From positions 248,001 to 312,000 of the forward strand of contig NZ_BJVA01000002.1 of the NCBI RefSeq assembly GCF_007988905.1: a stretch of 64,000 bases of DNA, read 5' to 3'. The DNA comes from Gluconobacter kanchanaburiensis NBRC 103587 (GTDB lineage: Bacteria; Pseudomonadota; Alphaproteobacteria; Acetobacterales; Acetobacteraceae). Positions 1-64,000 of the stretch are shown piece by piece. The notes below the pieces were generated by a model that was not told where the DNA came from, made no database searches, and saw only the letters and a list, made by a program, of their open reading frames with translations. The translations under genes were made by a program, and so were the position numbers. Position 1 is the stretch's first letter; each line of letters opens with the position of its first letter.

Positions 1-1
1 C

Positions 2-841
2 GGCGTGGCGGAAACCTATGACGTGATCGTCCAGCCGAAGGACGACCGCGCCTATGCCATTTTCGCCCAGAGCGAGGACCGCACCGGCTACGCAAGCGGG
101 ACCCTCGCCCCCCACGAGAGCATGATTGCGCCTATCCCGCCGATGGACCCGCGCCCGGCCCGCACCATGGTGGATATGGGCATGGGGAACATGAAGCCCG
201 GAGAAAGCATGAAGGACATGGATATGTCCGCAGACATGTCGGGCATGAAAATGAATGGCGACATGGCCGGGATGGACATGCACGGCATGGATATGAGCCA
301 CATGGCCATGCCGAAAATGGAAGTGAACGATCCCGGCCCGCCGCCCATCAATGTCGAAAACCAGATGCGCGCCATGATGCCGATCGACCGCACCGGCAGC
401 CCCGGTGACGGGCTGGAAAACAACGGCCGCCGCGTCCTGAACTACAGACAGCTCCGCGCCACACGCCCGGGAGCGGACCTGCGACCGCCAACGCGGGAAA
501 TCATCCTCCATCTGACCGGCAATATGGAGCGGTATATCTGGGGCATGAACGGCCGGAAGTTCTCGGAATCCGGCCCGATCCGCCTCAAGCTTGGCGAACG
601 TGTGCGCTTCACGCTCATCAACGACACCATGATGGAACATCCGATCCATCTGCACGGTCTGTGGAGCGAACTGGAAAACGGTCAGGGCGACTACCGCCCG
701 TACAAACACACCGTCATTTCCCAGCCGGGTTCGAAGCTGAGCTATCTCGTGACAGCCGATACCCCTGGCATGTGGGCGTATCACTGCCACTTACTATACC
801 ACATGGATCTGGGCATGTTCCGCACGGTGATCGTGACATGA
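2..841 (+). CDS. copA: Copper resistance multicopper oxidase CopA, C-terminal part (5' end outside window)
   Basis: This is the C-terminal 279 residues of a periplasmic multicopper oxidase of the CopA/PcoA family, which oxidises Cu(I) and sequesters copper. The frame is open to the left edge, so the first visible GTG is not taken as the start. A Met/His/Asp-rich stretch (nt about 170-330, repeated MDM, MHGMDM and similar) is the typical copper-binding insert. The C-terminal cupredoxin domain carries HPIHLHG (nt about 640) and HCHLLYHMDLGM near the end, the ligands of the type 1, 2 and 3 coppers. The stop overlaps the ATG of the next gene (ATGA), so copA and copB are probably translationally coupled. 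The family call is firm; only the N-terminus is unseen. Confidence 0.95.
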   Translation, partial: GVAETYDVIVQPKDDRAYAIFAQSEDRTGYASGTLAPHESMIAPIPPMDPRPARTMVDMGMGNMKPGESMKDMDMSADMSGMKMNGDMAGMDMHGMDMSHMAMPKMEVNDPGPPPINVENQMRAMMPIDRTGSPGDGLENNGRRVLNYRQLRATRPGADLRPPTREIILHLTGNMERYIWGMNGRKFSESGPIRLKLGERVRFTLINDTMMEHPIHLHGLWSELENGQGDYRPYKHTVISQPGSKLSYLVTADTPGMWAYHCHLLYHMDLGMFRTVIVT

Positions 842-1629
842 AACACGCCCTTTCCCCCGCAGTTCTGGCCCTTGCAACTCTGTCATTCCTCGCGCTGGCA
901 TCCGGCACGGCCCGCGCCGACCAGACGGTCTATCACGCCGCCGATGCGCCGGAGGCGACCCCGGTCGTCTATATCGGTAACATCAAACCCGCCATGGATC
1001 AGGGCACCTGGCTGCACGGCATCTTCAACCAGTTTGAAGGTCGATATGCACCCGGCGGCACCGATTTCCGCTGGGATGGCGAAGCCTGGTTCGGCGGTGA
1101 CTACAACAAGATCTGGCTGAAATCCGAAGGCACGCTGGAAAAAGGGCGCATGAGCGATGGCGACCATGAACTGCTCTATACGCGCTCCATCTCGTCCTAT
1201 TGGAACCTTCAGGGCGGCGTACGAATGGACCTCGATGACGGCCCGACCCGCACCTGGGGCGCGTTCGGCATTCAGGGTCTGGCGCTATACGAGTTCGAGT
1301 TCGAGGCCACGGCCTATGTCAGCGATCGCGGACGTTTCGCCACCCGCGTGGAAGGTTCTTACGACTTCCTGCTGACCAACCGTCTGATCCTTCAGCCGCA
1401 GGCCGAGTTCAATTTCTACACGAAATCCGATGTGGGACGTCAGGCTGGCGCCGGCCTGTCGGATGTCGATGCAGGTCTGCGCCTGCGATACGAACTCTGG
1501 CGGAAATTCGCGCCCTACATAGCCGTGACCTACTCCGGATATCTCACTCAGGCCCGCCGGATCGCCCGTGACCAGCACGACGACACCGGCTCCGTCCGCT
1601 TCAGTCTCGGCGTCCGAAGCTGGTTCTGA
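838..1629 (+). CDS. copB: Copper resistance outer membrane protein CopB
   Basis: A 263-residue CopB/PcoB family protein, an outer membrane beta-barrel that works with CopA in copper tolerance. The chosen ATG at 838 overlaps the copA stop (ATGA) and gives a clear signal peptide: a basic start, then a hydrophobic core ending in ARA. The longer reading from 661 lies inside copA and is rejected. The mature part has the family pattern GNIKPAMDQGTWLHGIFNQFEGRYAPG, shown here only as its first residues GNIKPAMDQ, followed by alternating aromatic strands (YEFEFEATAYVSDRG, RLILQPQAEFNFY) and a terminal aromatic residue (SWF), as usual for outer membrane barrels. Length is close to the core family domain; some homologues have a longer Met-rich N-terminus, which is absent here. 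Confidence 0.93.
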   Translation: MKHALSPAVLALATLSFLALASGTARADQTVYHAADAPEATPVVYIGNIKPAMDQGTWLHGIFNQFEGRYAPGGTDFRWDGEAWFGGDYNKIWLKSEGTLEKGRMSDGDHELLYTRSISSYWNLQGGVRMDLDDGPTRTWGAFGIQGLALYEFEFEATAYVSDRGRFATRVEGSYDFLLTNRLILQPQAEFNFYTKSDVGRQAGAGLSDVDAGLRLRYELWRKFAPYIAVTYSGYLTQARRIARDQHDDTGSVRFSLGVRSWF

Positions 1630-1670
1630 TCATCGATTTTCCATTCAAACAAAACCGGAAGCCCGACATC

Positions 1671-1988
1671 ATGCGCAAGATTTTACTCGTACTGACCGCC
1701 CTTCTCACCACCAGCACAGCTTACGCCGATCCGTCTATGTCTGGCATGGACATGAGCCATATGAATATGGGCGGCAAAAGCCCCATGACCATGTCCTCCC
1801 CCAAAACACAGGACCCGATGGCCGGACTAAACATGAATCAACAGATGGCCCTGTGTGCGCATCTTGAGAAGCTCAACAAACAGAACAGTCCGCTGACGCC
1901 GAAAATGAAGCAGCAGCGCGCCGCCTGTCAAAAAATGAACATGGGCATGACGAACCAGTCTGCACCAAGCGAAACGCTGGACCGCTGA
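1671..1988 (+). CDS. Small Met-rich periplasmic protein, probably copper-binding
   Basis: A 105-residue secreted protein. Residues 1-20 are a signal peptide ending in AYA. The mature part starts with a methionine cluster (MSGMDMSHMNMGG and further MTM, MAGLNMNQQM), which resembles the metal-binding insert of the upstream CopA. It has two cysteines, one in the LCAHLEKL segment and one in RAACQKMNMGM. It lies 41 bases after copB in the same direction, so it probably belongs to the copper operon. Methionine clusters bind Cu(I), so a periplasmic copper chaperone or buffer is the best guess. I do not recognise a named family. Confidence 0.7.
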   Translation: MRKILLVLTALLTTSTAYADPSMSGMDMSHMNMGGKSPMTMSSPKTQDPMAGLNMNQQMALCAHLEKLNKQNSPLTPKMKQQRAACQKMNMGMTNQSAPSETLDR

Positions 1989-2001
1989 GCGCGCAGGCTT
2001 T

Positions 2002-2343
2002 TCAGCGCATCATCCGGCGAACGACCTGGAGAAGCTCGTCAATCGCGTCTTCTCCCCCGTCGTCCTGCACCGCACGGCGCACACAGCCATTGGCGTGGGC
2101 AGACAGGATCTGGATAGACACACCATCCAGCGCCGACTTGATGGCGGAAATCTGGGTCAGGATATCCACACAATAGCGGTCGTTCTCGATCATGTTGAGA
2201 ACACCGCCGACCTGCCCTTCGATCCGACGCACGCGGTTCGTCAGAGCCTTCTTGCGGGGCTGTTCAACACGCCGGCCATCATCGTCCATCGGCATGCAGT
2301 TCTCACAGACATCCGCCGCATGTTCTTTATGGGATAGTGCCAT
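2002..2343 (-). CDS. csoR: CsoR/RcnR-family metal-sensing transcriptional repressor
   Basis: A 113-residue all-helical DUF156 protein (CsoR/RcnR/FrmR family). The core starts with the conserved RVRRIEGQVGGVLNMIE. Cys58 (in RYCVDILTQI), His83 and Cys87 (HANGC) form the C-x(n)-H-x3-C set that binds Cu(I) in CsoR, so copper is the most likely signal. The N-terminus has extra His5, His8, Cys13 and Cys16, which could widen or change the metal response. It is convergent with the copper operon, with only 13 bases between the stops. It probably represses its own promoter and possibly the cop genes, lifting off DNA when copper is bound. Nickel or cobalt sensing of the RcnR type cannot be excluded. Confidence 0.85.
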   Translation of the reverse strand: MALSHKEHAADVCENCMPMDDDGRRVEQPRKKALTNRVRRIEGQVGGVLNMIENDRYCVDILTQISAIKSALDGVSIQILSAHANGCVRRAVQDDGGEDAIDELLQVVRRMMR

Positions 2344-2748
2344 TACAGAATCCGCCCTCTGTCAGACATCCGAACATAACATCATGGGGCCATGTCCGCC
2401 CATTCAGCGCCCACAGACCGCTGTATGCTCCGCTCTGGCCGAAATTTCCAGTGTCACGATGCAGGTTCGTATTTCCACGCTCCCAGGGCCCCTTTTTCAC
2501 ACCAGATAAACCTTGCCATTCCCGACTTTCAGAACGATTTTTGTCTACACGGTCATACCCCTGTCCCATGCTGGAAAGCAGATCGCAGCCATTTGTAAAA
2601 TTTATTATAAAACCAGGGATTTGCGCCATTGGTTGCCTTCTCTTGATGCAAATCATTCTCACTCCTCTTCCCGCAGGAGCCGGAACAGCCTATTTAGGAA
2701 ACAGGCTGGGCCTGTGAGACCCTGCCATATGACCGGGGTACGGAACTG
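2344..2748. promoter_or_regulatory. Divergent intergenic region between csoR and feoA
   Basis: This 405-base stretch separates the leftward csoR gene from the rightward feo operon and must hold both promoters. It is more AT-rich than the coding DNA around it, especially at 2590-2615 (for example AAATTTATTATAAAA). A Fur-like box is listed separately. Short open frames here have no recognisable content and are not called. Confidence 0.6.
2645..2661 (+). promoter_or_regulatory. Candidate Fur box upstream of feoA
   Basis: The 17 bases GATGCAAATCATTCTCA match the Fur-box pattern (GATAATGATAATCATTATC and its 7-1-7 form) over the central AATCATT-TC part. They lie 88 bases before the feoA start. Fur control of feo genes is well established, so position and sequence agree. 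The call rests on inspection only. Confidence 0.6.
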
Positions 2749-2991
2749 ATGTTGTATCTAGATACACTGCCCAAGGGCGGACATGCCGTGATCGAAAAGA
2801 TCGAACAGCGTGCGCCTCTGGACCCGATCGCCACCCGTCTGGGAGAGCTGGGATTTGTGCCAGGTGAACCCGTGCAGGTCGTTGCAACCGGGCCGATGGG
2901 CCGGGATCCGATCGCGGTTCGTCTGGGAACATCGCGTTTTGCTCTGCGTCGTGGTGAAGCCGCCCGGGTCGGTCTGCGGGCTGTTTCCTGA
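2749..2991 (+). CDS. feoA: Ferrous iron transport protein A (FeoA)
   Basis: An 80-residue cytoplasmic SH3-like protein of the FeoA family, an accessory to the FeoB ferrous iron transporter. It has the expected layout: LGELGFVPGEPVQV, then GPMGRDPIAVRLG, and a C-terminal LRRGEAARV. Length is normal for the family. It is 5 bases upstream of feoB and is almost certainly co-transcribed with it under the Fur-like box at 2645. Confidence 0.95.
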   Translation: MLYLDTLPKGGHAVIEKIEQRAPLDPIATRLGELGFVPGEPVQVVATGPMGRDPIAVRLGTSRFALRRGEAARVGLRAVS

Positions 2992-2996
2992 CATTC

Positions 2997-4877
2997 ATGA
3001 GTTCGACAGCCTCTCCGCAGACATCTGCCTCACCTCTGCCTGCCCCGCTGCATATTGCCCTCGTCGGAAATCCGAACTGCGGCAAGACGTCCCTGTTCAA
3101 CCAGCTAACCGGGAGCCGGCAGAAAGTCGCGAATTACGCGGGGGTGACGGTCGAGCGCAAGGAAGGCTTTTTCACAACTCCCGGTGGCCGCGCGATCCGC
3201 GTTCTGGACCTGCCCGGGGCTTACAGTCTTGATTCAACCAGTCCTGACGAAGACGTCACACGCGATGTCTGCCTAGGGCGTCATCGGTCCGAACCGCAAC
3301 CGCAAATGCTAGTGGCCGTCATTTCGGCGACCAATCTGCGCCTGCATCTGCGCTTCCTACTGGAACTGAAGCAGCTCGGCCTTCCTGTCATCGTCGCTCT
3401 GAACATGATGGACGAAGCCCGGCGGAATGGCCTGCGAATTGATGTGGCCGGATTGCAGGCCGATCTGGGAATGCCGATCGTCCCCGTCATCAGCCTTAAC
3501 CGGATCGGGGTGATCCCGCTGCTTCAGGCCCTCGACCTTTCTCTTCCAGCCCCGCCCAGCGCCCTGCCGGCCGGGATCGATTTCCATATGGAAGTCCGGC
3601 GGCTGCTGGCCGCACATGTCGTCGATCCCTCCACAGGGACGGATCGCCTGACTGACCGGCTGGACCGGCTGTTCCTGCACCCGATCTGGGGACCTGTCGT
3701 TCTTCTGATCGTGCTGTTCGTCATGTTCCAGACCGTTTTCGCCTGGGCACAGCCGCTCATGGACGGGCTGGACAGTGGGATATCGACCTTCGGGCAGATC
3801 GTTCTCAAACCCCTGCCGGACGGCGTCCTGCGCAGCCTGCTGGCGGACGGGGTAATCGCGGGGGCGGGCACGGTCATCGTATTCCTGCCGCAGATCCTCA
3901 TCCTTTTCCTCTGGATTCTGGCCCTTGAGGAATCCGGCTATCTCCCTCGGGCGGCATTCCTGCTGGACCGGTTGATGGCTCTTGCCGGGCTGAGCGGTCG
4001 CTCTTTCATTCCCCTGCTATCGAGCTTCGCCTGTGCCATTCCAGGCATCATGGCGGCCCGGACCATCCAGAATCCGCGCGACCGTCTGGTCACGATCCTG
4101 ATCGCGCCCCTCATGACCTGCTCGGCACGTCTGCCGGTCTATACGCTGCTGATCGGTGCGTTCGTACCTCACCACACCGTGCTCGGAATTCTCGGGCTTC
4201 AGGGGCTTGTACTGTTCGGACTCTATGCCGTGGCGATCGTCAGCGGCGTGATTGCTGCCCGTGTCATGACGAGGGGGGTCAAGTCCGAAGAACATCCGCT
4301 GCTGCTCGAACTCCCCCCCTATCGCCGCCCGAACCTCAAGAGTCTCACACTCGGACTATGGCAGCGGGCCGTGATGTTTCTCTCGCGCGTGGGCACGATC
4401 ATCGTCTCGCTGAACGTGCTGCTCTGGGCGCTGTCGAGCTTCCCGCTACCGCCCGCGGGCGCTCCAGGTGCGGCCATCGATTACAGTCTGGCCGGACGCA
4501 TCGGCCATCTGATGCAATGGGTCTTCGCCCCCATCGGCTTCAACTGGCAGATCTGCGTTTCGCTGATTCCAGGTCTTGCGGCGCGTGAGGTGGCCGTCAG
4601 TTCACTGGCGACCGTCTATGCCATCGGGGCCACGGATGACGGCGCGGCCGACAAACTCCTGCCGCTGCTCTCGACACAGTGGAGCATGGCCACGGCCTTT
4701 TCGCTTCTGGCCTGGTATGTCTATGCGCCGCAATGCATTTCGACGCTGGCTGTCATGCGCCGGGAAACCGGTTCCATCAAAACCGTTCTGTGGGCTGCGG
4801 CGTATCTGTTTGGCCTCGCCTATCTTGCTGCGTTTCTCACCTATCACATCACCCGAGCCATTACGGGAATTGCATGA
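2997..4877 (+). CDS. feoB: Ferrous iron transporter FeoB
   Basis: A 626-residue inner membrane Fe(II) transporter. The N-terminal G-protein domain has G1 GNPNCGKTS starting at residue 24, the switch region YAGVTVERKEG, G3 DLPGAYSL and G4 ALNMMDEA. A helical linker follows, then two Gate-type membrane blocks with conserved stretches FIPLLSSFACAIPGIMAAR and LIPGLAAREVAVSSLATVY. At 626 residues it is shorter than E. coli FeoB (773), with a compact linker and tail, but no core element is missing. The stop overlaps the start of the downstream small Cys-rich protein (ATGATGA), which points to coupled translation of all three feo genes. Confidence 0.97.
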   Translation: MSSTASPQTSASPLPAPLHIALVGNPNCGKTSLFNQLTGSRQKVANYAGVTVERKEGFFTTPGGRAIRVLDLPGAYSLDSTSPDEDVTRDVCLGRHRSEPQPQMLVAVISATNLRLHLRFLLELKQLGLPVIVALNMMDEARRNGLRIDVAGLQADLGMPIVPVISLNRIGVIPLLQALDLSLPAPPSALPAGIDFHMEVRRLLAAHVVDPSTGTDRLTDRLDRLFLHPIWGPVVLLIVLFVMFQTVFAWAQPLMDGLDSGISTFGQIVLKPLPDGVLRSLLADGVIAGAGTVIVFLPQILILFLWILALEESGYLPRAAFLLDRLMALAGLSGRSFIPLLSSFACAIPGIMAARTIQNPRDRLVTILIAPLMTCSARLPVYTLLIGAFVPHHTVLGILGLQGLVLFGLYAVAIVSGVIAARVMTRGVKSEEHPLLLELPPYRRPNLKSLTLGLWQRAVMFLSRVGTIIVSLNVLLWALSSFPLPPAGAPGAAIDYSLAGRIGHLMQWVFAPIGFNWQICVSLIPGLAAREVAVSSLATVYAIGATDDGAADKLLPLLSTQWSMATAFSLLAWYVYAPQCISTLAVMRRETGSIKTVLWAAAYLFGLAYLAAFLTYHITRAITGIA

Positions 4878-5074
4878 TGATTGAAGTTGTCGTTGTCGTT
4901 CTGATCGTCTGTGCTGCGGCCATTTACTGGTATGCACGCCTGTTCCCCGCAGGCTGGGGACGTCTGCGGACGACGGTCGGCCTTGCCCCTCCGTCCCGTG
5001 TGGATGCAGGAAAGAGCAAGGGTTGCGGCGGATGTTCAGGCTGTGATCGGTCCGGCAAGGGCGGCTGTCACTAA
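4874..5074 (+). CDS. Small FeoB-associated Cys-rich membrane protein
   Basis: A 66-residue protein with one N-terminal membrane helix (residues 3-22, valine-rich) and a short cytosolic tail ending in a cysteine cluster, CGGCSGC at residues 51-57 plus a final GGCH. This is the layout of the FeoB-associated Cys-rich membrane proteins, which take the place of FeoC in many bacteria. The ATG at 4874 overlaps the feoB stop. The cysteines may bind iron or a cluster, or respond to redox state; this has not been shown for the family as far as I know. The longer in-frame reading back to 4679 lies inside feoB and is rejected. Confidence 0.8.
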   Translation: MMIEVVVVVLIVCAAAIYWYARLFPAGWGRLRTTVGLAPPSRVDAGKSKGCGGCSGCDRSGKGGCH

Positions 5075-5098
5075 GTCATCTTACCGAACGTCCGTTGA

Positions 5099-5209
5099 CC
5101 ACGCGCGATTAACGCCTGTTCAACATTCCAGCGCGCCGTCCTGCCGACCACCCTGCCTCTGGCCGAGTTCTACAAAAAATTGGCCCAGACCTGCATGGGC
5201 GCGGAATGA
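5099..5209 (+). pseudogene. Possible remnant: C-terminal tail of a radical SAM/B12-type protein
   Basis: A 36-codon open stretch with no start codon at its head, closed by TGA at 5207. Its protein reads like a family tail (VLPTTLPLAEFYKKLAQT), resembling the last residues of B12-binding radical SAM proteins such as those in hopanoid clusters. If so, it is all that is left of a deleted gene between the feo operon and the tpm-like gene. The resemblance is from memory and weak. Confidence 0.25.
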
Positions 5210-5212
5210 AGG

Positions 5213-5875
5213 TCAGGACGATCCCGGAAGTGCGCTTAGGCGCCAGACGTTTTCAGACGCCGGACACCGTCCTTTCAGTCCGCCTTCAACAGCCCGGCTT
5301 TCCAGAAGCGTCAGCACATAGACCTGACCATAACATTCACGCAGGAACGCCTCATTGGCAGAAAAAGGCGGTCCCTTCAGGCAGGACTGGTCGTAGTCAA
5401 GCGTAACGAGGAGTTCGGGAACCGGGCCGGTCAGGGATAGGAGATGAGCAGCGTAGGCCCGACGCAGTTCTTCTGGCAGGGCAATCAGCGCGGCACGATC
5501 GTAAATACCGTCCATCGGGCCGAGCAAATCGGGCGTCAGAGCGAAAATATTGCCTGCAAAAATACGGATATTCCCGGCGAAAAAACAACACAACGGTCCT
5601 GCATCCACAATGTCGGGCGTAATGCCGAAGTCGCTGAAGAACCGGTGCACGGCGATATCGCTCAGCTCACATCCGGTCACGTGAAAGCCCTGCTCCGCGA
5701 GCCAGACCATGTCCTGACTCATGCCGCACAGAGGCACGAAAACCCGCGCTCCCACTGGAAGATCCAGCGCCGCAATATGACGGGTCAGAAGCGGATTGGC
5801 CTGCGGTTCATGAAAGCCCGTCTCGCCGCGCTCCCATTTTTCCTGCCAGAAAACGGCATTCGATTTTACGTCCAT
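5213..5875 (-). CDS. tpm: Thiopurine S-methyltransferase-like protein
   Basis: A 220-residue class I SAM-dependent methyltransferase of the TPMT family. Bacterial members methylate thiopurines and oxidised selenium or tellurium species. Recognisable parts are the N-terminal FWQEKWERGETGFHE, the SAM site VPLCGMSQDMVWLAEQG followed by VTGCELSD, and GIYDRAALIALPEELR. The start at 5875 is chosen because TPMT proteins begin just before FWxxxW; a longer frame reaches 6211 but runs into the divergent helicase gene. Bacterial TPMTs are about 218 residues, matching this choice. It stands alone, divergent from the helicase gene. Confidence 0.88.
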   Translation of the reverse strand: MDVKSNAVFWQEKWERGETGFHEPQANPLLTRHIAALDLPVGARVFVPLCGMSQDMVWLAEQGFHVTGCELSDIAVHRFFSDFGITPDIVDAGPLCCFFAGNIRIFAGNIFALTPDLLGPMDGIYDRAALIALPEELRRAYAAHLLSLTGPVPELLVTLDYDQSCLKGPPFSANEAFLRECYGQVYVLTLLESRAVEGGLKGRCPASENVWRLSALPGSS

Positions 5876-5972
5876 AAGTCCGGCTTGCTTCCTGCTTTTC
5901 CCGGCTGAGACTGTGCCGGGTTCTGCTGGCGAGACAATGGTATGTGTCGGGAAAATGTGAGAAAAGCCGCTC

Positions 5973-7292
5973 ATGGTCATGCTCACCCCCTCCCAGCGGC
6001 AGGCGCTTGATGAAATCATTTCCGCACATGCCGCAGGACGGCCTACGCATCTTCTGACGGGATATGCCGGCAGCGGCAAAACGACGCTGATGCAGGCCGT
6101 GGCCCGGCATTTCATGGGCGAGAAAAAAGTGGTGGTCATCACAGCCCCCACCCACAAGGCCACCGCTGTCCTGCGTTCGAAAGTCGATCGGGACGTCGAT
6201 TGCCGGACCATCCAGAGCCTGCTGAGCCTTCAGCCGTCCTCCCAGGGCACGACCAGCACACTCGTGCGCTCCAAACGGCCGCAGACGATTGCCGATGGCA
6301 TCGTCATTGTCGATGAATGTTCGATGCTCTCAGCGGAGTTGATGAACTGGATCCGCGATCTGCTGCGTTACTGCTTCGTGCTGTTCGTGGGCGACCCGGC
6401 CCAGCTCCCGCCAGTGGGCGAAGCTGCGTCTCCTTCATTTTCCGTGCCCTCGCGCTCTCATCTCGACACCGTGGTGCGACAGGCGGCCGGCAATCCGATC
6501 CTCGAAGCCGCGACCCTCATCCGTCAGAGTCAGGGCGGTGAAGCCGACTGGAGCTGGGTCCGCGATGCCCGTCAGGAACAGACCGGCCTGTTCCTGCCCA
6601 AGGATGTGGAAAGCTGGGTCCGCAAGGCCTTCCTGTCCGACGCGTTCAACGCCGATAACGACTGGTGCCGCTATCTGTGCTGGACGAATGCACGGGTGCA
6701 TCAGATCAACCGGATGGTCCGGCTCTGGCGCTATGGCGGCGAGACGCCCACACCTTTCATGCCCGGCGAGCGGGTCGTATCCCGCGCGCCGTTTTCCGTC
6801 CAGCAGGAAGAAAGCGGGCCCCGTCAGGCGATCGCCACGAACGAGGAAGTCCTCGTCATGGACATCAGGCCCGGTCGGCTGTCCTACAAGTTCGAGCTGT
6901 GCAAGGACGTTCCAGCCTGGGTGGCCGATCTGGCATCATGGGAAGTCACGCTACTAACAATGGCAGGCGAGGAAATCACTGGCCATATCGTGCAAAACCC
7001 GAAGGATCTGGAGGCCGTGGACCGGCGACTGGTGCAGGAAGCGAAACAGCAGCACCGACGCTGGAGTCACCGTTTCGCTTTTCACAACGCCCTGCTCCAG
7101 CTTCAGGCGATCTATGCCATGACGGTCCACACCGCACAGGGGAGCACGTTCAAAAACGTGTTTGTGGATCTCGGCGACATCGGCCGCCGCGCCCGCCAGA
7201 ACCCGCTGGAGACGCAGCAGCTCTGCTATGTGGCTGTTACGCGCGCGACGGATATGGTGTTCCTTGTCAACACGGCGGGTCTTTCCGCTTGA
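5973..7292 (+). CDS. RecD-like superfamily 1 DNA helicase
   Basis: A 439-residue ATP-dependent helicase. Motif I is GYAGSGKTTL (residues 30-39), motif II is VDECSML near residue 113, motif III is VGDPAQLPPVG, and the C-terminal UvrD_C_2-type segment has MTVHTAQGSTFKNVFVDL and LCYVAVTRATD. This is the RecD/Dda-like group (AAA_30 plus UvrD_C_2), acting in DNA repair or replication restart. It lacks the extra domains of RecD or RecD2. ATG at 5973 or the ATG at 5979 are both possible starts. Its last 26 bases overlap the end of the convergent transporter gene. Confidence 0.85.
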   Translation: MVMLTPSQRQALDEIISAHAAGRPTHLLTGYAGSGKTTLMQAVARHFMGEKKVVVITAPTHKATAVLRSKVDRDVDCRTIQSLLSLQPSSQGTTSTLVRSKRPQTIADGIVIVDECSMLSAELMNWIRDLLRYCFVLFVGDPAQLPPVGEAASPSFSVPSRSHLDTVVRQAAGNPILEAATLIRQSQGGEADWSWVRDARQEQTGLFLPKDVESWVRKAFLSDAFNADNDWCRYLCWTNARVHQINRMVRLWRYGGETPTPFMPGERVVSRAPFSVQQEESGPRQAIATNEEVLVMDIRPGRLSYKFELCKDVPAWVADLASWEVTLLTMAGEEITGHIVQNPKDLEAVDRRLVQEAKQQHRRWSHRFAFHNALLQLQAIYAMTVHTAQGSTFKNVFVDLGDIGRRARQNPLETQQLCYVAVTRATDMVFLVNTAGLSA

Positions 7293-8184
7293 TGGGCCGC
7301 GACGCCCAGAGCGACGCCAGAATGGACCCCGAAACATTGTGCCAGACGGAAAAAACCGCGCCCGGCAGCGCGGCCAGAGGAGAAAAATAAAGCCGCCCTA
7401 GGGTCGCGGCGAGACCGGAATTCTGCATTCCGACTTCCAGCGCAAGCGTCCGGCAGACACTCTCGTCAAAACCGAGCAGCCGTCCGCCCCAGTAGCCCCC
7501 CAGAAGCCCGATTCCGTTATGCAGGACGACGGCCAGAAGCATGATCGGACCAGCCTCTTTCAAAGACGGCCCTACACCCGCCACAATCGACCCGATAATG
7601 AGCAGGATAGACACCATGGCCACCAGCGGAAGTGCAGGCTCAACCCGGCGAACCGCGCGATGCCAAAACGTGTTGAGCACAACGCCCGCCAGAACAGGCA
7701 GCGCCACCATGGTCAGGATGCTGCAAAACAGCCCCCAGCTATCCACCGCAACGCCTGCCGAAACATAGAACTGCACCAGAAGCGGCGTCGCCACGATCCC
7801 GACGAGCGTTGAAAACGCACTGATGCTGACCGAAAGCGCCACATCCCCGCGCGACAGATAGATCATGACGTTGGACGCCGTTCCGCTCGACACACACCCG
7901 ACCAGAACCATGCCCGTCATCAGTGCAGGCGACAGCCCCAGCAGATGTGCGATCCCCCATGCGGCAAGCGGCATGACAAAATAATGCAGCCCCACACCTG
8001 CCAGAACCGGCGCGGGCCGACGGAGGATCCGTCCGAAATCGGCGGGGGTCAGAGACACTCCCATCGTAAACATCACAAACGCAAGAAGCGGCGTAATGAC
8101 TGGCACCAGCATCAGGAAGGGAGCGGGCATCACCAGCGCAAAGCCTGACACCACAATGGCCCAAAGCGGGAACAGACGCGTCAT
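7267..8184 (-). CDS. Bile acid:sodium symporter (SBF) family transporter
   Basis: A 305-residue inner membrane protein with about nine or ten hydrophobic segments. It shows the SBF/BASS fold markers: FTMGVSLTPADF in the first half, GCVSSGTASNVMIYLSRGDVALSVS in the core, and EVGMQNSGLAATLG in the second half. These are the two sodium and substrate crossover motifs of the family. Bacterial members carry organic anions such as pantoate or bile acids; the substrate here is unknown. Its 3' end overlaps the helicase gene by 26 bases in convergent arrangement. The ATG at 8184 starts directly with a membrane helix, as expected. Confidence 0.85.
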   Translation of the reverse strand: MTRLFPLWAIVVSGFALVMPAPFLMLVPVITPLLAFVMFTMGVSLTPADFGRILRRPAPVLAGVGLHYFVMPLAAWGIAHLLGLSPALMTGMVLVGCVSSGTASNVMIYLSRGDVALSVSISAFSTLVGIVATPLLVQFYVSAGVAVDSWGLFCSILTMVALPVLAGVVLNTFWHRAVRRVEPALPLVAMVSILLIIGSIVAGVGPSLKEAGPIMLLAVVLHNGIGLLGGYWGGRLLGFDESVCRTLALEVGMQNSGLAATLGRLYFSPLAALPGAVFSVWHNVSGSILASLWASRPIKRKDPPC

Positions 8185-8890
8185 CTATCGGATGACCTGA
8201 GTAAGGAAAATTTTTCGACGGACATTCGACCTGTCTGGATGAAGATGAAAGATCGCCTTTATGCCGCTCCCGGAATGCTCCGTCATCCCCCGGAACTGCA
8301 ACAGGCCGGAAAGACGCACCCTGAAAAATACTATTAAAGCGCCAGTAAGATCAGGGTGTCTTTACTACAGACAGAAATTCGACACCATCTTCCTGTTTAT
8401 GCAGGAGCGACCTGTACGGCCTGTCTGGTGGATTATACGCCATCCATGACCCCTGATTACGAACCCTATGGGGGGAGTGAGGCTGTCTTCCTGCCGCTGA
8501 GTGTTCATTTCATTCTGGCGGAATTCGCCGGGAGAAGATGGTCAGGGATGGCGTATGATTCGGCGCTTTTTTTCTGCCGGCCCTTTCCACCTTATTCTTC
8601 ATTGCATCGGCCTGGCTGCCTGTGGGCACTACATGTTCATGGCCATCGCCTACAACGCCGGATAGCAGACTCTCCGGATTATGCTCGGATGCCCGCCAAA
8701 TCCGAAATTTTCCGGCTTTAATTCCGTACTACTCTGTCGCGCAGCCTCATTTTTCCATTCCCGGCGGCCAGAACGCACAGAATAGAGTTGTGCGACCAGT
8801 ACCTCGTTCCGGCTGGGATTCTAGCAATGTCTTGCGGCCGGCAACCGGAAAAGAATTGTCACAATCCGGACCCCAGAAAAGTGCAATCTG
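8185..8890. other. Non-coding, decayed stretch
   Basis: No intact gene is visible here. One 36-codon open frame (8555-8665, plus strand) encodes a short hydrophobic helix with GHYMFMAIAYNAG, which recalls a membrane segment of EamA-type drug/metabolite exporters. If real, it is a fragment of a lost transporter gene. Other open frames are short and of low complexity. The stretch leads into the GGDEF remnant, so the whole interval looks like gene decay. Confidence 0.4.
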
Positions 8891-9321
8891 CTCAGGCTAA
8901 TACGGATATCAGCAGTCTTTCGACGTGTTATCGCCGGGCTGTGCCTCTGGAAACCAATTCCTGTCGGGAGCGACGCGGAGGTGGTCTGGCCCGTTATCCG
9001 CTACAGCAATGCCATCGGCAATCAGATTGTTATTGCCATCGGCCGGGTCTGTACAGAAATTCATTCCCCCAAAACCGTCTTTCCCAAGTAGGTGACGATG
9101 AATTCGTGGTTGTTTTCCCAGGCGACACCGTGAAAGAACTGCTTGCCACTGCTCAACACCTGCGAAGCACCTTTTCAACCGAGATGCACCTAATCGCGGG
9201 CGGCGGCCTTACGACAAGACTCAATATCGGAGCAGCGCTCTGTCATGGCAACGGCATGACCCGGACCGAGCTTCTGGAAATGACGGACAATGCTCTCTAT
9301 GACGCCAAACAAGCTGGGTGA
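8891..9321 (+). pseudogene. Frameshifted remnant of a GGDEF (diguanylate cyclase) domain
   Basis: The 3' part reads as the second half of a GGDEF domain: VGDDEFVVVFPGD in place of the signature, then LNIGAALCHGNG and LLEMTDNALYDAKQAG, which is the usual domain end. The matching upstream half (AIGNQIVIAIGRV up to KTVFP) lies in a different frame and hits a stop at about 9090, so one base has been lost or two gained just before the signature motif. No sensor or membrane part remains upstream. The signature itself is GDDEF rather than GGDEF. The gene is therefore judged dead; c-di-GMP synthesis from it is not expected. Confidence 0.7.
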
Positions 9322-9440
9322 AACCGTGTAGCCCGCTGCCCGGGCAGAACAGAAACATCCATTTCCCTCCTCTCCCAGGAAGCTGCCCGAACGGTTCGTA
9401 ATCCCCAGACCTGATCCCGGACGGACGCCTCCCCGACTTG

Positions 9441-11024
9441 TCAGATGATGGACAGAATCTGCGGCCCGAGCAGATGGGCAATATTGAGGGCGTCAGCGCT
9501 TTTGAAAGTGGAAATTTTCAGGATGAATTCTTCGTAGGAAAAAGCTCCCCCTGAATTCAAGATATAATATATCATATCCGAAGCAGAGTAATCGGCTTCA
9601 CCAAAGAAATTCAGCTCTGCGACCTTTTCAGCAAAGTAAAATTTCTCCCATTCGGACCCACTTTCTCTTGAGAACTCGACGTCCCCACCAACCGAACCAG
9701 GAATTGCCGTCATATATTTGCAGGTTACCGGGGACTTTATGAAGAAACCTTCGCCTCCATCAAAAGACTCACGTTCGAATTCGTAGCAGTACCCCGCCTG
9801 CGCAGAGTGATGGATATGGAAGCGCACATTGGAAGAATACAGCAACGGATTCCGGAAAACCCAGACTTTGGACCCATCATAGGGAACTGCTGCAACGATC
9901 CTCTCAAATCCCTCGCCCTGTACAAGATGTCCATCAATATTGTTCAAGGAAAGGTAATCGCCATGGAAGCTTTTCAGATGGAAGACTTCTACCTTCTTTG
10001 CCGGGGCAAGGGGTTCTCTTCCGTCTTCCAGAGCATTTCCCCTGACGAGAAAACTGTTTATCGAATACTGGAAAACAGCCTGTTTGATCGCTGCATAGAC
10101 CTTATTGGCCGCGTTTATACGAGCCCGATCCTGCGGGTCATAGACATCATTCCGGTCAAAATGTGACCAGTAGACAGTACTGTTCGACAGGTCCGAGCCC
10201 AGGCGCCGTTTAATACGGCCGATGAAATGCTCCATGGACCGGCAGATATAGTGATTGACCCTGGCCCCCTCCCACAAAACGATTTTTGTAGCGCCCGGCC
10301 GCCAGTCAACCGGCTGCCCCAGCGCGTCCACATAGCGTCCATGAGAAAGGACATATTTGTGAGGATTTTCATAGGAAAAAGTGCAGGCTTCAGGTCTAAT
10401 GAAGCTTTTAACGAGCGTGTTGTCATCAAGCGCGGGCGTGGATCTGTGATTGAAAGCCTGATAGGTCGGCACCTTGTCTTTCAGGACGCGGCTTGAGCTT
10501 CCATAGATACACCAGCTCAGGGCGATACCGGTGTCATCCTCACCAAACCTCCCCAGAAACGCGTTAATATCGCCACTTTTTTCAATACTGATATATTCAT
10601 CGCCATCCAGCATGGCGATCCATTCATAATTCCCAGTCGCCCGGCGAATAGCGTCAAAATAACTGTCACGCTGCCTGTAATAGAAATTACCTTCGAGAAG
10701 AGAGGTTCTGAAAACCTCTACATTGTAGATACCCTCGCAGGACTTGGCTATTTCATAGGTACCATCGGTCGAATGGTCATCATAGACGAATATCTTGTTG
10801 AATCCCAAAGAGATATGCCATGACAGCCATGCCATGATGTCGTGGGCTTCGTCCTTCACAAAGAGCACTATTGCAGATGTATCTTTTTTCACGACGAAGG
10901 CCCTGTTACTGATGGTGCTAACACTATGCCGCCACAGATTACATCCTTGCTCGAGATTAGCCAAATCACCCGCTACCACCCGGAGCTTATAATTTTCAGA
11001 CAGGAAAAAACTGACATTCCCCAC
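9441..11024 (-). CDS. Glycosyltransferase, GT2/GT92-like fold, with a large unassigned C-terminal part
   Basis: A 527-residue protein. Residues about 50-300 form a GT-A-type glycosyltransferase: AIVLFVKDEAHDIMAWLSWH, then FVYDDHSTDGTYE, and the metal-binding DGDEYI at residue 140. This matches the Glyco_tranf_2_4 / GT92-like group that decorates surface polysaccharides. Residues after about 330 show no family I recognise. It is clearly more AT-rich than its neighbours, with many A- or T-ending codons, which suggests horizontal transfer. The start is uncertain: the GTG at 11024 is the first option after an in-frame stop and has AGAGG immediately beside it, too close for a normal ribosome site. 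Confidence 0.75.
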   Translation of the reverse strand: MGNVSFFLSENYKLRVVAGDLANLEQGCNLWRHSVSTISNRAFVVKKDTSAIVLFVKDEAHDIMAWLSWHISLGFNKIFVYDDHSTDGTYEIAKSCEGIYNVEVFRTSLLEGNFYYRQRDSYFDAIRRATGNYEWIAMLDGDEYISIEKSGDINAFLGRFGEDDTGIALSWCIYGSSSRVLKDKVPTYQAFNHRSTPALDDNTLVKSFIRPEACTFSYENPHKYVLSHGRYVDALGQPVDWRPGATKIVLWEGARVNHYICRSMEHFIGRIKRRLGSDLSNSTVYWSHFDRNDVYDPQDRARINAANKVYAAIKQAVFQYSINSFLVRGNALEDGREPLAPAKKVEVFHLKSFHGDYLSLNNIDGHLVQGEGFERIVAAVPYDGSKVWVFRNPLLYSSNVRFHIHHSAQAGYCYEFERESFDGGEGFFIKSPVTCKYMTAIPGSVGGDVEFSRESGSEWEKFYFAEKVAELNFFGEADYSASDMIYYILNSGGAFSYEEFILKISTFKSADALNIAHLLGPQILSII

Positions 11025-11114
11025 CCTCTGAAACAGTCAGCCGAATTTCTTTTTCTCCGGCCCCGCTCTGCATCCTGCCAACGATTGGTAGAAATCATTC
11101 GAAATGGATAGCCC

Positions 11115-12113
11115 TTGAAAATTCGGGCAAATATCCAGTCTGTGGAGTCGCTTCAGGCTGCGTTGGAAAAGCATCAGATCGCCCTATACTTTATTGGGCT
11201 GCTTCTCGCTGTCAGCATCGCAGTCCTGACACCGGGCGTCCGGATTCCTCCGGCTCTCATTGATCCGCTTCTGGCCGTCATGCTTTTCGCGACATTTCTT
11301 CAGGTTCCGCTGAATGAACTGACCCTGACGCTCCGGGAAACGCGATTCCTCGTGGCGCTTCTGGTGACAAATTTTGTCGCAATTCCTCTGCTTGTCGCCC
11401 TCCTGCTTCCTTTCGTGCCCGCGGAAAAAACTATCCGGACAGGTGTTCTTATGGTGCTGCTCTGTCCCTGCATCGACTGGGTCGTGACATTTGCACGGAT
11501 GGGCGGCGCAAACGCTGCCCTTCTACTGGCCTCCACACCTTGTCTTCTGGCCATGCAGATTCTGATGCTTCCTCTGGGGCTGCATCTTTTTCTTGGCAGC
11601 GAAGCTTCGCGGCTGTTTCAGGCCGGACCGTTCCTTCACGCTTTTATCTGGCTGATCGTCATACCGCTTGGGCTTGCCTGGAGCGTTCAGGAAGGCTCAA
11701 AACGCGTTGCGACGATACGACATGTCACACCAGTTCTGAGTCTATTGCCCGTAGCGACCACAGCGCTTGTCCTGTTCGTGGTTACTCTGACGATATTGCC
11801 GCGCCTGGATCAGGACATGGCAAACATCTTGCGCGTTCTACCCGTCTATGGCGCATTCGCAACACTTGCGCCATGTCTGGGCTGGGGGCTCTCCAGACTG
11901 TTCAGATTGGACGCACCTGCGGGGCGTGCCCTGGCCTTCAGCGCGGGAAGCCGCAACTCCCTCGTTGTCCTCCCACTTGCACTGGGGGTTTCCGGTATCT
12001 CTTCCCTTCTGGCAGCGATCATCGTGGCCCAGACCATGGTGGAGCTTGGCGCCGAGCTTGTCTTCATCCAGATAATCCCCGGATTTGGAACAAAGCCCAG
12101 GAAGCCTGCGTAA
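11115..12113 (+). CDS. SBF/ACR3-like transporter (arsenic resistance protein-like)
   Basis: A 332-residue inner membrane protein with about ten helices starting near residue 24. It belongs to the bile acid/sodium symporter superfamily and most resembles the arsenite-efflux-like (ACR3/ArsB-type) annotation group: LLCPCIDWVVTFARMGG in the middle and FSAGSRNSLVVLPLALG near the end. The CPC pair is in the place where ACR3 proteins have a functional cysteine. No arsR or arsC is nearby, so an arsenic role is not supported by context. The start is TTG at 11115, just after an in-frame stop; a GTG about eight codons later is an alternative. Confidence 0.75.
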   Translation: MKIRANIQSVESLQAALEKHQIALYFIGLLLAVSIAVLTPGVRIPPALIDPLLAVMLFATFLQVPLNELTLTLRETRFLVALLVTNFVAIPLLVALLLPFVPAEKTIRTGVLMVLLCPCIDWVVTFARMGGANAALLLASTPCLLAMQILMLPLGLHLFLGSEASRLFQAGPFLHAFIWLIVIPLGLAWSVQEGSKRVATIRHVTPVLSLLPVATTALVLFVVTLTILPRLDQDMANILRVLPVYGAFATLAPCLGWGLSRLFRLDAPAGRALAFSAGSRNSLVVLPLALGVSGISSLLAAIIVAQTMVELGAELVFIQIIPGFGTKPRKPA

Positions 12114-12235
12114 TCAGATCAGTCCCGTGCCTGAAGAGAGTGACAGACCATTCATTCCCTGTCCCCGTGGGCCTTCGTCGGGGCCGAACGCGAAAAGTAA
12201 GGAGAAGGACCTGATCGGTTAGGCATGACGCAGAA

Positions 12236-13417
12236 TCAGTCGTGCTGGAGCCTTCTGGGAAATGCGGCGGGATTGAATGCCGCAAGCAGTATCCCGCCCA
12301 ACGTGATAACGATGGCGGCGGGGCAAAGGGCCGGAAAGCCCAGAGTGCTCAGAAGGTGGCCGCCAATTGCTGACCCCAGAAGGATACCGAAATTGCTACT
12401 GCTGTTGATGGCAGCCCCGGCGACGTCCGCGCTGGTCGCCCTGGCACGGATGGCGCCGGACATGACGAAGGGAATGATGGCTGCATAGCCCATACACCAC
12501 AGGCCAACTGCCGCAACGCTCGGCCATGCGGGCAACAGGTGTCCATAAACCAGAACCATACCCATCAACATGGCGACACCGCCCCCAAACAGCCCCCCCG
12601 CCGGCCAACGGTCCACAACCTGCCCCGCGCCCCACAGACCGAAGATACTCACAGCTCCCGTCACGAGAAGCGCAATACTCAGCAAATGCTCAGGCAATCC
12701 ATGAACAAGGAGCAGGGGTGAGACATAAGTATAGAGCAGGTTATGGGCGAAGAAGAAAACCGCGTTGACACAGATCACGACACCAAAAATGCGCGTAGCC
12801 TGTGGTGAGCGGAGGACCGGAACCTTGAGAGCCTTGGTATCGGCGCCCCGGACGGCCGGAAGATACAGCGCGATGAAGACGGTCAGCATCGCCGCAAGTC
12901 CCGCGATGACATACAGCGCCACCCGCCAGCTTGCGAAATGACTGATGGCCGCAGCTCCGGGCACACCCAGAACCGAGCCGAGAGACGTTCCTCCGAAAAC
13001 AAAGGAAATGGCCCGCCCTGTCATACGCTCGGGAACCAGATGCGCGGCGTAGGGTGCTGCGATGGACATCAGGAGCGCATGGGCGAGCCCCCCGATGGCG
13101 CGGCCAAAACACAGGATGCCAAAGCTCGGCGCCATGGCGGAAATCAGGTTCGAGACCACATAACCCGCGAGACAGAGTAGCATGAGCATCTTGCGATCCA
13201 TGCGGCTCGTTGCAATCGTAATGGGCACGGCGCCGAATGCTACGAGCAGGGCATATGCACTGACTGCAAGACCGGCATGCCCTTCGGTGATTTCAAAGGA
13301 CTTGGCCATGTCAATGAGCAGGCCGACCGGCGCAACCTCGGTCGTCACCGCAATGAAGGTCGAGGCGAACAGGGCACACAGCCCCGCGATCGCCGGACCG
13401 GAAAGCGTTTTGAACAC
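12236..13417 (-). CDS. MFS transporter, DHA1/sugar-efflux type
   Basis: A 393-residue major facilitator with 12 predicted helices. The N-half carries the AraJ/SotB-like pattern: FIAVTTEVAPVGLLIDMAKSF, then VSAYALLVAFGAVPIT and RMDRKMLMLLCLAGYV, with GRAIGGLAHALLMSIAAPYAA in helix 4. These proteins export sugars, purines or drugs; the substrate cannot be told. It starts at GTG (13417) with AGGAAG nine bases upstream, a good ribosome site. It is convergent with the ACR3-like gene and divergent from the ABC operon at 13834. Confidence 0.85.
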   Translation of the reverse strand: MFKTLSGPAIAGLCALFASTFIAVTTEVAPVGLLIDMAKSFEITEGHAGLAVSAYALLVAFGAVPITIATSRMDRKMLMLLCLAGYVVSNLISAMAPSFGILCFGRAIGGLAHALLMSIAAPYAAHLVPERMTGRAISFVFGGTSLGSVLGVPGAAAISHFASWRVALYVIAGLAAMLTVFIALYLPAVRGADTKALKVPVLRSPQATRIFGVVICVNAVFFFAHNLLYTYVSPLLLVHGLPEHLLSIALLVTGAVSIFGLWGAGQVVDRWPAGGLFGGGVAMLMGMVLVYGHLLPAWPSVAAVGLWCMGYAAIIPFVMSGAIRARATSADVAGAAINSSSNFGILLGSAIGGHLLSTLGFPALCPAAIVITLGGILLAAFNPAAFPRRLQHD

Positions 13418-13833
13418 GACGGACTTCCTGAATGGAACGGCGACCTGAGCGTCCCGAACGCGGGGGCTTTTGGCATTTTGGCGGCATGACGGGAACCCAA
13501 AAATTCAGCCGGTTCCAGCCTTTCCCGGCCAGGCGCACACCCATAGCCAGAAATGTTATCCTTTTTCAGATACTTATAACCTATTTCGTTTTCCTTTTTA
13601 GCTTCTGAAAATCGGATTCGCAGCAAGCGTCATGCCCCCTGCCCCTCTCTGTTCATCAGACGTACCCCGCGAAAGCGAACCCATCGTGAAATCCTCAAAT
13701 ATTCCGCCCCGAATCGACCGAAATTACCTCGTGAAACTTTAAGTCCTGTTTACGGATATTCGATAAAAATGATTGCACAGATCTCTTCAGGCGCCTTACC
13801 TGCATAGAAACAAATCGAAACGAGACAGGCGTC
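13418..13833. promoter_or_regulatory. Divergent intergenic region between the MFS gene and the ABC/peptidase operon
   Basis: This 416-base stretch lies between two divergent genes and should contain both promoters. AT-rich segments occur at 13545-13615 and 13735-13775. I see no clear operator palindrome, RNA gene or coding remnant. Confidence 0.5.
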
Positions 13834-14712
13834 ATGCTCCACATCAAAGATCTTGTTCAGACCTACCCCAACGGGACCCAGGCTCTGAATGGTGTTTCTC
13901 TCGATATTGGCCGCGGCATGTTCGGTCTGCTCGGCCCTAACGGCGCCGGTAAATCGACGCTGATGCGCACCATCGCCACCCTTCAGACACCCACCTCAGG
14001 CGAAATCACCTTCGATGGTTTCGACGTTCTGCGTGAGCCTGAAAAACTGCGGGAAACCCTCGGCTACCTGCCGCAGGATTTCGGTGTCTATCCGCGTGTC
14101 TCGGCCTATGATCTCCTCGATCACCTTGCTGTCCTCAAAGGTATTACAGGCCGCGGAGAGCGAAAAGAAACAGTCGAGACGCTGTTGCAGCAGGTCAATC
14201 TGTGGACAGTCCGCAAGAAGGCGGTCGCAGGGTTCTCAGGCGGCATGCGTCAGCGCTTCGGCATTGCACAGGCTTTGGTGGGACAGCCTTCCCTTATCAT
14301 CGTGGACGAGCCGACGGCAGGGCTGGACCCCGAAGAACGCAACCGTTTCCTCAACCTTCTGGTGGAAGTCGGCGAACAGGTCGTCATTATCCTATCCACG
14401 CACATCGTGGAGGACGTGGCCGATCTGTGCCCCCGGATGGCCGTACTGGCGGGCGGTCGCATCCTGCTTGACGGTGCGCCCCAGACCCTGATCGAACAGA
14501 GCCGTGGACGGTTGTGGCGCAGGATCATTCCCCGCGAGGACCTTGAGCGTTATCAACAGGAATACCGGGTCATCGCCGTGCGCCTTTTCGCCGGACGCAC
14601 GGTGATTCACGTCGAAGCGGAAAGCGATCCCGGCGCGGGTTTCGAACCAATGGAAGGCAGTCTTGAGGATGTCTATTTCCGTACGCTCGACACATCACGC
14701 CGGAGTGCCTGA
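13834..14712 (+). CDS. ABC transporter ATP-binding protein
   Basis: A 292-residue ABC ATPase of the CcmA/ABC-2 type. Walker A is GPNGAGKST (from residue 34), the Q-loop lies in GYLPQDFGVYP, the signature is FSGGMRQRFG near residue 134, and Walker B is LIIVDEPTAGLD, followed by the switch histidine in ILSTHIVEDV. The last 70 residues are a regulatory tail. It precedes the large permease-peptidase gene by three bases and should power it. ABC ATPases next to permeases fused with an M1 peptidase form a recognised but poorly understood arrangement. Confidence 0.93.
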   Translation: MLHIKDLVQTYPNGTQALNGVSLDIGRGMFGLLGPNGAGKSTLMRTIATLQTPTSGEITFDGFDVLREPEKLRETLGYLPQDFGVYPRVSAYDLLDHLAVLKGITGRGERKETVETLLQQVNLWTVRKKAVAGFSGGMRQRFGIAQALVGQPSLIIVDEPTAGLDPEERNRFLNLLVEVGEQVVIILSTHIVEDVADLCPRMAVLAGGRILLDGAPQTLIEQSRGRLWRRIIPREDLERYQQEYRVIAVRLFAGRTVIHVEAESDPGAGFEPMEGSLEDVYFRTLDTSRRSA

Positions 14713-14715
14713 TCA

Positions 14716-17700
14716 ATGCTCGGACGTATCGCGCGGTTCGAAATCCGCTACCAGATGCGTGGCCCAGCCTTCTGGGTCTGCGCACTGATCTTCTTCACCC
14801 TGACTTTCCTGTGCATGACCGTTCCGGCGCTCCAGATCGGCAGCGGTGGCAATGTCCATAAAAATGCGCCGTATGCAGTAGCGCAGCTTGAGCAGGTCTT
14901 TTCCGTCTTTTCACTTTTCATCTGCGCCGCCACCGCGGCCAATGCCGTCATCCGGGATGAGGAGACGGGGTTCGGCCAGATCCTCTACGCCACACGGCTC
15001 AGGCGCCTTCCCTATATTTTCGGCCGGTTTCTGGGCGTTTTCGTCTCCTGCTGTCTGTTGTTCCTGTCGGTTCCGCTGGGCGTGCTGCTCGGTTCGCTGA
15101 TGCCCTGGGTGGACCCTGATACGCTGGGTCCCCTGTCCCTCGCCGCCAATCTCCAGACCTATGCCCTGATCGCCGTTCCAAACCTGTTTCTCGTCAGTGC
15201 GATGATGTTCGCGGCCGCCACCCTGACGCGTTCCATGATGGGATCCTATGTCGCTGCGGTGATCCTGATGGTGCTGTGGAGCATTGCCACCACGATGATC
15301 GGCAAACTGCCGCGTCTGGAAGAAACATTCGGCTATCTCGAACCTTTCGGTTTTGGCGCAACCGATCTGGCGACCCGCTACTGGACGGCTGTCGAGCGTA
15401 ATACCCTCGCCGTCCCGCTCAGCGGCATCCTTCTGTGGAACCGTGTCATCTGGTGTGGCGTCGGGCTCGCCCTGCTGGGGCTGGCGGCATGTCTTTTCAG
15501 TTTCACCCGCCGGCAGGGCCGGTTTTCCCGGAAACGCAAATCGGATTCTGTCGAGAGTCCCAGCGCGTTCAGCCCGCATGCACTCCCTCGCCCCTGCTTC
15601 AACAGCGCCACACGCCGTCTTCAGTATCTGACGCGCCTGCGCTTCGAAGTCCGTCAGGTCATGCGCAGTCCGGCCTATGTGATCCTTCTGCTGCTCGGCA
15701 TCGTCAATACGGTTGGCGGCCTCGTGGATCTTGACGAAATGTACGGGACGCCCGTCTGGCCCGTGACCCGGGTCATGATCCAGCATCTTCAGGGCGCGTT
15801 CTCCATGATTCCCGTCATCATGGGAGCGTTCTATGCGGGAGAAGTGGTCTGGCGTGAGCAGGACCGCAAAATGCAGGAGCTCGTGGGCGCGGCTCCGGTT
15901 CCGGGCTGGATCTTCGCCCTGAGCAAGATCCCCGCCATCGCCATCGTCCTGTTTACGACACTGGCTGTCGGGGTTGTGGTCACGGTGATTTATCAGCTCG
16001 CCCATGGCTATACCCATCTGGAGCTTGTCCATTACCTGCTGTGGTTCGTCCTGCCGACAACAGTCTCGACAGTCCTGATATCCATTCTGGCCGTGTTCTT
16101 TCAGGTCCTTTCGCCCCAAAAATTCGTCGGCTGGGGACTCATGTTCCTTTACATGGTCCTACGCCTGGTTGGGGGGACCCTCGGGCTGGATGATATTCTT
16201 TATAATTACGGTCGCACACCGGGCATGCCGCTTTCGGACATGAACGGGGCGGGTACCTTCTGGAAAGGTGTCCTTGTCTGTAACCTTTACTGGATGTGCT
16301 TTGCGGTCATCCTGATCGTCCTGTGCCATCTGCTGTGGCGGCGAGGCGCCGCCATGACCCTGCGTTCCCGACTGCTGGCCCTGCCGCAGCGTCTCAGGGG
16401 AACGCCTGCTTTTATCGCAGGAACGGCGTTTGCGGGATTTGCTGCTCTCGGCGTGTTCATCTTCATCAACACACATGTCTGGAACGACTATCGCACACCC
16501 GATGCGCGTGACCGCTACATGGCCGATTACGAAAAGGCCCTTCTGGCCTACGAGCATACACCGCAGCCTGATGTTACGGCTCTGCGCTTCGATATCGACA
16601 TCCATCCCAAGGGTCCCGCGATGACCGTGACGGGTCATTACGAGCTGACCAACCATCTCTCTGTCCCGATCGATCATATCCATGTACGGATGGAGACCCA
16701 ACAGACCAGACTACTCGATCTGAGGATTGCAAATGCCACGCTGGAACGCGACTATCCGCGCTTTCGCTATCGCATTTACAAGCTGTCACAGCCTCTTGCT
16801 CCCAGCGCGAGCATCGGACTGGATTTTCGCACAGAACGCTCCCAGCGCGGCTTCACCAATTCGGCCGATACCAATCTGGGCATTTTCCCGAACGGAACTT
16901 TTGTCAACAAGGAAGATTTCGCACCGACAATCGGCATGACCCGTGATGGTCTGCTCCAGGACCGCGTCAAGAGGCGAAAGTACGGGCTCGTGCCGGAACT
17001 GCGCATGGCCAAGCTGGAAGACCGGTCCGCACAGGCGCAGAACTATATCCACGCAGGCTGGACAACGGCTGACATCACCGTCACCACAGATGCGGACCAG
17101 ACCCCCATCGCCCCCGGCGACCGCGTCTCCGACGTTACCCATGACGGACGCCGCACGGCCCGCTTCGTCACGTCCGCACCGGTTCTTAACTTCTTCGCGG
17201 TTCAGTCTGCCCGGTATGTCGAGCGTCACGCCACGTTCGACGGTACACAGGGCAAGATCGACCTGACCGTCTATTACGATCCGCATCACCCTTGGAACGT
17301 CGATCGGATGCTGAACGGATTCCGGGCTGGACTGAAATATTACGAACCGAATTTCGGCCCGTATCAGTTCCATTATGCCCGCATTCTGGAATTTCCGGCT
17401 TACGCCTCGTTTGCACAGGCATTTGCGGGAACAATTCCCTATTCGGAAGGGATCGGTTTCATCGCCAATCTCTCCAATCCTGACAATATCGACTACGTGA
17501 CCTATGTCACAGCGCATGAACTCGGCCATCAGTGGTGGGCGCATCAGGTTGTCGGGGCGGACATGCAAGGTTCGACCATGCTCTCGGAAACGCTCGCACA
17601 ATATTCGGCACTGATGACGATGCGGGAGATGTATGGCCCGGACAAGATCCGCCGCTTCCTGAAATACGAACTGGACAGCTACCTGCGTTCGCGCGGATCG

Positions 17701-18327
17701 GAACGACTGGAAGAGGAGCCGCTCGAAAGGGTCGAGAACCAGCAGTACATCCATTACCGCAAAGGATCGGTCGTGATGTATCTGCTTCAGGACAGGCTGG
17801 GCCCAGACAAAGTCAACGCCGCCCTGCGGCAGCTTCTCACCGACTATCGCTTCAAGGGCGCACCATGGCCGCGATCACTGGATCTGATCGGAGATTTCCG
17901 GACACAGGCCGGCCAGATGGCGCCTGAAAACGCCAGAGCCCAGCAGCTTATCTCCGATCTTTTCGAAAAGATCACGCTTTACGACCTGAGGACACTCACG
18001 GCGACCAGCAAAAGACGTGCGGACGGCCGGTTCGACGTGACGCTGAAAGTCTCGGCAAAAAAACTGTATGCCGATGGCAAAGGTCGTGAAACGGAAACGC
18101 CCCTGGACGAGCCGGTCGACATCGGACTGTTCACCTCCATGCCCGGAGAGGCGGCATTCGACAGGAAAAACGTTCTGCTGTTCCAGCGTCTGCCAATTCA
18201 CACCGGGGACAACACCCTGCATTTCACGGTTGACCATGCTCCAAGTTTTGCAGGCATCGACCCCTACATCAAAATGGTTGACCGAAATCCGGATGACAAC
18301 ATCCGGGCCGTCACGACAACCCCCTGA
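14716..18327 (+). CDS. ABC-2 type permease fused to an M1-family metallopeptidase
   Basis: A 1203-residue membrane protein. The first half has two blocks of about six helices each (residues roughly 20-270 and 300-590), each opening with the same pattern (RFEIRYQMRGPAFWV, then LRFEVRQVMRSPAYVILL), so the permease is an internal duplication. After a last helix near residue 580 comes a large extracytoplasmic part with an M1 gluzincin site: HELGHQWWAHQ (His934, Glu935, His938) and Glu958 in LSETLAQYSAL. The glutamate is one position further than the standard HExxHx18E spacing; the family form HQWWxHQVxxA...LSE suggests this is normal here. Membrane placement predicts a periplasmic peptidase coupled to the ABC ATPase upstream. 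The substrate is unknown. Confidence 0.9.
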   Translation: MLGRIARFEIRYQMRGPAFWVCALIFFTLTFLCMTVPALQIGSGGNVHKNAPYAVAQLEQVFSVFSLFICAATAANAVIRDEETGFGQILYATRLRRLPYIFGRFLGVFVSCCLLFLSVPLGVLLGSLMPWVDPDTLGPLSLAANLQTYALIAVPNLFLVSAMMFAAATLTRSMMGSYVAAVILMVLWSIATTMIGKLPRLEETFGYLEPFGFGATDLATRYWTAVERNTLAVPLSGILLWNRVIWCGVGLALLGLAACLFSFTRRQGRFSRKRKSDSVESPSAFSPHALPRPCFNSATRRLQYLTRLRFEVRQVMRSPAYVILLLLGIVNTVGGLVDLDEMYGTPVWPVTRVMIQHLQGAFSMIPVIMGAFYAGEVVWREQDRKMQELVGAAPVPGWIFALSKIPAIAIVLFTTLAVGVVVTVIYQLAHGYTHLELVHYLLWFVLPTTVSTVLISILAVFFQVLSPQKFVGWGLMFLYMVLRLVGGTLGLDDILYNYGRTPGMPLSDMNGAGTFWKGVLVCNLYWMCFAVILIVLCHLLWRRGAAMTLRSRLLALPQRLRGTPAFIAGTAFAGFAALGVFIFINTHVWNDYRTPDARDRYMADYEKALLAYEHTPQPDVTALRFDIDIHPKGPAMTVTGHYELTNHLSVPIDHIHVRMETQQTRLLDLRIANATLERDYPRFRYRIYKLSQPLAPSASIGLDFRTERSQRGFTNSADTNLGIFPNGTFVNKEDFAPTIGMTRDGLLQDRVKRRKYGLVPELRMAKLEDRSAQAQNYIHAGWTTADITVTTDADQTPIAPGDRVSDVTHDGRRTARFVTSAPVLNFFAVQSARYVERHATFDGTQGKIDLTVYYDPHHPWNVDRMLNGFRAGLKYYEPNFGPYQFHYARILEFPAYASFAQAFAGTIPYSEGIGFIANLSNPDNIDYVTYVTAHELGHQWWAHQVVGADMQGSTMLSETLAQYSALMTMREMYGPDKIRRFLKYELDSYLRSRGSERLEEEPLERVENQQYIHYRKGSVVMYLLQDRLGPDKVNAALRQLLTDYRFKGAPWPRSLDLIGDFRTQAGQMAPENARAQQLISDLFEKITLYDLRTLTATSKRRADGRFDVTLKVSAKKLYADGKGRETETPLDEPVDIGLFTSMPGEAAFDRKNVLLFQRLPIHTGDNTLHFTVDHAPSFAGIDPYIKMVDRNPDDNIRAVTTTP

Positions 18328-18333
18328 AAACCT

Positions 18334-18383
18334 GTTGATGACGGTCAAGGGCTCCGCTGCGCCGGGCATTGACCGTCATCAAC
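18334..18383. terminator. Perfect 15-bp inverted repeat, probable terminator-like hairpin
   Basis: GTTGATGACGGTCAA at 18334-18348 is matched exactly by TTGACCGTCATCAAC at 18369-18383, around a 20-base GC-rich loop. It begins seven bases after the peptidase gene stop, where a terminator or 3' stabilising hairpin is expected. There is no T-run after it on the plus strand, so factor-independent termination is doubtful. A protein-binding site is the alternative. Confidence 0.6.
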
Positions 18384-18496
18384 CGTGAAAACTATGTCAG
18401 TCCAGAAATCGTCATTCTGCCGAGGAGACGCATCCGCCTCCTGCAGACATGACGCCCGGCGCTCTTTCCCGTAGCTGCCTCCCGGAAAAGTTTTCA

Positions 18497-18513
18497 GACG
18501 GTTGATAACCGTC
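18497..18513. promoter_or_regulatory. Perfect palindrome upstream of the glucan synthase gene
   Basis: GACGGTTGATAACCGTC is a perfect 7-bp inverted repeat around GAT, 203 bases before the glucan synthase start. It shares the GACGGT and GTTGAT words with the larger inverted repeat at 18334. It could be an operator. No protein is proposed. Confidence 0.4.
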
Positions 18514-18715
18514 GCACGAATGACGCGTTAGTGCTCCAGGGAACGGAACCGCATCATTACGGATCGGTCCGTATTCATAATAATAACCAACAAAATTACT
18601 GTGCAATCAAAAGGCCATCGCGTCCTGAGCCACAGTATCGGAACAGTCGTTCAGAAGACCTTTTTCAGTTCACGTGCGAGCTGGCGGATATAAGCCGCCG
18701 AAAGGGTGCCCGGAA

Positions 18716-21700
18716 ATGACAAGTATTTTCAGGAAAACTGTAGCCAGCACCTTTCGTTTTGAGGGCGGAAAAATTATCCGTTCCGATATTCTGAATGAAG
18801 AACGGCTTCTCCAGCATGCGGCAAGCCTGGCGACGATCCATGGTGATATCTGCCCAGGCCGACGCAGTCGTCTCCTGTCTGAACGACTGGACGACAATGC
18901 GCGCATTCTGCTGGACGCGAACATTGCTCTGTCCCAGGCTTCAGAAAACTCGGAAGACATCACGCCTGCGGGGCGCTGGCTGATTGATAATTATTATCTG
19001 ATGGCCGCCCAGATCGAGAAAATAAAATTCGATCTTCCAGCCGGCTATTACAAAGACCTGCCGGAGCTTTCCAGCGGTCCTTTTACGGGACTTCCAAGAG
19101 CTTTTGAGATTGCGTGGGTTCTGGTGTCCGATACGGACAGTCATATCGACCAGAAAACGATATGCCAGTTTCTCAATTCCTATCAGGACAACAGGGCTCT
19201 TTTGATCCGGGAACTCTGGGCCATTCCTGCGCAGATCCGGATCGTACTGATCGAGAACCTGCGTCGTGTCGCGGAGAAAATCTGCCAGACGCTCCGGGAC
19301 CAGAAACAGGCCAACACCCTTGCAGATACGCTGTTTTCGGAGCTGCAACCCAGCCACACGAAAATCATGCAGACCCTCTCCAGAATAGAGACGGAGAAAC
19401 TGAGCCAGACGTTCCTCGTCCAGTTTTCGCACCGTCTGAAAGGACGCGACCCACAGAAAGACCCGGCTTTTATGTGGCTGGAGGCAATCCTGAAGGAGAA
19501 AGGGACGGACATAGACCGCGCCGTTCATGACGAACTTCAGGAACAGAGCATCATAACGGCAACCATCCGCAACATCGTCACAAGTACCCGCATCATTTCA
19601 ACACTGGACTGGAATGATGTTTTCGAAAAAACCAGCCGGGTCATCCACATTCTACTGCGCAATGACAGGTTCCCGGAAATGGACGCCGCGACCCGCAATC
19701 TCTACAGCCGGGCTGTTGAGGTTCTGGCCAAGGGGTCTGCTCATACGGAATGTGAAATCGCGACCCGCGTTACCTCCCTCGCAGCGGTGGCGAGACAGGA
19801 CAACGCTGCCGATGCGCGCCGGGCAGACCCCGGCTACTATCTTCTGGCCGAGGGGCGCCCGAGGCTTGAAGAAGAACTGGGATACAGGGCGCCTCTGCGC
19901 GTGCAGGTTGGGCAGATATGCCGGCGCCTCGGCATTACGGGATACAGTCTTGCCGTCACGCTTCTGACGCTGCTGTTTCTGACCGCGTTCCTGGCGCTCA
20001 TGAACGGCACCCTTTCGAGCCACACGGCGCTTGCCCTCGTGGTGCTCGGCTTCATTCCCGCGACGGACCCTGTCGTCGCCACGGTGAACCGTTTCCTGAT
20101 GTGGGCGATCCGGGTTTCAGAACTGCCCGAACTGGAACTCCGCAACGGTGTAACGCCCGATCTGCGAACAATCGTCGTGGTGCCGACCCTTCTGACGCGA
20201 CGCTCCTCGATCGTGGCCATGGTCAGACGTCTTGAAAAACACTATCTCGCCAGCCGCGATGGGGAGATCTATTTCGCACTTCTGACAGACTGGACCGACT
20301 CTGCGACCGAGACGCGGAAGGGGGATCAGGAACTCCTCGACGTCGTCACGCGGGAAATTGCCGCGCTGAACCGCACCTACGATCCGGGCAGTGCGGGAAC
20401 ACGCTTCATCCTGCTCCATCGCAGGCGCCAATGGAGCCAGAGTGAAGGAAAATGGATTGGCTGGGAGCGCAAGCGCGGCAAGCTGCATGAACTCAACCGC
20501 ATCCTTCGCGGAGCAGACGATACCAGCTTCTTCCCCCTGCCCGGACAAAGCATTCCACAGAACGTGCGCTATGTCGTAACGCTGGATTCCGATACCCGCC
20601 TGCCGCATGAAGTCGTCAGGCGGCTGGTCGGCAAGATCGCCCATCCCCTCAACACCGCGCGTTTTGACCCCGAAGAAGGGCGCGTGGTGGAAGGCTATGC
20701 CGTTCTTCAGCCCCGGGTGACGCCCTCACTGCCAGAGGCGCGGCAGAGCACCATGTTCCAGCGTGTTTTCTCCAGCCCGAACGGAATCGAACCCTATACC
20801 GCCGCCGTGTCAGATCTTTATCAGGACATGTTTGCGGAAGGGTCTTTTGCGGGCAAAGGGATTTACGAAATCGATCCTTTCGAAGCGGCCCTCGCCGGGC
20901 GTGTACCGGATGGCACCCTTCTGAGCCATGATCTGTTCGAAGGCGTTTTCGCACGCGCCGGTCTTGTGACCGATATCGAGGTGATCGAAGAATATCCGAC
21001 GGATTATCTAGTGTCGGTCGCCCGTCTCAACCGCTGGGCACGGGGAGACTGGCAGCTTCTGCCGTGGATTTTTTCATGGATGGGGCGCTTTCCGACCATC
21101 AAGGTCAGAACGCGCCCGCTGACCGGCATCGCACGCTGGAAAATGCTCGACAATCTGCGCCGCAGCCTCTCGGCCCCGATGTCGGTCGCAGCCCTGTTCG
21201 GTGGATGGGTTCTGGGTTTTCACAACGCACTGGTCTGGAGCCTGTTCATTGTCGCGACGATCGCGATACCCGCCGCACTCCCGCTTCTGGTGGATATGAT
21301 AAGGCGGCGACGCGGCGAAACGTTCACAACCTATTTTTCCCTTCTGGAAGTCGATTTCGTCCGCACGGTTCAGACGACAGTGCTGTGCTTTGCCTTTCTG
21401 GCGGATCAGGCGTGCCTGATGGGGGATGCGATCGTCCGGACCCTGATACGCGTTTTCGTGACGCGCAGAAATCTCCTTCAGTGGGTGACGGCGGCGCAGG
21501 CAGCCGAAGCGCCGCGTGAGGCAATCAGGGGCTATTTCCTGCAGATGGGCAGTGCTGTCCTAATCGGCGTTGTGGCGACGGGAATGATGTTCGTTGCACC
21601 GCCCGCTGACTGGATGATCATCCTCCCGTTTGCCCTCGCCTGGTGTCTGTCACCGGCGATCGCATGGAAAGCAAGCCAGTACAGCGTGTCGGCCCGGCGG

Positions 21701-24700
21701 CTTGAAGTCTCGGAGACGGAGCTTGTTCTGATGCGCCAGCAGGCCCGGCGGACATGGCGGTTCTTTGAAACGTTCGTGACCGATACCGATCACATGCTCC
21801 CGCCGGACAATTTTCAGGAAAATCCAGCACCGCTCGTGGCGCATCGGACATCGCCGACGAATATGGGTCTCTACCTCCTGTCGGTCGTCGCCGCCTGTGA
21901 TTTTGGCTGGATTGGCGTGAGCGATGCCGCCACCCGCCTCGGGGCCACTCTCGACACCATGCTGAAACTCCAGCGGTTCAGGGGGCACTTCTATAACTGG
22001 TACAGCACCACCGATCTTTCCCCCCTGCCCCCGATCTACGTTTCAACCGTGGATAGCGGCAATCTCGCGGGTCATCTGATCACCCTCGCCAGCGCGTGCG
22101 AGGAATGGATCCAGAAAGGCCGGAAATCCGATACATGGAGAGAGGGCGTCCGTGATGCCCTGACACTCGCCTGCGAGGAAGTGACGTCCGGGCGCGACAT
22201 CTTCCGGTCGTCCGAAATTCCGCAACTTCTGGATTCACTCCTTCAGGACATGAAGGACGGTCATGCCAGCCAGCTTACGCTTGCGCACAGGGTACAGATG
22301 CTGATCGGCCGTGCGGAAGAACTGGTCCATCTGCGACAGCGCCGCACAGGGCAAAGCCAAGGGCAGATTCAGGGTCAGAATCTGGCCGGAAACACTGCAT
22401 CCGGCGCAACGGGGGGAGAAGACCTTCTGTTCTGGCTGCATGCCGCGCAGGACTGCATTCACAGCGAACGCCGGGACTTTGAAGCCAGCGCTACGCTGCA
22501 TGAGAAGCTTGCAACCATCGCCGCCAGCGCAAGACAGCTGGCCCTTGATATGGAGTTCGCCTTTCTCAGGAATTCCGACCGCAAACTCCTGTCGATCGGC
22601 TATGTCGTCAACGAAGGCACTCTGGACGGCAACTGCTATGATCTGCTGGCCTCCGAAGCCCGTCTGGCCGTCTTCTTCGCCATTGCGAAAGGCGACATTC
22701 AGGCGCGCGAATGGTTCCGTCTCGGACGTCCCCTCGCCGCCGTCGGTCATGGCGAAGCCCTGGTGTCATGGTCGGGGTCCATGTTCGAATATCTCATGCC
22801 GTCGCTGGTCATGGCCGCGCCTTTCGACAGCCTTCTGGAAGAAACGAGCCGCCAGATCGTGCGCCGTCAGGTCGAATACGGAGCGTTCAGAGGCGTTCCG
22901 TGGGGTATTTCGGAATCCGCCTACAATGCCCGCGATCTGGACTATAACTACCAGTATTCCGATTTCGGCGTTCCGGGTCTGGGAATGAGGCGGGGTCTGG
23001 CACAGGATCTGGTCATCGCCCCTTATGCCACGGCTCTGGCCACCATGGTGGATGCGACACTGGCGACCGAGAACTTCAAGGCTCTTGAAAAAGTGGGCGC
23101 ACAGGGGGCTTACGGATTTTACGAGGCTCTGGACTACACCAAAATCCGCCTGCAGCCTGAACAGCCGGTCGCGGTCATCCGGTCCTATATGGCGCACCAT
23201 CAGGGCATGTCCATTCTGGCGATCGCCGATACGGTTCTCAAAGGCGTAATGCGCGCCCGTTTCCATGCCGAGCCCATCATTGGCGCGGCGGAACTTCTTC
23301 TTCAGGAGCGCGCTCCGACAGGAGGGGCCATCACGACACCGCTGCGGGAAGAGGAATTCGCCCCGCCGCCGTCAGCCGCGCAGGTCCATGCGGGCGGCCG
23401 TCACCTTCACGGCGCGAATACGGAGACACCCGTCTGTCAGCTTCTGTCCAACGGGCGCTACAGCGTGATGCTGACCGCCGCGGGATCGGGCTACAGCCGC
23501 TGGGGCGATCAGGCGGTCACACGCTGGAAGCGCGATCCGGTTCTCGATAACTGGGGCAGCTATATCTACCTCCAGCCCATCGGAAAAAGCGAATTCTGGA
23601 CGGCTGCCCTCCAGCCCTGCGGAGTTCCTGCCGAAAGCTATGAGGTTGAATTCCGGGAAGACCGGGCAACCTATGTCCGCCAAAACGGCAACCTGACAAC
23701 GACGATGGAAGTGCTGGTCTCGGCGGAGGATGACGCGGAACTGCGCCGGATTTCCGTCCGCAATGCCGGGGCCTCGCCCATCGAGATCGATGTGACCTCC
23801 TATGTGGAACTGGCGCTGTGCCCGCCCGCCATGGATGCCAGCCACCCGGCCTTTGCGAAAATGTTCGTGCAGACGGAGTATCTGCCTGCGTCGCGCGCCA
23901 TTCTCGCAACCCGCCGGAAAAGAAACCCGACCGAAGCCGATATCTGGGCCGCCCATCTGGTCGTGGGAGGGGGCAGCCTGTCCATCGAGACCGATCGCGC
24001 CCGGTTCATCGGGCGTGGACGGGACCTGCGGACGCCTGCCGCACTGGCAGAAGGCGGTCCCCTGTCCGGCTCGACCGGAACCGTGCTTGATCCCGTCTTT
24101 GCCGCACGGTGCAGACTGACTCTGCCCGCACGGTCCTCGCGGCATGTCTCGTTCTGGACCCTCGTGGCGTCGACACGCGAGGCCCTCATGCAGGGGATCA
24201 AGCGTCACCGCAACGACGCCGATCTGGACCGGGCCCTGACCCTTGCCTGGACCCATGCGCAGGTCCATCTGCGCCATCTGGACATCCAGCCCCAGCAGGC
24301 GGACCTTTTCCAGCACCTTGCCGGTTATCTGCTGTTTCCAGGTCCGGCCCTGCGCTCGTCTCCAGCCCGCATCAAACGCGGCGCGGGCCGACAGCCCGAT
24401 CTGTGGGGACAGGGCGTTTCGGGCGACCTGCCGATCCTTCTGCTAGTTGTCACGGGCAATGAGGATTTCGACTTGGCACGTACCGTGCTGACGGCCCACA
24501 GCTATCTAACGCTGAAAGGTCTGGCGTTCGATCTGGTCATCCTGAACGATCATCCGACATCCTATGCCCAGGATCTGCAGCATGCCCTGGAAGCGCTGGC
24601 ACGGTCATCAGGCGAGAACGGAACCGTGCGCCTGCTGCGTGGCGGACTGATGTCGGACACGGTGCGGGATCTGCTCTTCTCGGTCGCCGCCGTCGTTTTG

Positions 24701-27325
24701 ACAGGCAAAGGTGGCAGCCTGCAACAGCAGCTGACACACCTGTCGCTTCTGCGCCGCGCCGACACAGTGTCCGGCGTCTTGCCGGGTGCTTCGTTAGACG
24801 TTTCGGGCAGCGTTTCAGCGGGGATTTCCCGCGGCGAGATCCGCGTGAACCGCCCCTATCACGGACCGCAGGAAAACCCTGCGCTGCCGGCGCTGGAGAT
24901 GGAAAACGGCTATGGCGGCTTTACGTCCGACGGAACCGAATATGCAGTCGTGATCCGTGGTCGCATCCGCACCCCGGCGCCGTGGATCAATGTCGTCTCC
25001 AGTCCACATTTCGGCTTTCAGGTCTCGGCGGAGGGGAGCGGCTATACCTGGGCTGAAAACTGCAAGGAAAACCAGTTGACCCCCTGGTCGAACGACCCGG
25101 TCGTCAACCCGACCGGAGAGGCGCTCTATCTGTGCGACGAGGAAAACCGTCAGTTCTGGTCTCCGCTTGCCGCCGTCTGCCCGGATGCGAACGCCGTCTA
25201 TGTCTGCCGCCATGGCCGGGGCTACAGCCAATTCGAACGTCAGGCCAACGGGATCAGATCAACCCTGCTTCAATATGTTCCGCCGGAAGATCCCGTGAAA
25301 ATCAGCAGGCTGACTCTGACGAACACGTCGGCACAGGCCCGGACACTGCGCGTGACGACCTATAGCGAATGGGTGCTGGGGCAGTCGCGTAGCACGACCG
25401 CGCCATTCGTCTTCACGGAGCAGGATGCCGAAACAGGCGCCCTTCTGGTCCGCAACAAATGGGGCGAGACATTCGGCGAGCAGGTCGCCTTTGCCGACCT
25501 GGGAGGCCATCAGACCTCGGCAACGGATGACAGAAGCAGCTTCATCGGGCGCAACGGCTCGCTGTCCGCACCCCGTGCCATTGTACACGGCGGCCCGCTG
25601 TCCGGCATTGTCGGCGCCGGTATCGACCCCTGCGCCGCCCTGCAGACGGTCATCACCCTTGAAGCCGGTGAAAGCATCGAGATCATCTTCCTGCTGGGTC
25701 AGGGCCGAGACGAATCCCATGCGCGCGCCCTGATTCACCAGTACCGGACGGCGGATCTGGAGGCTGTCCTGCGCGACGTGCGGCGAATGTGGGACAGGAT
25801 CACCGGAACGATACAGGTCAGAACGCCTGACAGGGCAATGGACGTCATGCTGAATGGCTGGCTGCTGTACCAGTCGCTCTCAAGCCGTATCTGGACACGG
25901 GGAGGTTTCTATCAGGCCAGCGGCGCCTACGGATTCCGCGATCAACTTCAGGACGGCATGTCGCTCGTCCTCTCCGCGCCGGAGCAGGTGCGGGCCCATC
26001 TGCTGCGGGCAGCCTCACGGCAGTTCCCCGAAGGGGACGTGCAGCATTGGTGGCTGCCGCAGAAAGGCAATGGCGTCCGCACCAGAATTTCGGATGACTG
26101 CGCCTGGCTGGCCTATACCGTCGCCCATTATGTCCGTGTCAGTGGTGACACGGCTGTTCTGGACGAGGAGCTTCCCTTCCTTGAGGCGCCACTGCTGGAT
26201 GCCGACGAGCACGAGCGTTTCCTCCAGCCCGGCATTACGGACCAGAAGACGCCCCTTTACGATCACTGCGTCCGGGCGCTCGATCACAGTCTCCGCAGGG
26301 GCGCGCACGGCCTGCCCCTGATGGGAACCGGAGACTGGAACGATGGCATGAACCGCGTCGGCGAGGCGGGACGCGGCGAGAGTGTGTGGCTGGGCTGGTT
26401 CACCCATGCGGCACTCTCGGCCTTCCTGCCGATCGCCCGCGCACGGAATGACATGGAGCATGTCGAGACATGGACACGGACCCTGCGGGACCTCGAAACG
26501 GCCCTTGAAGACGCATGGGACGGAGCCTGGTACCGCAGGGCATATTTCGATGACGGATCGCCACTGGGCAGCAGCGCGAACCGGGAAGGACGCATCGATG
26601 CGATCGCCCAGTCCTGGGCCGTGATTTCGGCAGCGGGATCACCCGAACGCGCACGACAGGCCATGCAGGCAGTCTGGCAGCAGCTTGTGGATCTGGAGCG
26701 GGAAATCATCATGGTTCTCACACCGCCTTTCGACACATCCGAACCCGATCCGGGCTATATCCGCGGATATCCGCCGGGCATCCGCGAAAATGGAGGCCAG
26801 TATACCCATGCGGCCCTGTGGACGGTCATGGCGACGGCCCTTCTGGGAGAGGGAGACGCAGCCCATGAAATGTTCTCGACCATCAATCCGGTGCACCATG
26901 CCCGCAGTCAGGAAGCGGCCGACCGTTACAAGGTCGAACCCTATGCCGTCGTCGCGGACGTCTATTCCTCAACGCCGCATGTCGGGCGGGGCGGATGGTC
27001 CTGGTATACGGGCTCTGCGGGATGGATGCAGCGCGTCGGAACGGAAATCCTGCTGGGCGTGAAAATCGAGGAAAACAGACTGTCGATCGAACCCCATATT
27101 CCGTCTGCATGGCCGTCCTATGAAATCCGCCTTCGGTGGAAGACGGCGACATACGACATCACCGTGCTGAATCCCGACCACATCAGCCACGGAGACATCC
27201 TGATGGTCCTTGATGGAGCCTCTCTGCCCCACGGTGCGCCTGCCCATTTGCAGGACGACGGACTGACGCATCGTCTGGACTGCACGCTCATGTCCCCGAA
27301 CGGTGGCCCTAAAAAATCGGGATGA
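18716..27325 (+). CDS. ndvB: Cyclic beta-1,2-glucan synthase (NdvB/ChvB/Cgs type)
   Basis: A 2869-residue inner membrane enzyme that starts, elongates, cyclises and trims beta-1,2-glucan from UDP-glucose; the product sits in the periplasm and helps osmotic adaptation and host contact. Length fits Brucella Cgs (about 2867). Membrane helices lie near residues 405-465, 820-865 and 945-985. The GT84 domain between them has VTLDSDTRLP (DSD from 624) and RLNRWARGDWQLLPW near 770. The C-terminal third holds two glucan-binding sandwich domains (for example ENQLTPWSNDPV) and a GH94 phosphorylase domain with GTGDWNDGMN around 2540. The ATG at 18716 is preferred over the GTG at 18674 because AAAGGG lies at the right distance. 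It appears to be a single-gene unit; no glucan exporter (NdvA) is adjacent. Confidence 0.95.
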   Translation: MTSIFRKTVASTFRFEGGKIIRSDILNEERLLQHAASLATIHGDICPGRRSRLLSERLDDNARILLDANIALSQASENSEDITPAGRWLIDNYYLMAAQIEKIKFDLPAGYYKDLPELSSGPFTGLPRAFEIAWVLVSDTDSHIDQKTICQFLNSYQDNRALLIRELWAIPAQIRIVLIENLRRVAEKICQTLRDQKQANTLADTLFSELQPSHTKIMQTLSRIETEKLSQTFLVQFSHRLKGRDPQKDPAFMWLEAILKEKGTDIDRAVHDELQEQSIITATIRNIVTSTRIISTLDWNDVFEKTSRVIHILLRNDRFPEMDAATRNLYSRAVEVLAKGSAHTECEIATRVTSLAAVARQDNAADARRADPGYYLLAEGRPRLEEELGYRAPLRVQVGQICRRLGITGYSLAVTLLTLLFLTAFLALMNGTLSSHTALALVVLGFIPATDPVVATVNRFLMWAIRVSELPELELRNGVTPDLRTIVVVPTLLTRRSSIVAMVRRLEKHYLASRDGEIYFALLTDWTDSATETRKGDQELLDVVTREIAALNRTYDPGSAGTRFILLHRRRQWSQSEGKWIGWERKRGKLHELNRILRGADDTSFFPLPGQSIPQNVRYVVTLDSDTRLPHEVVRRLVGKIAHPLNTARFDPEEGRVVEGYAVLQPRVTPSLPEARQSTMFQRVFSSPNGIEPYTAAVSDLYQDMFAEGSFAGKGIYEIDPFEAALAGRVPDGTLLSHDLFEGVFARAGLVTDIEVIEEYPTDYLVSVARLNRWARGDWQLLPWIFSWMGRFPTIKVRTRPLTGIARWKMLDNLRRSLSAPMSVAALFGGWVLGFHNALVWSLFIVATIAIPAALPLLVDMIRRRRGETFTTYFSLLEVDFVRTVQTTVLCFAFLADQACLMGDAIVRTLIRVFVTRRNLLQWVTAAQAAEAPREAIRGYFLQMGSAVLIGVVATGMMFVAPPADWMIILPFALAWCLSPAIAWKASQYSVSARRLEVSETELVLMRQQARRTWRFFETFVTDTDHMLPPDNFQENPAPLVAHRTSPTNMGLYLLSVVAACDFGWIGVSDAATRLGATLDTMLKLQRFRGHFYNWYSTTDLSPLPPIYVSTVDSGNLAGHLITLASACEEWIQKGRKSDTWREGVRDALTLACEEVTSGRDIFRSSEIPQLLDSLLQDMKDGHASQLTLAHRVQMLIGRAEELVHLRQRRTGQSQGQIQGQNLAGNTASGATGGEDLLFWLHAAQDCIHSERRDFEASATLHEKLATIAASARQLALDMEFAFLRNSDRKLLSIGYVVNEGTLDGNCYDLLASEARLAVFFAIAKGDIQAREWFRLGRPLAAVGHGEALVSWSGSMFEYLMPSLVMAAPFDSLLEETSRQIVRRQVEYGAFRGVPWGISESAYNARDLDYNYQYSDFGVPGLGMRRGLAQDLVIAPYATALATMVDATLATENFKALEKVGAQGAYGFYEALDYTKIRLQPEQPVAVIRSYMAHHQGMSILAIADTVLKGVMRARFHAEPIIGAAELLLQERAPTGGAITTPLREEEFAPPPSAAQVHAGGRHLHGANTETPVCQLLSNGRYSVMLTAAGSGYSRWGDQAVTRWKRDPVLDNWGSYIYLQPIGKSEFWTAALQPCGVPAESYEVEFREDRATYVRQNGNLTTTMEVLVSAEDDAELRRISVRNAGASPIEIDVTSYVELALCPPAMDASHPAFAKMFVQTEYLPASRAILATRRKRNPTEADIWAAHLVVGGGSLSIETDRARFIGRGRDLRTPAALAEGGPLSGSTGTVLDPVFAARCRLTLPARSSRHVSFWTLVASTREALMQGIKRHRNDADLDRALTLAWTHAQVHLRHLDIQPQQADLFQHLAGYLLFPGPALRSSPARIKRGAGRQPDLWGQGVSGDLPILLLVVTGNEDFDLARTVLTAHSYLTLKGLAFDLVILNDHPTSYAQDLQHALEALARSSGENGTVRLLRGGLMSDTVRDLLFSVAAVVLTGKGGSLQQQLTHLSLLRRADTVSGVLPGASLDVSGSVSAGISRGEIRVNRPYHGPQENPALPALEMENGYGGFTSDGTEYAVVIRGRIRTPAPWINVVSSPHFGFQVSAEGSGYTWAENCKENQLTPWSNDPVVNPTGEALYLCDEENRQFWSPLAAVCPDANAVYVCRHGRGYSQFERQANGIRSTLLQYVPPEDPVKISRLTLTNTSAQARTLRVTTYSEWVLGQSRSTTAPFVFTEQDAETGALLVRNKWGETFGEQVAFADLGGHQTSATDDRSSFIGRNGSLSAPRAIVHGGPLSGIVGAGIDPCAALQTVITLEAGESIEIIFLLGQGRDESHARALIHQYRTADLEAVLRDVRRMWDRITGTIQVRTPDRAMDVMLNGWLLYQSLSSRIWTRGGFYQASGAYGFRDQLQDGMSLVLSAPEQVRAHLLRAASRQFPEGDVQHWWLPQKGNGVRTRISDDCAWLAYTVAHYVRVSGDTAVLDEELPFLEAPLLDADEHERFLQPGITDQKTPLYDHCVRALDHSLRRGAHGLPLMGTGDWNDGMNRVGEAGRGESVWLGWFTHAALSAFLPIARARNDMEHVETWTRTLRDLETALEDAWDGAWYRRAYFDDGSPLGSSANREGRIDAIAQSWAVISAAGSPERARQAMQAVWQQLVDLEREIIMVLTPPFDTSEPDPGYIRGYPPGIRENGGQYTHAALWTVMATALLGEGDAAHEMFSTINPVHHARSQEAADRYKVEPYAVVADVYSSTPHVGRGGWSWYTGSAGWMQRVGTEILLGVKIEENRLSIEPHIPSAWPSYEIRLRWKTATYDITVLNPDHISHGDILMVLDGASLPHGAPAHLQDDGLTHRLDCTLMSPNGGPKKSG

Positions 27326-27340
27326 GGACGAAAAAAGCGT

Positions 27341-28309
27341 TCAGACAATACGGTTCACAAGGGGATTGCCTGTTTCGAGATTGCGTATGTTCCGCAACAG
27401 GAGATCGGCAACATTGGGGGCATATCGTTCGCTGTCTCCCGCGTTATGAGGCGTGACCAACACATTGGACATGTCCCAGAGCGGGCTGTCTGCCGGCAGT
27501 GGCTCCTTTTCAAAGGTATCGAGAGCTGCGCCCGCGATCACACCCTTTTCGAGAGCGGAGATCAGATCCGCTTCCCGCACCACGCGTCCGCGTGCGACAT
27601 TGACGAGCCATGACGTGGGCTTCATGCACTCCAGAAACCGGACATCAACAAGGCCTTCGGTCTGGGCCGTCAGAGGGCAGCTCAGGATCACGAAATCAAG
27701 CTCGGGCAGGAGTTCCGGCAGATCGCTGTAAAGCGCAGTCTCCACACCATCTTCCTGCGTCGTCTGCGGCGCAGATCTGCGGATGGCGATCACTGCCATA
27801 CCCAGCAGACGGCACAGATCGCCAATCGTACTGCCGATCTTGCCGTAACCGATAATCCCGACCCGCTTGCCCAGCAGTTCCTGCTGGCGTTCTGAACTGC
27901 CATAGCGTGGCGGATTCCAGCGATGGGCCTTCTGATCGTCGCGTGCGGCATAAAGACGGCGCGAAATGTTCAGCAGGAGCGCAAGCGTATGCTCCGCCAC
28001 TGACCGCGAATTGGTACCACCTGCGCTGCAAAGGGCAATATTACGTGCTTTGAGACGTTCCGCGGGGAAATGGTCCACACCGGAGCTGATGGACTGGATC
28101 ATTTTCAGGTTCGGCGTCAAATCCAGGAATTCATCCCGCCACATCATGGAAATACACAGAACCTCGGCCTTCGCCAGCAGGGGGCGGAGGTCTTCTTCCG
28201 TAAAGGCATGCGGGGACGTGACGACCGCCGCATCAGGCGGCAGGGCCGATGTGATATCGTAAATCGGATGGGCGGAGACAAAACTGGGGCGGTCTGAGAT
28301 CCACGGCAT
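27341..28309 (-). CDS. D-2-hydroxyacid dehydrogenase (NAD-binding)
   Basis: A 322-residue member of the D-isomer 2-hydroxyacid dehydrogenase family, which interconverts 2-oxoacids and D-2-hydroxyacids. The Rossmann motif is GKRVGIIGYGKIGSTIG; catalytic elements are NVARGRVVRE (Arg), ALDTFEKEPLP (Glu) and LVTPHNAG (His). The start at 28309 has AGGAC about seven bases upstream; the frame continues to a TTG at 28378, which is rejected for lack of a ribosome site. It is divergent from a LysR gene at 28448, the usual layout for a regulator and its target. The substrate is unknown. Confidence 0.88.
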   Translation of the reverse strand: MPWISDRPSFVSAHPIYDITSALPPDAAVVTSPHAFTEEDLRPLLAKAEVLCISMMWRDEFLDLTPNLKMIQSISSGVDHFPAERLKARNIALCSAGGTNSRSVAEHTLALLLNISRRLYAARDDQKAHRWNPPRYGSSERQQELLGKRVGIIGYGKIGSTIGDLCRLLGMAVIAIRRSAPQTTQEDGVETALYSDLPELLPELDFVILSCPLTAQTEGLVDVRFLECMKPTSWLVNVARGRVVREADLISALEKGVIAGAALDTFEKEPLPADSPLWDMSNVLVTPHNAGDSERYAPNVADLLLRNIRNLETGNPLVNRIV

Positions 28310-28447
28310 CGGGTCGTCCTGCAAGGCTTGGATATCCAGCGATAGGAACTGGATACGCAATGATACGAATCCCGGCAATGTTCCGCTAGCGACTTATTCT
28401 GTATGCGAATATAATAATCGGGCAAAGACTATTCGTGGTGGTTATCA

Positions 28448-29356
28448 GTGAATCTCCGACAGCTTGAAATTCTTCGTGCCATCGTCCGCTACAACACCAC
28501 GGTCGCGGCCGGTCACGCCCTCGGACTGTCACAGCCCGCAGTCAGCAATGCCCTCAAGGTGATGGAAGAGCAGGTCGGCTTTGCGCTTTTCCAGAGGGTC
28601 AACAACCGGATTTTTCCAACACCCGAGACGAAAATCCTGCTGGCGGACGCGGAATCAATCTTTGAGACGCATAAAAGGCTTGAAAGCCGGATCAAGGATA
28701 TCCGGGACAACAAGGCAGGCCAGCTTCGCCTGATTGCGACACCACCTGTAGGCTATGGCGTTCTGGCGCGTGCAATCCGTGAAATGCAGATCCGTCGCCC
28801 GCGCGTGCGGACGTTTTTCGACACCCGGCGTTATGAAGAAGTTCTGGAAAGTATCGAAACCCACCAAGCGGAACTGGGTTTCATTCTCGGCTTCGCGGAA
28901 CGACCAGGACTATGCTCCGAGGTTCTTTATGAAGGCGAGATGGTCTGCGTCATGCTGCCCGAGCATCCTCTGGCGGCTTATGAGGTCATCACCCCTCACG
29001 ATCTGCAACAGCACCGGCTGATTGCGCTGGAGAAGGAAACCAAGCTCGGAGCCGCACTGCATCAGGCTTATGACCAGAAAAATATCGAGCTGAGTTTCGT
29101 GGCGGAAGTCCGATACGGTCTGACGGCCTGTGTGCTGGCGGATCAGGGCGTAGGCGTCGCCGTGGTTGATCCTCTGACGGCCAGTTCGGCCGGACAGTTC
29201 AAACTGGTTCAGCGTCGTTTCTCCCCCTCCATCCCTGTTGCAGCTTCTGCCGTCTGGGCGGAAAACCGCTCCCTCACACGTCTGGCACGCACTTTTCTGG
29301 GGGAAATGCGCCGCCTGCTGAACCAGAAAGCAGGCAGCGACATACAGGCGGTATAA
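28448..29356 (+). CDS. LysR-family transcriptional regulator
   Basis: A 302-residue LysR regulator. Residues 1-60 form the winged helix-turn-helix (LRQLEILRAIVRYNTT, then AGHALGLSQPAVSNALKVMEEQVG). The rest is the periplasmic-binding-like effector domain, with FDTRRYEEVLESIETHQAELGFILG and the usual VADQGVGVAVVDPL-like segment near the end (here LADQGVGVAVVDPL). It begins at GTG 28448. It is divergent from the hydroxyacid dehydrogenase gene across 138 bases and probably controls it; it is convergent with the MFS gene that follows. Confidence 0.9.
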   Translation: MNLRQLEILRAIVRYNTTVAAGHALGLSQPAVSNALKVMEEQVGFALFQRVNNRIFPTPETKILLADAESIFETHKRLESRIKDIRDNKAGQLRLIATPPVGYGVLARAIREMQIRRPRVRTFFDTRRYEEVLESIETHQAELGFILGFAERPGLCSEVLYEGEMVCVMLPEHPLAAYEVITPHDLQQHRLIALEKETKLGAALHQAYDQKNIELSFVAEVRYGLTACVLADQGVGVAVVDPLTASSAGQFKLVQRRFSPSIPVAASAVWAENRSLTRLARTFLGEMRRLLNQKAGSDIQAV

Positions 29357-29372
29357 ACCCTTACCGTAGTCA

Positions 29373-30631
29373 CTACGTCCGTCTTTGTGTCAGTCTCCAG
29401 AAAAGAACAATGGCAACACCCAGAACGCCAGCATCGGCCAGCAGACCGTGAAGATAAGCCGCCTTAGATCCGGCGAGATATGAGAAAATAACCGGACCGA
29501 AGAAATTCCCCAGATTGCCGAAAGAGTTGATCAGCGCCACGCCCGCAGCCGCCTGCACACCCTGAAGGAAACGGCCCGGCAGTCCCCACATCAGTCCCAG
29601 AATCACAAAGAGGGCCGCCGTCGCAACCGTCAGCAACACGCCCTGCAAGACGGGATAAAGAGTGAGCGTTATGCCTGCCAGTGCAAGACAGGCAATCATC
29701 AACGCCGCCAGAATACGTCTGTCATCCGTTCGGATCTGTGTCCGTCTCACGCAGATCAAAAGAGCCACCGCCCCCGCAAAATACGGAATGGTTGCCAGAC
29801 GCAGAACAGCCTGACGCGAAAAACCGGTATGAGCAATCATCTGCGGCAGCCAGAAGTGGATCGTCCCGCTGACGAACGAAATACAGAAAAAGACTGTCGC
29901 AATTTTCCAGACGACAGGCAGGGTAAAGGCACCAAGATAGAACCGAAGCGCGCGAGACTGTCGGGACGGACCGGAATCAGCGAGACGGCGTGTCATGAGA
30001 GCGCGCTCGTCCACTGTCAGCCACCTGGCCTGCTCCAGCCGCTCAGGTAGACAGATGTAGAGCAAGACACCCAGCGCAGTAGAAGGCAGTCCCTCGATCA
30101 GAAACAGCCATTGCCATCCCTGCAGATGCCATGTCCCAGCCAGATGGAGAATGGCACCTGCGAGCAATGCGGATATCGCACTTGCGACCGGGATGACGAC
30201 GATCAGATAACTGACGACTTTCGCGTGCAGGTTTGGCCTGAAGGCCTGCATCAGGAACGCGAGGATACCAGGATAAAATCCTGACTCCGCGATTCCAAGC
30301 ACAAAACGCATGGCCAGAAACTGCGGACCGGTACTAACAAATGCCATGCCCGCCGAAACAATTCCCCAGGCAATCATGCAGGCGGACAGCCAGGTCCGAG
30401 CTCCAATACGCCCCAGAATATAGTTGCCCGGGAGTTCGAAGAGGACGTAACCGATAAAGAAAATCCCGGCTCCCAGACCGTACGCGGTCCCTGAAAGGCC
30501 GAGATCGCGGATCATGTCACCGGCGGCGAAACTGACATTGACCCGATCGATGTAAGCAAAAAAAAACACAGGACAAGAAGCGGCATCAGACGAACGAGCA
30601 GCTTTCTGTCAAGCGGATCAAATCCCGACAT
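29373..30631 (-). pseudogene. MFS transporter (ACS/anion-cation symporter type) with a frameshift in an A9 run
   Basis: Read with one extra base, this is a normal 419-residue 12-helix transporter of the ACS family, which carries organic acid anions. The N-terminus MSGFDPLDRKLLVRLMPLLVL starts at 30631 after GGAGAG, but its frame is lost in a run of nine A (30558-30566; nine T on the coding strand). The remaining frame continues as FFFAYIDRVNVSFAAGDM and then the full protein. Ten T would restore LCFFFAYIDRV, exactly the family pattern. It may be a true mutation, a sequencing error, a phase-variable tract, or a site where RNA polymerase slips. The gene lies 58 bases after the nitroreductase gene, likely in one operon. 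Confidence 0.8.
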
Positions 30632-30689
30632 TGTTCTCTCCGCGCAACGCCCTGTCGGCGGAATATCAGCCGAAAGGGTATGAAAGGCC

Positions 30690-31301
30690 TCAGGACTCAA
30701 GCGGCTCGGCGAATGTTCCGTCAAAGACGATCTGATCGACCGGCACACGCTGGGAAGGAACCTCACGAACGCGTAGATCTTCGGGAAGCGTCTCGGCCGG
30801 AGCCTGTTTGCCGATGGCGATCACGGTTTCGAAGGCATAATCGACCGGAAGGCGCAGTCCCGCATGTGTCAGATCGACATCGCTGACACCGCTCATCGTA
30901 TGCGCGGCCCAGCCCATATGATGGGCCTGAAGCAGGACAAGCATGGCAGCGGCGCCAGCATCATAGGAATGGGTTCTGGAAAAAACGCGGTCCGGTGTGG
31001 TTCTGGGAATCATCGTGGTTCGCGATGCGATATAGACGAGAGCCGCACTGGACTTCGCCCAACGCTGATTAACCGGCTTCAGCCATGACAGGAACTGGTC
31101 CCAATTCTCCGTCCCGCGACGGGCATACATGAATCGCCAGGGCTGCGAATTATACTGTGACGGCGCCCAGCGACCGGCCTCAATAACCTCACGGAGGGCC
31201 GCATCGGAAATCGTCTCGTCCGTGAAAGCCCGCGGAGACCAGCGGTTGACGATCATTTTCATCACCGAAGAAGATGCTTCACGATTAGGGGCTTCTGTCA
31301 T
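30690..31301 (-). CDS. Nitroreductase family protein
   Basis: A 203-residue FMN-dependent nitroreductase-fold protein. The N-terminal VNRWSPRAFTDETISD and EAGRWAPSQYNSQPWRFMYA segments hold the FMN-contacting Arg and the SxYNxQPW motif; GWAAHTMSGV and ETVIAIGKQAP follow. Such enzymes reduce nitro groups, quinones or enals with NAD(P)H. Length is normal. It precedes the frameshifted MFS gene in the same direction. The physiological substrate is not evident. Confidence 0.88.
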   Translation of the reverse strand: MTEAPNREASSSVMKMIVNRWSPRAFTDETISDAALREVIEAGRWAPSQYNSQPWRFMYARRGTENWDQFLSWLKPVNQRWAKSSAALVYIASRTTMIPRTTPDRVFSRTHSYDAGAAAMLVLLQAHHMGWAAHTMSGVSDVDLTHAGLRLPVDYAFETVIAIGKQAPAETLPEDLRVREVPSQRVPVDQIVFDGTFAEPLES

Positions 31302-31715
31302 CGAAAAATCTCACGTTTCTGGAAAAGAGCATCACGCGACATGCTGACGGAAGACAAGCCTAACAGAACTTCCATATCGTATTGATATCACAATAAACCG
31401 GACGCTATAGATTCTGGAAATAACCCGGACCGGCCTCCCCTGTTTCCTCTAAGGGCGAGCTGAACAACTGGTCAGAAAACGCTCTGGAACGTTGCTATCG
31501 TGCATGCGATGTTTTCATTATAGATATGGCTCGCATAGATATCCCAGACCTGACCCATGAGCCCCGCATTCACACGCGAATTCACGGTCGTTCTTCGCGA
31601 TATTTCTCGCCACATAAATGAGAATCGTTCTCGTTTTTAAACGCGCGAGGTTAACAAGTTTAAAAGAATTTCCGGATTTCGGAGGCGTATCAGCCGCGGT
31701 GCTGGAAAAGCGCGG
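31302..31715. other. Intergenic region with a Fur-like palindrome and a short orphan frame
   Basis: These 414 bases are AT-richer than the surroundings and lie between the start of the nitroreductase gene and the end of the LuxR gene. A minus-strand frame of 47 codons (31472-31615; contains GLMGQVWDIYASHIYNENIA) looks protein-like, perhaps the tail of a lost larger gene, but I cannot place it in a family. The Fur-like site is listed separately. Confidence 0.4.
31618..31632. promoter_or_regulatory. Fur-like palindrome
   Basis: The 15 bases TGAGAATCGTTCTCG form a near-perfect 7-1-7 inverted repeat like the Fur consensus TGATAATCATTATCA. It lies just upstream of the 47-codon minus-strand frame and 317 bases before the nitroreductase start. 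A run of T follows on the plus strand, so a weak small hairpin terminator is the alternative reading. Confidence 0.4.
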
Positions 31716-32585
31716 TCAGGACAGGCGTGCGAGGATAGGCATCATCATTGCGAACAGTTCGGCCTGGGAGGAAATGGCGCAGCGGGCGTAGAGCTGTTTG
31801 CGGAACACCTTGACGGTCTGCGGGCTGACGCCAAGCATTCGTGCGGCGGACCCTGAGGAATGCCCCCGGAGGATCAGCAGCGCCGTTTCGGACTGCCGGC
31901 GCGTCAGAACCACGCCGCAAAGCGTCTTCAGGCGGTCAGAAAACCGTGCGGTGATATCCGCCATGCCAGAGCCGGACCTATCCCCGCCCCCCTCGGACTC
32001 AGGCACGACGGCATCGACGGTGATATGCCCCCAGTGCCGGGCGGCCAGTGCCACAACGACAGGCAGCAGACGCAGAGCGGTTTCATAAGCCGCATCGGAA
32101 AACAGGGTATCCGACGTCACATCCCGCCCGAGGCAGACATGGATCGACACGCCGGAGGCCGGACGCAGGACATAGACCATCTCGTCCACGATCTTCGTGT
32201 CGCGGTAATAACTTGTGTAATACTCCGAGGAGCGGAACTGGTCGGGTGCGACATCGCACAGCCGGTAAACGCCAGCCGGTGCCTCCGAACGGTCGAGGAC
32301 GAAAAACGGGTCCAGAAGATACCCGCCCGCGCAGTAGATTTCGTCCACGCTGGCATGCACGCTCTCCTCACGCGCGGAACGATGGAGACAGCGGGGCGGC
32401 GCATTCCCGGCCCAGACCAGAACCGTCAGATTGTCGATCCCGATACAAGCACCGAACCAGTCGGACAAGCAGGGCACGAAACCGGGACCGTCCAGAGCGG
32501 TGATCACCGCGCCCAGCCGTCGTCCGGCATCTCCTGCATCTCCGGCAACCGGGTCCATACCCCTTTCGGGCGATATACATCCCAT
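31716..32585 (-). CDS. LuxR-type (GerE HTH) transcriptional regulator
   Basis: A 289-residue regulator. The C-terminal 65 residues are a LuxR/GerE helix-turn-helix: LTRRQSETALLILRGHSSGS, then ARMLGVSPQTVKVFRKQLYA. The N-terminal 200 residues are a ligand or signal domain that I do not recognise; it lacks the conserved residues of acyl-homoserine-lactone receptors as far as I can see, and no luxI-type gene is present. It is divergent from the class III aminotransferase gene at 32673, 87 bases away, and probably controls the catabolic genes on one or both sides. The start at 32585 is plausible; a second Met nine residues on is an alternative. Confidence 0.85.
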   Translation of the reverse strand: MGCISPERGMDPVAGDAGDAGRRLGAVITALDGPGFVPCLSDWFGACIGIDNLTVLVWAGNAPPRCLHRSAREESVHASVDEIYCAGGYLLDPFFVLDRSEAPAGVYRLCDVAPDQFRSSEYYTSYYRDTKIVDEMVYVLRPASGVSIHVCLGRDVTSDTLFSDAAYETALRLLPVVVALAARHWGHITVDAVVPESEGGGDRSGSGMADITARFSDRLKTLCGVVLTRRQSETALLILRGHSSGSAARMLGVSPQTVKVFRKQLYARCAISSQAELFAMMMPILARLS

Positions 32586-32672
32586 CGCGTGTGACTCTAC
32601 CTTCGTAACGTTCCTGCCCCGTCCGCCCCACTCTGCCGAACGGGCGGCGCACAGAATTCAAGGAGACCGCCC

Positions 32673-34052
32673 ATGTCGTCAGATCTGCCGCAGACAACCG
32701 AAGACATCCTCGCCGCTGATGCCCATCTCGTCCAGTCATGGGCCGATCTGAACGCACTCAAACAGACGGGAGCCCGCACGGCCATCGTCTCCGCCAAAGG
32801 CGTCATGGTGCGCGACAGCGACGGCAACGAACTGCTCGACGGGATCGGTGGTCTGTGGTGCGTCAATGTCGGTCACGGACGCAAGGAAATCATCGACGCG
32901 ATTTCGAAACAGCTTTCCACGCTGGATTTCTATTCCACGTTCTATACCTTCACCCATCCGACCGCAGCCGCGCTCGCGAAAAAGCTGGCCCAGCTTGCTC
33001 CGGGCGACCTCAACCGGGTCCATTTTTCAAACTCGGGATCGGTTGCCAATGACGGCGCGGTCCGCATCCTTCATCACTATTACGAACGGCTGGGACGCCC
33101 GTCCAAAAAGCTCGTCCTCAGCCGTCATGGCGCCTATCACGGCTCCACCTACCTCTCCATCGCCATGACGACGCCCCCCTATTCCAAGGGCTGGTCCCGC
33201 GCAGAAGGCATCGTCCGCCATCTCCGGAAGCCACATTTCTGGCGCGAGGGCGGCGACATGACCGAAGCGGAATTCCTGAACGCGCTCATCGACGACATGC
33301 GTACGGAAATCGAGACCGTTGGCGCGGAAAACATTGCCTGCTTCATTCAGGAACCCATCATGGGCGCGGGCGGGGTGATCGTTCCGCCCAAAGGCTATCA
33401 CCGGCGCGCGCAGGATCTGTGCCGCCAGTATGATATCAAGTTCGTGGCGGATGAAGTGGTCACCGCGTTCGGGCGTCTGGGGCATTTCTTCGCCTCGGAA
33501 GCCGTTTTCGACACCCGGCCGGACATCATCAACATCGCCAAGGGCGTGACCTCAGGATATCAGCCGCTCGCCGCGACCATCATGACGGACGAGATCCATG
33601 ACGTCATTTCCGGACCGGACGGGGTATTCACCCATGGCATGACCTATGCCGGACATCCGGCGGGCGCTGCGGCGGGACTGGCCAACATCGCCCTGATGGA
33701 GACGGAGAAACTCCCCGAACGCGTTCGCCATACCGGACCGATTTTCGAAAATACGCTCCGCGCCCTCGGTGATCTTGATATCGTTGGCGAGGTCCGTGGC
33801 AGTCACTTCATGATGGGGATCGAATTCGTGAAGGACAAGGCGAAGAAAACACTTTTCGATGCTGGTCTGAACATCGGCATGCGTGTCGCCCGCAAGGCCC
33901 AGGACAAAGGTCTCGTCGCCCGTCCGCTCGGCCATATCCTGATCCTCTCGCCCCCGCTGACGCTGACGGAAGAGCAGATCGCCCAGATTGGCGAAATCCT
34001 GCGCGAAAGCATCACCGAAGTCATGGGCGAGCTTCCGCGCGGCGCGTTCTGA
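32673..34052 (+). CDS. Class III pyridoxal-phosphate aminotransferase (omega-transaminase type)
   Basis: A 459-residue class III aminotransferase. It has the omega-transaminase pattern: DSDGNELLDGIGGLWCVNVGHGR near the N-terminus, RHGAYHGSTYLSIAMT, EPIMGAGGVIVPPKGY, VADEVVTAFGRLG, and the PLP lysine Lys290 in NIAKGVTSGYQP. These enzymes move an amino group from amines or omega-amino acids to pyruvate or another oxoacid. The aldehyde product could be used by the aldehyde dehydrogenase at 35054. The ATG at 32673 has AAGGAG upstream. It is divergent from the LuxR gene. Some class III relatives act as phospho-lyases on phosphorylated amino alcohols, which is worth bearing in mind because a kinase gene lies in the same region. 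Confidence 0.92.
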   Translation: MSSDLPQTTEDILAADAHLVQSWADLNALKQTGARTAIVSAKGVMVRDSDGNELLDGIGGLWCVNVGHGRKEIIDAISKQLSTLDFYSTFYTFTHPTAAALAKKLAQLAPGDLNRVHFSNSGSVANDGAVRILHHYYERLGRPSKKLVLSRHGAYHGSTYLSIAMTTPPYSKGWSRAEGIVRHLRKPHFWREGGDMTEAEFLNALIDDMRTEIETVGAENIACFIQEPIMGAGGVIVPPKGYHRRAQDLCRQYDIKFVADEVVTAFGRLGHFFASEAVFDTRPDIINIAKGVTSGYQPLAATIMTDEIHDVISGPDGVFTHGMTYAGHPAGAAAGLANIALMETEKLPERVRHTGPIFENTLRALGDLDIVGEVRGSHFMMGIEFVKDKAKKTLFDAGLNIGMRVARKAQDKGLVARPLGHILILSPPLTLTEEQIAQIGEILRESITEVMGELPRGAF

Positions 34053-34071
34053 AGACGCGTCCCTTAGGGGA

Positions 34072-35013
34072 TCAGTAGCCCCATTCGGGGTGGTAGGTCA
34101 GGGCGGGCGTCTGTCCCGCCTCGATCTGCCGGATCACATCAGCAAGATAGACGGCCTGCATCCTGAAAGAGGCCTCTGCGGCAACATGCGGCGTGACGAA
34201 CACCTTGGGATGGGTCCAGAACAGCGACGTTTCGGGCAGGGGTTCCTGTTCGAAAACATCCAGAACCGCGCCGAGCATCCGGCCAGCATCCAGCGCCGCC
34301 AGAAGATCATCGGCCACGACCTGATCCCCGCGTCCGGCATTCACGATCCCCGCGCCCGGCTTGAGATGTGACAGGAACGCCGCGTCGATCAGACCTTTGG
34401 TCTGGGGCGTGCTGGGGAGGAGATTGACGAGGATGTCGGTCTTGCCGAGCATCTCGACCTTGCCTTCCTCTCCGAAATACAGCGCCACATCCTCAACCGC
34501 GCGTTCACGGCGGCACCATGCCGACACGCCGAAGCCCGCCTGTGACAGACGCCGCGCAACCGCCGATCCCAGATTCCCGAATCCCAGAATCCCGACCTGC
34601 GTTTGTGCGCTGGTGCGATATTCGAGGTTGCGGCGAAAGACCCTGTTTTCCTGTTGCAGAGCCCAGGTCCGGGCATCGCGCAGGAGCGAAATGACCGCCC
34701 ACAGAACGTAATCCGACATCAGCTCCGCCGTCTGGTCTCCCCCCATGCGGACAAGCGGCACGTCTTTGGGGAAATCGGGACGGTGGACAAGCTGATTGAC
34801 GCCCGCGCCACTGCACAGGATGGCGCGCATGTGGCGCATCTTTGCCATCTCGCCCGGCGCGGGGTTCCAGACCAGCGCATAATCGGCTTTGGCCGGATCG
34901 AAATCCGGATCGAACCACGAGACGGTTTTCAGATCCGGCGCAGCTTCGGCGAACGCACTGCGCCACCCTTCCCAAGCGTTCGGTCCTTCTGCACTGATGG
35001 CAAGTGTCGTCAT
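34072..35013 (-). CDS. Glyoxylate/hydroxypyruvate reductase A-like 2-hydroxyacid dehydrogenase
   Basis: A 313-residue D-2-hydroxyacid dehydrogenase, closest to the GhrA subgroup that reduces glyoxylate and hydroxypyruvate. It shows VWNPAPGEMAKM, GAGVNQLV, the nucleotide site VGILGFGNLGSAVAR, NAGRGDQVV (Arg), LDVFEQEPLP (Glu) and VTPHVAAEA (His). The ATG at 35013 follows a GGAG site; the frame reaches a TTG at 35040, rejected. It follows the aldehyde dehydrogenase gene by 40 bases on the same strand and is convergent with the aminotransferase. In context it may reduce a 2-oxoacid made by transamination or oxidation in this pathway. Confidence 0.88.
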   Translation of the reverse strand: MTTLAISAEGPNAWEGWRSAFAEAAPDLKTVSWFDPDFDPAKADYALVWNPAPGEMAKMRHMRAILCSGAGVNQLVHRPDFPKDVPLVRMGGDQTAELMSDYVLWAVISLLRDARTWALQQENRVFRRNLEYRTSAQTQVGILGFGNLGSAVARRLSQAGFGVSAWCRRERAVEDVALYFGEEGKVEMLGKTDILVNLLPSTPQTKGLIDAAFLSHLKPGAGIVNAGRGDQVVADDLLAALDAGRMLGAVLDVFEQEPLPETSLFWTHPKVFVTPHVAAEASFRMQAVYLADVIRQIEAGQTPALTYHPEWGY

Positions 35014-35053
35014 GAAAACTCCGTTATCAGGGTCCGGCAAGCGGAATTGGACA

Positions 35054-36538
35054 TCAGTATTTGATCCACACGGTTTTCAGCGCGGAATATTTATCAAAAC
35101 TGTGCAGGGACAGATCCCGGCCGAAGCCGGACTGCTTCATGCCGCCGAACGGCGTCATCGGGGAAAGCGCATCGACGGTATTGACCGAAACCGTCCCGAC
35201 ATTCAGGCGGTCCGAAACCTCCATGATGCGCCCGACATCCCGCGTCCAGACGGACGCTGCGAGGCCATAGGGCGTGTCGTTGGCAAGGGTTATGGCCTCG
35301 GCATCATCACGGAACGTCTGGATCGCCAGCACCGGGCCGAAAATTTCCTCACGCGCAATCACCGCATCACGCGGAACATCGGCGAAAACCGTGGGCCGGA
35401 TGTAAGCGCGGGAGCCATGCAAGTCCATCTGCTCTCCGCCTGCGACAAGTCTGCTGTCCGCCCGGCCGGCTTTTATGAACCCCGCAACGCGGTCGGCATG
35501 GTCCTGCGTCGCCATCGGGCCGAGAACCGTCGCCGGGTCGAGCGGATTGCCCGGAACCAGCGCTTCCGCTTTCAGTCGCAGGCGCTCCGTCATCTCTTCC
35601 GCGATGGTATGATGGACGAGCAGGCGTGAATTGGCCGAGCAGACCTGCCCCTGATTGAAAAAGATGCCCCAGGCCGCCTTTTCGGCAGCGGCATCCAGAT
35701 CGGCATCCGGGAAAACCAGACAGGGGCTTTTGCCGCCGGTTTCGGGCCAGACCTGCTTCATGTTGCTCTCGCCCGCATAGCGCTGGAAGACCTTGCCGAT
35801 CTCCGTCGATCCCGTGAACGCCAGACAGTCCACATCCGGATGAAGCCCCAGAGCGCGCCCCGCGTCCTGTCCGAAACCGGGGATGACGTTCAACACACCG
35901 TCTGGCAGTCCAGCCTCGGCAGCCAGTTCTGCCAGACGCAGGGCGGAGAGCGGCGACTGTTCGGCGGGTTTAAGAACGACGGAATTGCCCACCGCCAGCG
36001 CGGGCGCGATTTTCCAGATCGCAAGATCGAGCGGAAAATTCCACGGCACCACCACACCGATCACACCCAGCGGCACCCGGCGGATCATCGCCAGATCGCG
36101 CCCGCCTGTCGGGGCGATCTCGTCATAGATCTTGTCGGTCGCTTCGGCATGCCACTGAAGAATGGCAGCGGCACCCGGCACGTCAATGTTCAGCGTGTCT
36201 GAAATCGGCTTGCCGACATCGAGCGTGTCCAGCAGCGCGAATTCCTCCAGGTTATCCCGCAGAAGCTGCGCCCAGCGTAGCAGCACGTCCTTGCGCGCAC
36301 CCGGCGTCATCCGCGACCAGACACCGCTCTCGAACGCCCTGCGTCCGGACTGGACGGCCCGGTCGATATCCGTCGCATCACCGCGTGCCACATCCGTCAG
36401 GTAGGCACCGTTTGCCGGGTTCACCGTCTCGAACCGTGATCCCGAAGACGCCGCAACGAAGCGTCCGTCGATCCAGCACTGATTGCGCAAAGTCAGGGTC
36501 GCCGCGCGTCCGGCGTAATAGGCAGCATTTTTTGTCAT
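35054..36538 (-). CDS. NAD(P)-dependent aldehyde dehydrogenase (PuuC-like)
   Basis: A 494-residue aldehyde dehydrogenase. Key features are VPWNFPLDLAIWKIAPALAVGN, the nucleotide segment FTGSTEIGKVFQ, the catalytic Glu in PETGGKSP, the catalytic Cys in NQGQVCSANSR, and EEIFGPVLAI. The pattern resembles enzymes that oxidise amino-aldehydes such as gamma-glutamyl-aminobutyraldehyde, in keeping with the aminotransferase nearby. The ATG at 36538 is chosen; the frame extends to a GTG at 36625, but that overlaps the upstream gene and gives an untypical N-terminus. It is the fourth gene of a leftward run that starts with the NCS1 permease at 40755. Confidence 0.9.
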   Translation of the reverse strand: MTKNAAYYAGRAATLTLRNQCWIDGRFVAASSGSRFETVNPANGAYLTDVARGDATDIDRAVQSGRRAFESGVWSRMTPGARKDVLLRWAQLLRDNLEEFALLDTLDVGKPISDTLNIDVPGAAAILQWHAEATDKIYDEIAPTGGRDLAMIRRVPLGVIGVVVPWNFPLDLAIWKIAPALAVGNSVVLKPAEQSPLSALRLAELAAEAGLPDGVLNVIPGFGQDAGRALGLHPDVDCLAFTGSTEIGKVFQRYAGESNMKQVWPETGGKSPCLVFPDADLDAAAEKAAWGIFFNQGQVCSANSRLLVHHTIAEEMTERLRLKAEALVPGNPLDPATVLGPMATQDHADRVAGFIKAGRADSRLVAGGEQMDLHGSRAYIRPTVFADVPRDAVIAREEIFGPVLAIQTFRDDAEAITLANDTPYGLAASVWTRDVGRIMEVSDRLNVGTVSVNTVDALSPMTPFGGMKQSGFGRDLSLHSFDKYSALKTVWIKY

Positions 36539-36612
36539 GGGGTCAGGCCTCTTTGCCAGTACTTTTTTTGCAGTATGCAGGATGCCGGAAGGCGGTTGTC
36601 GTGTCGCGTTCG

Positions 36613-37761
36613 TCACATCCGCCACAGGATCTCCGCTCCCGCCGCACGCAGGGACGCGATGTCGCGAAGTCCGGCGAGGCCGAGCACATCGCGGATTTCC
36701 TGCGTCAGGGCCTGAATCGCGGTTTCCACGCCCTGCTCGCCTGCTGCCGCGAGCGCCCAGGCCCAGGGCCGCCCGACGGAGACCGCCGTCGCCCCCAGCG
36801 CCAGAGCTGTCACGACGTCTCCGCCGCGCCGGATCCCGCTATCGAGCACGATATCGGCGCGTCCGCCCACAGCATCGACAATACCGGGCAGCACCTCGAT
36901 CGTCGCGGGGGACGGATCCATCTGTCGCCCGCCGTGATTGGACACGATCACCCCATCCGCGCCCGCGTCCAGCGCCAGCCGGGCATCATCCGGATGCATC
37001 ACGCCCTTGACGATCAACTGCCCCTTCCATTCGGAGCGCAGCCATTCCAGCCCGCTGCGGTCGAGGGTGGGATCGATCTGCGCCGCCATCTCGCGCGCTT
37101 GCCCCATTACACCGGAAACGGTCGTGTAGGGCCGCAGGTTTCCGATCACGGGCATGCCGTGCCGCAGCATCCCCAGCGACCAGCCCGGCCTTCCGGCGAG
37201 ACCGGCCATCTGCCGGGCGCTGGGCCGCGAGAGATGACGGAAGCCATTCCGCACATCGCGCTCCCGCACCGGCGTGATGGCCGTGTCGATCGTGACGATG
37301 ATGCCCTGGATCCCGCAGGCCGTGGCCCGCGCGAGCATGTCCTGCGTCAGCGCCCTGTCCCGGAAGACATAGATCTGCGCGAAGGGACTTCCACCAACGG
37401 CGGCAACATCCTCCATCGCCTCAATCGAGAAGGTGGACACAGCCATCCCCACCCCGCAGCGCCGGGCCGCACGCGCGGCACCGCTTTCGCGGTCGGAATG
37501 CAGCATCCCTGCGAAGCCGACAGGGGCAAGCATGAACGGGGCGGTCCAGTCCTGTCCGAAACAGCGCACGCCGGTTCCGACCTGCGACACGTCCCGCAGA
37601 CCGCGTGGCACGACGCCCCATCGCCCGAACGCCGCGCGATTGCGGGCCATGCTGTGTTCGCCATGCGCACCGCCATCCACATAATCCGCGAACAGGCGGG
37701 GCAGCCTCTGTCGCGCACGCGCCGCCAGAGCCGCGAACGCGCCATCATCAACGACCGTCAT
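36613..37761 (-). CDS. FMN-dependent alpha-hydroxyacid dehydrogenase/oxidase
   Basis: A 382-residue member of the lactate/mandelate/glycolate FMN family, which oxidises L-2-hydroxyacids to 2-oxoacids. It has FMLAPVGFAGMLH, AVSTFSIEAMEDVA, QIYVFRDRALT, the lysine strand GQLIVKGVMHPDDA, the catalytic histidine segment VSNHGGRQMD, and the FMN phosphate site LDSGIRRGGDVVTALALGA. The ATG at 37761 overlaps the 3' end of the amidohydrolase gene by 14 bases, so the two are coupled; a TTG at 37779 is the rejected alternative. Length is normal. With the D-specific reductase at 34072 it could let the pathway handle both forms of a hydroxyacid. Confidence 0.9.
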   Translation of the reverse strand: MTVVDDGAFAALAARARQRLPRLFADYVDGGAHGEHSMARNRAAFGRWGVVPRGLRDVSQVGTGVRCFGQDWTAPFMLAPVGFAGMLHSDRESGAARAARRCGVGMAVSTFSIEAMEDVAAVGGSPFAQIYVFRDRALTQDMLARATACGIQGIIVTIDTAITPVRERDVRNGFRHLSRPSARQMAGLAGRPGWSLGMLRHGMPVIGNLRPYTTVSGVMGQAREMAAQIDPTLDRSGLEWLRSEWKGQLIVKGVMHPDDARLALDAGADGVIVSNHGGRQMDPSPATIEVLPGIVDAVGGRADIVLDSGIRRGGDVVTALALGATAVSVGRPWAWALAAAGEQGVETAIQALTQEIRDVLGLAGLRDIASLRAAGAEILWRM

Positions 37762-39370
37762 AAACAACCCGTCCTTCAAGCACTGTCATCAGAACGCCGA
37801 TCTTCCGGATGTCTTCCGGCGCCACATCAGCAGGATCGGCGGCCAGAACGACCAGATCGGCAGCGTTCCCGACTACAATGCATCCTTCCCGGTCCTCGCG
37901 GTGGGAGGCGAACGCCCCGGCCTGCGTATAGGCAACAAGTGCCTCGTCCACTCCGATCGCCTGCTCCGGCACGAAAGCCGCTCCTTCCGGCCTGCCGTCA
38001 TCCAGCGAACTGCGACGGGTAATCGCCTTGCCGATCCCGTGCAGCGGTGACAGCGAGACGATGGGCCAGTCCGTTCCGAACGCGACCACACTCCCCGCAT
38101 CCAGCAGGGACCGGTTCGGAAAGGCACGGCAGTGCTCTTCACTGCGAACCCGCGTGGCCCAGACGCCGCCCATTCCCATCCATTCGTCCGACGGCGCCAC
38201 CATGACCGGCTGAAGACAGGCCACGACACCCAGTCCGGCAAAGCGGGGAATGTCGTCCGCAAACGGGATTTCCACATGCTCGACGCGGTGGCGCAGCGTG
38301 CGCGTTTCGTCCGGAGTCTGGGCATAGGCGTCCAGCGCAAGGCGGATCGCGCCGCTTCCGATGGCATGTGTCCAGATCTGGAACCCTGCCTCCGTTACAC
38401 GCCTGACCGCCGCCTTGTAGGCCTCCGGCGGCCAGACCAGGGTTCCGGTCTCGTCAGGACGGTCGCCATAGCCCTGCGGCATGTATCCGGTATGGGATTC
38501 CAGAACCCCATCCAGAAAGAACTTCACGCCATCAAGGCTGAGCATGGGCGAGCGATAGGTGCGACGAAGGGAGTCGATCTCCCTGAGCCGTGTCTCCGAC
38601 AGAGCCGGGGGCGGCATCTCCACCATTACGCCAACACGACAGGTCAGAGTCCCTGCGTCCTCCATCTCCCTCAGGACCGGAAAGAGGCTTTCATCATAGG
38701 CCGCGCTTTCCACCCGCGTGATGCCGTAGCGTGCGATTTCGGCGAAAACGCGCCGGATTCCGTCACGGATCATGGCCTCGTCCATCGGCGGCACGCAGGC
38801 GGAAACAAGCTTGGCTGCTTCCTCCTTCAGCCAGCCCGTGGGCGAACCATCAGGCCTGCGCACGATTTCACCCCCTTCCGGATCGGGCGTGGAGGCATCG
38901 ATCCCGGCACGTTCAAGCGCCCTGCTGTTCGCCCAGGCTGCATGCGCCATGCCGGAACGCAGGAAAACCGGCCGATCCGGAACGACGGCATCGAGCATCG
39001 CACGGTCGAAGCCTTCGGGGGGCAGATCGGGGTAGCCGTAACTCCATTCGAGACCGAGAAGCCAGTCACGGTCAGGATTGGCCTCAGCAAAAGCGGCAAC
39101 CCTTTCCACGACCTCGGCCATGGTGCGCGCGTCCCTCAGGCCGATATTGCTGAGATATTCCGTACCCATCAGCAGGTGGAGATGGCTGTCTACAAATCCC
39201 GGCAGGACGCACGCCCCGTCCAGATCAATGCGCTCCACGTCCTGCGGTGCGGACGCCGTGATCGCGGCTTCTTCGCCGATCGCGACGATGCTTCCGTCGC
39301 GGATCAGAAGACCGCCATGCAGGCGTGTCTGGTCTGGAAGGACGATCCGGGCATTATGCAGAAGGGTCAT
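37748..39370 (-). CDS. Amidohydrolase family 3 (YtcJ-like) metal-dependent hydrolase
   Basis: A 540-residue amidohydrolase of the YtcJ-like group. The N-terminal beta-sandwich (NARIVLPDQTRLHGGLLIRDG) leads into the metal site GFVDSHLHLLMG; later parts are WLLGLEWSYGYPDLPPEGFDR, RVESAAYDESLFPVL, the His of RHRVEHVEIPFADDIP and FGTDWPIVSLSPLHGIGKA. Such enzymes cleave amide or cyclic amide bonds; few have known substrates. The ATG at 39370 overlaps the permease stop in an ATGA; the longer frame up to 39556 lies inside the permease gene and is rejected. Direct coupling to an NCS1 permease suggests that the imported compound is its substrate. Confidence 0.88.
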   Translation of the reverse strand: MTLLHNARIVLPDQTRLHGGLLIRDGSIVAIGEEAAITASAPQDVERIDLDGACVLPGFVDSHLHLLMGTEYLSNIGLRDARTMAEVVERVAAFAEANPDRDWLLGLEWSYGYPDLPPEGFDRAMLDAVVPDRPVFLRSGMAHAAWANSRALERAGIDASTPDPEGGEIVRRPDGSPTGWLKEEAAKLVSACVPPMDEAMIRDGIRRVFAEIARYGITRVESAAYDESLFPVLREMEDAGTLTCRVGVMVEMPPPALSETRLREIDSLRRTYRSPMLSLDGVKFFLDGVLESHTGYMPQGYGDRPDETGTLVWPPEAYKAAVRRVTEAGFQIWTHAIGSGAIRLALDAYAQTPDETRTLRHRVEHVEIPFADDIPRFAGLGVVACLQPVMVAPSDEWMGMGGVWATRVRSEEHCRAFPNRSLLDAGSVVAFGTDWPIVSLSPLHGIGKAITRRSSLDDGRPEGAAFVPEQAIGVDEALVAYTQAGAFASHREDREGCIVVGNAADLVVLAADPADVAPEDIRKIGVLMTVLEGRVVYDGR

Positions 39371-40755
39371 GCGCGCTCTCCGCCCGGAAGGGCGCTGGCA
39401 CGAAAGCGCCGTTCCATAAAAATATACAGCGGCGGCGTCAGTGCGAGACTCACCACCCAGGAGATGTCCACACCACCCAGCATCTTCGCGAGGCTGCCCG
39501 TATAAAGGGCCGTTGAGAGGAACGGGACCTGAAAGAGAATGCCCGCCACGTAGCAACCGAGCGCGGGAATATTCCAGTATCCGTAACGGCCGCCATCGCG
39601 CCTGAAAAACGACGCCACGTCATACTCGCCGTGATGAAGGATGTAGTAATCGGTCAGGTTGATGGCGGTCCATGGGATCATGATGGACATCAGGAGTTCG
39701 AGAAACTCGCTATAGGCCGTCATGAAACGGTCGGCCATCAGCGTCGCCATTCCGAAAGCGAACAGGAGCAGCGCGATCGTGACCACGAGCCGCGCGCCGC
39801 GTCCGTAATGATGGTCAGGCGTAAAGGTCTGGGCGACGGTCAGGGTGGAGAGCGCGCCGCAATAGACGTTCATCGCATTCGCCACCGCAATGCCGAGCGA
39901 AAGCGCCAGCATGACCGGCACTGTCGCCACGCCGAGCAGCGATGTCAGAACCGCCACGACATGCTGACCGCCCACAAGCGTTCCCACAGCGGCTCCCAGT
40001 CCCATCGCTAGGAACGATCCGGAGACCGATCCGGAAAAACACGCGATGAACGCATTTTTCTCGTTTTTTCCGCCAGCGGGAAGATAACGCGATGAATCCG
40101 ACACATAGGGCGCATAGGCGATCTGCCACAGAGCCGCGAGCGAAACGGTCCTCAGGATGCCGGTCCCGCTGCCCCAGTGCGCCGCATCCACATGCATCGC
40201 GGGATGCGGGAGCATCAGCGCCACGAAACACACCAGAACGGCAATCCCGCACAGCAGGCTCAGGATCCGGGCGGCCGCATGAATGACGTGATAGCCCATG
40301 ACGGCGGGCAGAACCGAAAGAAGCTGGATGATCACGATGGCGGGAAAACGGCCCAGCCCTGGAATGCAGGCCTGTACCCCTTCTGCCCCCAGCACGAGAT
40401 TGGAGGCGACAAAACCAACATACATCAGAACGATGATCGCGGTGATCGGGACGGCGCCGAACAGTCCGAACTGACCCCGCGTCTGAATCATCTGAGGCAC
40501 TCCCAGTCGCGGCCCCTGGGCAGCATGAAGCGCCATAAACACGCCGCCGACGAGATTGCCCAGAAGCAAAGAAAGGATCGCAGGAATGAGGGAGAGGCCG
40601 AAAACCGTTGTCGCAAGGGCGCCGGTCGCGACCGTCAGCATCATCAGATTGGGCCCGAACCAGACGGTGAACAGGTCCCGAGCCGTCCCGTGCCGCCGTT
40701 CGGCCGGAATGGGATAGATCGTCTCGGATTCCAGTGTGCTGACCGCATCCACCAT
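39367..40755 (-). CDS. NCS1-family nucleobase/cation symporter (cytosine permease-like)
   Basis: A 462-residue inner membrane transporter of the NCS1 family (cytosine, hydantoin, allantoin, thiamine and pyridoxine carriers), with 12 predicted helices. Family features are TIYPIPAERRHGTARDLFTVWFGPN (its first part), GNLVGGVFMALHAAQGPRLG, QTRGQFGLFG, and a conserved IAYAPYVSDSSRYLP. It is the first gene of a leftward operon with the amidohydrolase, FMN dehydrogenase and probably the aldehyde dehydrogenase and GhrA-like reductase. A second NCS1 gene at 45552 is a clear paralogue. NCS1 members carry small N-heterocycles, which is the best clue to the kind of compound used by this region. Confidence 0.9.
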   Translation of the reverse strand: MVDAVSTLESETIYPIPAERRHGTARDLFTVWFGPNLMMLTVATGALATTVFGLSLIPAILSLLLGNLVGGVFMALHAAQGPRLGVPQMIQTRGQFGLFGAVPITAIIVLMYVGFVASNLVLGAEGVQACIPGLGRFPAIVIIQLLSVLPAVMGYHVIHAAARILSLLCGIAVLVCFVALMLPHPAMHVDAAHWGSGTGILRTVSLAALWQIAYAPYVSDSSRYLPAGGKNEKNAFIACFSGSVSGSFLAMGLGAAVGTLVGGQHVVAVLTSLLGVATVPVMLALSLGIAVANAMNVYCGALSTLTVAQTFTPDHHYGRGARLVVTIALLLFAFGMATLMADRFMTAYSEFLELLMSIMIPWTAINLTDYYILHHGEYDVASFFRRDGGRYGYWNIPALGCYVAGILFQVPFLSTALYTGSLAKMLGGVDISWVVSLALTPPLYIFMERRFRASALPGGERA

Positions 40756-40972
40756 ACCATGTCCTCATTACGTTCGCCGATAACCGGCAGGTCAGTAGAT
40801 CATAACATCTTCCGGCTTTGTAATGGATTTCTGCTGCATATTTCCTGAAGCCATGCCCCGGAAAAATCTATGCTGAAAACCTCCTGGTCAGGGTTTTCAT
40901 TCCGCTTCCATCATATCTATACCAGAGCCAGACCCGAGCTTCAGTCTCACCCCGAAGCGGAGAGCACAGTCC

Positions 40973-41977
40973 ATGCTTGCTGCACGTTTCTACGGAATCG
41001 GTGACATCCGTGTCATGCCAACAGAACCGTCTCCGGAACTGAAGGAAGGCTTCGTCCGCGTGCGGATCGAGGCCGCTGGAATCTGCGGCTCGGACCTGCA
41101 TAACTTCCGGACGGGCCAGTGGATGTCCCGATGTCCCGTCACACCGGGACACGAACTTTCCGGTACCGTTACGCAAACATGCGGCGACTGCGCGGGCCTC
41201 GTGCCGGGCGATCATGTCGTCGCAGATTCCCGCGTCGGGTGTGGCCGCTGCGCCTCCTGCCGGTCCGGCCAGCCGAACCTGTGCCGCACGCTTGGTTTCG
41301 TGGGCGAGGTCTGTGACGGCGGTTTCGCACAGGAGGTTGTCCTTCCGGCGACACAGCTCCTGCGACTGCCCGCCGACATGCCGCTCCGGCACGGGGCGCT
41401 GGCCGAACCGCTTGCCGTTGCCCTCCATGCCGTGCATCGCCTCGCCCCGACGGAGGGCGCCCGCATTGTGGTCTGTGGCGGAGGAACGATCGGTGGCCTC
41501 GCGGCGCTAATCCTGCGCGAACGCGGACATGAGGTTTCGCTGCTCGAACGCAATGCCGGTCGTCAGGCACTGCTCCAGAATATCGCCGGCACCACGCCCC
41601 TGTCAGCGGATGAAGAGAACTGGGGCGCGCATTTCGTTCTGGATGCGACGGGCGCGGCCCCGGTCATCGAACTGGCCTGCCTGCGTGTGGCGCCCGGAGG
41701 GCGAATGGTTCTTGCGGGACTGTTCCACCAGAAGCCGCAGATCGATTTCAACCTTATCGTTGAAAGGGAAATCGAGATCCTCGGCGTCAGCGCCTTTGCC
41801 GACGAGATGCCGCAGGCCATCGCCCTTATCCCGCAGCTCGGTGAAAAACTCGACGCCTTGATCAGCGGCCCGCATGCCCTTCAGGACCTGCCGCAGCGCT
41901 ATGAGGCCCTGCTCGCCGGGACTGAAATCCGACTAAAAACCCTGATCGCCCCCAACGGCACGAGCAGCGCATGGTAG
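40973..41977 (+). CDS. Zinc-dependent medium-chain alcohol/polyol dehydrogenase
   Basis: A 334-residue medium-chain dehydrogenase. The catalytic zinc ligands are in AAGICGSDLHNF and GHELSG; the structural zinc cysteines are in VGCGRCASCRSGQPNLC; the nucleotide site is VVCGGGTIGGLAAL. It resembles L-threonine/sorbitol dehydrogenase-type enzymes. It opens a rightward run of four genes (dehydrogenase, SDR, HisD-like, kinase), and its stop overlaps the SDR start by seven bases. The 217-base gap upstream separates it from the divergent NCS1 permease operon and must hold both promoters. Confidence 0.9.
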   Translation: MLAARFYGIGDIRVMPTEPSPELKEGFVRVRIEAAGICGSDLHNFRTGQWMSRCPVTPGHELSGTVTQTCGDCAGLVPGDHVVADSRVGCGRCASCRSGQPNLCRTLGFVGEVCDGGFAQEVVLPATQLLRLPADMPLRHGALAEPLAVALHAVHRLAPTEGARIVVCGGGTIGGLAALILRERGHEVSLLERNAGRQALLQNIAGTTPLSADEENWGAHFVLDATGAAPVIELACLRVAPGGRMVLAGLFHQKPQIDFNLIVEREIEILGVSAFADEMPQAIALIPQLGEKLDALISGPHALQDLPQRYEALLAGTEIRLKTLIAPNGTSSAW

Positions 41978-42738
41978 ACACGCCCGACCTCTTTTCGCTC
42001 AGGGGCAGAACCGCTCTCGTCACCGGTGGCGGACGGGGGCTGGGATATGCGATGGCGCTGCATCTCGCACGATGCGGCGCGGACGTCCGCATCGCGGGCC
42101 GCACGGCTGCCACGCTCGAAAGGGCCTGCTCGGATGCGGAAAAGGCCGGTCTGCGCCTGCGCCCTGTGATCATGGATGTGGCCTCCACCGAGGCTATCCG
42201 CGCGGCGTTCTCAGAGATTACCCAGACGGCTCCGCAACTGGACATCGTCGTCAACAATGCCGGGGACGAAAGTCTGCGCGCCAGCGACGACGTGGACGAA
42301 GCCCTGTGGAACAGGCTGCTCGACACCAATCTCAAGGGACCGTTCTTCGTCGCCCAGCACGCCGCACGCCTCATGACAAAAGGGGGCAGCATCATCAATC
42401 TTGCTTCCCTGACCTCGGCGGCGGGCGTGGCAAAGGCCGTTCCCTACAGCGCGTCTAAATCCGGCATCCTCGGTGTGACGCGCAGTCTGGCGGTCGAATG
42501 GGCACCGCGCGGGATCCGCGTCAATGCGCTGGCTCCAGGCTATTTCCATACCGACATGACCGCTCCTTTCTTTGCCGATACCGACTGGCAGACGCGGATG
42601 CTCGCGCAGATCCCGCTCGGCCGGTTCGGACTGCCGGACGATCTTGCCGGCCCTCTCCAGTTTCTATGCTCCCCGGCCTCGGCCTACGTCACCGGGCAGG
42701 TGTTCTATGTTGATGGCGGGACCCTCGCCGCACTCTGA
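41971..42738 (+). CDS. Short-chain dehydrogenase/reductase
   Basis: A 255-residue classical SDR. It has the cofactor site TGGGRGLGYAMA, the NNAG motif, the active-site Ser in SLTSAAG, the YSASK tetrad, PG in LAPGYFHTDM and a C-terminal YVTGQVFYVDGG. Such enzymes oxidise secondary alcohols on sugars, polyols or cyclic compounds. Overlap with the zinc dehydrogenase gene by seven bases and short spacing to the HisD-like gene show a common operon. Residues after TGGG and RT in the second strand (IAGRT) suggest NADP could be accepted, but this is not certain. Confidence 0.9.
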   Translation: MVDTPDLFSLRGRTALVTGGGRGLGYAMALHLARCGADVRIAGRTAATLERACSDAEKAGLRLRPVIMDVASTEAIRAAFSEITQTAPQLDIVVNNAGDESLRASDDVDEALWNRLLDTNLKGPFFVAQHAARLMTKGGSIINLASLTSAAGVAKAVPYSASKSGILGVTRSLAVEWAPRGIRVNALAPGYFHTDMTAPFFADTDWQTRMLAQIPLGRFGLPDDLAGPLQFLCSPASAYVTGQVFYVDGGTLAAL

Positions 42739-42786
42739 CACCCACCCGCGCCAACAGGTTCACAGCCCCTTACAGGATTGCTCTTC

Positions 42787-44115
42787 ATGTCAGATCACGT
42801 CACGTTCCACGATCTCACGCAGACAGCCGAAATCCCCGAAGCCCTTCTGCAACGGACCGAGAGCGACCTGTCAGTCTTTGTCGAGCGCGTGACGCCCATC
42901 ATCGAGCGCGTGCGGACCGAGGGCGATGCGGCGCTGCGCCATTTTGCCCAGGCGTTCGACGGCGTCACCGACCCGCAGATGAGCATCAAGGCGACCCCTG
43001 AAGAGTTCGAGGCCGCTTTCGCCAGCATCGAGCCGGACGTGCTCGAAGCCATCAAATACGGCATCGACAACATCCGCCGCTTCCATGAAGCCCAGAAACC
43101 CGAAGAAAGCTGGATGATCGAGGTCCGTCCGGGCATCTGGGCCGGCGACCGGAACGTTCCGATCGATTCCGTCGCCTGTTACGTCCCGCGCGGCAAGGGC
43201 TGCTTCCCCAGCGTCGTGAACATGACGACCATTCCCGGCAAGGTCGCGGGCGTGCCGCGTCTGATCATCGTAACACCGCCGTCGCCGGACGGCACGGTGG
43301 ATGCCGGCACACTCGTTGCCGCCCGCCTGATCGGCGTGGAAGACGTCTATAAATGTGGTGGCGCACAGGCTGTCGCTGCCGTTGCGTTCGGTACCGAAAC
43401 CGTTCCTGCGTGCGCCAAGATCGTCGGCCCGGGCAGCCCGTATGTCGTCGCAGCCAAGCGCCTGCTTTCCGACCGGATCGATCCCGGCATCCCCGCCGGA
43501 CCAAGCGAGAGCATCATCCTCACCGATGACAGCGTCGATCCCGTCCTCGCGGCCCTCGACCTGATCATCGAATCCGAGCATGGTCCGGACTCGTCAGCAT
43601 GGCTCGTAACCAGCAGCCGCCGCGTTGCCGAAGGCGTCATCGCCGCTCTCCCCGCGCACTGGGCGGACATGGACGAAAAGCGCGCTGGTTTCTCCCGGGC
43701 CGTTCTGGGCGGGAAACATGGCGGCGTCGTGCTGACGAAGAATTTTCAGGCCGCTGTCGATTTCACCAACGCCTATGCGCCGGAACATCTGGAAATCCTG
43801 ACCACCGACCCGATGGCCGATCTGGGGCGCATCCGCAACGCCGGTGAAGTTCTGCTCGGTACGGCCTCCCCGGTCACGCTGTGCAACTACGTGCTCGGCC
43901 CCAACGCGGTCCTGCCGACCAACCGGGCCGCCCGGACGCATTCTCCCCTTTCGGTCCATGACTTCATGAAGCGCATGTCCTTCGCGCGCGTCTCACCTGA
44001 AGCGTATCCGGAAGCCGCCCGCCATGCGGAACGTTTCGCCCGCTACGAGAACTTTACCGGCCATGCCCGCGCGGTTTCCGCGGCCCGCCCGATGCCGAAG
44101 CTCGAACCACGATGA
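42787..44115 (+). CDS. Histidinol dehydrogenase-like enzyme with altered metal ligands (catabolic paralogue)
   Basis: A 442-residue HisD-family protein. HisD oxidises an alcohol to a carboxylate in two NAD-dependent steps. The fold markers are present: VPRGKGCFPSVVNMT, GGAQAVAAVAFGTETV, KIVGPGSPYV, GPSESIILTDD and YAPEHLEI with the catalytic Glu-His pair. The zinc ligands differ from E. coli HisD: the Gln of QAEHGPD is Glu262 (ESEHGPD, His265 kept), and the Asp before SGTNHVLPT is Asn367 in CNYVLGPNAVLPT. These changes and the lack of other his genes argue for a catabolic relative, such as the sulfopropanediol dehydrogenase (HpsN) branch, not histidine synthesis. The ATG at 42787 is preferred over a TTG at 42778. 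Its stop overlaps the kinase start (ATGA). Confidence 0.82.
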   Translation: MSDHVTFHDLTQTAEIPEALLQRTESDLSVFVERVTPIIERVRTEGDAALRHFAQAFDGVTDPQMSIKATPEEFEAAFASIEPDVLEAIKYGIDNIRRFHEAQKPEESWMIEVRPGIWAGDRNVPIDSVACYVPRGKGCFPSVVNMTTIPGKVAGVPRLIIVTPPSPDGTVDAGTLVAARLIGVEDVYKCGGAQAVAAVAFGTETVPACAKIVGPGSPYVVAAKRLLSDRIDPGIPAGPSESIILTDDSVDPVLAALDLIIESEHGPDSSAWLVTSSRRVAEGVIAALPAHWADMDEKRAGFSRAVLGGKHGGVVLTKNFQAAVDFTNAYAPEHLEILTTDPMADLGRIRNAGEVLLGTASPVTLCNYVLGPNAVLPTNRAARTHSPLSVHDFMKRMSFARVSPEAYPEAARHAERFARYENFTGHARAVSAARPMPKLEPR

Positions 44116-45446
44116 GCGATCCATCCGTCAGTGCCGCGGGTATCCTGACCGCGGCCCGCCGGGGCCAGCCCGACCTCGCCAGGTCACTGCTGGCGCGGAT
44201 GATCGAAGAGGAATTCGGGTTTCCGGTCCGGGAGGTCACGCTCGGCGCGGATGACTACAGCCTGAATTCGGTCAACGGATTCCTGACGCGGGAGGACGGG
44301 GAACGCTTTTTCTTCAAGTTCCACCACGAGGAAAACGAAGACTCCGTCCTTCAGGAATTCTATCGCGGCGAAATCCTGCTTGAAGCAGGCTTCCCCGTCG
44401 ATATGCCCGCCTATGTCTGCCGCCGCGTGGGACGGCAGATCCTGCTCTACCCCCTGCGGACCATTCCCAAACTCGCGGATGCCGCACGCGCCGTCGATCG
44501 CGGGCATCCGCTTCCCGGAGCCGACGATTCCGCCCTGATTGAAGCACAGCGAGACCTCGACAGGCTGAGTACACGGATCTATCTGCGCACATGGCACCCG
44601 ATCACCGCTGCCCAGAGTGAGGAGGAGCCGATCCACCAGCTCTTCCACCATCGCCTGACAAACCCGGACAGCCCGGCAGGCATCCTCGGCGGTCGTGCGG
44701 CCACGTTCTTCGCCGAAGACCGGAGGTTCGCTTTTCCGGGCCTCAGTGTCAGCGGCGCGGAACTGCGCCGCCTGCGCTGGGTGATCGACGGCGTGGCCTA
44801 TGACCGTACTTTGCAGGACTGTCTGGAAAACGCTCTGGCGCTTCTCGACCCTGCGGTTCTGGCGGCCTCGGGCGGTGTCATCGCCCATGGCGATGCCCAT
44901 AACGCCAATGTCTGGTTCACACCTCAGAACAGCGAAGCAGGGACGGCGGCGAGCCTCACATTCTTCGATCCGGCCTTCGCAGGGCGCGATATCCCGGCCC
45001 TACTGGCCGAAATCAAGGCCACGTTCCATAATATCTTCGCACACCCTGACTGGCTATATCATTCCGCGGAACTGATGAGCACGCCGAAGATCACGATCCG
45101 TGACGGCACCGCGTTTGTGACGACCGGATGGTCCCTGCCCCCGCTGCGGCAGGCCTTTCTGGAAGATAAGGGACGGCTTCTATGGACACCGCTGCTGGCG
45201 GCCCTGTCCGAACTCGGCGCACTTCCGGAGACCTGGCGGGAAACCATCCGCGCCGGACTGTTCTGCTGCCCGACGCTGGTGATGGATCTCTGCGCCCGCT
45301 CCGAAAGCGCTCCGAACAGCCGTCACACGCCTGCGTCCTCCCTGACAGGTCTCGCAGTCGCCATGATGTGCGGCGCGGAACCCGGACCGGAAGAGCAGGA
45401 TGTCGTCTCCCGTTTTCTCGACGCCATTGATCCGTCGCGCATCTGA
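44112..45446 (+). CDS. APH/choline-kinase-fold phosphotransferase
   Basis: A 444-residue protein with the aminoglycoside phosphotransferase fold. The N-lobe has FFFKFHHEENEDSVLQEFY (nucleotide lysine region); the catalytic loop is AHGDAHNANVWF (His259, Asp261) and the metal Asp286 lies in TFFDPAFAG. It is longer than typical APH enzymes because of an insert between the lobes and a C-terminal helical part. In a catabolic operon, start overlapping the HisD-like stop by four bases, it is much more likely to phosphorylate a pathway intermediate (an alcohol, amino alcohol or sugar-like compound) than to confer antibiotic resistance. The substrate is unknown. Confidence 0.8.
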   Translation: MSDPSVSAAGILTAARRGQPDLARSLLARMIEEEFGFPVREVTLGADDYSLNSVNGFLTREDGERFFFKFHHEENEDSVLQEFYRGEILLEAGFPVDMPAYVCRRVGRQILLYPLRTIPKLADAARAVDRGHPLPGADDSALIEAQRDLDRLSTRIYLRTWHPITAAQSEEEPIHQLFHHRLTNPDSPAGILGGRAATFFAEDRRFAFPGLSVSGAELRRLRWVIDGVAYDRTLQDCLENALALLDPAVLAASGGVIAHGDAHNANVWFTPQNSEAGTAASLTFFDPAFAGRDIPALLAEIKATFHNIFAHPDWLYHSAELMSTPKITIRDGTAFVTTGWSLPPLRQAFLEDKGRLLWTPLLAALSELGALPETWRETIRAGLFCCPTLVMDLCARSESAPNSRHTPASSLTGLAVAMMCGAEPGPEEQDVVSRFLDAIDPSRI

Positions 45447-45551
45447 TCAGGACGAATCAATAACATTCAATGTCGGCCAGCTTGAGGTCGACATCATTCC
45501 GGGACAATAACACATCAGAACGACCCTGAACGGAAAGGATCTCTCCGCGCC

Positions 45552-46943
45552 ATGACGCAATTCGCAGACAAGAGAGCCCATGCGGCAGAGTCCTCTCCGT
45601 TCGCCGTTGAGAACGACACCATTTTCCCGATCCCCGAGGAACGGCGTCACGGCAATGCCTGGTCGCTGCTGATGGTCTGGATCGGAGCGAACCAGAACAT
45701 CATGGCCATCATGACCGGGATGCTCTACCCCAGCATCTGTCATCTGGCTCTGGGGTGGTCGCTGCTGGCCATATTGTGCGGCAATCTGCTTGGGGGCGTG
45801 TTCATGGCTCTGCACGCGGCGCAGGGTCCGCATCTTGGCATTCCGCAGATGCAGCAGACACGCGGGCAGTTCGGATCGACCGGCAGCCTGCTGATCATCG
45901 CGATCATCATTCTGATGTATGTCGGCTTCACCTCCACCTTTTTCGCGATCGGGCGCGAACAGTCAGCACAGGTGTTCGGGCCCGGATACGGTCAGGTTCC
46001 AATCTGGGGGGCCGTCATCGTCATCGCCACGCTCTGCGCGATCGGCCATGACATCATCGAACGGTTCATCTCGGGTTTCGTACCCGTGGCTGCCCTGACC
46101 TCGGTCCTGCTGGCCTTCGCCTATTTCGGCGTCTCGCACGGACAGCTCGCCATGCCGTTCTGGTCCGTTCCGACAATGCACCAGTTCCTGTCGGCGCTGT
46201 CGCTCGGCGTTCTGTGGCAGATCGCCTATGCCCCCTACGTCTCGGACTATACGCGATATCTGCCATCCCGCACGGGAGAGCGCACGGCGTTTCTCGTCTG
46301 TCTTGCCGGCAGCATCGCGGGGACGACATTTCCGACGTTTATCGGAGCCTATCTCGGCAGTACGGGTTTTGCAGGCAACATGTACGATGCGGTCCGAACC
46401 TATTCACCGTTTCTGCCCGTCGCGCTTTTTGCCGTGATGATCATCTCCACGCTGGTAAGCTGCACGATGCAGATCTACTGCGCGGCCCTCTCCTCCCTGA
46501 CCTTCCTCCAGACCTTCCGCCCGAACTGGACGCCCACGAGCCAGTCGCGCGCGATCGCCGCGACCCTCCTCCTGCTGGCCTGCGCCATCATCACAATCAA
46601 TCTCAGCGGCAGCGTGCTCGAAATCCTCGACAACGTCATTGCGCTCCTGCTGGCCGTCCTGTCTCCCTGGACCGCCATCAACCTCGCCGACTATTACCTC
46701 GTGCGGCATGGCGCCTATGATATCCCATCCCTGTTTCGCGCCGATGGCGGCATCTATGGCCGCGCCAACCGCCCGGCCCTGATCTGTTACGCCATTGGCG
46801 TGATCGTGCAGATCCCATTCCTGTCGAACGGACTCTATGTTGGCAGCATTGCAAGATCACTTGGCGGGATCGATCTGTCCTGGATTATCGGTATTTTCGT
46901 TCCCGGACTGATCTACTGGTTCTGGGCACGCCGTTCGATTTGA
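45552..46943 (+). CDS. NCS1-family nucleobase/cation symporter (second paralogue)
   Basis: A 463-residue NCS1 permease, clearly related to the one at 39367. Both share NDTIFPIPEERRHGNAW-like starts, GNLLGGVFMALHAAQGPHLGIPQM, QTRGQFGSTG, and IAYAPYVSDYTRYLP, which points to a local duplication followed by divergence. The N-terminus is longer by about eight residues. It follows the kinase gene by 105 bases on the same strand. Two close but different NCS1 carriers in one region suggest uptake of two related compounds, or of a substrate and an intermediate. Confidence 0.9.
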   Translation: MTQFADKRAHAAESSPFAVENDTIFPIPEERRHGNAWSLLMVWIGANQNIMAIMTGMLYPSICHLALGWSLLAILCGNLLGGVFMALHAAQGPHLGIPQMQQTRGQFGSTGSLLIIAIIILMYVGFTSTFFAIGREQSAQVFGPGYGQVPIWGAVIVIATLCAIGHDIIERFISGFVPVAALTSVLLAFAYFGVSHGQLAMPFWSVPTMHQFLSALSLGVLWQIAYAPYVSDYTRYLPSRTGERTAFLVCLAGSIAGTTFPTFIGAYLGSTGFAGNMYDAVRTYSPFLPVALFAVMIISTLVSCTMQIYCAALSSLTFLQTFRPNWTPTSQSRAIAATLLLLACAIITINLSGSVLEILDNVIALLLAVLSPWTAINLADYYLVRHGAYDIPSLFRADGGIYGRANRPALICYAIGVIVQIPFLSNGLYVGSIARSLGGIDLSWIIGIFVPGLIYWFWARRSI

Positions 46944-47017
46944 ACAGCTTTTTGCCCTGTAACGTCCTTCTTAGGTTTTTCCGAAGCTAAACCCCGTAGA
47001 ACCATTCTTTAAATACA

Positions 47018-47053
47018 CGCATCAAATTGCGAACATTCCTGCATCGCATCAAA
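47018..47053 (+). repeat. Direct repeat CGCATCAAA, spacing 27 bases
   Basis: CGCATCAAA occurs at 47018-47026 and again at 47045-47053, about 65-100 bases before the RidA start. Copies 27 bases apart lie on nearly the same helix face and could be regulator half-sites. Weak evidence. Confidence 0.3.
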
Positions 47054-47117
47054 CTCCTGTTGGATGATCCGTGATGGGTCTCCGTAACAGAGGCGAAGAG
47101 CACGAGGAAATACGCCC

Positions 47118-47531
47118 ATGCCCGTCCACAAACGGATCCGCCCGTTCAACACCAAAGACACCTATCCCGAGCAGAGCCTCGACAATGACCTGTGTCAGGC
47201 TGTCGTCGCGGGAAACACCGTTTATGTACGCGGACAGGTGCCGCAGGATCTCGACACGCGTGAGAATGTTGCCGTCGGTGATCCGGTCGGCCAGGCGCAC
47301 AAAGTGATGGAAAACATCGCGCTCCTGCTCAGGGAATCGGGCTCCGAACTCGCCCATATCTGCAAGGTCACGGTTTATCTGACAGATATCCGCTACCGCG
47401 AGGCGACCTACCGCGTGCTGGGCCAGCACCTCAAGGGCGTTTTCCCGGTCTTCACGGGTCTCGTCGTTGTGGCCCTGGCCCGCCCTGAATGGCTGATCGA
47501 AGTTGACGTCATCGCTGTCATTCCTGACTGA
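47118..47531 (+). CDS. RidA/YjgF-family imine/enamine deaminase
   Basis: A 137-residue Rid protein. The conserved parts are VYVRGQVPQDLD (with the family gly-gln), GQAHKVMENIALLLRESG, HICKVTVYLTDIRYREATY, and the C-terminal catalytic arginine segment ARPEWLIEVDVIAVI. RidA hydrolyses reactive imines or enamines made by amino-acid oxidation or PLP enzymes. Its place between an NCS1 permease and a TonB receptor, in a region with an aminotransferase and flavin enzymes, suggests a pathway step that releases ammonia from an imine. Many catabolic operons have a dedicated Rid protein of this kind. Confidence 0.9.
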   Translation: MPVHKRIRPFNTKDTYPEQSLDNDLCQAVVAGNTVYVRGQVPQDLDTRENVAVGDPVGQAHKVMENIALLLRESGSELAHICKVTVYLTDIRYREATYRVLGQHLKGVFPVFTGLVVVALARPEWLIEVDVIAVIPD

Positions 47532-47610
47532 ACTCCCGTTCCCTTGTCTCCCCTGAACTGACCAAGCGTCCCGCCCTGCCCTTTCAGGCCTGCCAGCAGA
47601 GGTCCCCGAC

Positions 47611-49983
47611 ATGCAGACGAAATCTCCGCTTTCACGTCACTGTTTGCTCCTTTCGTCGACAATCCTCCTGCTTGGCGGGGTTGCGAAAGCCGCCACGACC
47701 ACGCACGGGCGACAGGGCTCACAAACGGGGGGCAGAAGTACTCATGCCGCCACCGCGCACTCCGCTGCTGCGGCTCCGCATAGCAGCGCGCCCCGGCGCA
47801 CTTCGCTCGACAGCACGGGGCCGGGCGATACGATCCAGGTTTCGGCCAGCCGCCACCATTCGGGCGGCGGCTTGATCCGGCGCGAGACAGCTGCACGTTC
47901 GGTCAGCACGATCTCCCGCGAATTCATTTCAAAACAGTCGCCAGCGTCCAATACACTGGCCCTCGTGACGCTCTCTCCGGGGGCGAACGTCGCCATGGGC
48001 GATCCTTTCGGTGTGACCGATCAGTCCTCTGTCAGCGTACGCGGTCTCAACCAGCAGGAAATCGGCTACGTCTTTGAAGGGGCGCCGATGAACGACCCCG
48101 ACAACTACACGCCGAACTCCTCGGAATGGGTCGACAGCGAGAACATGGAGAGCGTGCAGCTTCAGCAGGGCGCTCCCGACATCGAAATTCCGACCGTATA
48201 TTCTGCTGGCGGAACAATGCGCGTTCGCATGCGTGACCCGGACTACAAGCGTCAGGGTCAGCTTGATGTGAGCTATGGCTCCCATCAGATGAACCGTCAG
48301 TATCTGCGTTATGATTCGGGCGAGATCGGCAATACCGGCCTTCGCATGTTCGCATCATTCTCGAACCTGACCAGCCGCGCATGGCGCGGGCCGGGCCGCA
48401 ACAACCGCCGTCACATGGATTTCAAGGCTATCAAGGACTGGGCACCCGAGAGCAGCACCAGCCTCTCCTTCACCTATAACAACGAAAATACGGCCTGGTA
48501 CAGCACACCGACGCTCTCGGACTGGAACAAGTACGGCCTTGGCGGAGGGATCAACCTCAATGGCGTCTACAAGTTCGGAGATGCCAATTACTACAAAGGT
48601 TTCCAGACGGACTGGACGAACTATTTCCTGAGTAGCCAGTCGCATTTCAAGCTGAACCAGGAATGGTCGCTCGACGTCACGCCGTATTTCTATCATGGCT
48701 CCGGCAACTATCCGCTGGGCATCAACACGCTCCCGACGAGCGGCACCTATTATAACGGCACACAGGCCGTAAACGGATCGCTCGCCGGGAACAACTATTC
48801 CGAAGATGGCAATGTCGCTGCAAAATGGGATTGGTACGGACGCGAAAACTATACCGGCATCAACGCGGCTGCCCATTATGACACCGCGTTCAACCATCTC
48901 GTGTTCGGTGCCTGGTACGGCTACACCGACATGCATGTCAGCGAGCCGTTCTCCGCGCTCGACGGCGCCGGAAACGTTTCAAGCTCCCTGCTGTCACTTC
49001 AGGACGGAACCGTTCTCAACGGCTGGATCTACCATACGATCACCCAGATGGTGGGACTTTATGTCGGGGACGAGGTGCGCCTTCTGAACGACAGACTGCG
49101 GATCAATGCCGGTTTCAAGGAAGTCATGACGGCACGTGACGGCACGCTGAACCAGCCCGGCCCGCAATATGGCGCGAGCTATAACTCGGCCCAGCCGCTG
49201 CCGCGTTTCTCGATCAGCTACAAGGTCAATGACCAGATCCAGCTCTTCGCCAACGCCACAACGAGTTTCCGTGTTCCCATGGGCTCGGCGTTCTACAACC
49301 AGTATAACAGCCCTTATGATGCGAGCCTCTACCAGACGGCGAACACCCATTTGAAGGACGAGTACAGCATCGCCGAAGAAGTCGGCGCCCGGTATCACAA
49401 CAACTGGGTGACGGGCTCGGTCACGCTGTTCAATTACAACTTCGTGCATCACGCCATCAATGAATACATCAACGCCGTACCCTACTTCCTGGATGCAGGC
49501 GGCATGACCTCCCGTGGTGTGGATGCCGAGCTTGGTCTGCGTCCGTGGCATCATTTCTCGCCCTACGTGTCCGGCGAATATCTCTACGCCACGAACGACA
49601 ACAACATCACGCTGGACGGCGTGACCTACAGGACGAAAGGCAAAATTGCGACGTCCGCCCCGCGCTGGATGGCCGCGATCGGAGTGCAGTATGATGACGG
49701 CACGTTCTTCGGCAGCGTCTCGATGAAATATGTCGACAAAGAATACGGCACGTTCATGAACGACGAGCGGATTCCGGGCCACAAGCAGGTGGACCTGATG
49801 CTGGGCGCGCGCGCTCCGGATATCGGGTTCATGAAGAAGCCCAGCATCCGCCTGAACATCGTCAATCTGAACGACTCCCACTACCTGTCCGGCGTCTACA
49901 GCACCGGCCCCACAGCAGGAACCTCGACCTATTACGTCGCGCCGACATTCGCGGCTCTCGCAACGGTCTCAACGGGGTTCTGA
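47611..49983 (+). CDS. TonB-dependent outer membrane receptor
   Basis: A 790-residue outer membrane receptor. Residues 1-27 are a signal peptide ending in AKA. A low-complexity His/Ser/Thr/Ala-rich linker follows to about residue 65, then the plug domain (TISREFISKQSPASNTLALV, SVRGLNQQEIGYVFEGAPMND) and a barrel with many aromatic strands, ending in an aromatic residue (STGF). It lacks obvious siderophore-system neighbours such as a ferric reductase. The GMC oxidoreductase gene starts four bases after its stop, and RidA precedes it by 79 bases, so it most likely imports the substrate of this catabolic region across the outer membrane. Confidence 0.92.
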   Translation: MQTKSPLSRHCLLLSSTILLLGGVAKAATTTHGRQGSQTGGRSTHAATAHSAAAAPHSSAPRRTSLDSTGPGDTIQVSASRHHSGGGLIRRETAARSVSTISREFISKQSPASNTLALVTLSPGANVAMGDPFGVTDQSSVSVRGLNQQEIGYVFEGAPMNDPDNYTPNSSEWVDSENMESVQLQQGAPDIEIPTVYSAGGTMRVRMRDPDYKRQGQLDVSYGSHQMNRQYLRYDSGEIGNTGLRMFASFSNLTSRAWRGPGRNNRRHMDFKAIKDWAPESSTSLSFTYNNENTAWYSTPTLSDWNKYGLGGGINLNGVYKFGDANYYKGFQTDWTNYFLSSQSHFKLNQEWSLDVTPYFYHGSGNYPLGINTLPTSGTYYNGTQAVNGSLAGNNYSEDGNVAAKWDWYGRENYTGINAAAHYDTAFNHLVFGAWYGYTDMHVSEPFSALDGAGNVSSSLLSLQDGTVLNGWIYHTITQMVGLYVGDEVRLLNDRLRINAGFKEVMTARDGTLNQPGPQYGASYNSAQPLPRFSISYKVNDQIQLFANATTSFRVPMGSAFYNQYNSPYDASLYQTANTHLKDEYSIAEEVGARYHNNWVTGSVTLFNYNFVHHAINEYINAVPYFLDAGGMTSRGVDAELGLRPWHHFSPYVSGEYLYATNDNNITLDGVTYRTKGKIATSAPRWMAAIGVQYDDGTFFGSVSMKYVDKEYGTFMNDERIPGHKQVDLMLGARAPDIGFMKKPSIRLNIVNLNDSHYLSGVYSTGPTAGTSTYYVAPTFAALATVSTGF

Positions 49984-49987
49984 CGCC

Positions 49988-51658
49988 ATGCAGGACGCGG
50001 CGCGCCAGCCCCCAATCCAGACCCAACGCCCGTCTACGGGAATGGGCATCGACGGGAATGAAGACGCGGTGTTCGACTTCATCGTCGTCGGCGCAGGCTC
50101 GGCGGGCTGCGTGGTCGCGAACCGGCTGAGTGCGGACGGGCGTTTTCGCGTCTGTCTGATCGAGGCCGGTGGCGACGACCGCACCCCCCGCATCCGGATC
50201 CCCGCCGGAACGCTGACCCTCTACAAAAGCCGCACCCTCGCCTACCAGTTCGCCTCCACGCCGCAGCAGTTTCTGGACAACCGCTGCATTCATGTTCCCC
50301 GCGGTAGAGCGCTCGGCGGCTCTACCGTGATGAACAGCATGATCTATATCCGGGGCGACCGGAGCGACTATGATCACTGGGCCTCCCTCGGCTGCGAGGG
50401 TTGGGGATGGGACAGTGTTCTGCCGGAATTCAAGGCTCTCGAACACTGCCAGCGCCAGCTCGACCCGGAGTTTCATGGTTTTGACGGCGAACTGGACGTC
50501 GCCACGCCCCGCGACGTCAATCCGCTTTCGCACAGCTTTGTCGAGGCCGGGATCGCTGCCGGCATTCCCGAAAACCGCGACTTCAACGGAGCCACACTGG
50601 AAGGTGTCGGTATTTATGACGTCACGCAAAGGAACGGCTACAGGCTCAGCGCATATCGGGCCTTCATCCATCCGATCCGGGGCCGGGCCAATCTTTCGGT
50701 TCTGACGAAAGCACAGGTCCGCAACCTCATCATCGAAGACAGGACTGTCCGGGGGGTTACGATTCTGCAGGACGGGCAGGCGCGTGTCCTGCACGCCCGG
50801 CGTGAAGTGGTGCTCTGCGCGGGTGCCATCGGCTCCCCCCAGATCCTGATGGCGTCGGGCATCGGCCCGGGCGCGACGCTTGTCCGCGCGGGGATCTCCC
50901 CGCTCCATGATCTCTCCGGCGTCGGCGGCAATCTTCAGGATCATCTGGATGGCCTGGTCACAGTGCGATCGCGCGATCCGCGCACGCTGGGGTTCTCGGC
51001 ACGCTCCCTGCCTGCGGTCCTTCCCTCGCCTCTCCGCTTCCTGTTCGGACGCAAAGGCTGGCTGACCACGAATTACGTCGAAGCCGGAGGGTTCGCTCAT
51101 ACGTCCCTGTCCGACGGGCGCGTCCCCGACATCCAGTTCCACTTCGTACCAGGCTATCGCAGCCCACGCGGCAGGCTGTTCGAATGGGGGCACGGCATTG
51201 CGATCCACACCTGCGTTCTGCGCCCACGAAGCCGGGGCAAGATCAGCCTTGCGACGGACGGGTCGAACGCGCCGGTCATCGACTTCAGTTTCGGCTCCGA
51301 TCCGCAGGACCTCAGAGTGCTCTGCGAAGGAATCAAAGTCGCGCGCAATATCCTCTCCCAGACCGCTTTCGACGGTACGCGCGGCATTGAGCAAGCTCCA
51401 GGCAAGACGGTCGTGAGCGATCAGGACATCCTCAACTATCTGCGCAGAAGCGCGGCCACGGTGTTTCATCCCGCCGGAACCTGCCGCATGGGCAGCGATG
51501 CCGGTGCAGTGGTGACACCGCGCCTCAGTGTGGTGGGTCTGAGTGGGCTGCGGGTCGCGGATGCGTCCATCATGCCGACCCTCATCAGCGGCAACACCAG
51601 CGCCCCGAGCATGATGATCGGCGCAAAGGCCGCACGGATGATCCTCGAAGACGCCTGA
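49988..51658 (+). CDS. GMC-family FAD-dependent alcohol oxidase/dehydrogenase
   Basis: A 556-residue glucose-methanol-choline oxidoreductase. The FAD site is IVVGAGSAGCVVANRLS (residues 32-48), followed by PRGRALGGSTVMNSMIYIRG and GAIGSPQILMASGIGP; the catalytic His494 is in HPAGTCRMG, with GNTSAPSMMIGAKAA at the end. It starts four bases after the TonB receptor stop. No signal peptide is seen, so it should be cytoplasmic; about 30 extra residues precede the FAD domain. Relatives oxidise choline, alcohols, or pyridoxine. In this region it likely oxidises a primary alcohol of the imported compound to the aldehyde. Confidence 0.92.
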   Translation: MQDAARQPPIQTQRPSTGMGIDGNEDAVFDFIVVGAGSAGCVVANRLSADGRFRVCLIEAGGDDRTPRIRIPAGTLTLYKSRTLAYQFASTPQQFLDNRCIHVPRGRALGGSTVMNSMIYIRGDRSDYDHWASLGCEGWGWDSVLPEFKALEHCQRQLDPEFHGFDGELDVATPRDVNPLSHSFVEAGIAAGIPENRDFNGATLEGVGIYDVTQRNGYRLSAYRAFIHPIRGRANLSVLTKAQVRNLIIEDRTVRGVTILQDGQARVLHARREVVLCAGAIGSPQILMASGIGPGATLVRAGISPLHDLSGVGGNLQDHLDGLVTVRSRDPRTLGFSARSLPAVLPSPLRFLFGRKGWLTTNYVEAGGFAHTSLSDGRVPDIQFHFVPGYRSPRGRLFEWGHGIAIHTCVLRPRSRGKISLATDGSNAPVIDFSFGSDPQDLRVLCEGIKVARNILSQTAFDGTRGIEQAPGKTVVSDQDILNYLRRSAATVFHPAGTCRMGSDAGAVVTPRLSVVGLSGLRVADASIMPTLISGNTSAPSMMIGAKAARMILEDA

Positions 51659-51755
51659 GGACTATGGCTTGGACAGTGGCCAAAACCGCCGCACGTTATC
51701 ATGCGCGTTCCTTTAACCCGTTCCTTTAAAGCGGCAACTGCTCTAGTCTTGCACG

Positions 51756-52682
51756 ATGCGTTATACCCTGCGTCAGCTCGAATATTTTGTCGCCGCCGGT
51801 GAAGCGGGATCGATCCGCCACGCCTCCGAACGGCTGTCCATTTCCCAGCCATCCATCTCGACGGCGATCTCGCATCTCGAGCTCGAACTGAACGTCCAGC
51901 TTTTCGTGCGGCATCACGCGCAGGGGCTGTCGCTGACGAGCGTGGGCCGTACTTTGCTACGGGAAGCAAAGAACATTCTGGCGATGGCGGAAAGCCTGCA
52001 CTCAGTGGCGGCGGAAGAAACGGATCAGGTGCGGGGCCGCCTCTCAGTGGGTGCGATGATCACGCTTGCCCCCATGGTCATGCCCGCCCTTGCCTACAGT
52101 TTCCGGCTCGACTATCCGTCCGTCGACATCCGGCAGTTCGCCTCAAATCACGAATGGCTGACCGAGAAACTCAAACAGGCCGAGCTTGATCTCGCCATCA
52201 CCTACGACCTTGAGATGCCACCGGGCATCGAGTTCGTTCCGCTGGCGAGCCTGCCGCCACATGTGGTCGTCAGCACCGATCATCCTCTGGCCGGACGCTC
52301 CAGCGTGAGTCTGGCCGAGATCGCGCATGAACCAATGATTTTTCTCGATCTCCCCCTCAGCCGCCAGTATTTCAACGGTCTTTACGAACGGGAGGGCCTT
52401 CAGCCAAACATCTATGCCCGCAGCGCGGAACAGGCCGTCGTACGGACAATGGTCGCAAACGGCTACGGATATTCGCTGGCCAATGTGCGGCCCAGATCGA
52501 ACATGGCAATGGACGGCAAGACGGTGGTGCGCGTCAAACTGTCAGGCGATCATCGGCCGATGGTGATGGGGATGGCGATGCGACAGGAGACGCGCAAATC
52601 CCGCTTGCTCGAACATTTCTGCGACCATTGCCGCGCCTCGATTTCCGACCATGACATTCCGGGCATGAGTCCGCTGGAATAG
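51756..52682 (+). CDS. LysR-family transcriptional regulator
   Basis: A 308-residue LysR regulator with an N-terminal helix-turn-helix (RYTLRQLEYFVAAGEAGSI, then ASERLSISQPSISTAISHLE) and an effector domain (LSVGAMITLAPMVMPALAY, DLAITYDLEMPPGIEF). The domain start resembles regulators such as NocR/CysB-like catabolic activators. It is in the middle of the catabolic region, 97 bases after the GMC gene and convergent with the aldolase gene, and probably controls part of it, alongside the LuxR-type regulator at the left edge. Confidence 0.9.
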   Translation: MRYTLRQLEYFVAAGEAGSIRHASERLSISQPSISTAISHLELELNVQLFVRHHAQGLSLTSVGRTLLREAKNILAMAESLHSVAAEETDQVRGRLSVGAMITLAPMVMPALAYSFRLDYPSVDIRQFASNHEWLTEKLKQAELDLAITYDLEMPPGIEFVPLASLPPHVVVSTDHPLAGRSSVSLAEIAHEPMIFLDLPLSRQYFNGLYEREGLQPNIYARSAEQAVVRTMVANGYGYSLANVRPRSNMAMDGKTVVRVKLSGDHRPMVMGMAMRQETRKSRLLEHFCDHCRASISDHDIPGMSPLE

Positions 52683-52700
52683 ACCCCCGGCCCGGTTCAG

Positions 52701-52731
52701 GTCCCGGATCGGGTCCCGGGACCGCGTTTCT
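52701..52731. terminator. Hairpin between convergent genes, likely bidirectional terminator
   Basis: GGTCCCG at 52701-52707 pairs with CGGGACC at 52718-52724 (loop of ten bases), followed by GCGTTTCTT. A shorter perfect palindrome GGTCCCGGGACC at 52713-52724 is an alternative fold. It sits exactly between the convergent LysR and aldolase genes. Confidence 0.55.
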
Positions 52732-53460
52732 TCAGTCAGTGTAATCAGGCTCTTCGCGGTCGAGGATCAACTTCATTTCCTCGAAATGGCGGATGGAGAA
52801 AGCCGTGATTTTTTCCCAGTCCCGCGCTGTCCGCTCCGCTACGTCGTCCGACAGGACTGAGATCTCGCGGCCCGTCGCATAAGCCGTCACGAGGATCTGG
52901 CAGGCCCGCTCGATCGTATACATGTCGTCATACGCCTCTCCCACCGTGGGCGCGACGACCATGACGCCATGGTTGCCCATCATGAGACGTGTCTTGCCAT
53001 TCAGAAGAGATGCCAAACGCGCGCCTTCTGCCTCGCTATCCGCCATGCCGCCATACTGCGTATCGACCGCGACGCGACGGAAGTACCGCGCGGTGTTCTG
53101 GTCGATCGGGAGGATCGTCGGATCGGCCAGCGTCGAGATGGTCGTACAGTAGATTGGATGCAGGTGCATCGCCACGACAGCATCGGGATGCAGGCGATGA
53201 AGCTGGGCGTGGATCGACCACGCCGTCGGGTCCAGATCCTGTTTGGCGGTGCTCGCGGGATCGTTCGTATCGACAAGCACCAGATCGCTCGCACGGATGC
53301 GCGAAAAATGCTGCCACTTGGGGTTGATCAGGAAGCGTGAGCCATCCGGCGAGACGGACATGCTGAAATGATTGGCCACGGCTTCATGCATGCCCAGACG
53401 GGCTGCCAGCCGAAAGGCGGCCGCAAGATCGATCCTGGCTTTCTTTTCGTTCTCGACCAT
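52732..53460 (-). CDS. Class II aldolase/adducin-fold enzyme
   Basis: A 242-residue zinc-dependent class II aldolase/adducin family protein. The zinc ligands are His in AMHLHPIYCTT (HLH) and His in GNHGVMVVAP; the family start AAAFRLAARLGMHEAVANHFSM is intact, as is the phosphate-type loop region FLINPKWQHFSRIRASDL. Members cleave sugar phosphates (fuculose-, rhamnulose- or methylthioribulose-type) or decarboxylate hydroxy-acids, for example in vitamin B6 breakdown. With a kinase in the same region, cleavage of a phosphorylated intermediate is a fair guess. It stands alone on the minus strand, divergent from the FMO-like gene. Confidence 0.88.
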   Translation of the reverse strand: MVENEKKARIDLAAAFRLAARLGMHEAVANHFSMSVSPDGSRFLINPKWQHFSRIRASDLVLVDTNDPASTAKQDLDPTAWSIHAQLHRLHPDAVVAMHLHPIYCTTISTLADPTILPIDQNTARYFRRVAVDTQYGGMADSEAEGARLASLLNGKTRLMMGNHGVMVVAPTVGEAYDDMYTIERACQILVTAYATGREISVLSDDVAERTARDWEKITAFSIRHFEEMKLILDREEPDYTD

Positions 53461-53742
53461 GATTTTAAGGCTTCCTGAACAGGAGTTTTTTGAAACAATC
53501 GGAATAATGCCTGTCTAAAGTCCGGTCATCGGAAGGGAAAGACAGATTTCGTGAATGCCGGGTGCGGTTTTTCCGATGCAGCTGCTTAAGACAGAACCGG
53601 CACGGTAAATCTCTTAGGAAAAGACTAAGCAAAGATAATCAATTCGATTGTTTCTCGCATCATGTCGTTTCCATACAAGAATGGTAAGGCCTTCCCGAAA
53701 CGAGGAAGCAGTCTTCTGTCAGTCCAGCGGAAAGTGTCCAGC

Positions 53743-54984
53743 ATGACTATGGAAAACGTCGATACCCTGATCATCGGTGGTGGCCAGGCGGGTGTGGCGA
53801 TGAGCGAGCATCTTGGCCAGCGCGGCATTCCTCATCTCGTGGTCGAGCGCGGCCAGATCGCCGAACGGTGGCGCAATGAACGCTGGGATTCGCTCGTCGC
53901 GAACGGCCCGGCATGGCATGACCGTTTTCCTAACAAAACGTTCCCCAATCTCGATCCGGATGCCTTCGCGCCCCGCGCGCAGATCGTTTCCTATTTCGAA
54001 GCCTATGCAAAGCAGATCGACATGCCGATCCGCTGCGGCGTGGAAATCAGCGCACTGCGCAAAAGTGCTGACGGTCTGGGCTTTGAAGCTGACGGGCCGG
54101 ACGGGACGATCAAGGCCAGAAACGTGATCGTGGCGACCGGACCGTTCCAGAAGCCGTCCTTTCCGGACATCGTCCCTCAGGACAGCGGCATCCTTCAGAT
54201 GCACTCCAATGCCTACAAGAACCCGGCACAGCTTCCCGAAGGTGGCGTTCTGGTAATTGGCGCCGGGTCATCCGGTGCCCAGATCGCGGACGAACTGCGC
54301 GCCTCGGGCCGCGACGTTTGGCTGTCCGTAGGGCCGCATGACCGCCCGCCCCGCGCCTATCGCGGACGCGATTTCGTCTGGTGGCTGGGCGTTCTGGGTA
54401 TGTGGAACATGAAGGTTCCGAGCCCGGATGTCGAACATGTCACGATCGCCGTCAGCGGCGCGCATGGCGGTCATACGGTCGATTTCCGCAACCTCGCGGC
54501 AAGCGGAATGACGCTGGTGGGACGTACGGAAAGCTACCAGGACGGCAGCCTGACATTCGCCCCCGATCTCGCCAAAAACATCGAAGGGGGAGATGCGAAC
54601 TATCTCGCCATGCTCGATGCGGCCGACGCCTATGTTCTCGAACATGGCCTCGATCTTCCGGAGGAGCCCGATGCCCGCAAAATCGGGCCTCTGCCGGCCT
54701 GCGCCACTGATCCGGTCCTGAGCCTCGATCTGGCCAAAGCCGGGATCAAAACGATCATCTGGGCCACGGGTTACAGGCTCGATTTCGGATGGATCGACCT
54801 CGATATTTTCGACAACCGCGGCGCGCCGCGTCATGACCGGGGCGTCTCGGTCGAGCCGGGGCTGTATTTTATCGGACTGGCATGGCTGTCGCGCCGGGCT
54901 TCCCCGTTCATCTGGGGTTGCTGGCATGACGCCGACTATCTGGGGGACTATATTGCCAAAGAGCGTCTGGCCAAAGCAGGCTGA
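53743..54984 (+). CDS. FMO/CzcO-like FAD- and NAD(P)-dependent oxidoreductase
   Basis: A 413-residue two-dinucleotide-binding flavoprotein. The FAD site is LIIGGGQAGVAMSEHL (from residue 9), the NADPH site is VLVIGAGSSGAQIADELR, and a late IWATGYRLDF motif closes the fold; ERWRNERWDSL is the usual segment after the FAD strand. This is the YUCCA/CzcO-like group of single-protein monooxygenases, which hydroxylate nitrogen or carbon. The ATG at 53743 has CGGAAAG upstream; a longer frame begins at 53662 but adds 27 residues before the FAD strand. It leads a run with the M20 deacetylase (17-base gap) and the DUF1028 gene. Confidence 0.82.
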   Translation: MTMENVDTLIIGGGQAGVAMSEHLGQRGIPHLVVERGQIAERWRNERWDSLVANGPAWHDRFPNKTFPNLDPDAFAPRAQIVSYFEAYAKQIDMPIRCGVEISALRKSADGLGFEADGPDGTIKARNVIVATGPFQKPSFPDIVPQDSGILQMHSNAYKNPAQLPEGGVLVIGAGSSGAQIADELRASGRDVWLSVGPHDRPPRAYRGRDFVWWLGVLGMWNMKVPSPDVEHVTIAVSGAHGGHTVDFRNLAASGMTLVGRTESYQDGSLTFAPDLAKNIEGGDANYLAMLDAADAYVLEHGLDLPEEPDARKIGPLPACATDPVLSLDLAKAGIKTIIWATGYRLDFGWIDLDIFDNRGAPRHDRGVSVEPGLYFIGLAWLSRRASPFIWGCWHDADYLGDYIAKERLAKAG

Positions 54985-55001
54985 ACAGAGGGCTGGGGAT
55001 C

Positions 55002-56165
55002 ATGTCTGACATCGAACAGGTTCTTGCATCGCTGGTCGGCTTTCCGAGTGTCTGCGGGCTGCCGAACGGCGACATCATGGACTGGATCGAGGCGTTTCTG
55101 CGCTCCTGCGGAGCAGACGTCCAGCGTATCCCCGGCGAGGCTTCCGGCCGGTCCAGCCTGTTTGCCCGGATCGGGCCAGCCGCCACGCCGGGCGGCATCA
55201 TCCTCTCGGCCCATGCGGATGTCGTCCCGGTGACGGGGCAGGACTGGTCTTCGGATCCTTTTATCCTGACCCGCCGGGAAGACCGGCTGTATGGTCGCGG
55301 CAGCAGCGACATGAAAGGCTTTCTGGCCTGCATGCTCCGCCTGGCGGAGCGAAATGCCTCTTCCGACAATCCAGATCACGCGCCTCTCAAGCGCCCGCTT
55401 TATCTGGCGATTTCCCATGACGAGGAAATCGGCTGCGTTGGCGTCCGCTCGCTTCTTACTGACGTGGAAGGCGATCAGGCCGTCCGGGCGGCATCCTGCA
55501 TCATCGGCGAACCCACCGGTCTTCAGGTTGCTGTCGCGCACAAGGGAAAGATCGCGTTTGAAATCCGTTGCCACGGGCAGGCCGCGCATTCCGCAAACCC
55601 GTTCCTGGGCAAAAGCGCGATTTCACTCGCAGGCTACATGCTTGAAGCCCTTGAACGCCTTCAGACCCATATCCGCACGACAGAACAGCATGACACCCGG
55701 TTTGGCGTTCCCTTCTCGACCGTTCAGGCCGGACTGATCTCCGGTGGGGCGGCTCTGAACATCGTCCCCGATCTGTGTACGATTACCGCTGAAATCCGTC
55801 TGCTGCCCGGATATGAGGGCGCTCCATACCTCAAATGGCTGGAAAATGCGGGAGTTGATGCCGTAAAGCGGCTCGATGGCGGTGAGGTGGAAATCACTGT
55901 GACCAACGCCTATCCCGACCTTAACGCCAGCCCGCTCAGCGATCTGTGTTCGCTGGCCCTACATGAGGCCGGGCGCAACCAGGTTTCGGTCATCGACTTC
56001 GGAACGGAAGCAGGTCTGTTCAGCGAAAAACTGGGCGTGGACTGTATCGTCTGCGGTCCGGGTTCGATCGGTCGGGCGCACAAGGCGGACGAATACATTA
56101 CCGATTCCGAACTTGCGGATGCGGAACGCTTCCTCGATGGCGTCGTCGCGTCCCTGAGATCATGA
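55002..56165 (+). CDS. M20-family deacylase (acetylornithine deacetylase-like)
   Basis: A 387-residue M20 metallopeptidase-fold enzyme. Metal ligands are in ILSAHADVVPV, GRGSSDMKGFLACML and SHDEEIGCVG, with GEPT and a C-terminal RAHKADEYI histidine. The dimerisation domain HKGKIAFEIRCHGQAAHSANP is intact. It resembles ArgE, which removes acetyl from N-acetylornithine, but arg genes are absent and it sits 17 bases after the FMO-like gene. Removal of an N-acyl group from a pathway intermediate is therefore the better guess. Confidence 0.87.
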   Translation: MSDIEQVLASLVGFPSVCGLPNGDIMDWIEAFLRSCGADVQRIPGEASGRSSLFARIGPAATPGGIILSAHADVVPVTGQDWSSDPFILTRREDRLYGRGSSDMKGFLACMLRLAERNASSDNPDHAPLKRPLYLAISHDEEIGCVGVRSLLTDVEGDQAVRAASCIIGEPTGLQVAVAHKGKIAFEIRCHGQAAHSANPFLGKSAISLAGYMLEALERLQTHIRTTEQHDTRFGVPFSTVQAGLISGGAALNIVPDLCTITAEIRLLPGYEGAPYLKWLENAGVDAVKRLDGGEVEITVTNAYPDLNASPLSDLCSLALHEAGRNQVSVIDFGTEAGLFSEKLGVDCIVCGPGSIGRAHKADEYITDSELADAERFLDGVVASLRS

Positions 56166-56220
56166 CTTCGGCGATAAGCCGCAATAGGCTTCTCCCTTCC
56201 CAGCAGGAAAGACCCAGTCG

Positions 56221-56898
56221 ATGACCTTTTCCATCGTCGCGCGCTGTTCAAGAACCGGCCAGTTTGGAATGGCCGTTTCCTCCTCGTCGCCCGCGGTTGC
56301 AAGCCGCTGTGCGTTTGCGCGTGCAGGTGTGGGCGTCGTCGCAACGCAGAACGTCACCGACCCCCGCCTTGGCCCGTCGGGACTGGACCTTCTGGAACGC
56401 GGCGCCACAGCGTCGGAATGTCGCGACATTCTCGTGCGGGGGAACGAATTCCGGGCATTCAGACAGCTCGTCGTTCTCGACAGGAACGGTGAGACGGCGT
56501 TGTGGGCCGGAGATCGTATTCTGGGCTGTCATGCCTCGGCTGGCGGCACGAATGTCGCAGCGGCGGGAAACATGCTGGCCCATGCCGGCGTACCGGAAGC
56601 CATGAAAACGGCGTTCGAAAATTCGGACCCCGCCCTGGAACTGGGAGAGCGTCTGCTTCTGGCGATGGAGGCCGGCCTTGCCGCAGGGGGAGAAGCCGGA
56701 CCGGTGCATTCAGCGGGAATGATCGTGGTCGAAGAACAGAGCTGGCCTCTGGTTGATCTCCGTGTGGACTGGAGCGAAAATCCCTTGTCCGATCTTCGTC
56801 AGCTTTGGGCCCTCTGGAAACCGCAGATGCACGATTACGTCACGCGTGGTCTCAATCCGCTTTCGGCTCCGTCCTATGGTGTGCCCGGCGACGAGTGA
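56221..56898 (+). CDS. DUF1028 family protein (Ntn-hydrolase-like)
   Basis: A 225-residue DUF1028 protein. The family start MTFSIVARCSRTGQFGMAVSS is present, then RAGVGVVATQNVTDPRLGP, ASAGGTNVAAAGNMLA and VDLRVDWSENPLSDL. DUF1028 proteins resemble Ntn hydrolases, and their genes often sit beside RidA, M20 and amidohydrolase genes in catabolic clusters, as here. The reaction is not known to me; amide or cyclic amide hydrolysis is the usual suggestion. It closes the catabolic region, 55 bases after the M20 gene and convergent with the histidine kinase gene. Confidence 0.88.
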   Translation: MTFSIVARCSRTGQFGMAVSSSSPAVASRCAFARAGVGVVATQNVTDPRLGPSGLDLLERGATASECRDILVRGNEFRAFRQLVVLDRNGETALWAGDRILGCHASAGGTNVAAAGNMLAHAGVPEAMKTAFENSDPALELGERLLLAMEAGLAAGGEAGPVHSAGMIVVEEQSWPLVDLRVDWSENPLSDLRQLWALWKPQMHDYVTRGLNPLSAPSYGVPGDE

Positions 56899-56958
56899 AA
56901 ACCGTCTTTCCTTGAAACTTCCAGACTGATCCGCCTCAAGGATTTTGACTGACGAACG

Positions 56959-58173
56959 TCACATCCGCACTTCAAATGTCGTGCTCCACTGTGCCTCTTC
57001 GTCAGTCGTGGCGAGGATCAGCTTGCCGCCATGGCCTCTGACAATCTGTCTGGCCAGTGGCAGCCCAATGCCGTTTCCCCCCGCCTTGAAAGAGACGAAA
57101 GGCTCGAAAATCTGCTCCTGCAGAGCCATGTCTATGCCCGGCCCGTTATCGCGGACCCTGATGATGATTGCATCATTTGCGGCCTCGACAGCCAGTTGAA
57201 CGCGGGGAGCGGGCTGTTCCAGAGCCGCTTCCGCGCCATTGTTGAGCAGATTGACCAGAGCCTGCTCCATCTGCGCCACATCGAGGCGCACCATGATCTT
57301 TCCTGATGGCAGCACAACCTCAAGTGCCACGCGCTCCGTCCAGCGGGCTTTGAAAAGCCTCACGATTTCGCGGATCAGCGGCGCAAGCTCGGTCAGCTTC
57401 AGGTCCGGCTCCGGCAGCCGGGCAAGATCGCGATATCCTCGAACGAAACGATCCAGCCCCTCGGCCCTGCGACGGATGGTGCCGAGTGCTTCCGTAATCA
57501 GAAGTCCGGTGTCATGCGGACTTCCCCCCACATTTTCGAAAAACAGTTCCTCGGCCGTTGCCGACAGGGACACGATGGGGGTCAGAGAATTCATGATTTC
57601 ATGGCTCAGGACCTGAAGCAGGTCCCGCAATGCCTGGGCTTCCGCTGCATTCAATCCGGCTTCGACATCGGTCAGCGCCACATAGGCCACGATGCCGCCA
57701 ACGCCGCCACCTTTTCCAACCGAAAGCGCATAAACCCTGCTCGCTCCGTCTTTTAAAAACAATCGGATCAGGCGCTTTCCGGGTGCAGACGCGTCATTTT
57801 TTAGCGCATCGATCAGGGATGTCGGGGGCTCGCGAAGAATGCCATCCGTCATGAAAAGGCGCCTAGCCGCACGATTGGCGGCATGAAGCGTCCCGTCCAC
57901 CTGCTGGATCAGCAGAGGCACGGGCGCATGATCGAGTAACGCACGATTGCGCAGCTTTTCCCGGTCCAGCGGACGCACGACGGACGGTTCATGGCGTTTC
58001 AGACGCTGCGTGATTCGGATCTGCGCCGCGACGAGCGAAGCCGCGCACAGCACTCCGAGACAGACGAACAGGAGGGAGGTCGCGTAAAAACCCCGGTGCC
58101 ACATCGGTGCCGTGATCAGGCATGCGGCAACGACTCCCGACAGCCGGAGGAGTGTTTCAAACGCCGCGCGCAT
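56959..58173 (-). CDS. Sensor histidine kinase (NtrB-like, with PAS domain)
   Basis: A 404-residue membrane kinase. Two hydrophobic helices lie at residues about 10-50 with almost no periplasmic part, so the signal is sensed in the membrane or cytoplasm. A PAS-like domain follows (LLDHAPVPLLIQQVDGTLHAANRAA starts it). The phosphorylated histidine is in LSHEIMNSLTPIVSLS, and the ATPase boxes are NLLNNGAEAA (N), VRDNGPGID (G1) and GNGIGLPLARQIV (G2). Its gene follows the response regulator gene by one base on the same strand, so the two form one operon and a cognate pair. Confidence 0.92.
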   Translation of the reverse strand: MRAAFETLLRLSGVVAACLITAPMWHRGFYATSLLFVCLGVLCAASLVAAQIRITQRLKRHEPSVVRPLDREKLRNRALLDHAPVPLLIQQVDGTLHAANRAARRLFMTDGILREPPTSLIDALKNDASAPGKRLIRLFLKDGASRVYALSVGKGGGVGGIVAYVALTDVEAGLNAAEAQALRDLLQVLSHEIMNSLTPIVSLSATAEELFFENVGGSPHDTGLLITEALGTIRRRAEGLDRFVRGYRDLARLPEPDLKLTELAPLIREIVRLFKARWTERVALEVVLPSGKIMVRLDVAQMEQALVNLLNNGAEAALEQPAPRVQLAVEAANDAIIIRVRDNGPGIDMALQEQIFEPFVSFKAGGNGIGLPLARQIVRGHGGKLILATTDEEAQWSTTFEVRM

Positions 58174-58174
58174 C

Positions 58175-59383
58175 CTAGAGCCCGTATCGGGCCATACGGC
58201 GGTAAAGTGCCGGACGGGTCAGGCCCAGTTCCCGTGCGGCCTGCGTAACGTTGAAGCCATGCCTGCGCAGCGCCGTTTCGATTAAAGAACGTTCTGTATC
58301 ACGCAGCGTCGGAGTACCTTGCGTGGCTGTCTCCGACGCATCGGAAGAAGTACCCCATGTTCCGGTCAGAACAGCGCGCTCAAGAACCGCGCGAAGGCCT
58401 CGGACATTCTGCGGCCAGCTTTCCCTGCACAGGATCCGACTTCGCTCTTCATCCAGCACAGGCTCTGCGAGACCATGGCGGATTGAAAAATACCGCAGAA
58501 AATGGGCGCTCAGGGCCATAACGTCGTCGGGCCGCTCACAAAGAGGCGGCAGACTCAGCACCACCATGCCCAGATGAAGCAGGAGTCTGGGATCGAGGAC
58601 AGCTTCCAGAGCCGGTTGCTCCAGAGATGACAGCGCGATGATCCGTGGCGCCACGCGCTCGTCCAGCCTGTCCGCCAGACGGCGCTGCATGGGGACGGAC
58701 AGGGCGTCGATATTGCGGAAGATCCATGTGCCACTTTCCTGCGGCAGCGCCTCACACTCCTCCGCACGGATAATCGTCACAGGATCGCTTTCCTGCGACA
58801 GGGCATGAATACGCCGGGCCAGAAGCATTTTCCCTGCACCCGCCGCTCCGGTAATGATCAGCGGCGCGCGCGTGACGGCCAGACGGTCCGCCTCGGCGAC
58901 GAGGCACCGCAGCTCGCCCGATGCCACGATCATGGCTGGCTCGGCCTCCAGCGCTTCTGCGGTCTGACGCCGTTTGAGCGTTCCCTCGACGAGTGCGAGA
59001 AGACGTTCGTTGTTCCAGGGCTTCATGACGAAATCGGTGGCCCCGGCCCGCATCGCCGCGACCGCGATCGTCACACCGCTATGACCTGTCACGACGATAA
59101 CCGGCAGATCCTGACGCAGGACGAGCATGTCACGCAGCAGAGCCAGTCCTTCCGCGCCGGTCGTCATGCCTTTGGTATAATTAAGGTCCAGCAGCACAAG
59201 GTCCACGGAAGAAGACGCAAGCTGCGTCAGGGCTTCCTCCGTTCCGCAGGCGGACAGCATGTCGATCCCGCGGCGACGGAAGAGCAGACGTGCAGCGACC
59301 TGCACGTCCGGATCGTCGTCGACGAAGAGAATGCAGGGCGCGGAAGGCGTGGCTTCACCCGATTCGTTGCGGAACATGTTCAT
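58175..59383 (-). CDS. NtrC-like response regulator with an eroded AAA+ domain
   Basis: A 402-residue regulator with receiver, AAA+ and Fis-type DNA-binding domains in order. The receiver has CILFVDDDPDVQ and the phospho-Asp in VLLDLNYTKGMTTGAEG. The AAA+ part has a weak Walker A (GAAGAGKMLLARRIHAL) and late elements (LPPLCERPDDVMALSAHFL, SWPQNVRGLRAVLERAV), but is short: the GAFTGA loop needed to contact sigma-54 is missing along with its surroundings. The C-terminal helix-turn-helix (FNVTQAARELGLTRPALYRRM) is intact. It should therefore bind DNA but not activate sigma-54. It is divergent from the efflux operon and probably binds the palindrome at 59409. ATG at 59377 is an alternative start. 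Confidence 0.88.
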   Translation of the reverse strand: MNMFRNESGEATPSAPCILFVDDDPDVQVAARLLFRRRGIDMLSACGTEEALTQLASSSVDLVLLDLNYTKGMTTGAEGLALLRDMLVLRQDLPVIVVTGHSGVTIAVAAMRAGATDFVMKPWNNERLLALVEGTLKRRQTAEALEAEPAMIVASGELRCLVAEADRLAVTRAPLIITGAAGAGKMLLARRIHALSQESDPVTIIRAEECEALPQESGTWIFRNIDALSVPMQRRLADRLDERVAPRIIALSSLEQPALEAVLDPRLLLHLGMVVLSLPPLCERPDDVMALSAHFLRYFSIRHGLAEPVLDEERSRILCRESWPQNVRGLRAVLERAVLTGTWGTSSDASETATQGTPTLRDTERSLIETALRRHGFNVTQAARELGLTRPALYRRMARYGL

Positions 59384-59408
59384 TTCAGTCTTGACGGGCC
59401 TCCTAGGG

Positions 59409-59426
59409 GTGTCCGGTTCCGGACAC
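59409..59426. promoter_or_regulatory. Perfect 18-bp palindrome, probable response regulator operator
   Basis: GTGTCCGGTTCCGGACAC is fully symmetric. A further half-site CGGACAC follows at 59439-59445. It lies between the divergent regulator gene and the efflux operon, 113 bases before the adaptor start. Fis-type DNA-binding domains of NtrC-like proteins bind such dyads, so autoregulation and control of the efflux operon are likely. Confidence 0.65.
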
Positions 59427-59539
59427 TCCGTTCAAAAGCGGACACATCCATAAAATCATCGGTTTTTTATCGTTATATATCAATGAGATAACTTCATTTT
59501 TTCCCATGATACACTGTTTGCCAACAGGAGAAACAGTGC

Positions 59540-60859
59540 ATGGACCGACCCGTTCCCAAAGCCACGTCAGGTACCACGATCCGTCCGGCATCCGGCGCGG
59601 TCATGGACCGGGCCGTCGCCCCCTCCCGGCGGCGGATTTTTGTGCGGCGTGCGCTGCGATATGGCGCGCCCGTCGCGGTTGCGGGGCTACTCTGGGCCGG
59701 ATGGCGTCTCGTGCCCGCGTCGGGAACGCTTTCGGTGTCGCGGGACCAGTTGACGGTGGCGACCGTCCGCTCCGCGCCCTTTCTCGACTACCTTCCCGTC
59801 CGCGCCACCGTGGCCCCGCTCAACGTGACCTTCATCGACGCCATTCAGGGCGGCGAAGTGGCGCAAGTCGTGGCGAAGGATGGGGCGCTCGTGAAAAAAG
59901 GAGACATTCTGGCGCATCTGACCAACCCACAGCTCCAGCTCGACGTCACCTCCCGCGAGGCACAGATCGCAAGCCAGCTTGGGGCCGTCAGCGCCCAGCG
60001 CCTGACCCTGCAACAGACCCGCACGACCGAAGAAACGCAGCGCGCGGAGGCCCGCTACAATCTCCTCAAGGCCCAGCGCGAACTCTCCATCCGCCAGCAG
60101 CTTCACGATCAGGGCTTTGAATCCGACGCCAACGTCCAGTCCTATCGTGACGAGGCAGACTATTACGCCCAGCGCCTGAAACGCCTTGAAAGCGCCCTGA
60201 CACAGGATCTGAAGGTCGCGGATCGGCAGGGTGGCGAAATCGACGAGGAAGCCCAGCGCCTGCGCTCCAATCTGGACGTAGTAGAGGCCAGTCTCGGGGC
60301 GCTCGACCTCCGTGCGCCGCTGGATGGACGTCTGACCAATTTCGATCTCCAGCCAGGCCAGTCTCTCAAGGCCGGAGACAAGATCGGCCAGATCGACAGC
60401 GAAGGCCAGTACAGGCTCGATGCGGATATCGATGAATTCTATCTCGGCCGTGTTGCTGTCGGCGAGCGCGCCGAAGCCGATCTGGGCGACACGAAACTGC
60501 CCATGACCGTCTCACGGGTTCACCCGCAGGTCACGAACGGTCAGTTCCGCGCGGAACTCACATTCGACAGGCCGCCGCCGGCCGGACTGCGGCGCGGAGA
60601 AAGCATCGATCTGCGCATCACGCTGGGAGAAACCCATCGCGCGCTCGTCCTGCCGAACGGGGCGTGGCTGGAGGCCAGCGGCGGCTCTTCGGCCTTCGTC
60701 ATGGCCTCGGGCGAGCATAGCGCAGACCGCGTGTCGATCACATCAGGCCGCCGCAATCCCGAGCAGGTCGAGATCACCGGCGGCCTGCATGACGGCGATC
60801 GGGTGATCGTCTCTTCATACAATTCCTACAAGAATTTCAGCCATCTCGCGATTCACTGA
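59540..60859 (+). CDS. Periplasmic adaptor of a MacA/HlyD-like efflux system
   Basis: A 439-residue membrane fusion protein. One N-terminal membrane helix lies at residues about 45-60 (AVAGLLWAGWRLV). The lipoyl/barrel-sandwich halves are VVAKDGALVKKGDILAHL and LDLRAPLDGRLTNFDLQPGQ; between them is a long coiled coil (ASQLGAVSAQRLTLQQ to LRSNLDVVEASLG). A beta-barrel and membrane-proximal domain follow. It connects an inner membrane ABC permease with the periplasm or an outer membrane channel. The ATG at 59540 has CAGGAG ten bases upstream. It is the first gene of the operon with the ATPase at 60886 and permease at 61597. Confidence 0.9.
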   Translation: MDRPVPKATSGTTIRPASGAVMDRAVAPSRRRIFVRRALRYGAPVAVAGLLWAGWRLVPASGTLSVSRDQLTVATVRSAPFLDYLPVRATVAPLNVTFIDAIQGGEVAQVVAKDGALVKKGDILAHLTNPQLQLDVTSREAQIASQLGAVSAQRLTLQQTRTTEETQRAEARYNLLKAQRELSIRQQLHDQGFESDANVQSYRDEADYYAQRLKRLESALTQDLKVADRQGGEIDEEAQRLRSNLDVVEASLGALDLRAPLDGRLTNFDLQPGQSLKAGDKIGQIDSEGQYRLDADIDEFYLGRVAVGERAEADLGDTKLPMTVSRVHPQVTNGQFRAELTFDRPPPAGLRRGESIDLRITLGETHRALVLPNGAWLEASGGSSAFVMASGEHSADRVSITSGRRNPEQVEITGGLHDGDRVIVSSYNSYKNFSHLAIH

Positions 60860-60885
60860 CGCAACATATTGCAGGACCGGACATC

Positions 60886-61569
60886 ATGCTGATCGAACTC
60901 TCGCACATCCAGCGCCTCTACCGCTCCGACGAAGTGGAGACGACCGCTCTGCACGACATCGAACTCCAGATCGAAAAAGGCGAATTCGTCGCGATCATGG
61001 GGCCGTCGGGCTGCGGCAAATCCACGCTGCTGAACATCCTCGGCACGATCGACCGGCCAACCGGTGGCTCATATCGCTTCGGCGAGCATGAACTGACGGC
61101 GATGAACGAGGCAGAACTGGCGAAATTCCGCCGCGAGCATCTGGGCTATGTGTTCCAGAGCTTCAACCTGATCGACGAACTGACGATCGAGGAGAACATC
61201 GAACTCGCCCTGATCTATCGCAACATGCCCAAGGCCGAACGCCAGAGCCGTGTGTCCCATGCCATGGACCATGTCGGCATTGCGCATCGGGCGCGGCATT
61301 ACCCGTCCCAGCTTTCCGGCGGTCAGCAGCAGCGCGCGGCCATCGCCCGCGCCATCGTAGGCGAGCCAAGCCTGATCCTCGCCGACGAACCGACCGGCAA
61401 TCTCGACACCGAAAACGGCGCACAGGTGATGGACATCCTCCAGCGCCTCAACGACGAGGGCGCTACCATCATCATGGTCACGCACTCCCCCAGCCACGCC
61501 GACCTCGCCCGCCGCCGCATAGACATGCTCGACGGACAGGTCGTGGTCTCCGTCCGCAACGCAATCTGA
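60886..61569 (+). CDS. MacB/LolD-type ABC transporter ATPase
   Basis: A 227-residue ABC ATPase of the MacB/LolD/FtsE type. Walker A is GPSGCGKSTLLN, the Q-loop is GYVFQSFNLIDELT (typical of this type), the signature is LSGGQQQRAAIARAI, Walker B is LILADEPTGNLD, and the switch histidine is in MVTHSPSHA. It powers the FtsX-type permease encoded 27 bases downstream. This type works by mechanical transmission in the periplasm and not by moving substrate through the membrane. Confidence 0.95.
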   Translation: MLIELSHIQRLYRSDEVETTALHDIELQIEKGEFVAIMGPSGCGKSTLLNILGTIDRPTGGSYRFGEHELTAMNEAELAKFRREHLGYVFQSFNLIDELTIEENIELALIYRNMPKAERQSRVSHAMDHVGIAHRARHYPSQLSGGQQQRAAIARAIVGEPSLILADEPTGNLDTENGAQVMDILQRLNDEGATIIMVTHSPSHADLARRRIDMLDGQVVVSVRNAI

Positions 61570-61596
61570 AGCGACAGCAAGGGAGGAACGAGGGCC

Positions 61597-64000
61597 ATGA
61601 TGACGATGGTGTCGGATTTCTGGCGGCTGGCCGTGCGTTACAGGCTCTATACCGCCCTGAACGTGATCGGGCTCGGGCTGGGCGTGGCCACGTTTCTCAC
61701 CCTGGCGCTGGTGGCGCGTTACGAACTGGGCTGGGACGGCTTTTACCAGCAGTCGGCGTCGCTCTACGAACTTCAGGCTGATTTCGTGATCGGCAGCGGC
61801 ACATTTCATATGGCCGAGGTCCATGACCCTGTGCTTCCGGCAGTCCAGACCCGTATGCCCGGTCTGCAAGGCACGCGCCTTGAACACATATCCGCAGACA
61901 TCGTGGCGCCTTCGGACATCAGCAGAACGGTGCATTACGACCAGACGATCAGCTTCGTCGATCCGAATTTCTTCGACCTTTTCGATCTGAAATTCACAGC
62001 CGGTTCGCCAGCCGTTCTCTCATCGCCGGGAAATATCATCCTCTCGGCGACCATGGCGCGACGGCTGTTCGGAGAAAAACCCGCACTCGGCCAGACACTT
62101 GAGGTCACGCGTCATGGCAAGACGTCCGTCTATCGTGTCGCGGGAGTGCTCCGCGACCATCCGTCCAACACCACGATCACGACAGATCTGATTGCCGCAA
62201 TCCCGAAGACCGGTGCGGACCGCCCGTGCGACGGCTGGAACACGATGTGCGCACAAACCTACGCGGTGCTGCCCACAGCCGCATTGCGCCAGTCCTTTCT
62301 TCAAAACGCCCATGACGTCCTGATGACCTCCCCGTTGTCTCGTGCCATCGAACAGAAAGATCCGGGGGGCGAAAAAATGACCCTCAGGATTGTTCCTCTG
62401 CCGTCCGTTCATTTCGGCTCCGATGGCGTGGCAGAGGACGGAGCATCGCGCAGCGTGCTGTTCGCACTCATCGCAATCGGCACCCTGTCCCTGCTCGCGG
62501 GAGCGATGAATTACGTCAATCTCGCCACAGCGCAGTCTCTGGGTCGGGCGCGGGAAGTGGCTATCCGCAAGGTTCTCGGCGCCTCCCACACCCGACTGAT
62601 GATCCGCTTTCTCGGGGAAGCCCTCGTGCTGACGACGCTGGCGGCCATGCTGGGGCTGATCCTGACGGAAATCGCCGTCCCGACGGTCGCCAGCCTGTCA
62701 GGTTGGTCCGTGACGCTGGATTACGGCTGGACGCTCCCTCTTCTGGGCGCCGTCATCGTCGTCCTCACGCTGGGCGCCGGCTTTTACCCCGCCTTCATGC
62801 TCTCCTCCTTTTCACCCGCACCGGTCCTCGCCTCCGCCCGCCTTCCGGCACAGGGGCGCTTCGGTGCACGCATCCGGCTCTTTCTGGTGGGGATCCAGTT
62901 CGCATTCGCCGTGACGCTGGGGATCTGCACCCTCGTCGTCAACGCGCAGGCGCTGCATCTGCGTCATCTGGACCGGGGTATGACGATCCCCGGCCTCGCC
63001 ATTATCGCCACGGAAAACCTCAACGCGCTGGACAGGCAGCAGACCGCCGTTGTGAACCTCCTACGGGCCATGCCGGACGTCACCGACCTGTCCGTCTCGG
63101 CGGGAGGGACCCTCGGGCGCTACGAGGTCGGGAGCGTCCACCGCGCGCCCGGCCAAAAAGCCTTCATGGCGCAGGCCATCGCCCATGACGAAGCGTTCTT
63201 CAGGACGTTCCGGCTGCACCTGCTCGCAGGACGCCTGACAACATCCGAACGCGCGACAGATGTCACACACACGAAAAACGGCAATCCGGACGCGCTGGCG
63301 CAGAACTTTGTCCTTAGTCGCGAAGCGACGCGCAAGCTCGGTTTTTCCTCGCCGCAGGCTGCTCTGGGACAGACCTTCATGTTTGGCGACAACGATGCCG
63401 CCGAGAAACGCACGATTGTCGGTGTCGTCGAGGACGTCATTCTCAATTCCGGACAGGACACCTTGCCTCCCCCGATCTACGAACTGGAAACAAGCCCGAT
63501 CGAGCAAGGGATCATTGCGTTCCGGACCGCACCGGGTGCGATGCCCCATGTTCTGAACGCATTGCGCAAGGCATGGCCGACACTGGCGCCCGGCGTTCCG
63601 TTCGAGCCACAGACCATGACCGAAATCATCGCGGAATCAACCCAAAGCGATATCGCACGCGGTCGTCTGTTCAGCATCGGCGCGGCCGTCGCCATCGCCA
63701 TCGCCTGCCTTGGTCTGTACGGACTGGCGGCTTTCAACGCCGAACGCCGGATGCACGAAGTCGGCATCCGCAAGACGCTGGGCGCCACGACCGCGCAGAT
63801 CATGCGCCTGCTGCTGGGGCAGTTCCTGCGTCCCGTCCTGTACGCCAGCCTGATCGCCTGGCCAGTGGCGTGGGTGTTCATGCGAAACTGGCTCACAGGC
63901 TTCGACAACCCGGTTGCACTTACGCCTCTTTATTTCGTGCTCACCACGCTGCTCGCCGCACTGCTATGCGCGCTGACAATCTTCAGCCGAACCTTCGGCC
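61597..64000 (+). CDS. MacB/FtsX-type ABC permease, 3' end outside window
   Basis: The frame opened by the ATG at 61597 stays open to the right edge (801 codons), so the gene is nearly complete but lacks its stop. GGGAGG lies about ten bases upstream. It contains two copies of the MacB periplasmic-core plus FtsX membrane layout: an N-terminal helix (ALNVIGLGLGVATFLTLAL), a first FtsX block with YVNLATAQSLGRAREVAIRKVLGA (nt about 62510), then a second periplasmic part and a second block with MHEVGIRKTLGATTAQIMRLLLGQ (about 63750). This duplicated form of about 800 residues is the type seen next to NtrC-like regulators. Likely role: export of toxic or signal compounds or lipids from the periplasmic face. 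Confidence 0.9.
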   Translation, partial: MMTMVSDFWRLAVRYRLYTALNVIGLGLGVATFLTLALVARYELGWDGFYQQSASLYELQADFVIGSGTFHMAEVHDPVLPAVQTRMPGLQGTRLEHISADIVAPSDISRTVHYDQTISFVDPNFFDLFDLKFTAGSPAVLSSPGNIILSATMARRLFGEKPALGQTLEVTRHGKTSVYRVAGVLRDHPSNTTITTDLIAAIPKTGADRPCDGWNTMCAQTYAVLPTAALRQSFLQNAHDVLMTSPLSRAIEQKDPGGEKMTLRIVPLPSVHFGSDGVAEDGASRSVLFALIAIGTLSLLAGAMNYVNLATAQSLGRAREVAIRKVLGASHTRLMIRFLGEALVLTTLAAMLGLILTEIAVPTVASLSGWSVTLDYGWTLPLLGAVIVVLTLGAGFYPAFMLSSFSPAPVLASARLPAQGRFGARIRLFLVGIQFAFAVTLGICTLVVNAQALHLRHLDRGMTIPGLAIIATENLNALDRQQTAVVNLLRAMPDVTDLSVSAGGTLGRYEVGSVHRAPGQKAFMAQAIAHDEAFFRTFRLHLLAGRLTTSERATDVTHTKNGNPDALAQNFVLSREATRKLGFSSPQAALGQTFMFGDNDAAEKRTIVGVVEDVILNSGQDTLPPPIYELETSPIEQGIIAFRTAPGAMPHVLNALRKAWPTLAPGVPFEPQTMTEIIAESTQSDIARGRLFSIGAAVAIAIACLGLYGLAAFNAERRMHEVGIRKTLGATTAQIMRLLLGQFLRPVLYASLIAWPVAWVFMRNWLTGFDNPVALTPLYFVLTTLLAALLCALTIFSRTFG

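Follow-up and report, generated by a model that had tools for sequence, protein, structure and literature searches.

Histidinol dehydrogenase (HisD) and HpsN both convert a primary alcohol into a carboxylate in two NAD-dependent steps, acting on a metal-chelating substrate. In Pseudomonas, the breakdown of imidazolelactate via imidazolepyruvate and histidine was described biochemically decades ago; our literature search, which covered open-licence papers only, returned nothing relevant on the catabolism of imidazolelactate or imidazole diols. HpsN, the (R)-DHPS 3-dehydrogenase of Cupriavidus and Ruegeria, is a catabolic enzyme with the HisD fold. In CpHpsN the zinc is coordinated by Gln248, His251 and His411 plus either His126 or Asp352, the sulfonate is bound by His126 and Lys353, and an Asp352Ala exchange makes the enzyme inactive (PMC11382572). 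Its partners are a short-chain dehydrogenase (SDR) of family PF13561, HpsO, and a zinc alcohol dehydrogenase (Zn-ADH) of families PF00107/PF08240, HpsP; the neighbourhood rule of the published HpsN census called for members of both PF13561 and PF00107/PF08240 to be encoded in the vicinity (PMC11382572, section 2.8).

The gene studied here lies in the window, i.e., the whole stretch of 64,000 nucleotides of Gluconobacter kanchanaburiensis NBRC 103587 DNA that was analysed. Its product, named HisD2, contains a full-length Histidinol_dh domain (Pfam, E 3.7e-137) and scores 440 bits against NCBIfam TIGR00069, so far over the cut-off of 243.8 that automatic annotation would label it a histidinol dehydrogenase. 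The nearest solved structures to its predicted structure (pLDDT 87.9) are those of HisD. The best match, from Gluconobacter aidae, is 99% identical, and the closest relatives are found in Gluconobacter genomes of the species collection. The host genome (2.9 Mb in 46 contigs) encodes a second family member at a separate locus, a canonical hisD (G000:C3:160045-161259; L122) that keeps Gln and Asp at the ligand positions. HisD2 is different from this biosynthetic copy. Its neighbours, called mechanically as open frames, and the two codons of main interest are the following.

32673..34052, + strand: class III aminotransferase
34072..35040, - strand: GhrA-like D-2-hydroxyacid dehydrogenase (homologue annotated at L143:15217-16170)
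35054..36625, - strand: aldehyde dehydrogenase
36613..37779, - strand: FMN-dependent 2-hydroxyacid dehydrogenase (PF01070)
37748..39556, - strand: amidohydrolase (Amidohydro_3); translation probably begins further in
39367..40755, - strand: NCS1-family permease
40973..41977, + strand: zinc alcohol dehydrogenase, HpsP-type partner (PF08240 and PF00107)
41971..42738, + strand: short-chain dehydrogenase, SDR, HpsO-type partner (PF13561)
42787..44115, + strand: HisD-like dehydrogenase HisD2, 442 aa (PF00815, E 3.7e-137; predicted fold)
43570..43572, + strand: codon of Glu262, aligned with zinc ligand Gln259 of E. coli HisD
43885..43887, + strand: codon of Asn367, aligned with zinc ligand Asp360 of E. 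coli HisD
44112..45446, + strand: APH-like small-molecule kinase, HGDxxxxN and D motifs kept
45552..46943, + strand: second NCS1-family permease
47118..47531, + strand: RidA-family protein
47611..49983, + strand: TonB-dependent receptor
49988..51658, + strand: GMC oxidoreductase
51756..52682, + strand: LysR-family regulator

The HisD2 gene overlaps by 4 bases with that of the APH-like protein, which is modelled confidently with a small-molecule kinase fold (pLDDT 91.4); its similarity to macrolide phosphotransferases, PsiK and methylthioribose kinase is weak. Within the window, the HisD2 operon is devoid of his genes, and no hut gene is present; a motif scan of the window revealed no HutC-like operator site beyond chance.

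The earlier note had placed Glu262 and Asn367 at the positions of the E. coli zinc ligands Gln259 and Asp360, with the catalytic Glu-His pair and the other His retained, and our alignment with E. coli HisD reproduces each of these positions exactly. Both His ligands are kept (His262 as His265, His419 as His426), as is the catalytic pair (Glu326-His327 as Glu333-His334), giving a ligand set of Glu, His, Asn, His in HisD2 versus Gln, His, Asp, His in HisD. Glu and Asn occur in 83/83 relatives aligned (57-99% identical; 81 distinct, since L083 and L084 seem to be second copies of the window and L013), and also in all nine branch members found later in other genomes. Gln and Asp, on the other hand, are present in all 17 canonical HisD sequences of the same alignment and in the HpsN sequences from the structure search. 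The Glu/Asn pair is thus fixed across the HisD2 branch and is not a chance occurrence. The exchange would swap a carboxylate and a carboxamide between two positions, leaving the total ligand charge unchanged. The catalytic Glu-His and both His ligands are invariant across the aligned set, and the branch carries further specific changes (Gly133Arg, Ala136Gly, Asn211Ser), while the position of His367 is Ala in most members. Two candidate markers were dropped: the imidazole-binding Glu414 is kept in the branch but also in HpsN and hence does not mark an imidazole substrate, and the Glu356 to Val/Ile change is not coupled to Gln259Glu, since HpsN has Val there together with Gln.

A maximum-likelihood analysis of 61 proteins yields two separate 100/100 clades, one exclusive to the HisD2 branch and one made up of HpsN and its relatives; given a long-branch attraction warning with E. 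coli HisD, this tree fixes the HisD2 clade, not its sister group. Matches to the branch profile in 398 sampled Proteobacteria likewise fall into two sets separated by a wide gap (at least 581 versus at most 376 bits). Instead of the HpsN motif GRY[A/S]H, which includes the sulfonate-binding His126, the branch has RGKG, then Ser/Ala/Cys, then Phe, and Tyr or Phe replaces Lys353. The exclusive clade, the change of both ligands throughout, the catabolic neighbours and the second, normal hisD together support well the part of the earlier proposal that saw a branch of its own acting on a new, catabolic substrate; its observation of an operon without his genes holds for the window, and the normal hisD that it had envisaged elsewhere is the copy on C3. 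Its suggested closeness to HpsN, in contrast, fails on the retained Gln248/Asp352 of HpsN, the missing motif and Lys353, and the separate clade; on residues and tree together we reject HpsN membership. HisD2 and the hps systems have an operon logic in common (SDR, Zn-ADH and HisD-like enzyme), not a branch. As a consequence of this layout, loci of the HisD2 branch could be admitted by the published census rule (PMC11382572). A further clade beside HpsN occurs in Acetobacteraceae (L116, L117, L118, L123), with a GGKYP motif and with Gln and Asp kept.

To compare neighbourhoods, 82 fetched loci of relatives were combined with the window. Among these 83 stretches, an SDR recurs beside HisD2 in 62, the kinase in 60, and the Zn-ADH and the FMN-dependent 2-hydroxyacid dehydrogenase in 38 each; outside the acetic acid bacteria, an ABC transporter of the SsuA/NMT1 type often precedes the gene. 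At least one hut gene is present in 27 of the 75 relatives' loci of at least 9 kb, and a HisC-like transaminase in 17 of them. Counted by genus-level groups, 17/37 have a hut gene, where chance linkage amounts to about 0.6% per locus by a geometric estimate that assumes genome and cluster size rather than using a matched control. L025, L039, L050 and L062 contain HutC genes whose products score over the TIGR02018 cut-off, and in several alphaproteobacterial genomes HutC is encoded within the operon (L150, L154, L155) or close by (L151). In Acidocella (L025) HisD2 and the gene of the HisC-like transaminase share 4 bases, and Hafnia (L024) has a 4-base overlap between the genes of the FMN dehydrogenase and the HisC-like transaminase, adjacent to hutU. 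The most distant members of the branch have no hut link. In several genomes belonging to one family (L147, L148, L149), a HisD-like gene with Glu/Asn, 50-57% identical, stands without the usual neighbours, and urocanase is absent from all six that were tested. One genome carries two branch copies (L152, L153; G131:C6:88560-89882 and G131:C10:270629-271942) in differing neighbourhoods.

Among 26 Gluconobacter genomes, the HisD2 branch is found in nine, urocanase in 14 and both in seven, so that two genomes have HisD2 and lack urocanase; this co-occurrence (7/9 versus 7/17) is not significant (Fisher p = 0.11). One hut gene set is confined to HisD2 carriers (5/5, p = 0.002), in a comparison chosen post hoc. 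In four Gluconobacter genomes, one contig encodes both HisD2 and urocanase, some 16 kb apart. The host itself has a hut cluster at G000:C7:8000-27000 (L126) with hutC, hutI, hutF, hutG, hutU, hutD and a HisC-like gene; histidine ammonia-lyase (hutH) was not found in its assembly. The hut cluster of a sister genome (L146) holds hutH, an FMN-dependent 2-hydroxyacid dehydrogenase, an FAD-linked oxidase and a HisC-like gene (HisC2). In this cluster, the oxidase, which has GlcD-like domains (4476-5972), and the FMN enzyme (6498-7643) lie close together, which suggests that both forms of a 2-hydroxy acid are oxidised.

We tentatively propose, at little short of even chances, that HisD2 works in catabolism as an NAD- and metal-dependent dehydrogenase of an imidazole alcohol other than histidinol, most likely an imidazolyl-propanediol whose product imidazolelactate would enter the hut pathway; its substrate, product, metal binding and reaction direction we infer from context and homology. 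HisD2 would perform the four-electron oxidation of 3-(imidazol-4-yl)-1,2-propanediol to imidazolelactate, while the SDR and Zn-ADH, in the manner suggested for HpsO and HpsP, may convert the C2 stereoisomers or the ketone into one another. The 2-hydroxyacid dehydrogenases would then yield imidazolepyruvate, which a HisC-like or other transaminase could convert to histidine for degradation via hut. The hut linkage speaks for an imidazole substrate, less for a polyol or amino alcohol in general, and given that 2-hydroxyacid dehydrogenases and a HisC-like transaminase are encoded beside hut genes, imidazolelactate is the most economical product and imidazolyl-1,2-propanediol the corresponding substrate. 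The transporters (NCS1 in the window, SsuA/NMT1-type ABC elsewhere) fit an N-heterocycle. Counting against an imidazole substrate are the two Gluconobacter genomes without urocanase and the non-significant co-occurrence, the Ala at the His367 position in most members, the distant members without a hut link and the lack of a HutC-like site in the window. The imidazolelactate scheme in addition gives no role to the kinase and leaves the missing hutH of the host unexplained.

The kinase and the amidohydrolase, which find no place in that scheme, favour instead another N-heterocyclic or amino alcohol, degraded by a route that has its regulator and final enzymes in common with hut and bypasses imidazolelactate. 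Broad transporters and distant members without hut neighbours agree with such a route, but it has to face the recurrence of the HisC-like transaminase, the FMN-dependent 2-hydroxyacid dehydrogenase, HutU and HutH, and we regard it as unlikely, if worth serious consideration. Less probable still is a catabolic histidinol dehydrogenase that turns scavenged L-histidinol, or a close derivative, into histidine for hut. Histidinol is the classical substrate of the family, Glu414 is kept and the hut linkage would be in line with it; yet the genome already has a normal HisD, both zinc ligands are altered in every branch member, and such a reaction has no use for the SDR, the Zn-ADH, the 2-hydroxyacid dehydrogenases or the transaminase. 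The resemblance of the SDR, Zn-ADH and HisD-like layout to hps might also indicate an enzyme of the HpsN type that acts on a 1,2-diol, sulfonated or plain, the hut linkage being incidental. This is very improbable with His126 replaced by Ser/Ala/Cys and Lys353 by Tyr/Phe, with a separate clade and with a hut linkage far over the chance estimate. We give the least credence to a loss of metal binding that would leave HisD2 with another, possibly non-catalytic, role: the inactivity of the Asp352Ala variant of HpsN (PMC11382572) speaks for it, whereas Glu and Asn are able to coordinate metals, the catalytic Glu-His and both His ligands are invariant in the aligned set and the operon is conserved.

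Returning to the proposed imidazole alcohol dehydrogenase, the wider claim that the Glu/Asn proteins make up a functional branch of their own, the third in the HisD family, in an undescribed proteobacterial pathway from imidazole diols via imidazolelactate to histidine catabolism, is a possibility that we advance with more reserve. If true, the family would have a second catabolic branch beside HpsN and an exchange of metal ligands that can be put to the test, and an upstream extension of hut would explain the HisC-like and 2-hydroxyacid dehydrogenase genes near hut clusters.

Compared to E. coli HisD and Medicago MtHDH, HisD2 has the same fold and domain order, the catalytic Glu-His, the two His ligands and Glu414. 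It is 34% identical to E. coli HisD, differs at Gln259Glu, Asp360Asn, Gly133Arg, Asn211Ser and, in most members, His367Ala, and is encoded outside any his operon. Similar to HpsN, it combines the HisD fold and a catabolic setting with SDR and Zn-ADH partners, and its Zn-ADH, SDR and HisD-like genes stand together as in hpsP-hpsO-hpsN; however, Gln248/Asp352, GRY[A/S]H and Lys353 of HpsN all differ in HisD2, and where hps systems contain sulfolyase genes, HisD2 is linked to hut. In comparison with the hut pathway, whose genes (HutC, HutH, HutU, HutI, HutF, HutG) are present in loci of HisD2 relatives, the HisD-like branch, the 2-hydroxyacid dehydrogenases and the HisC-like transaminase would represent an addition upstream.
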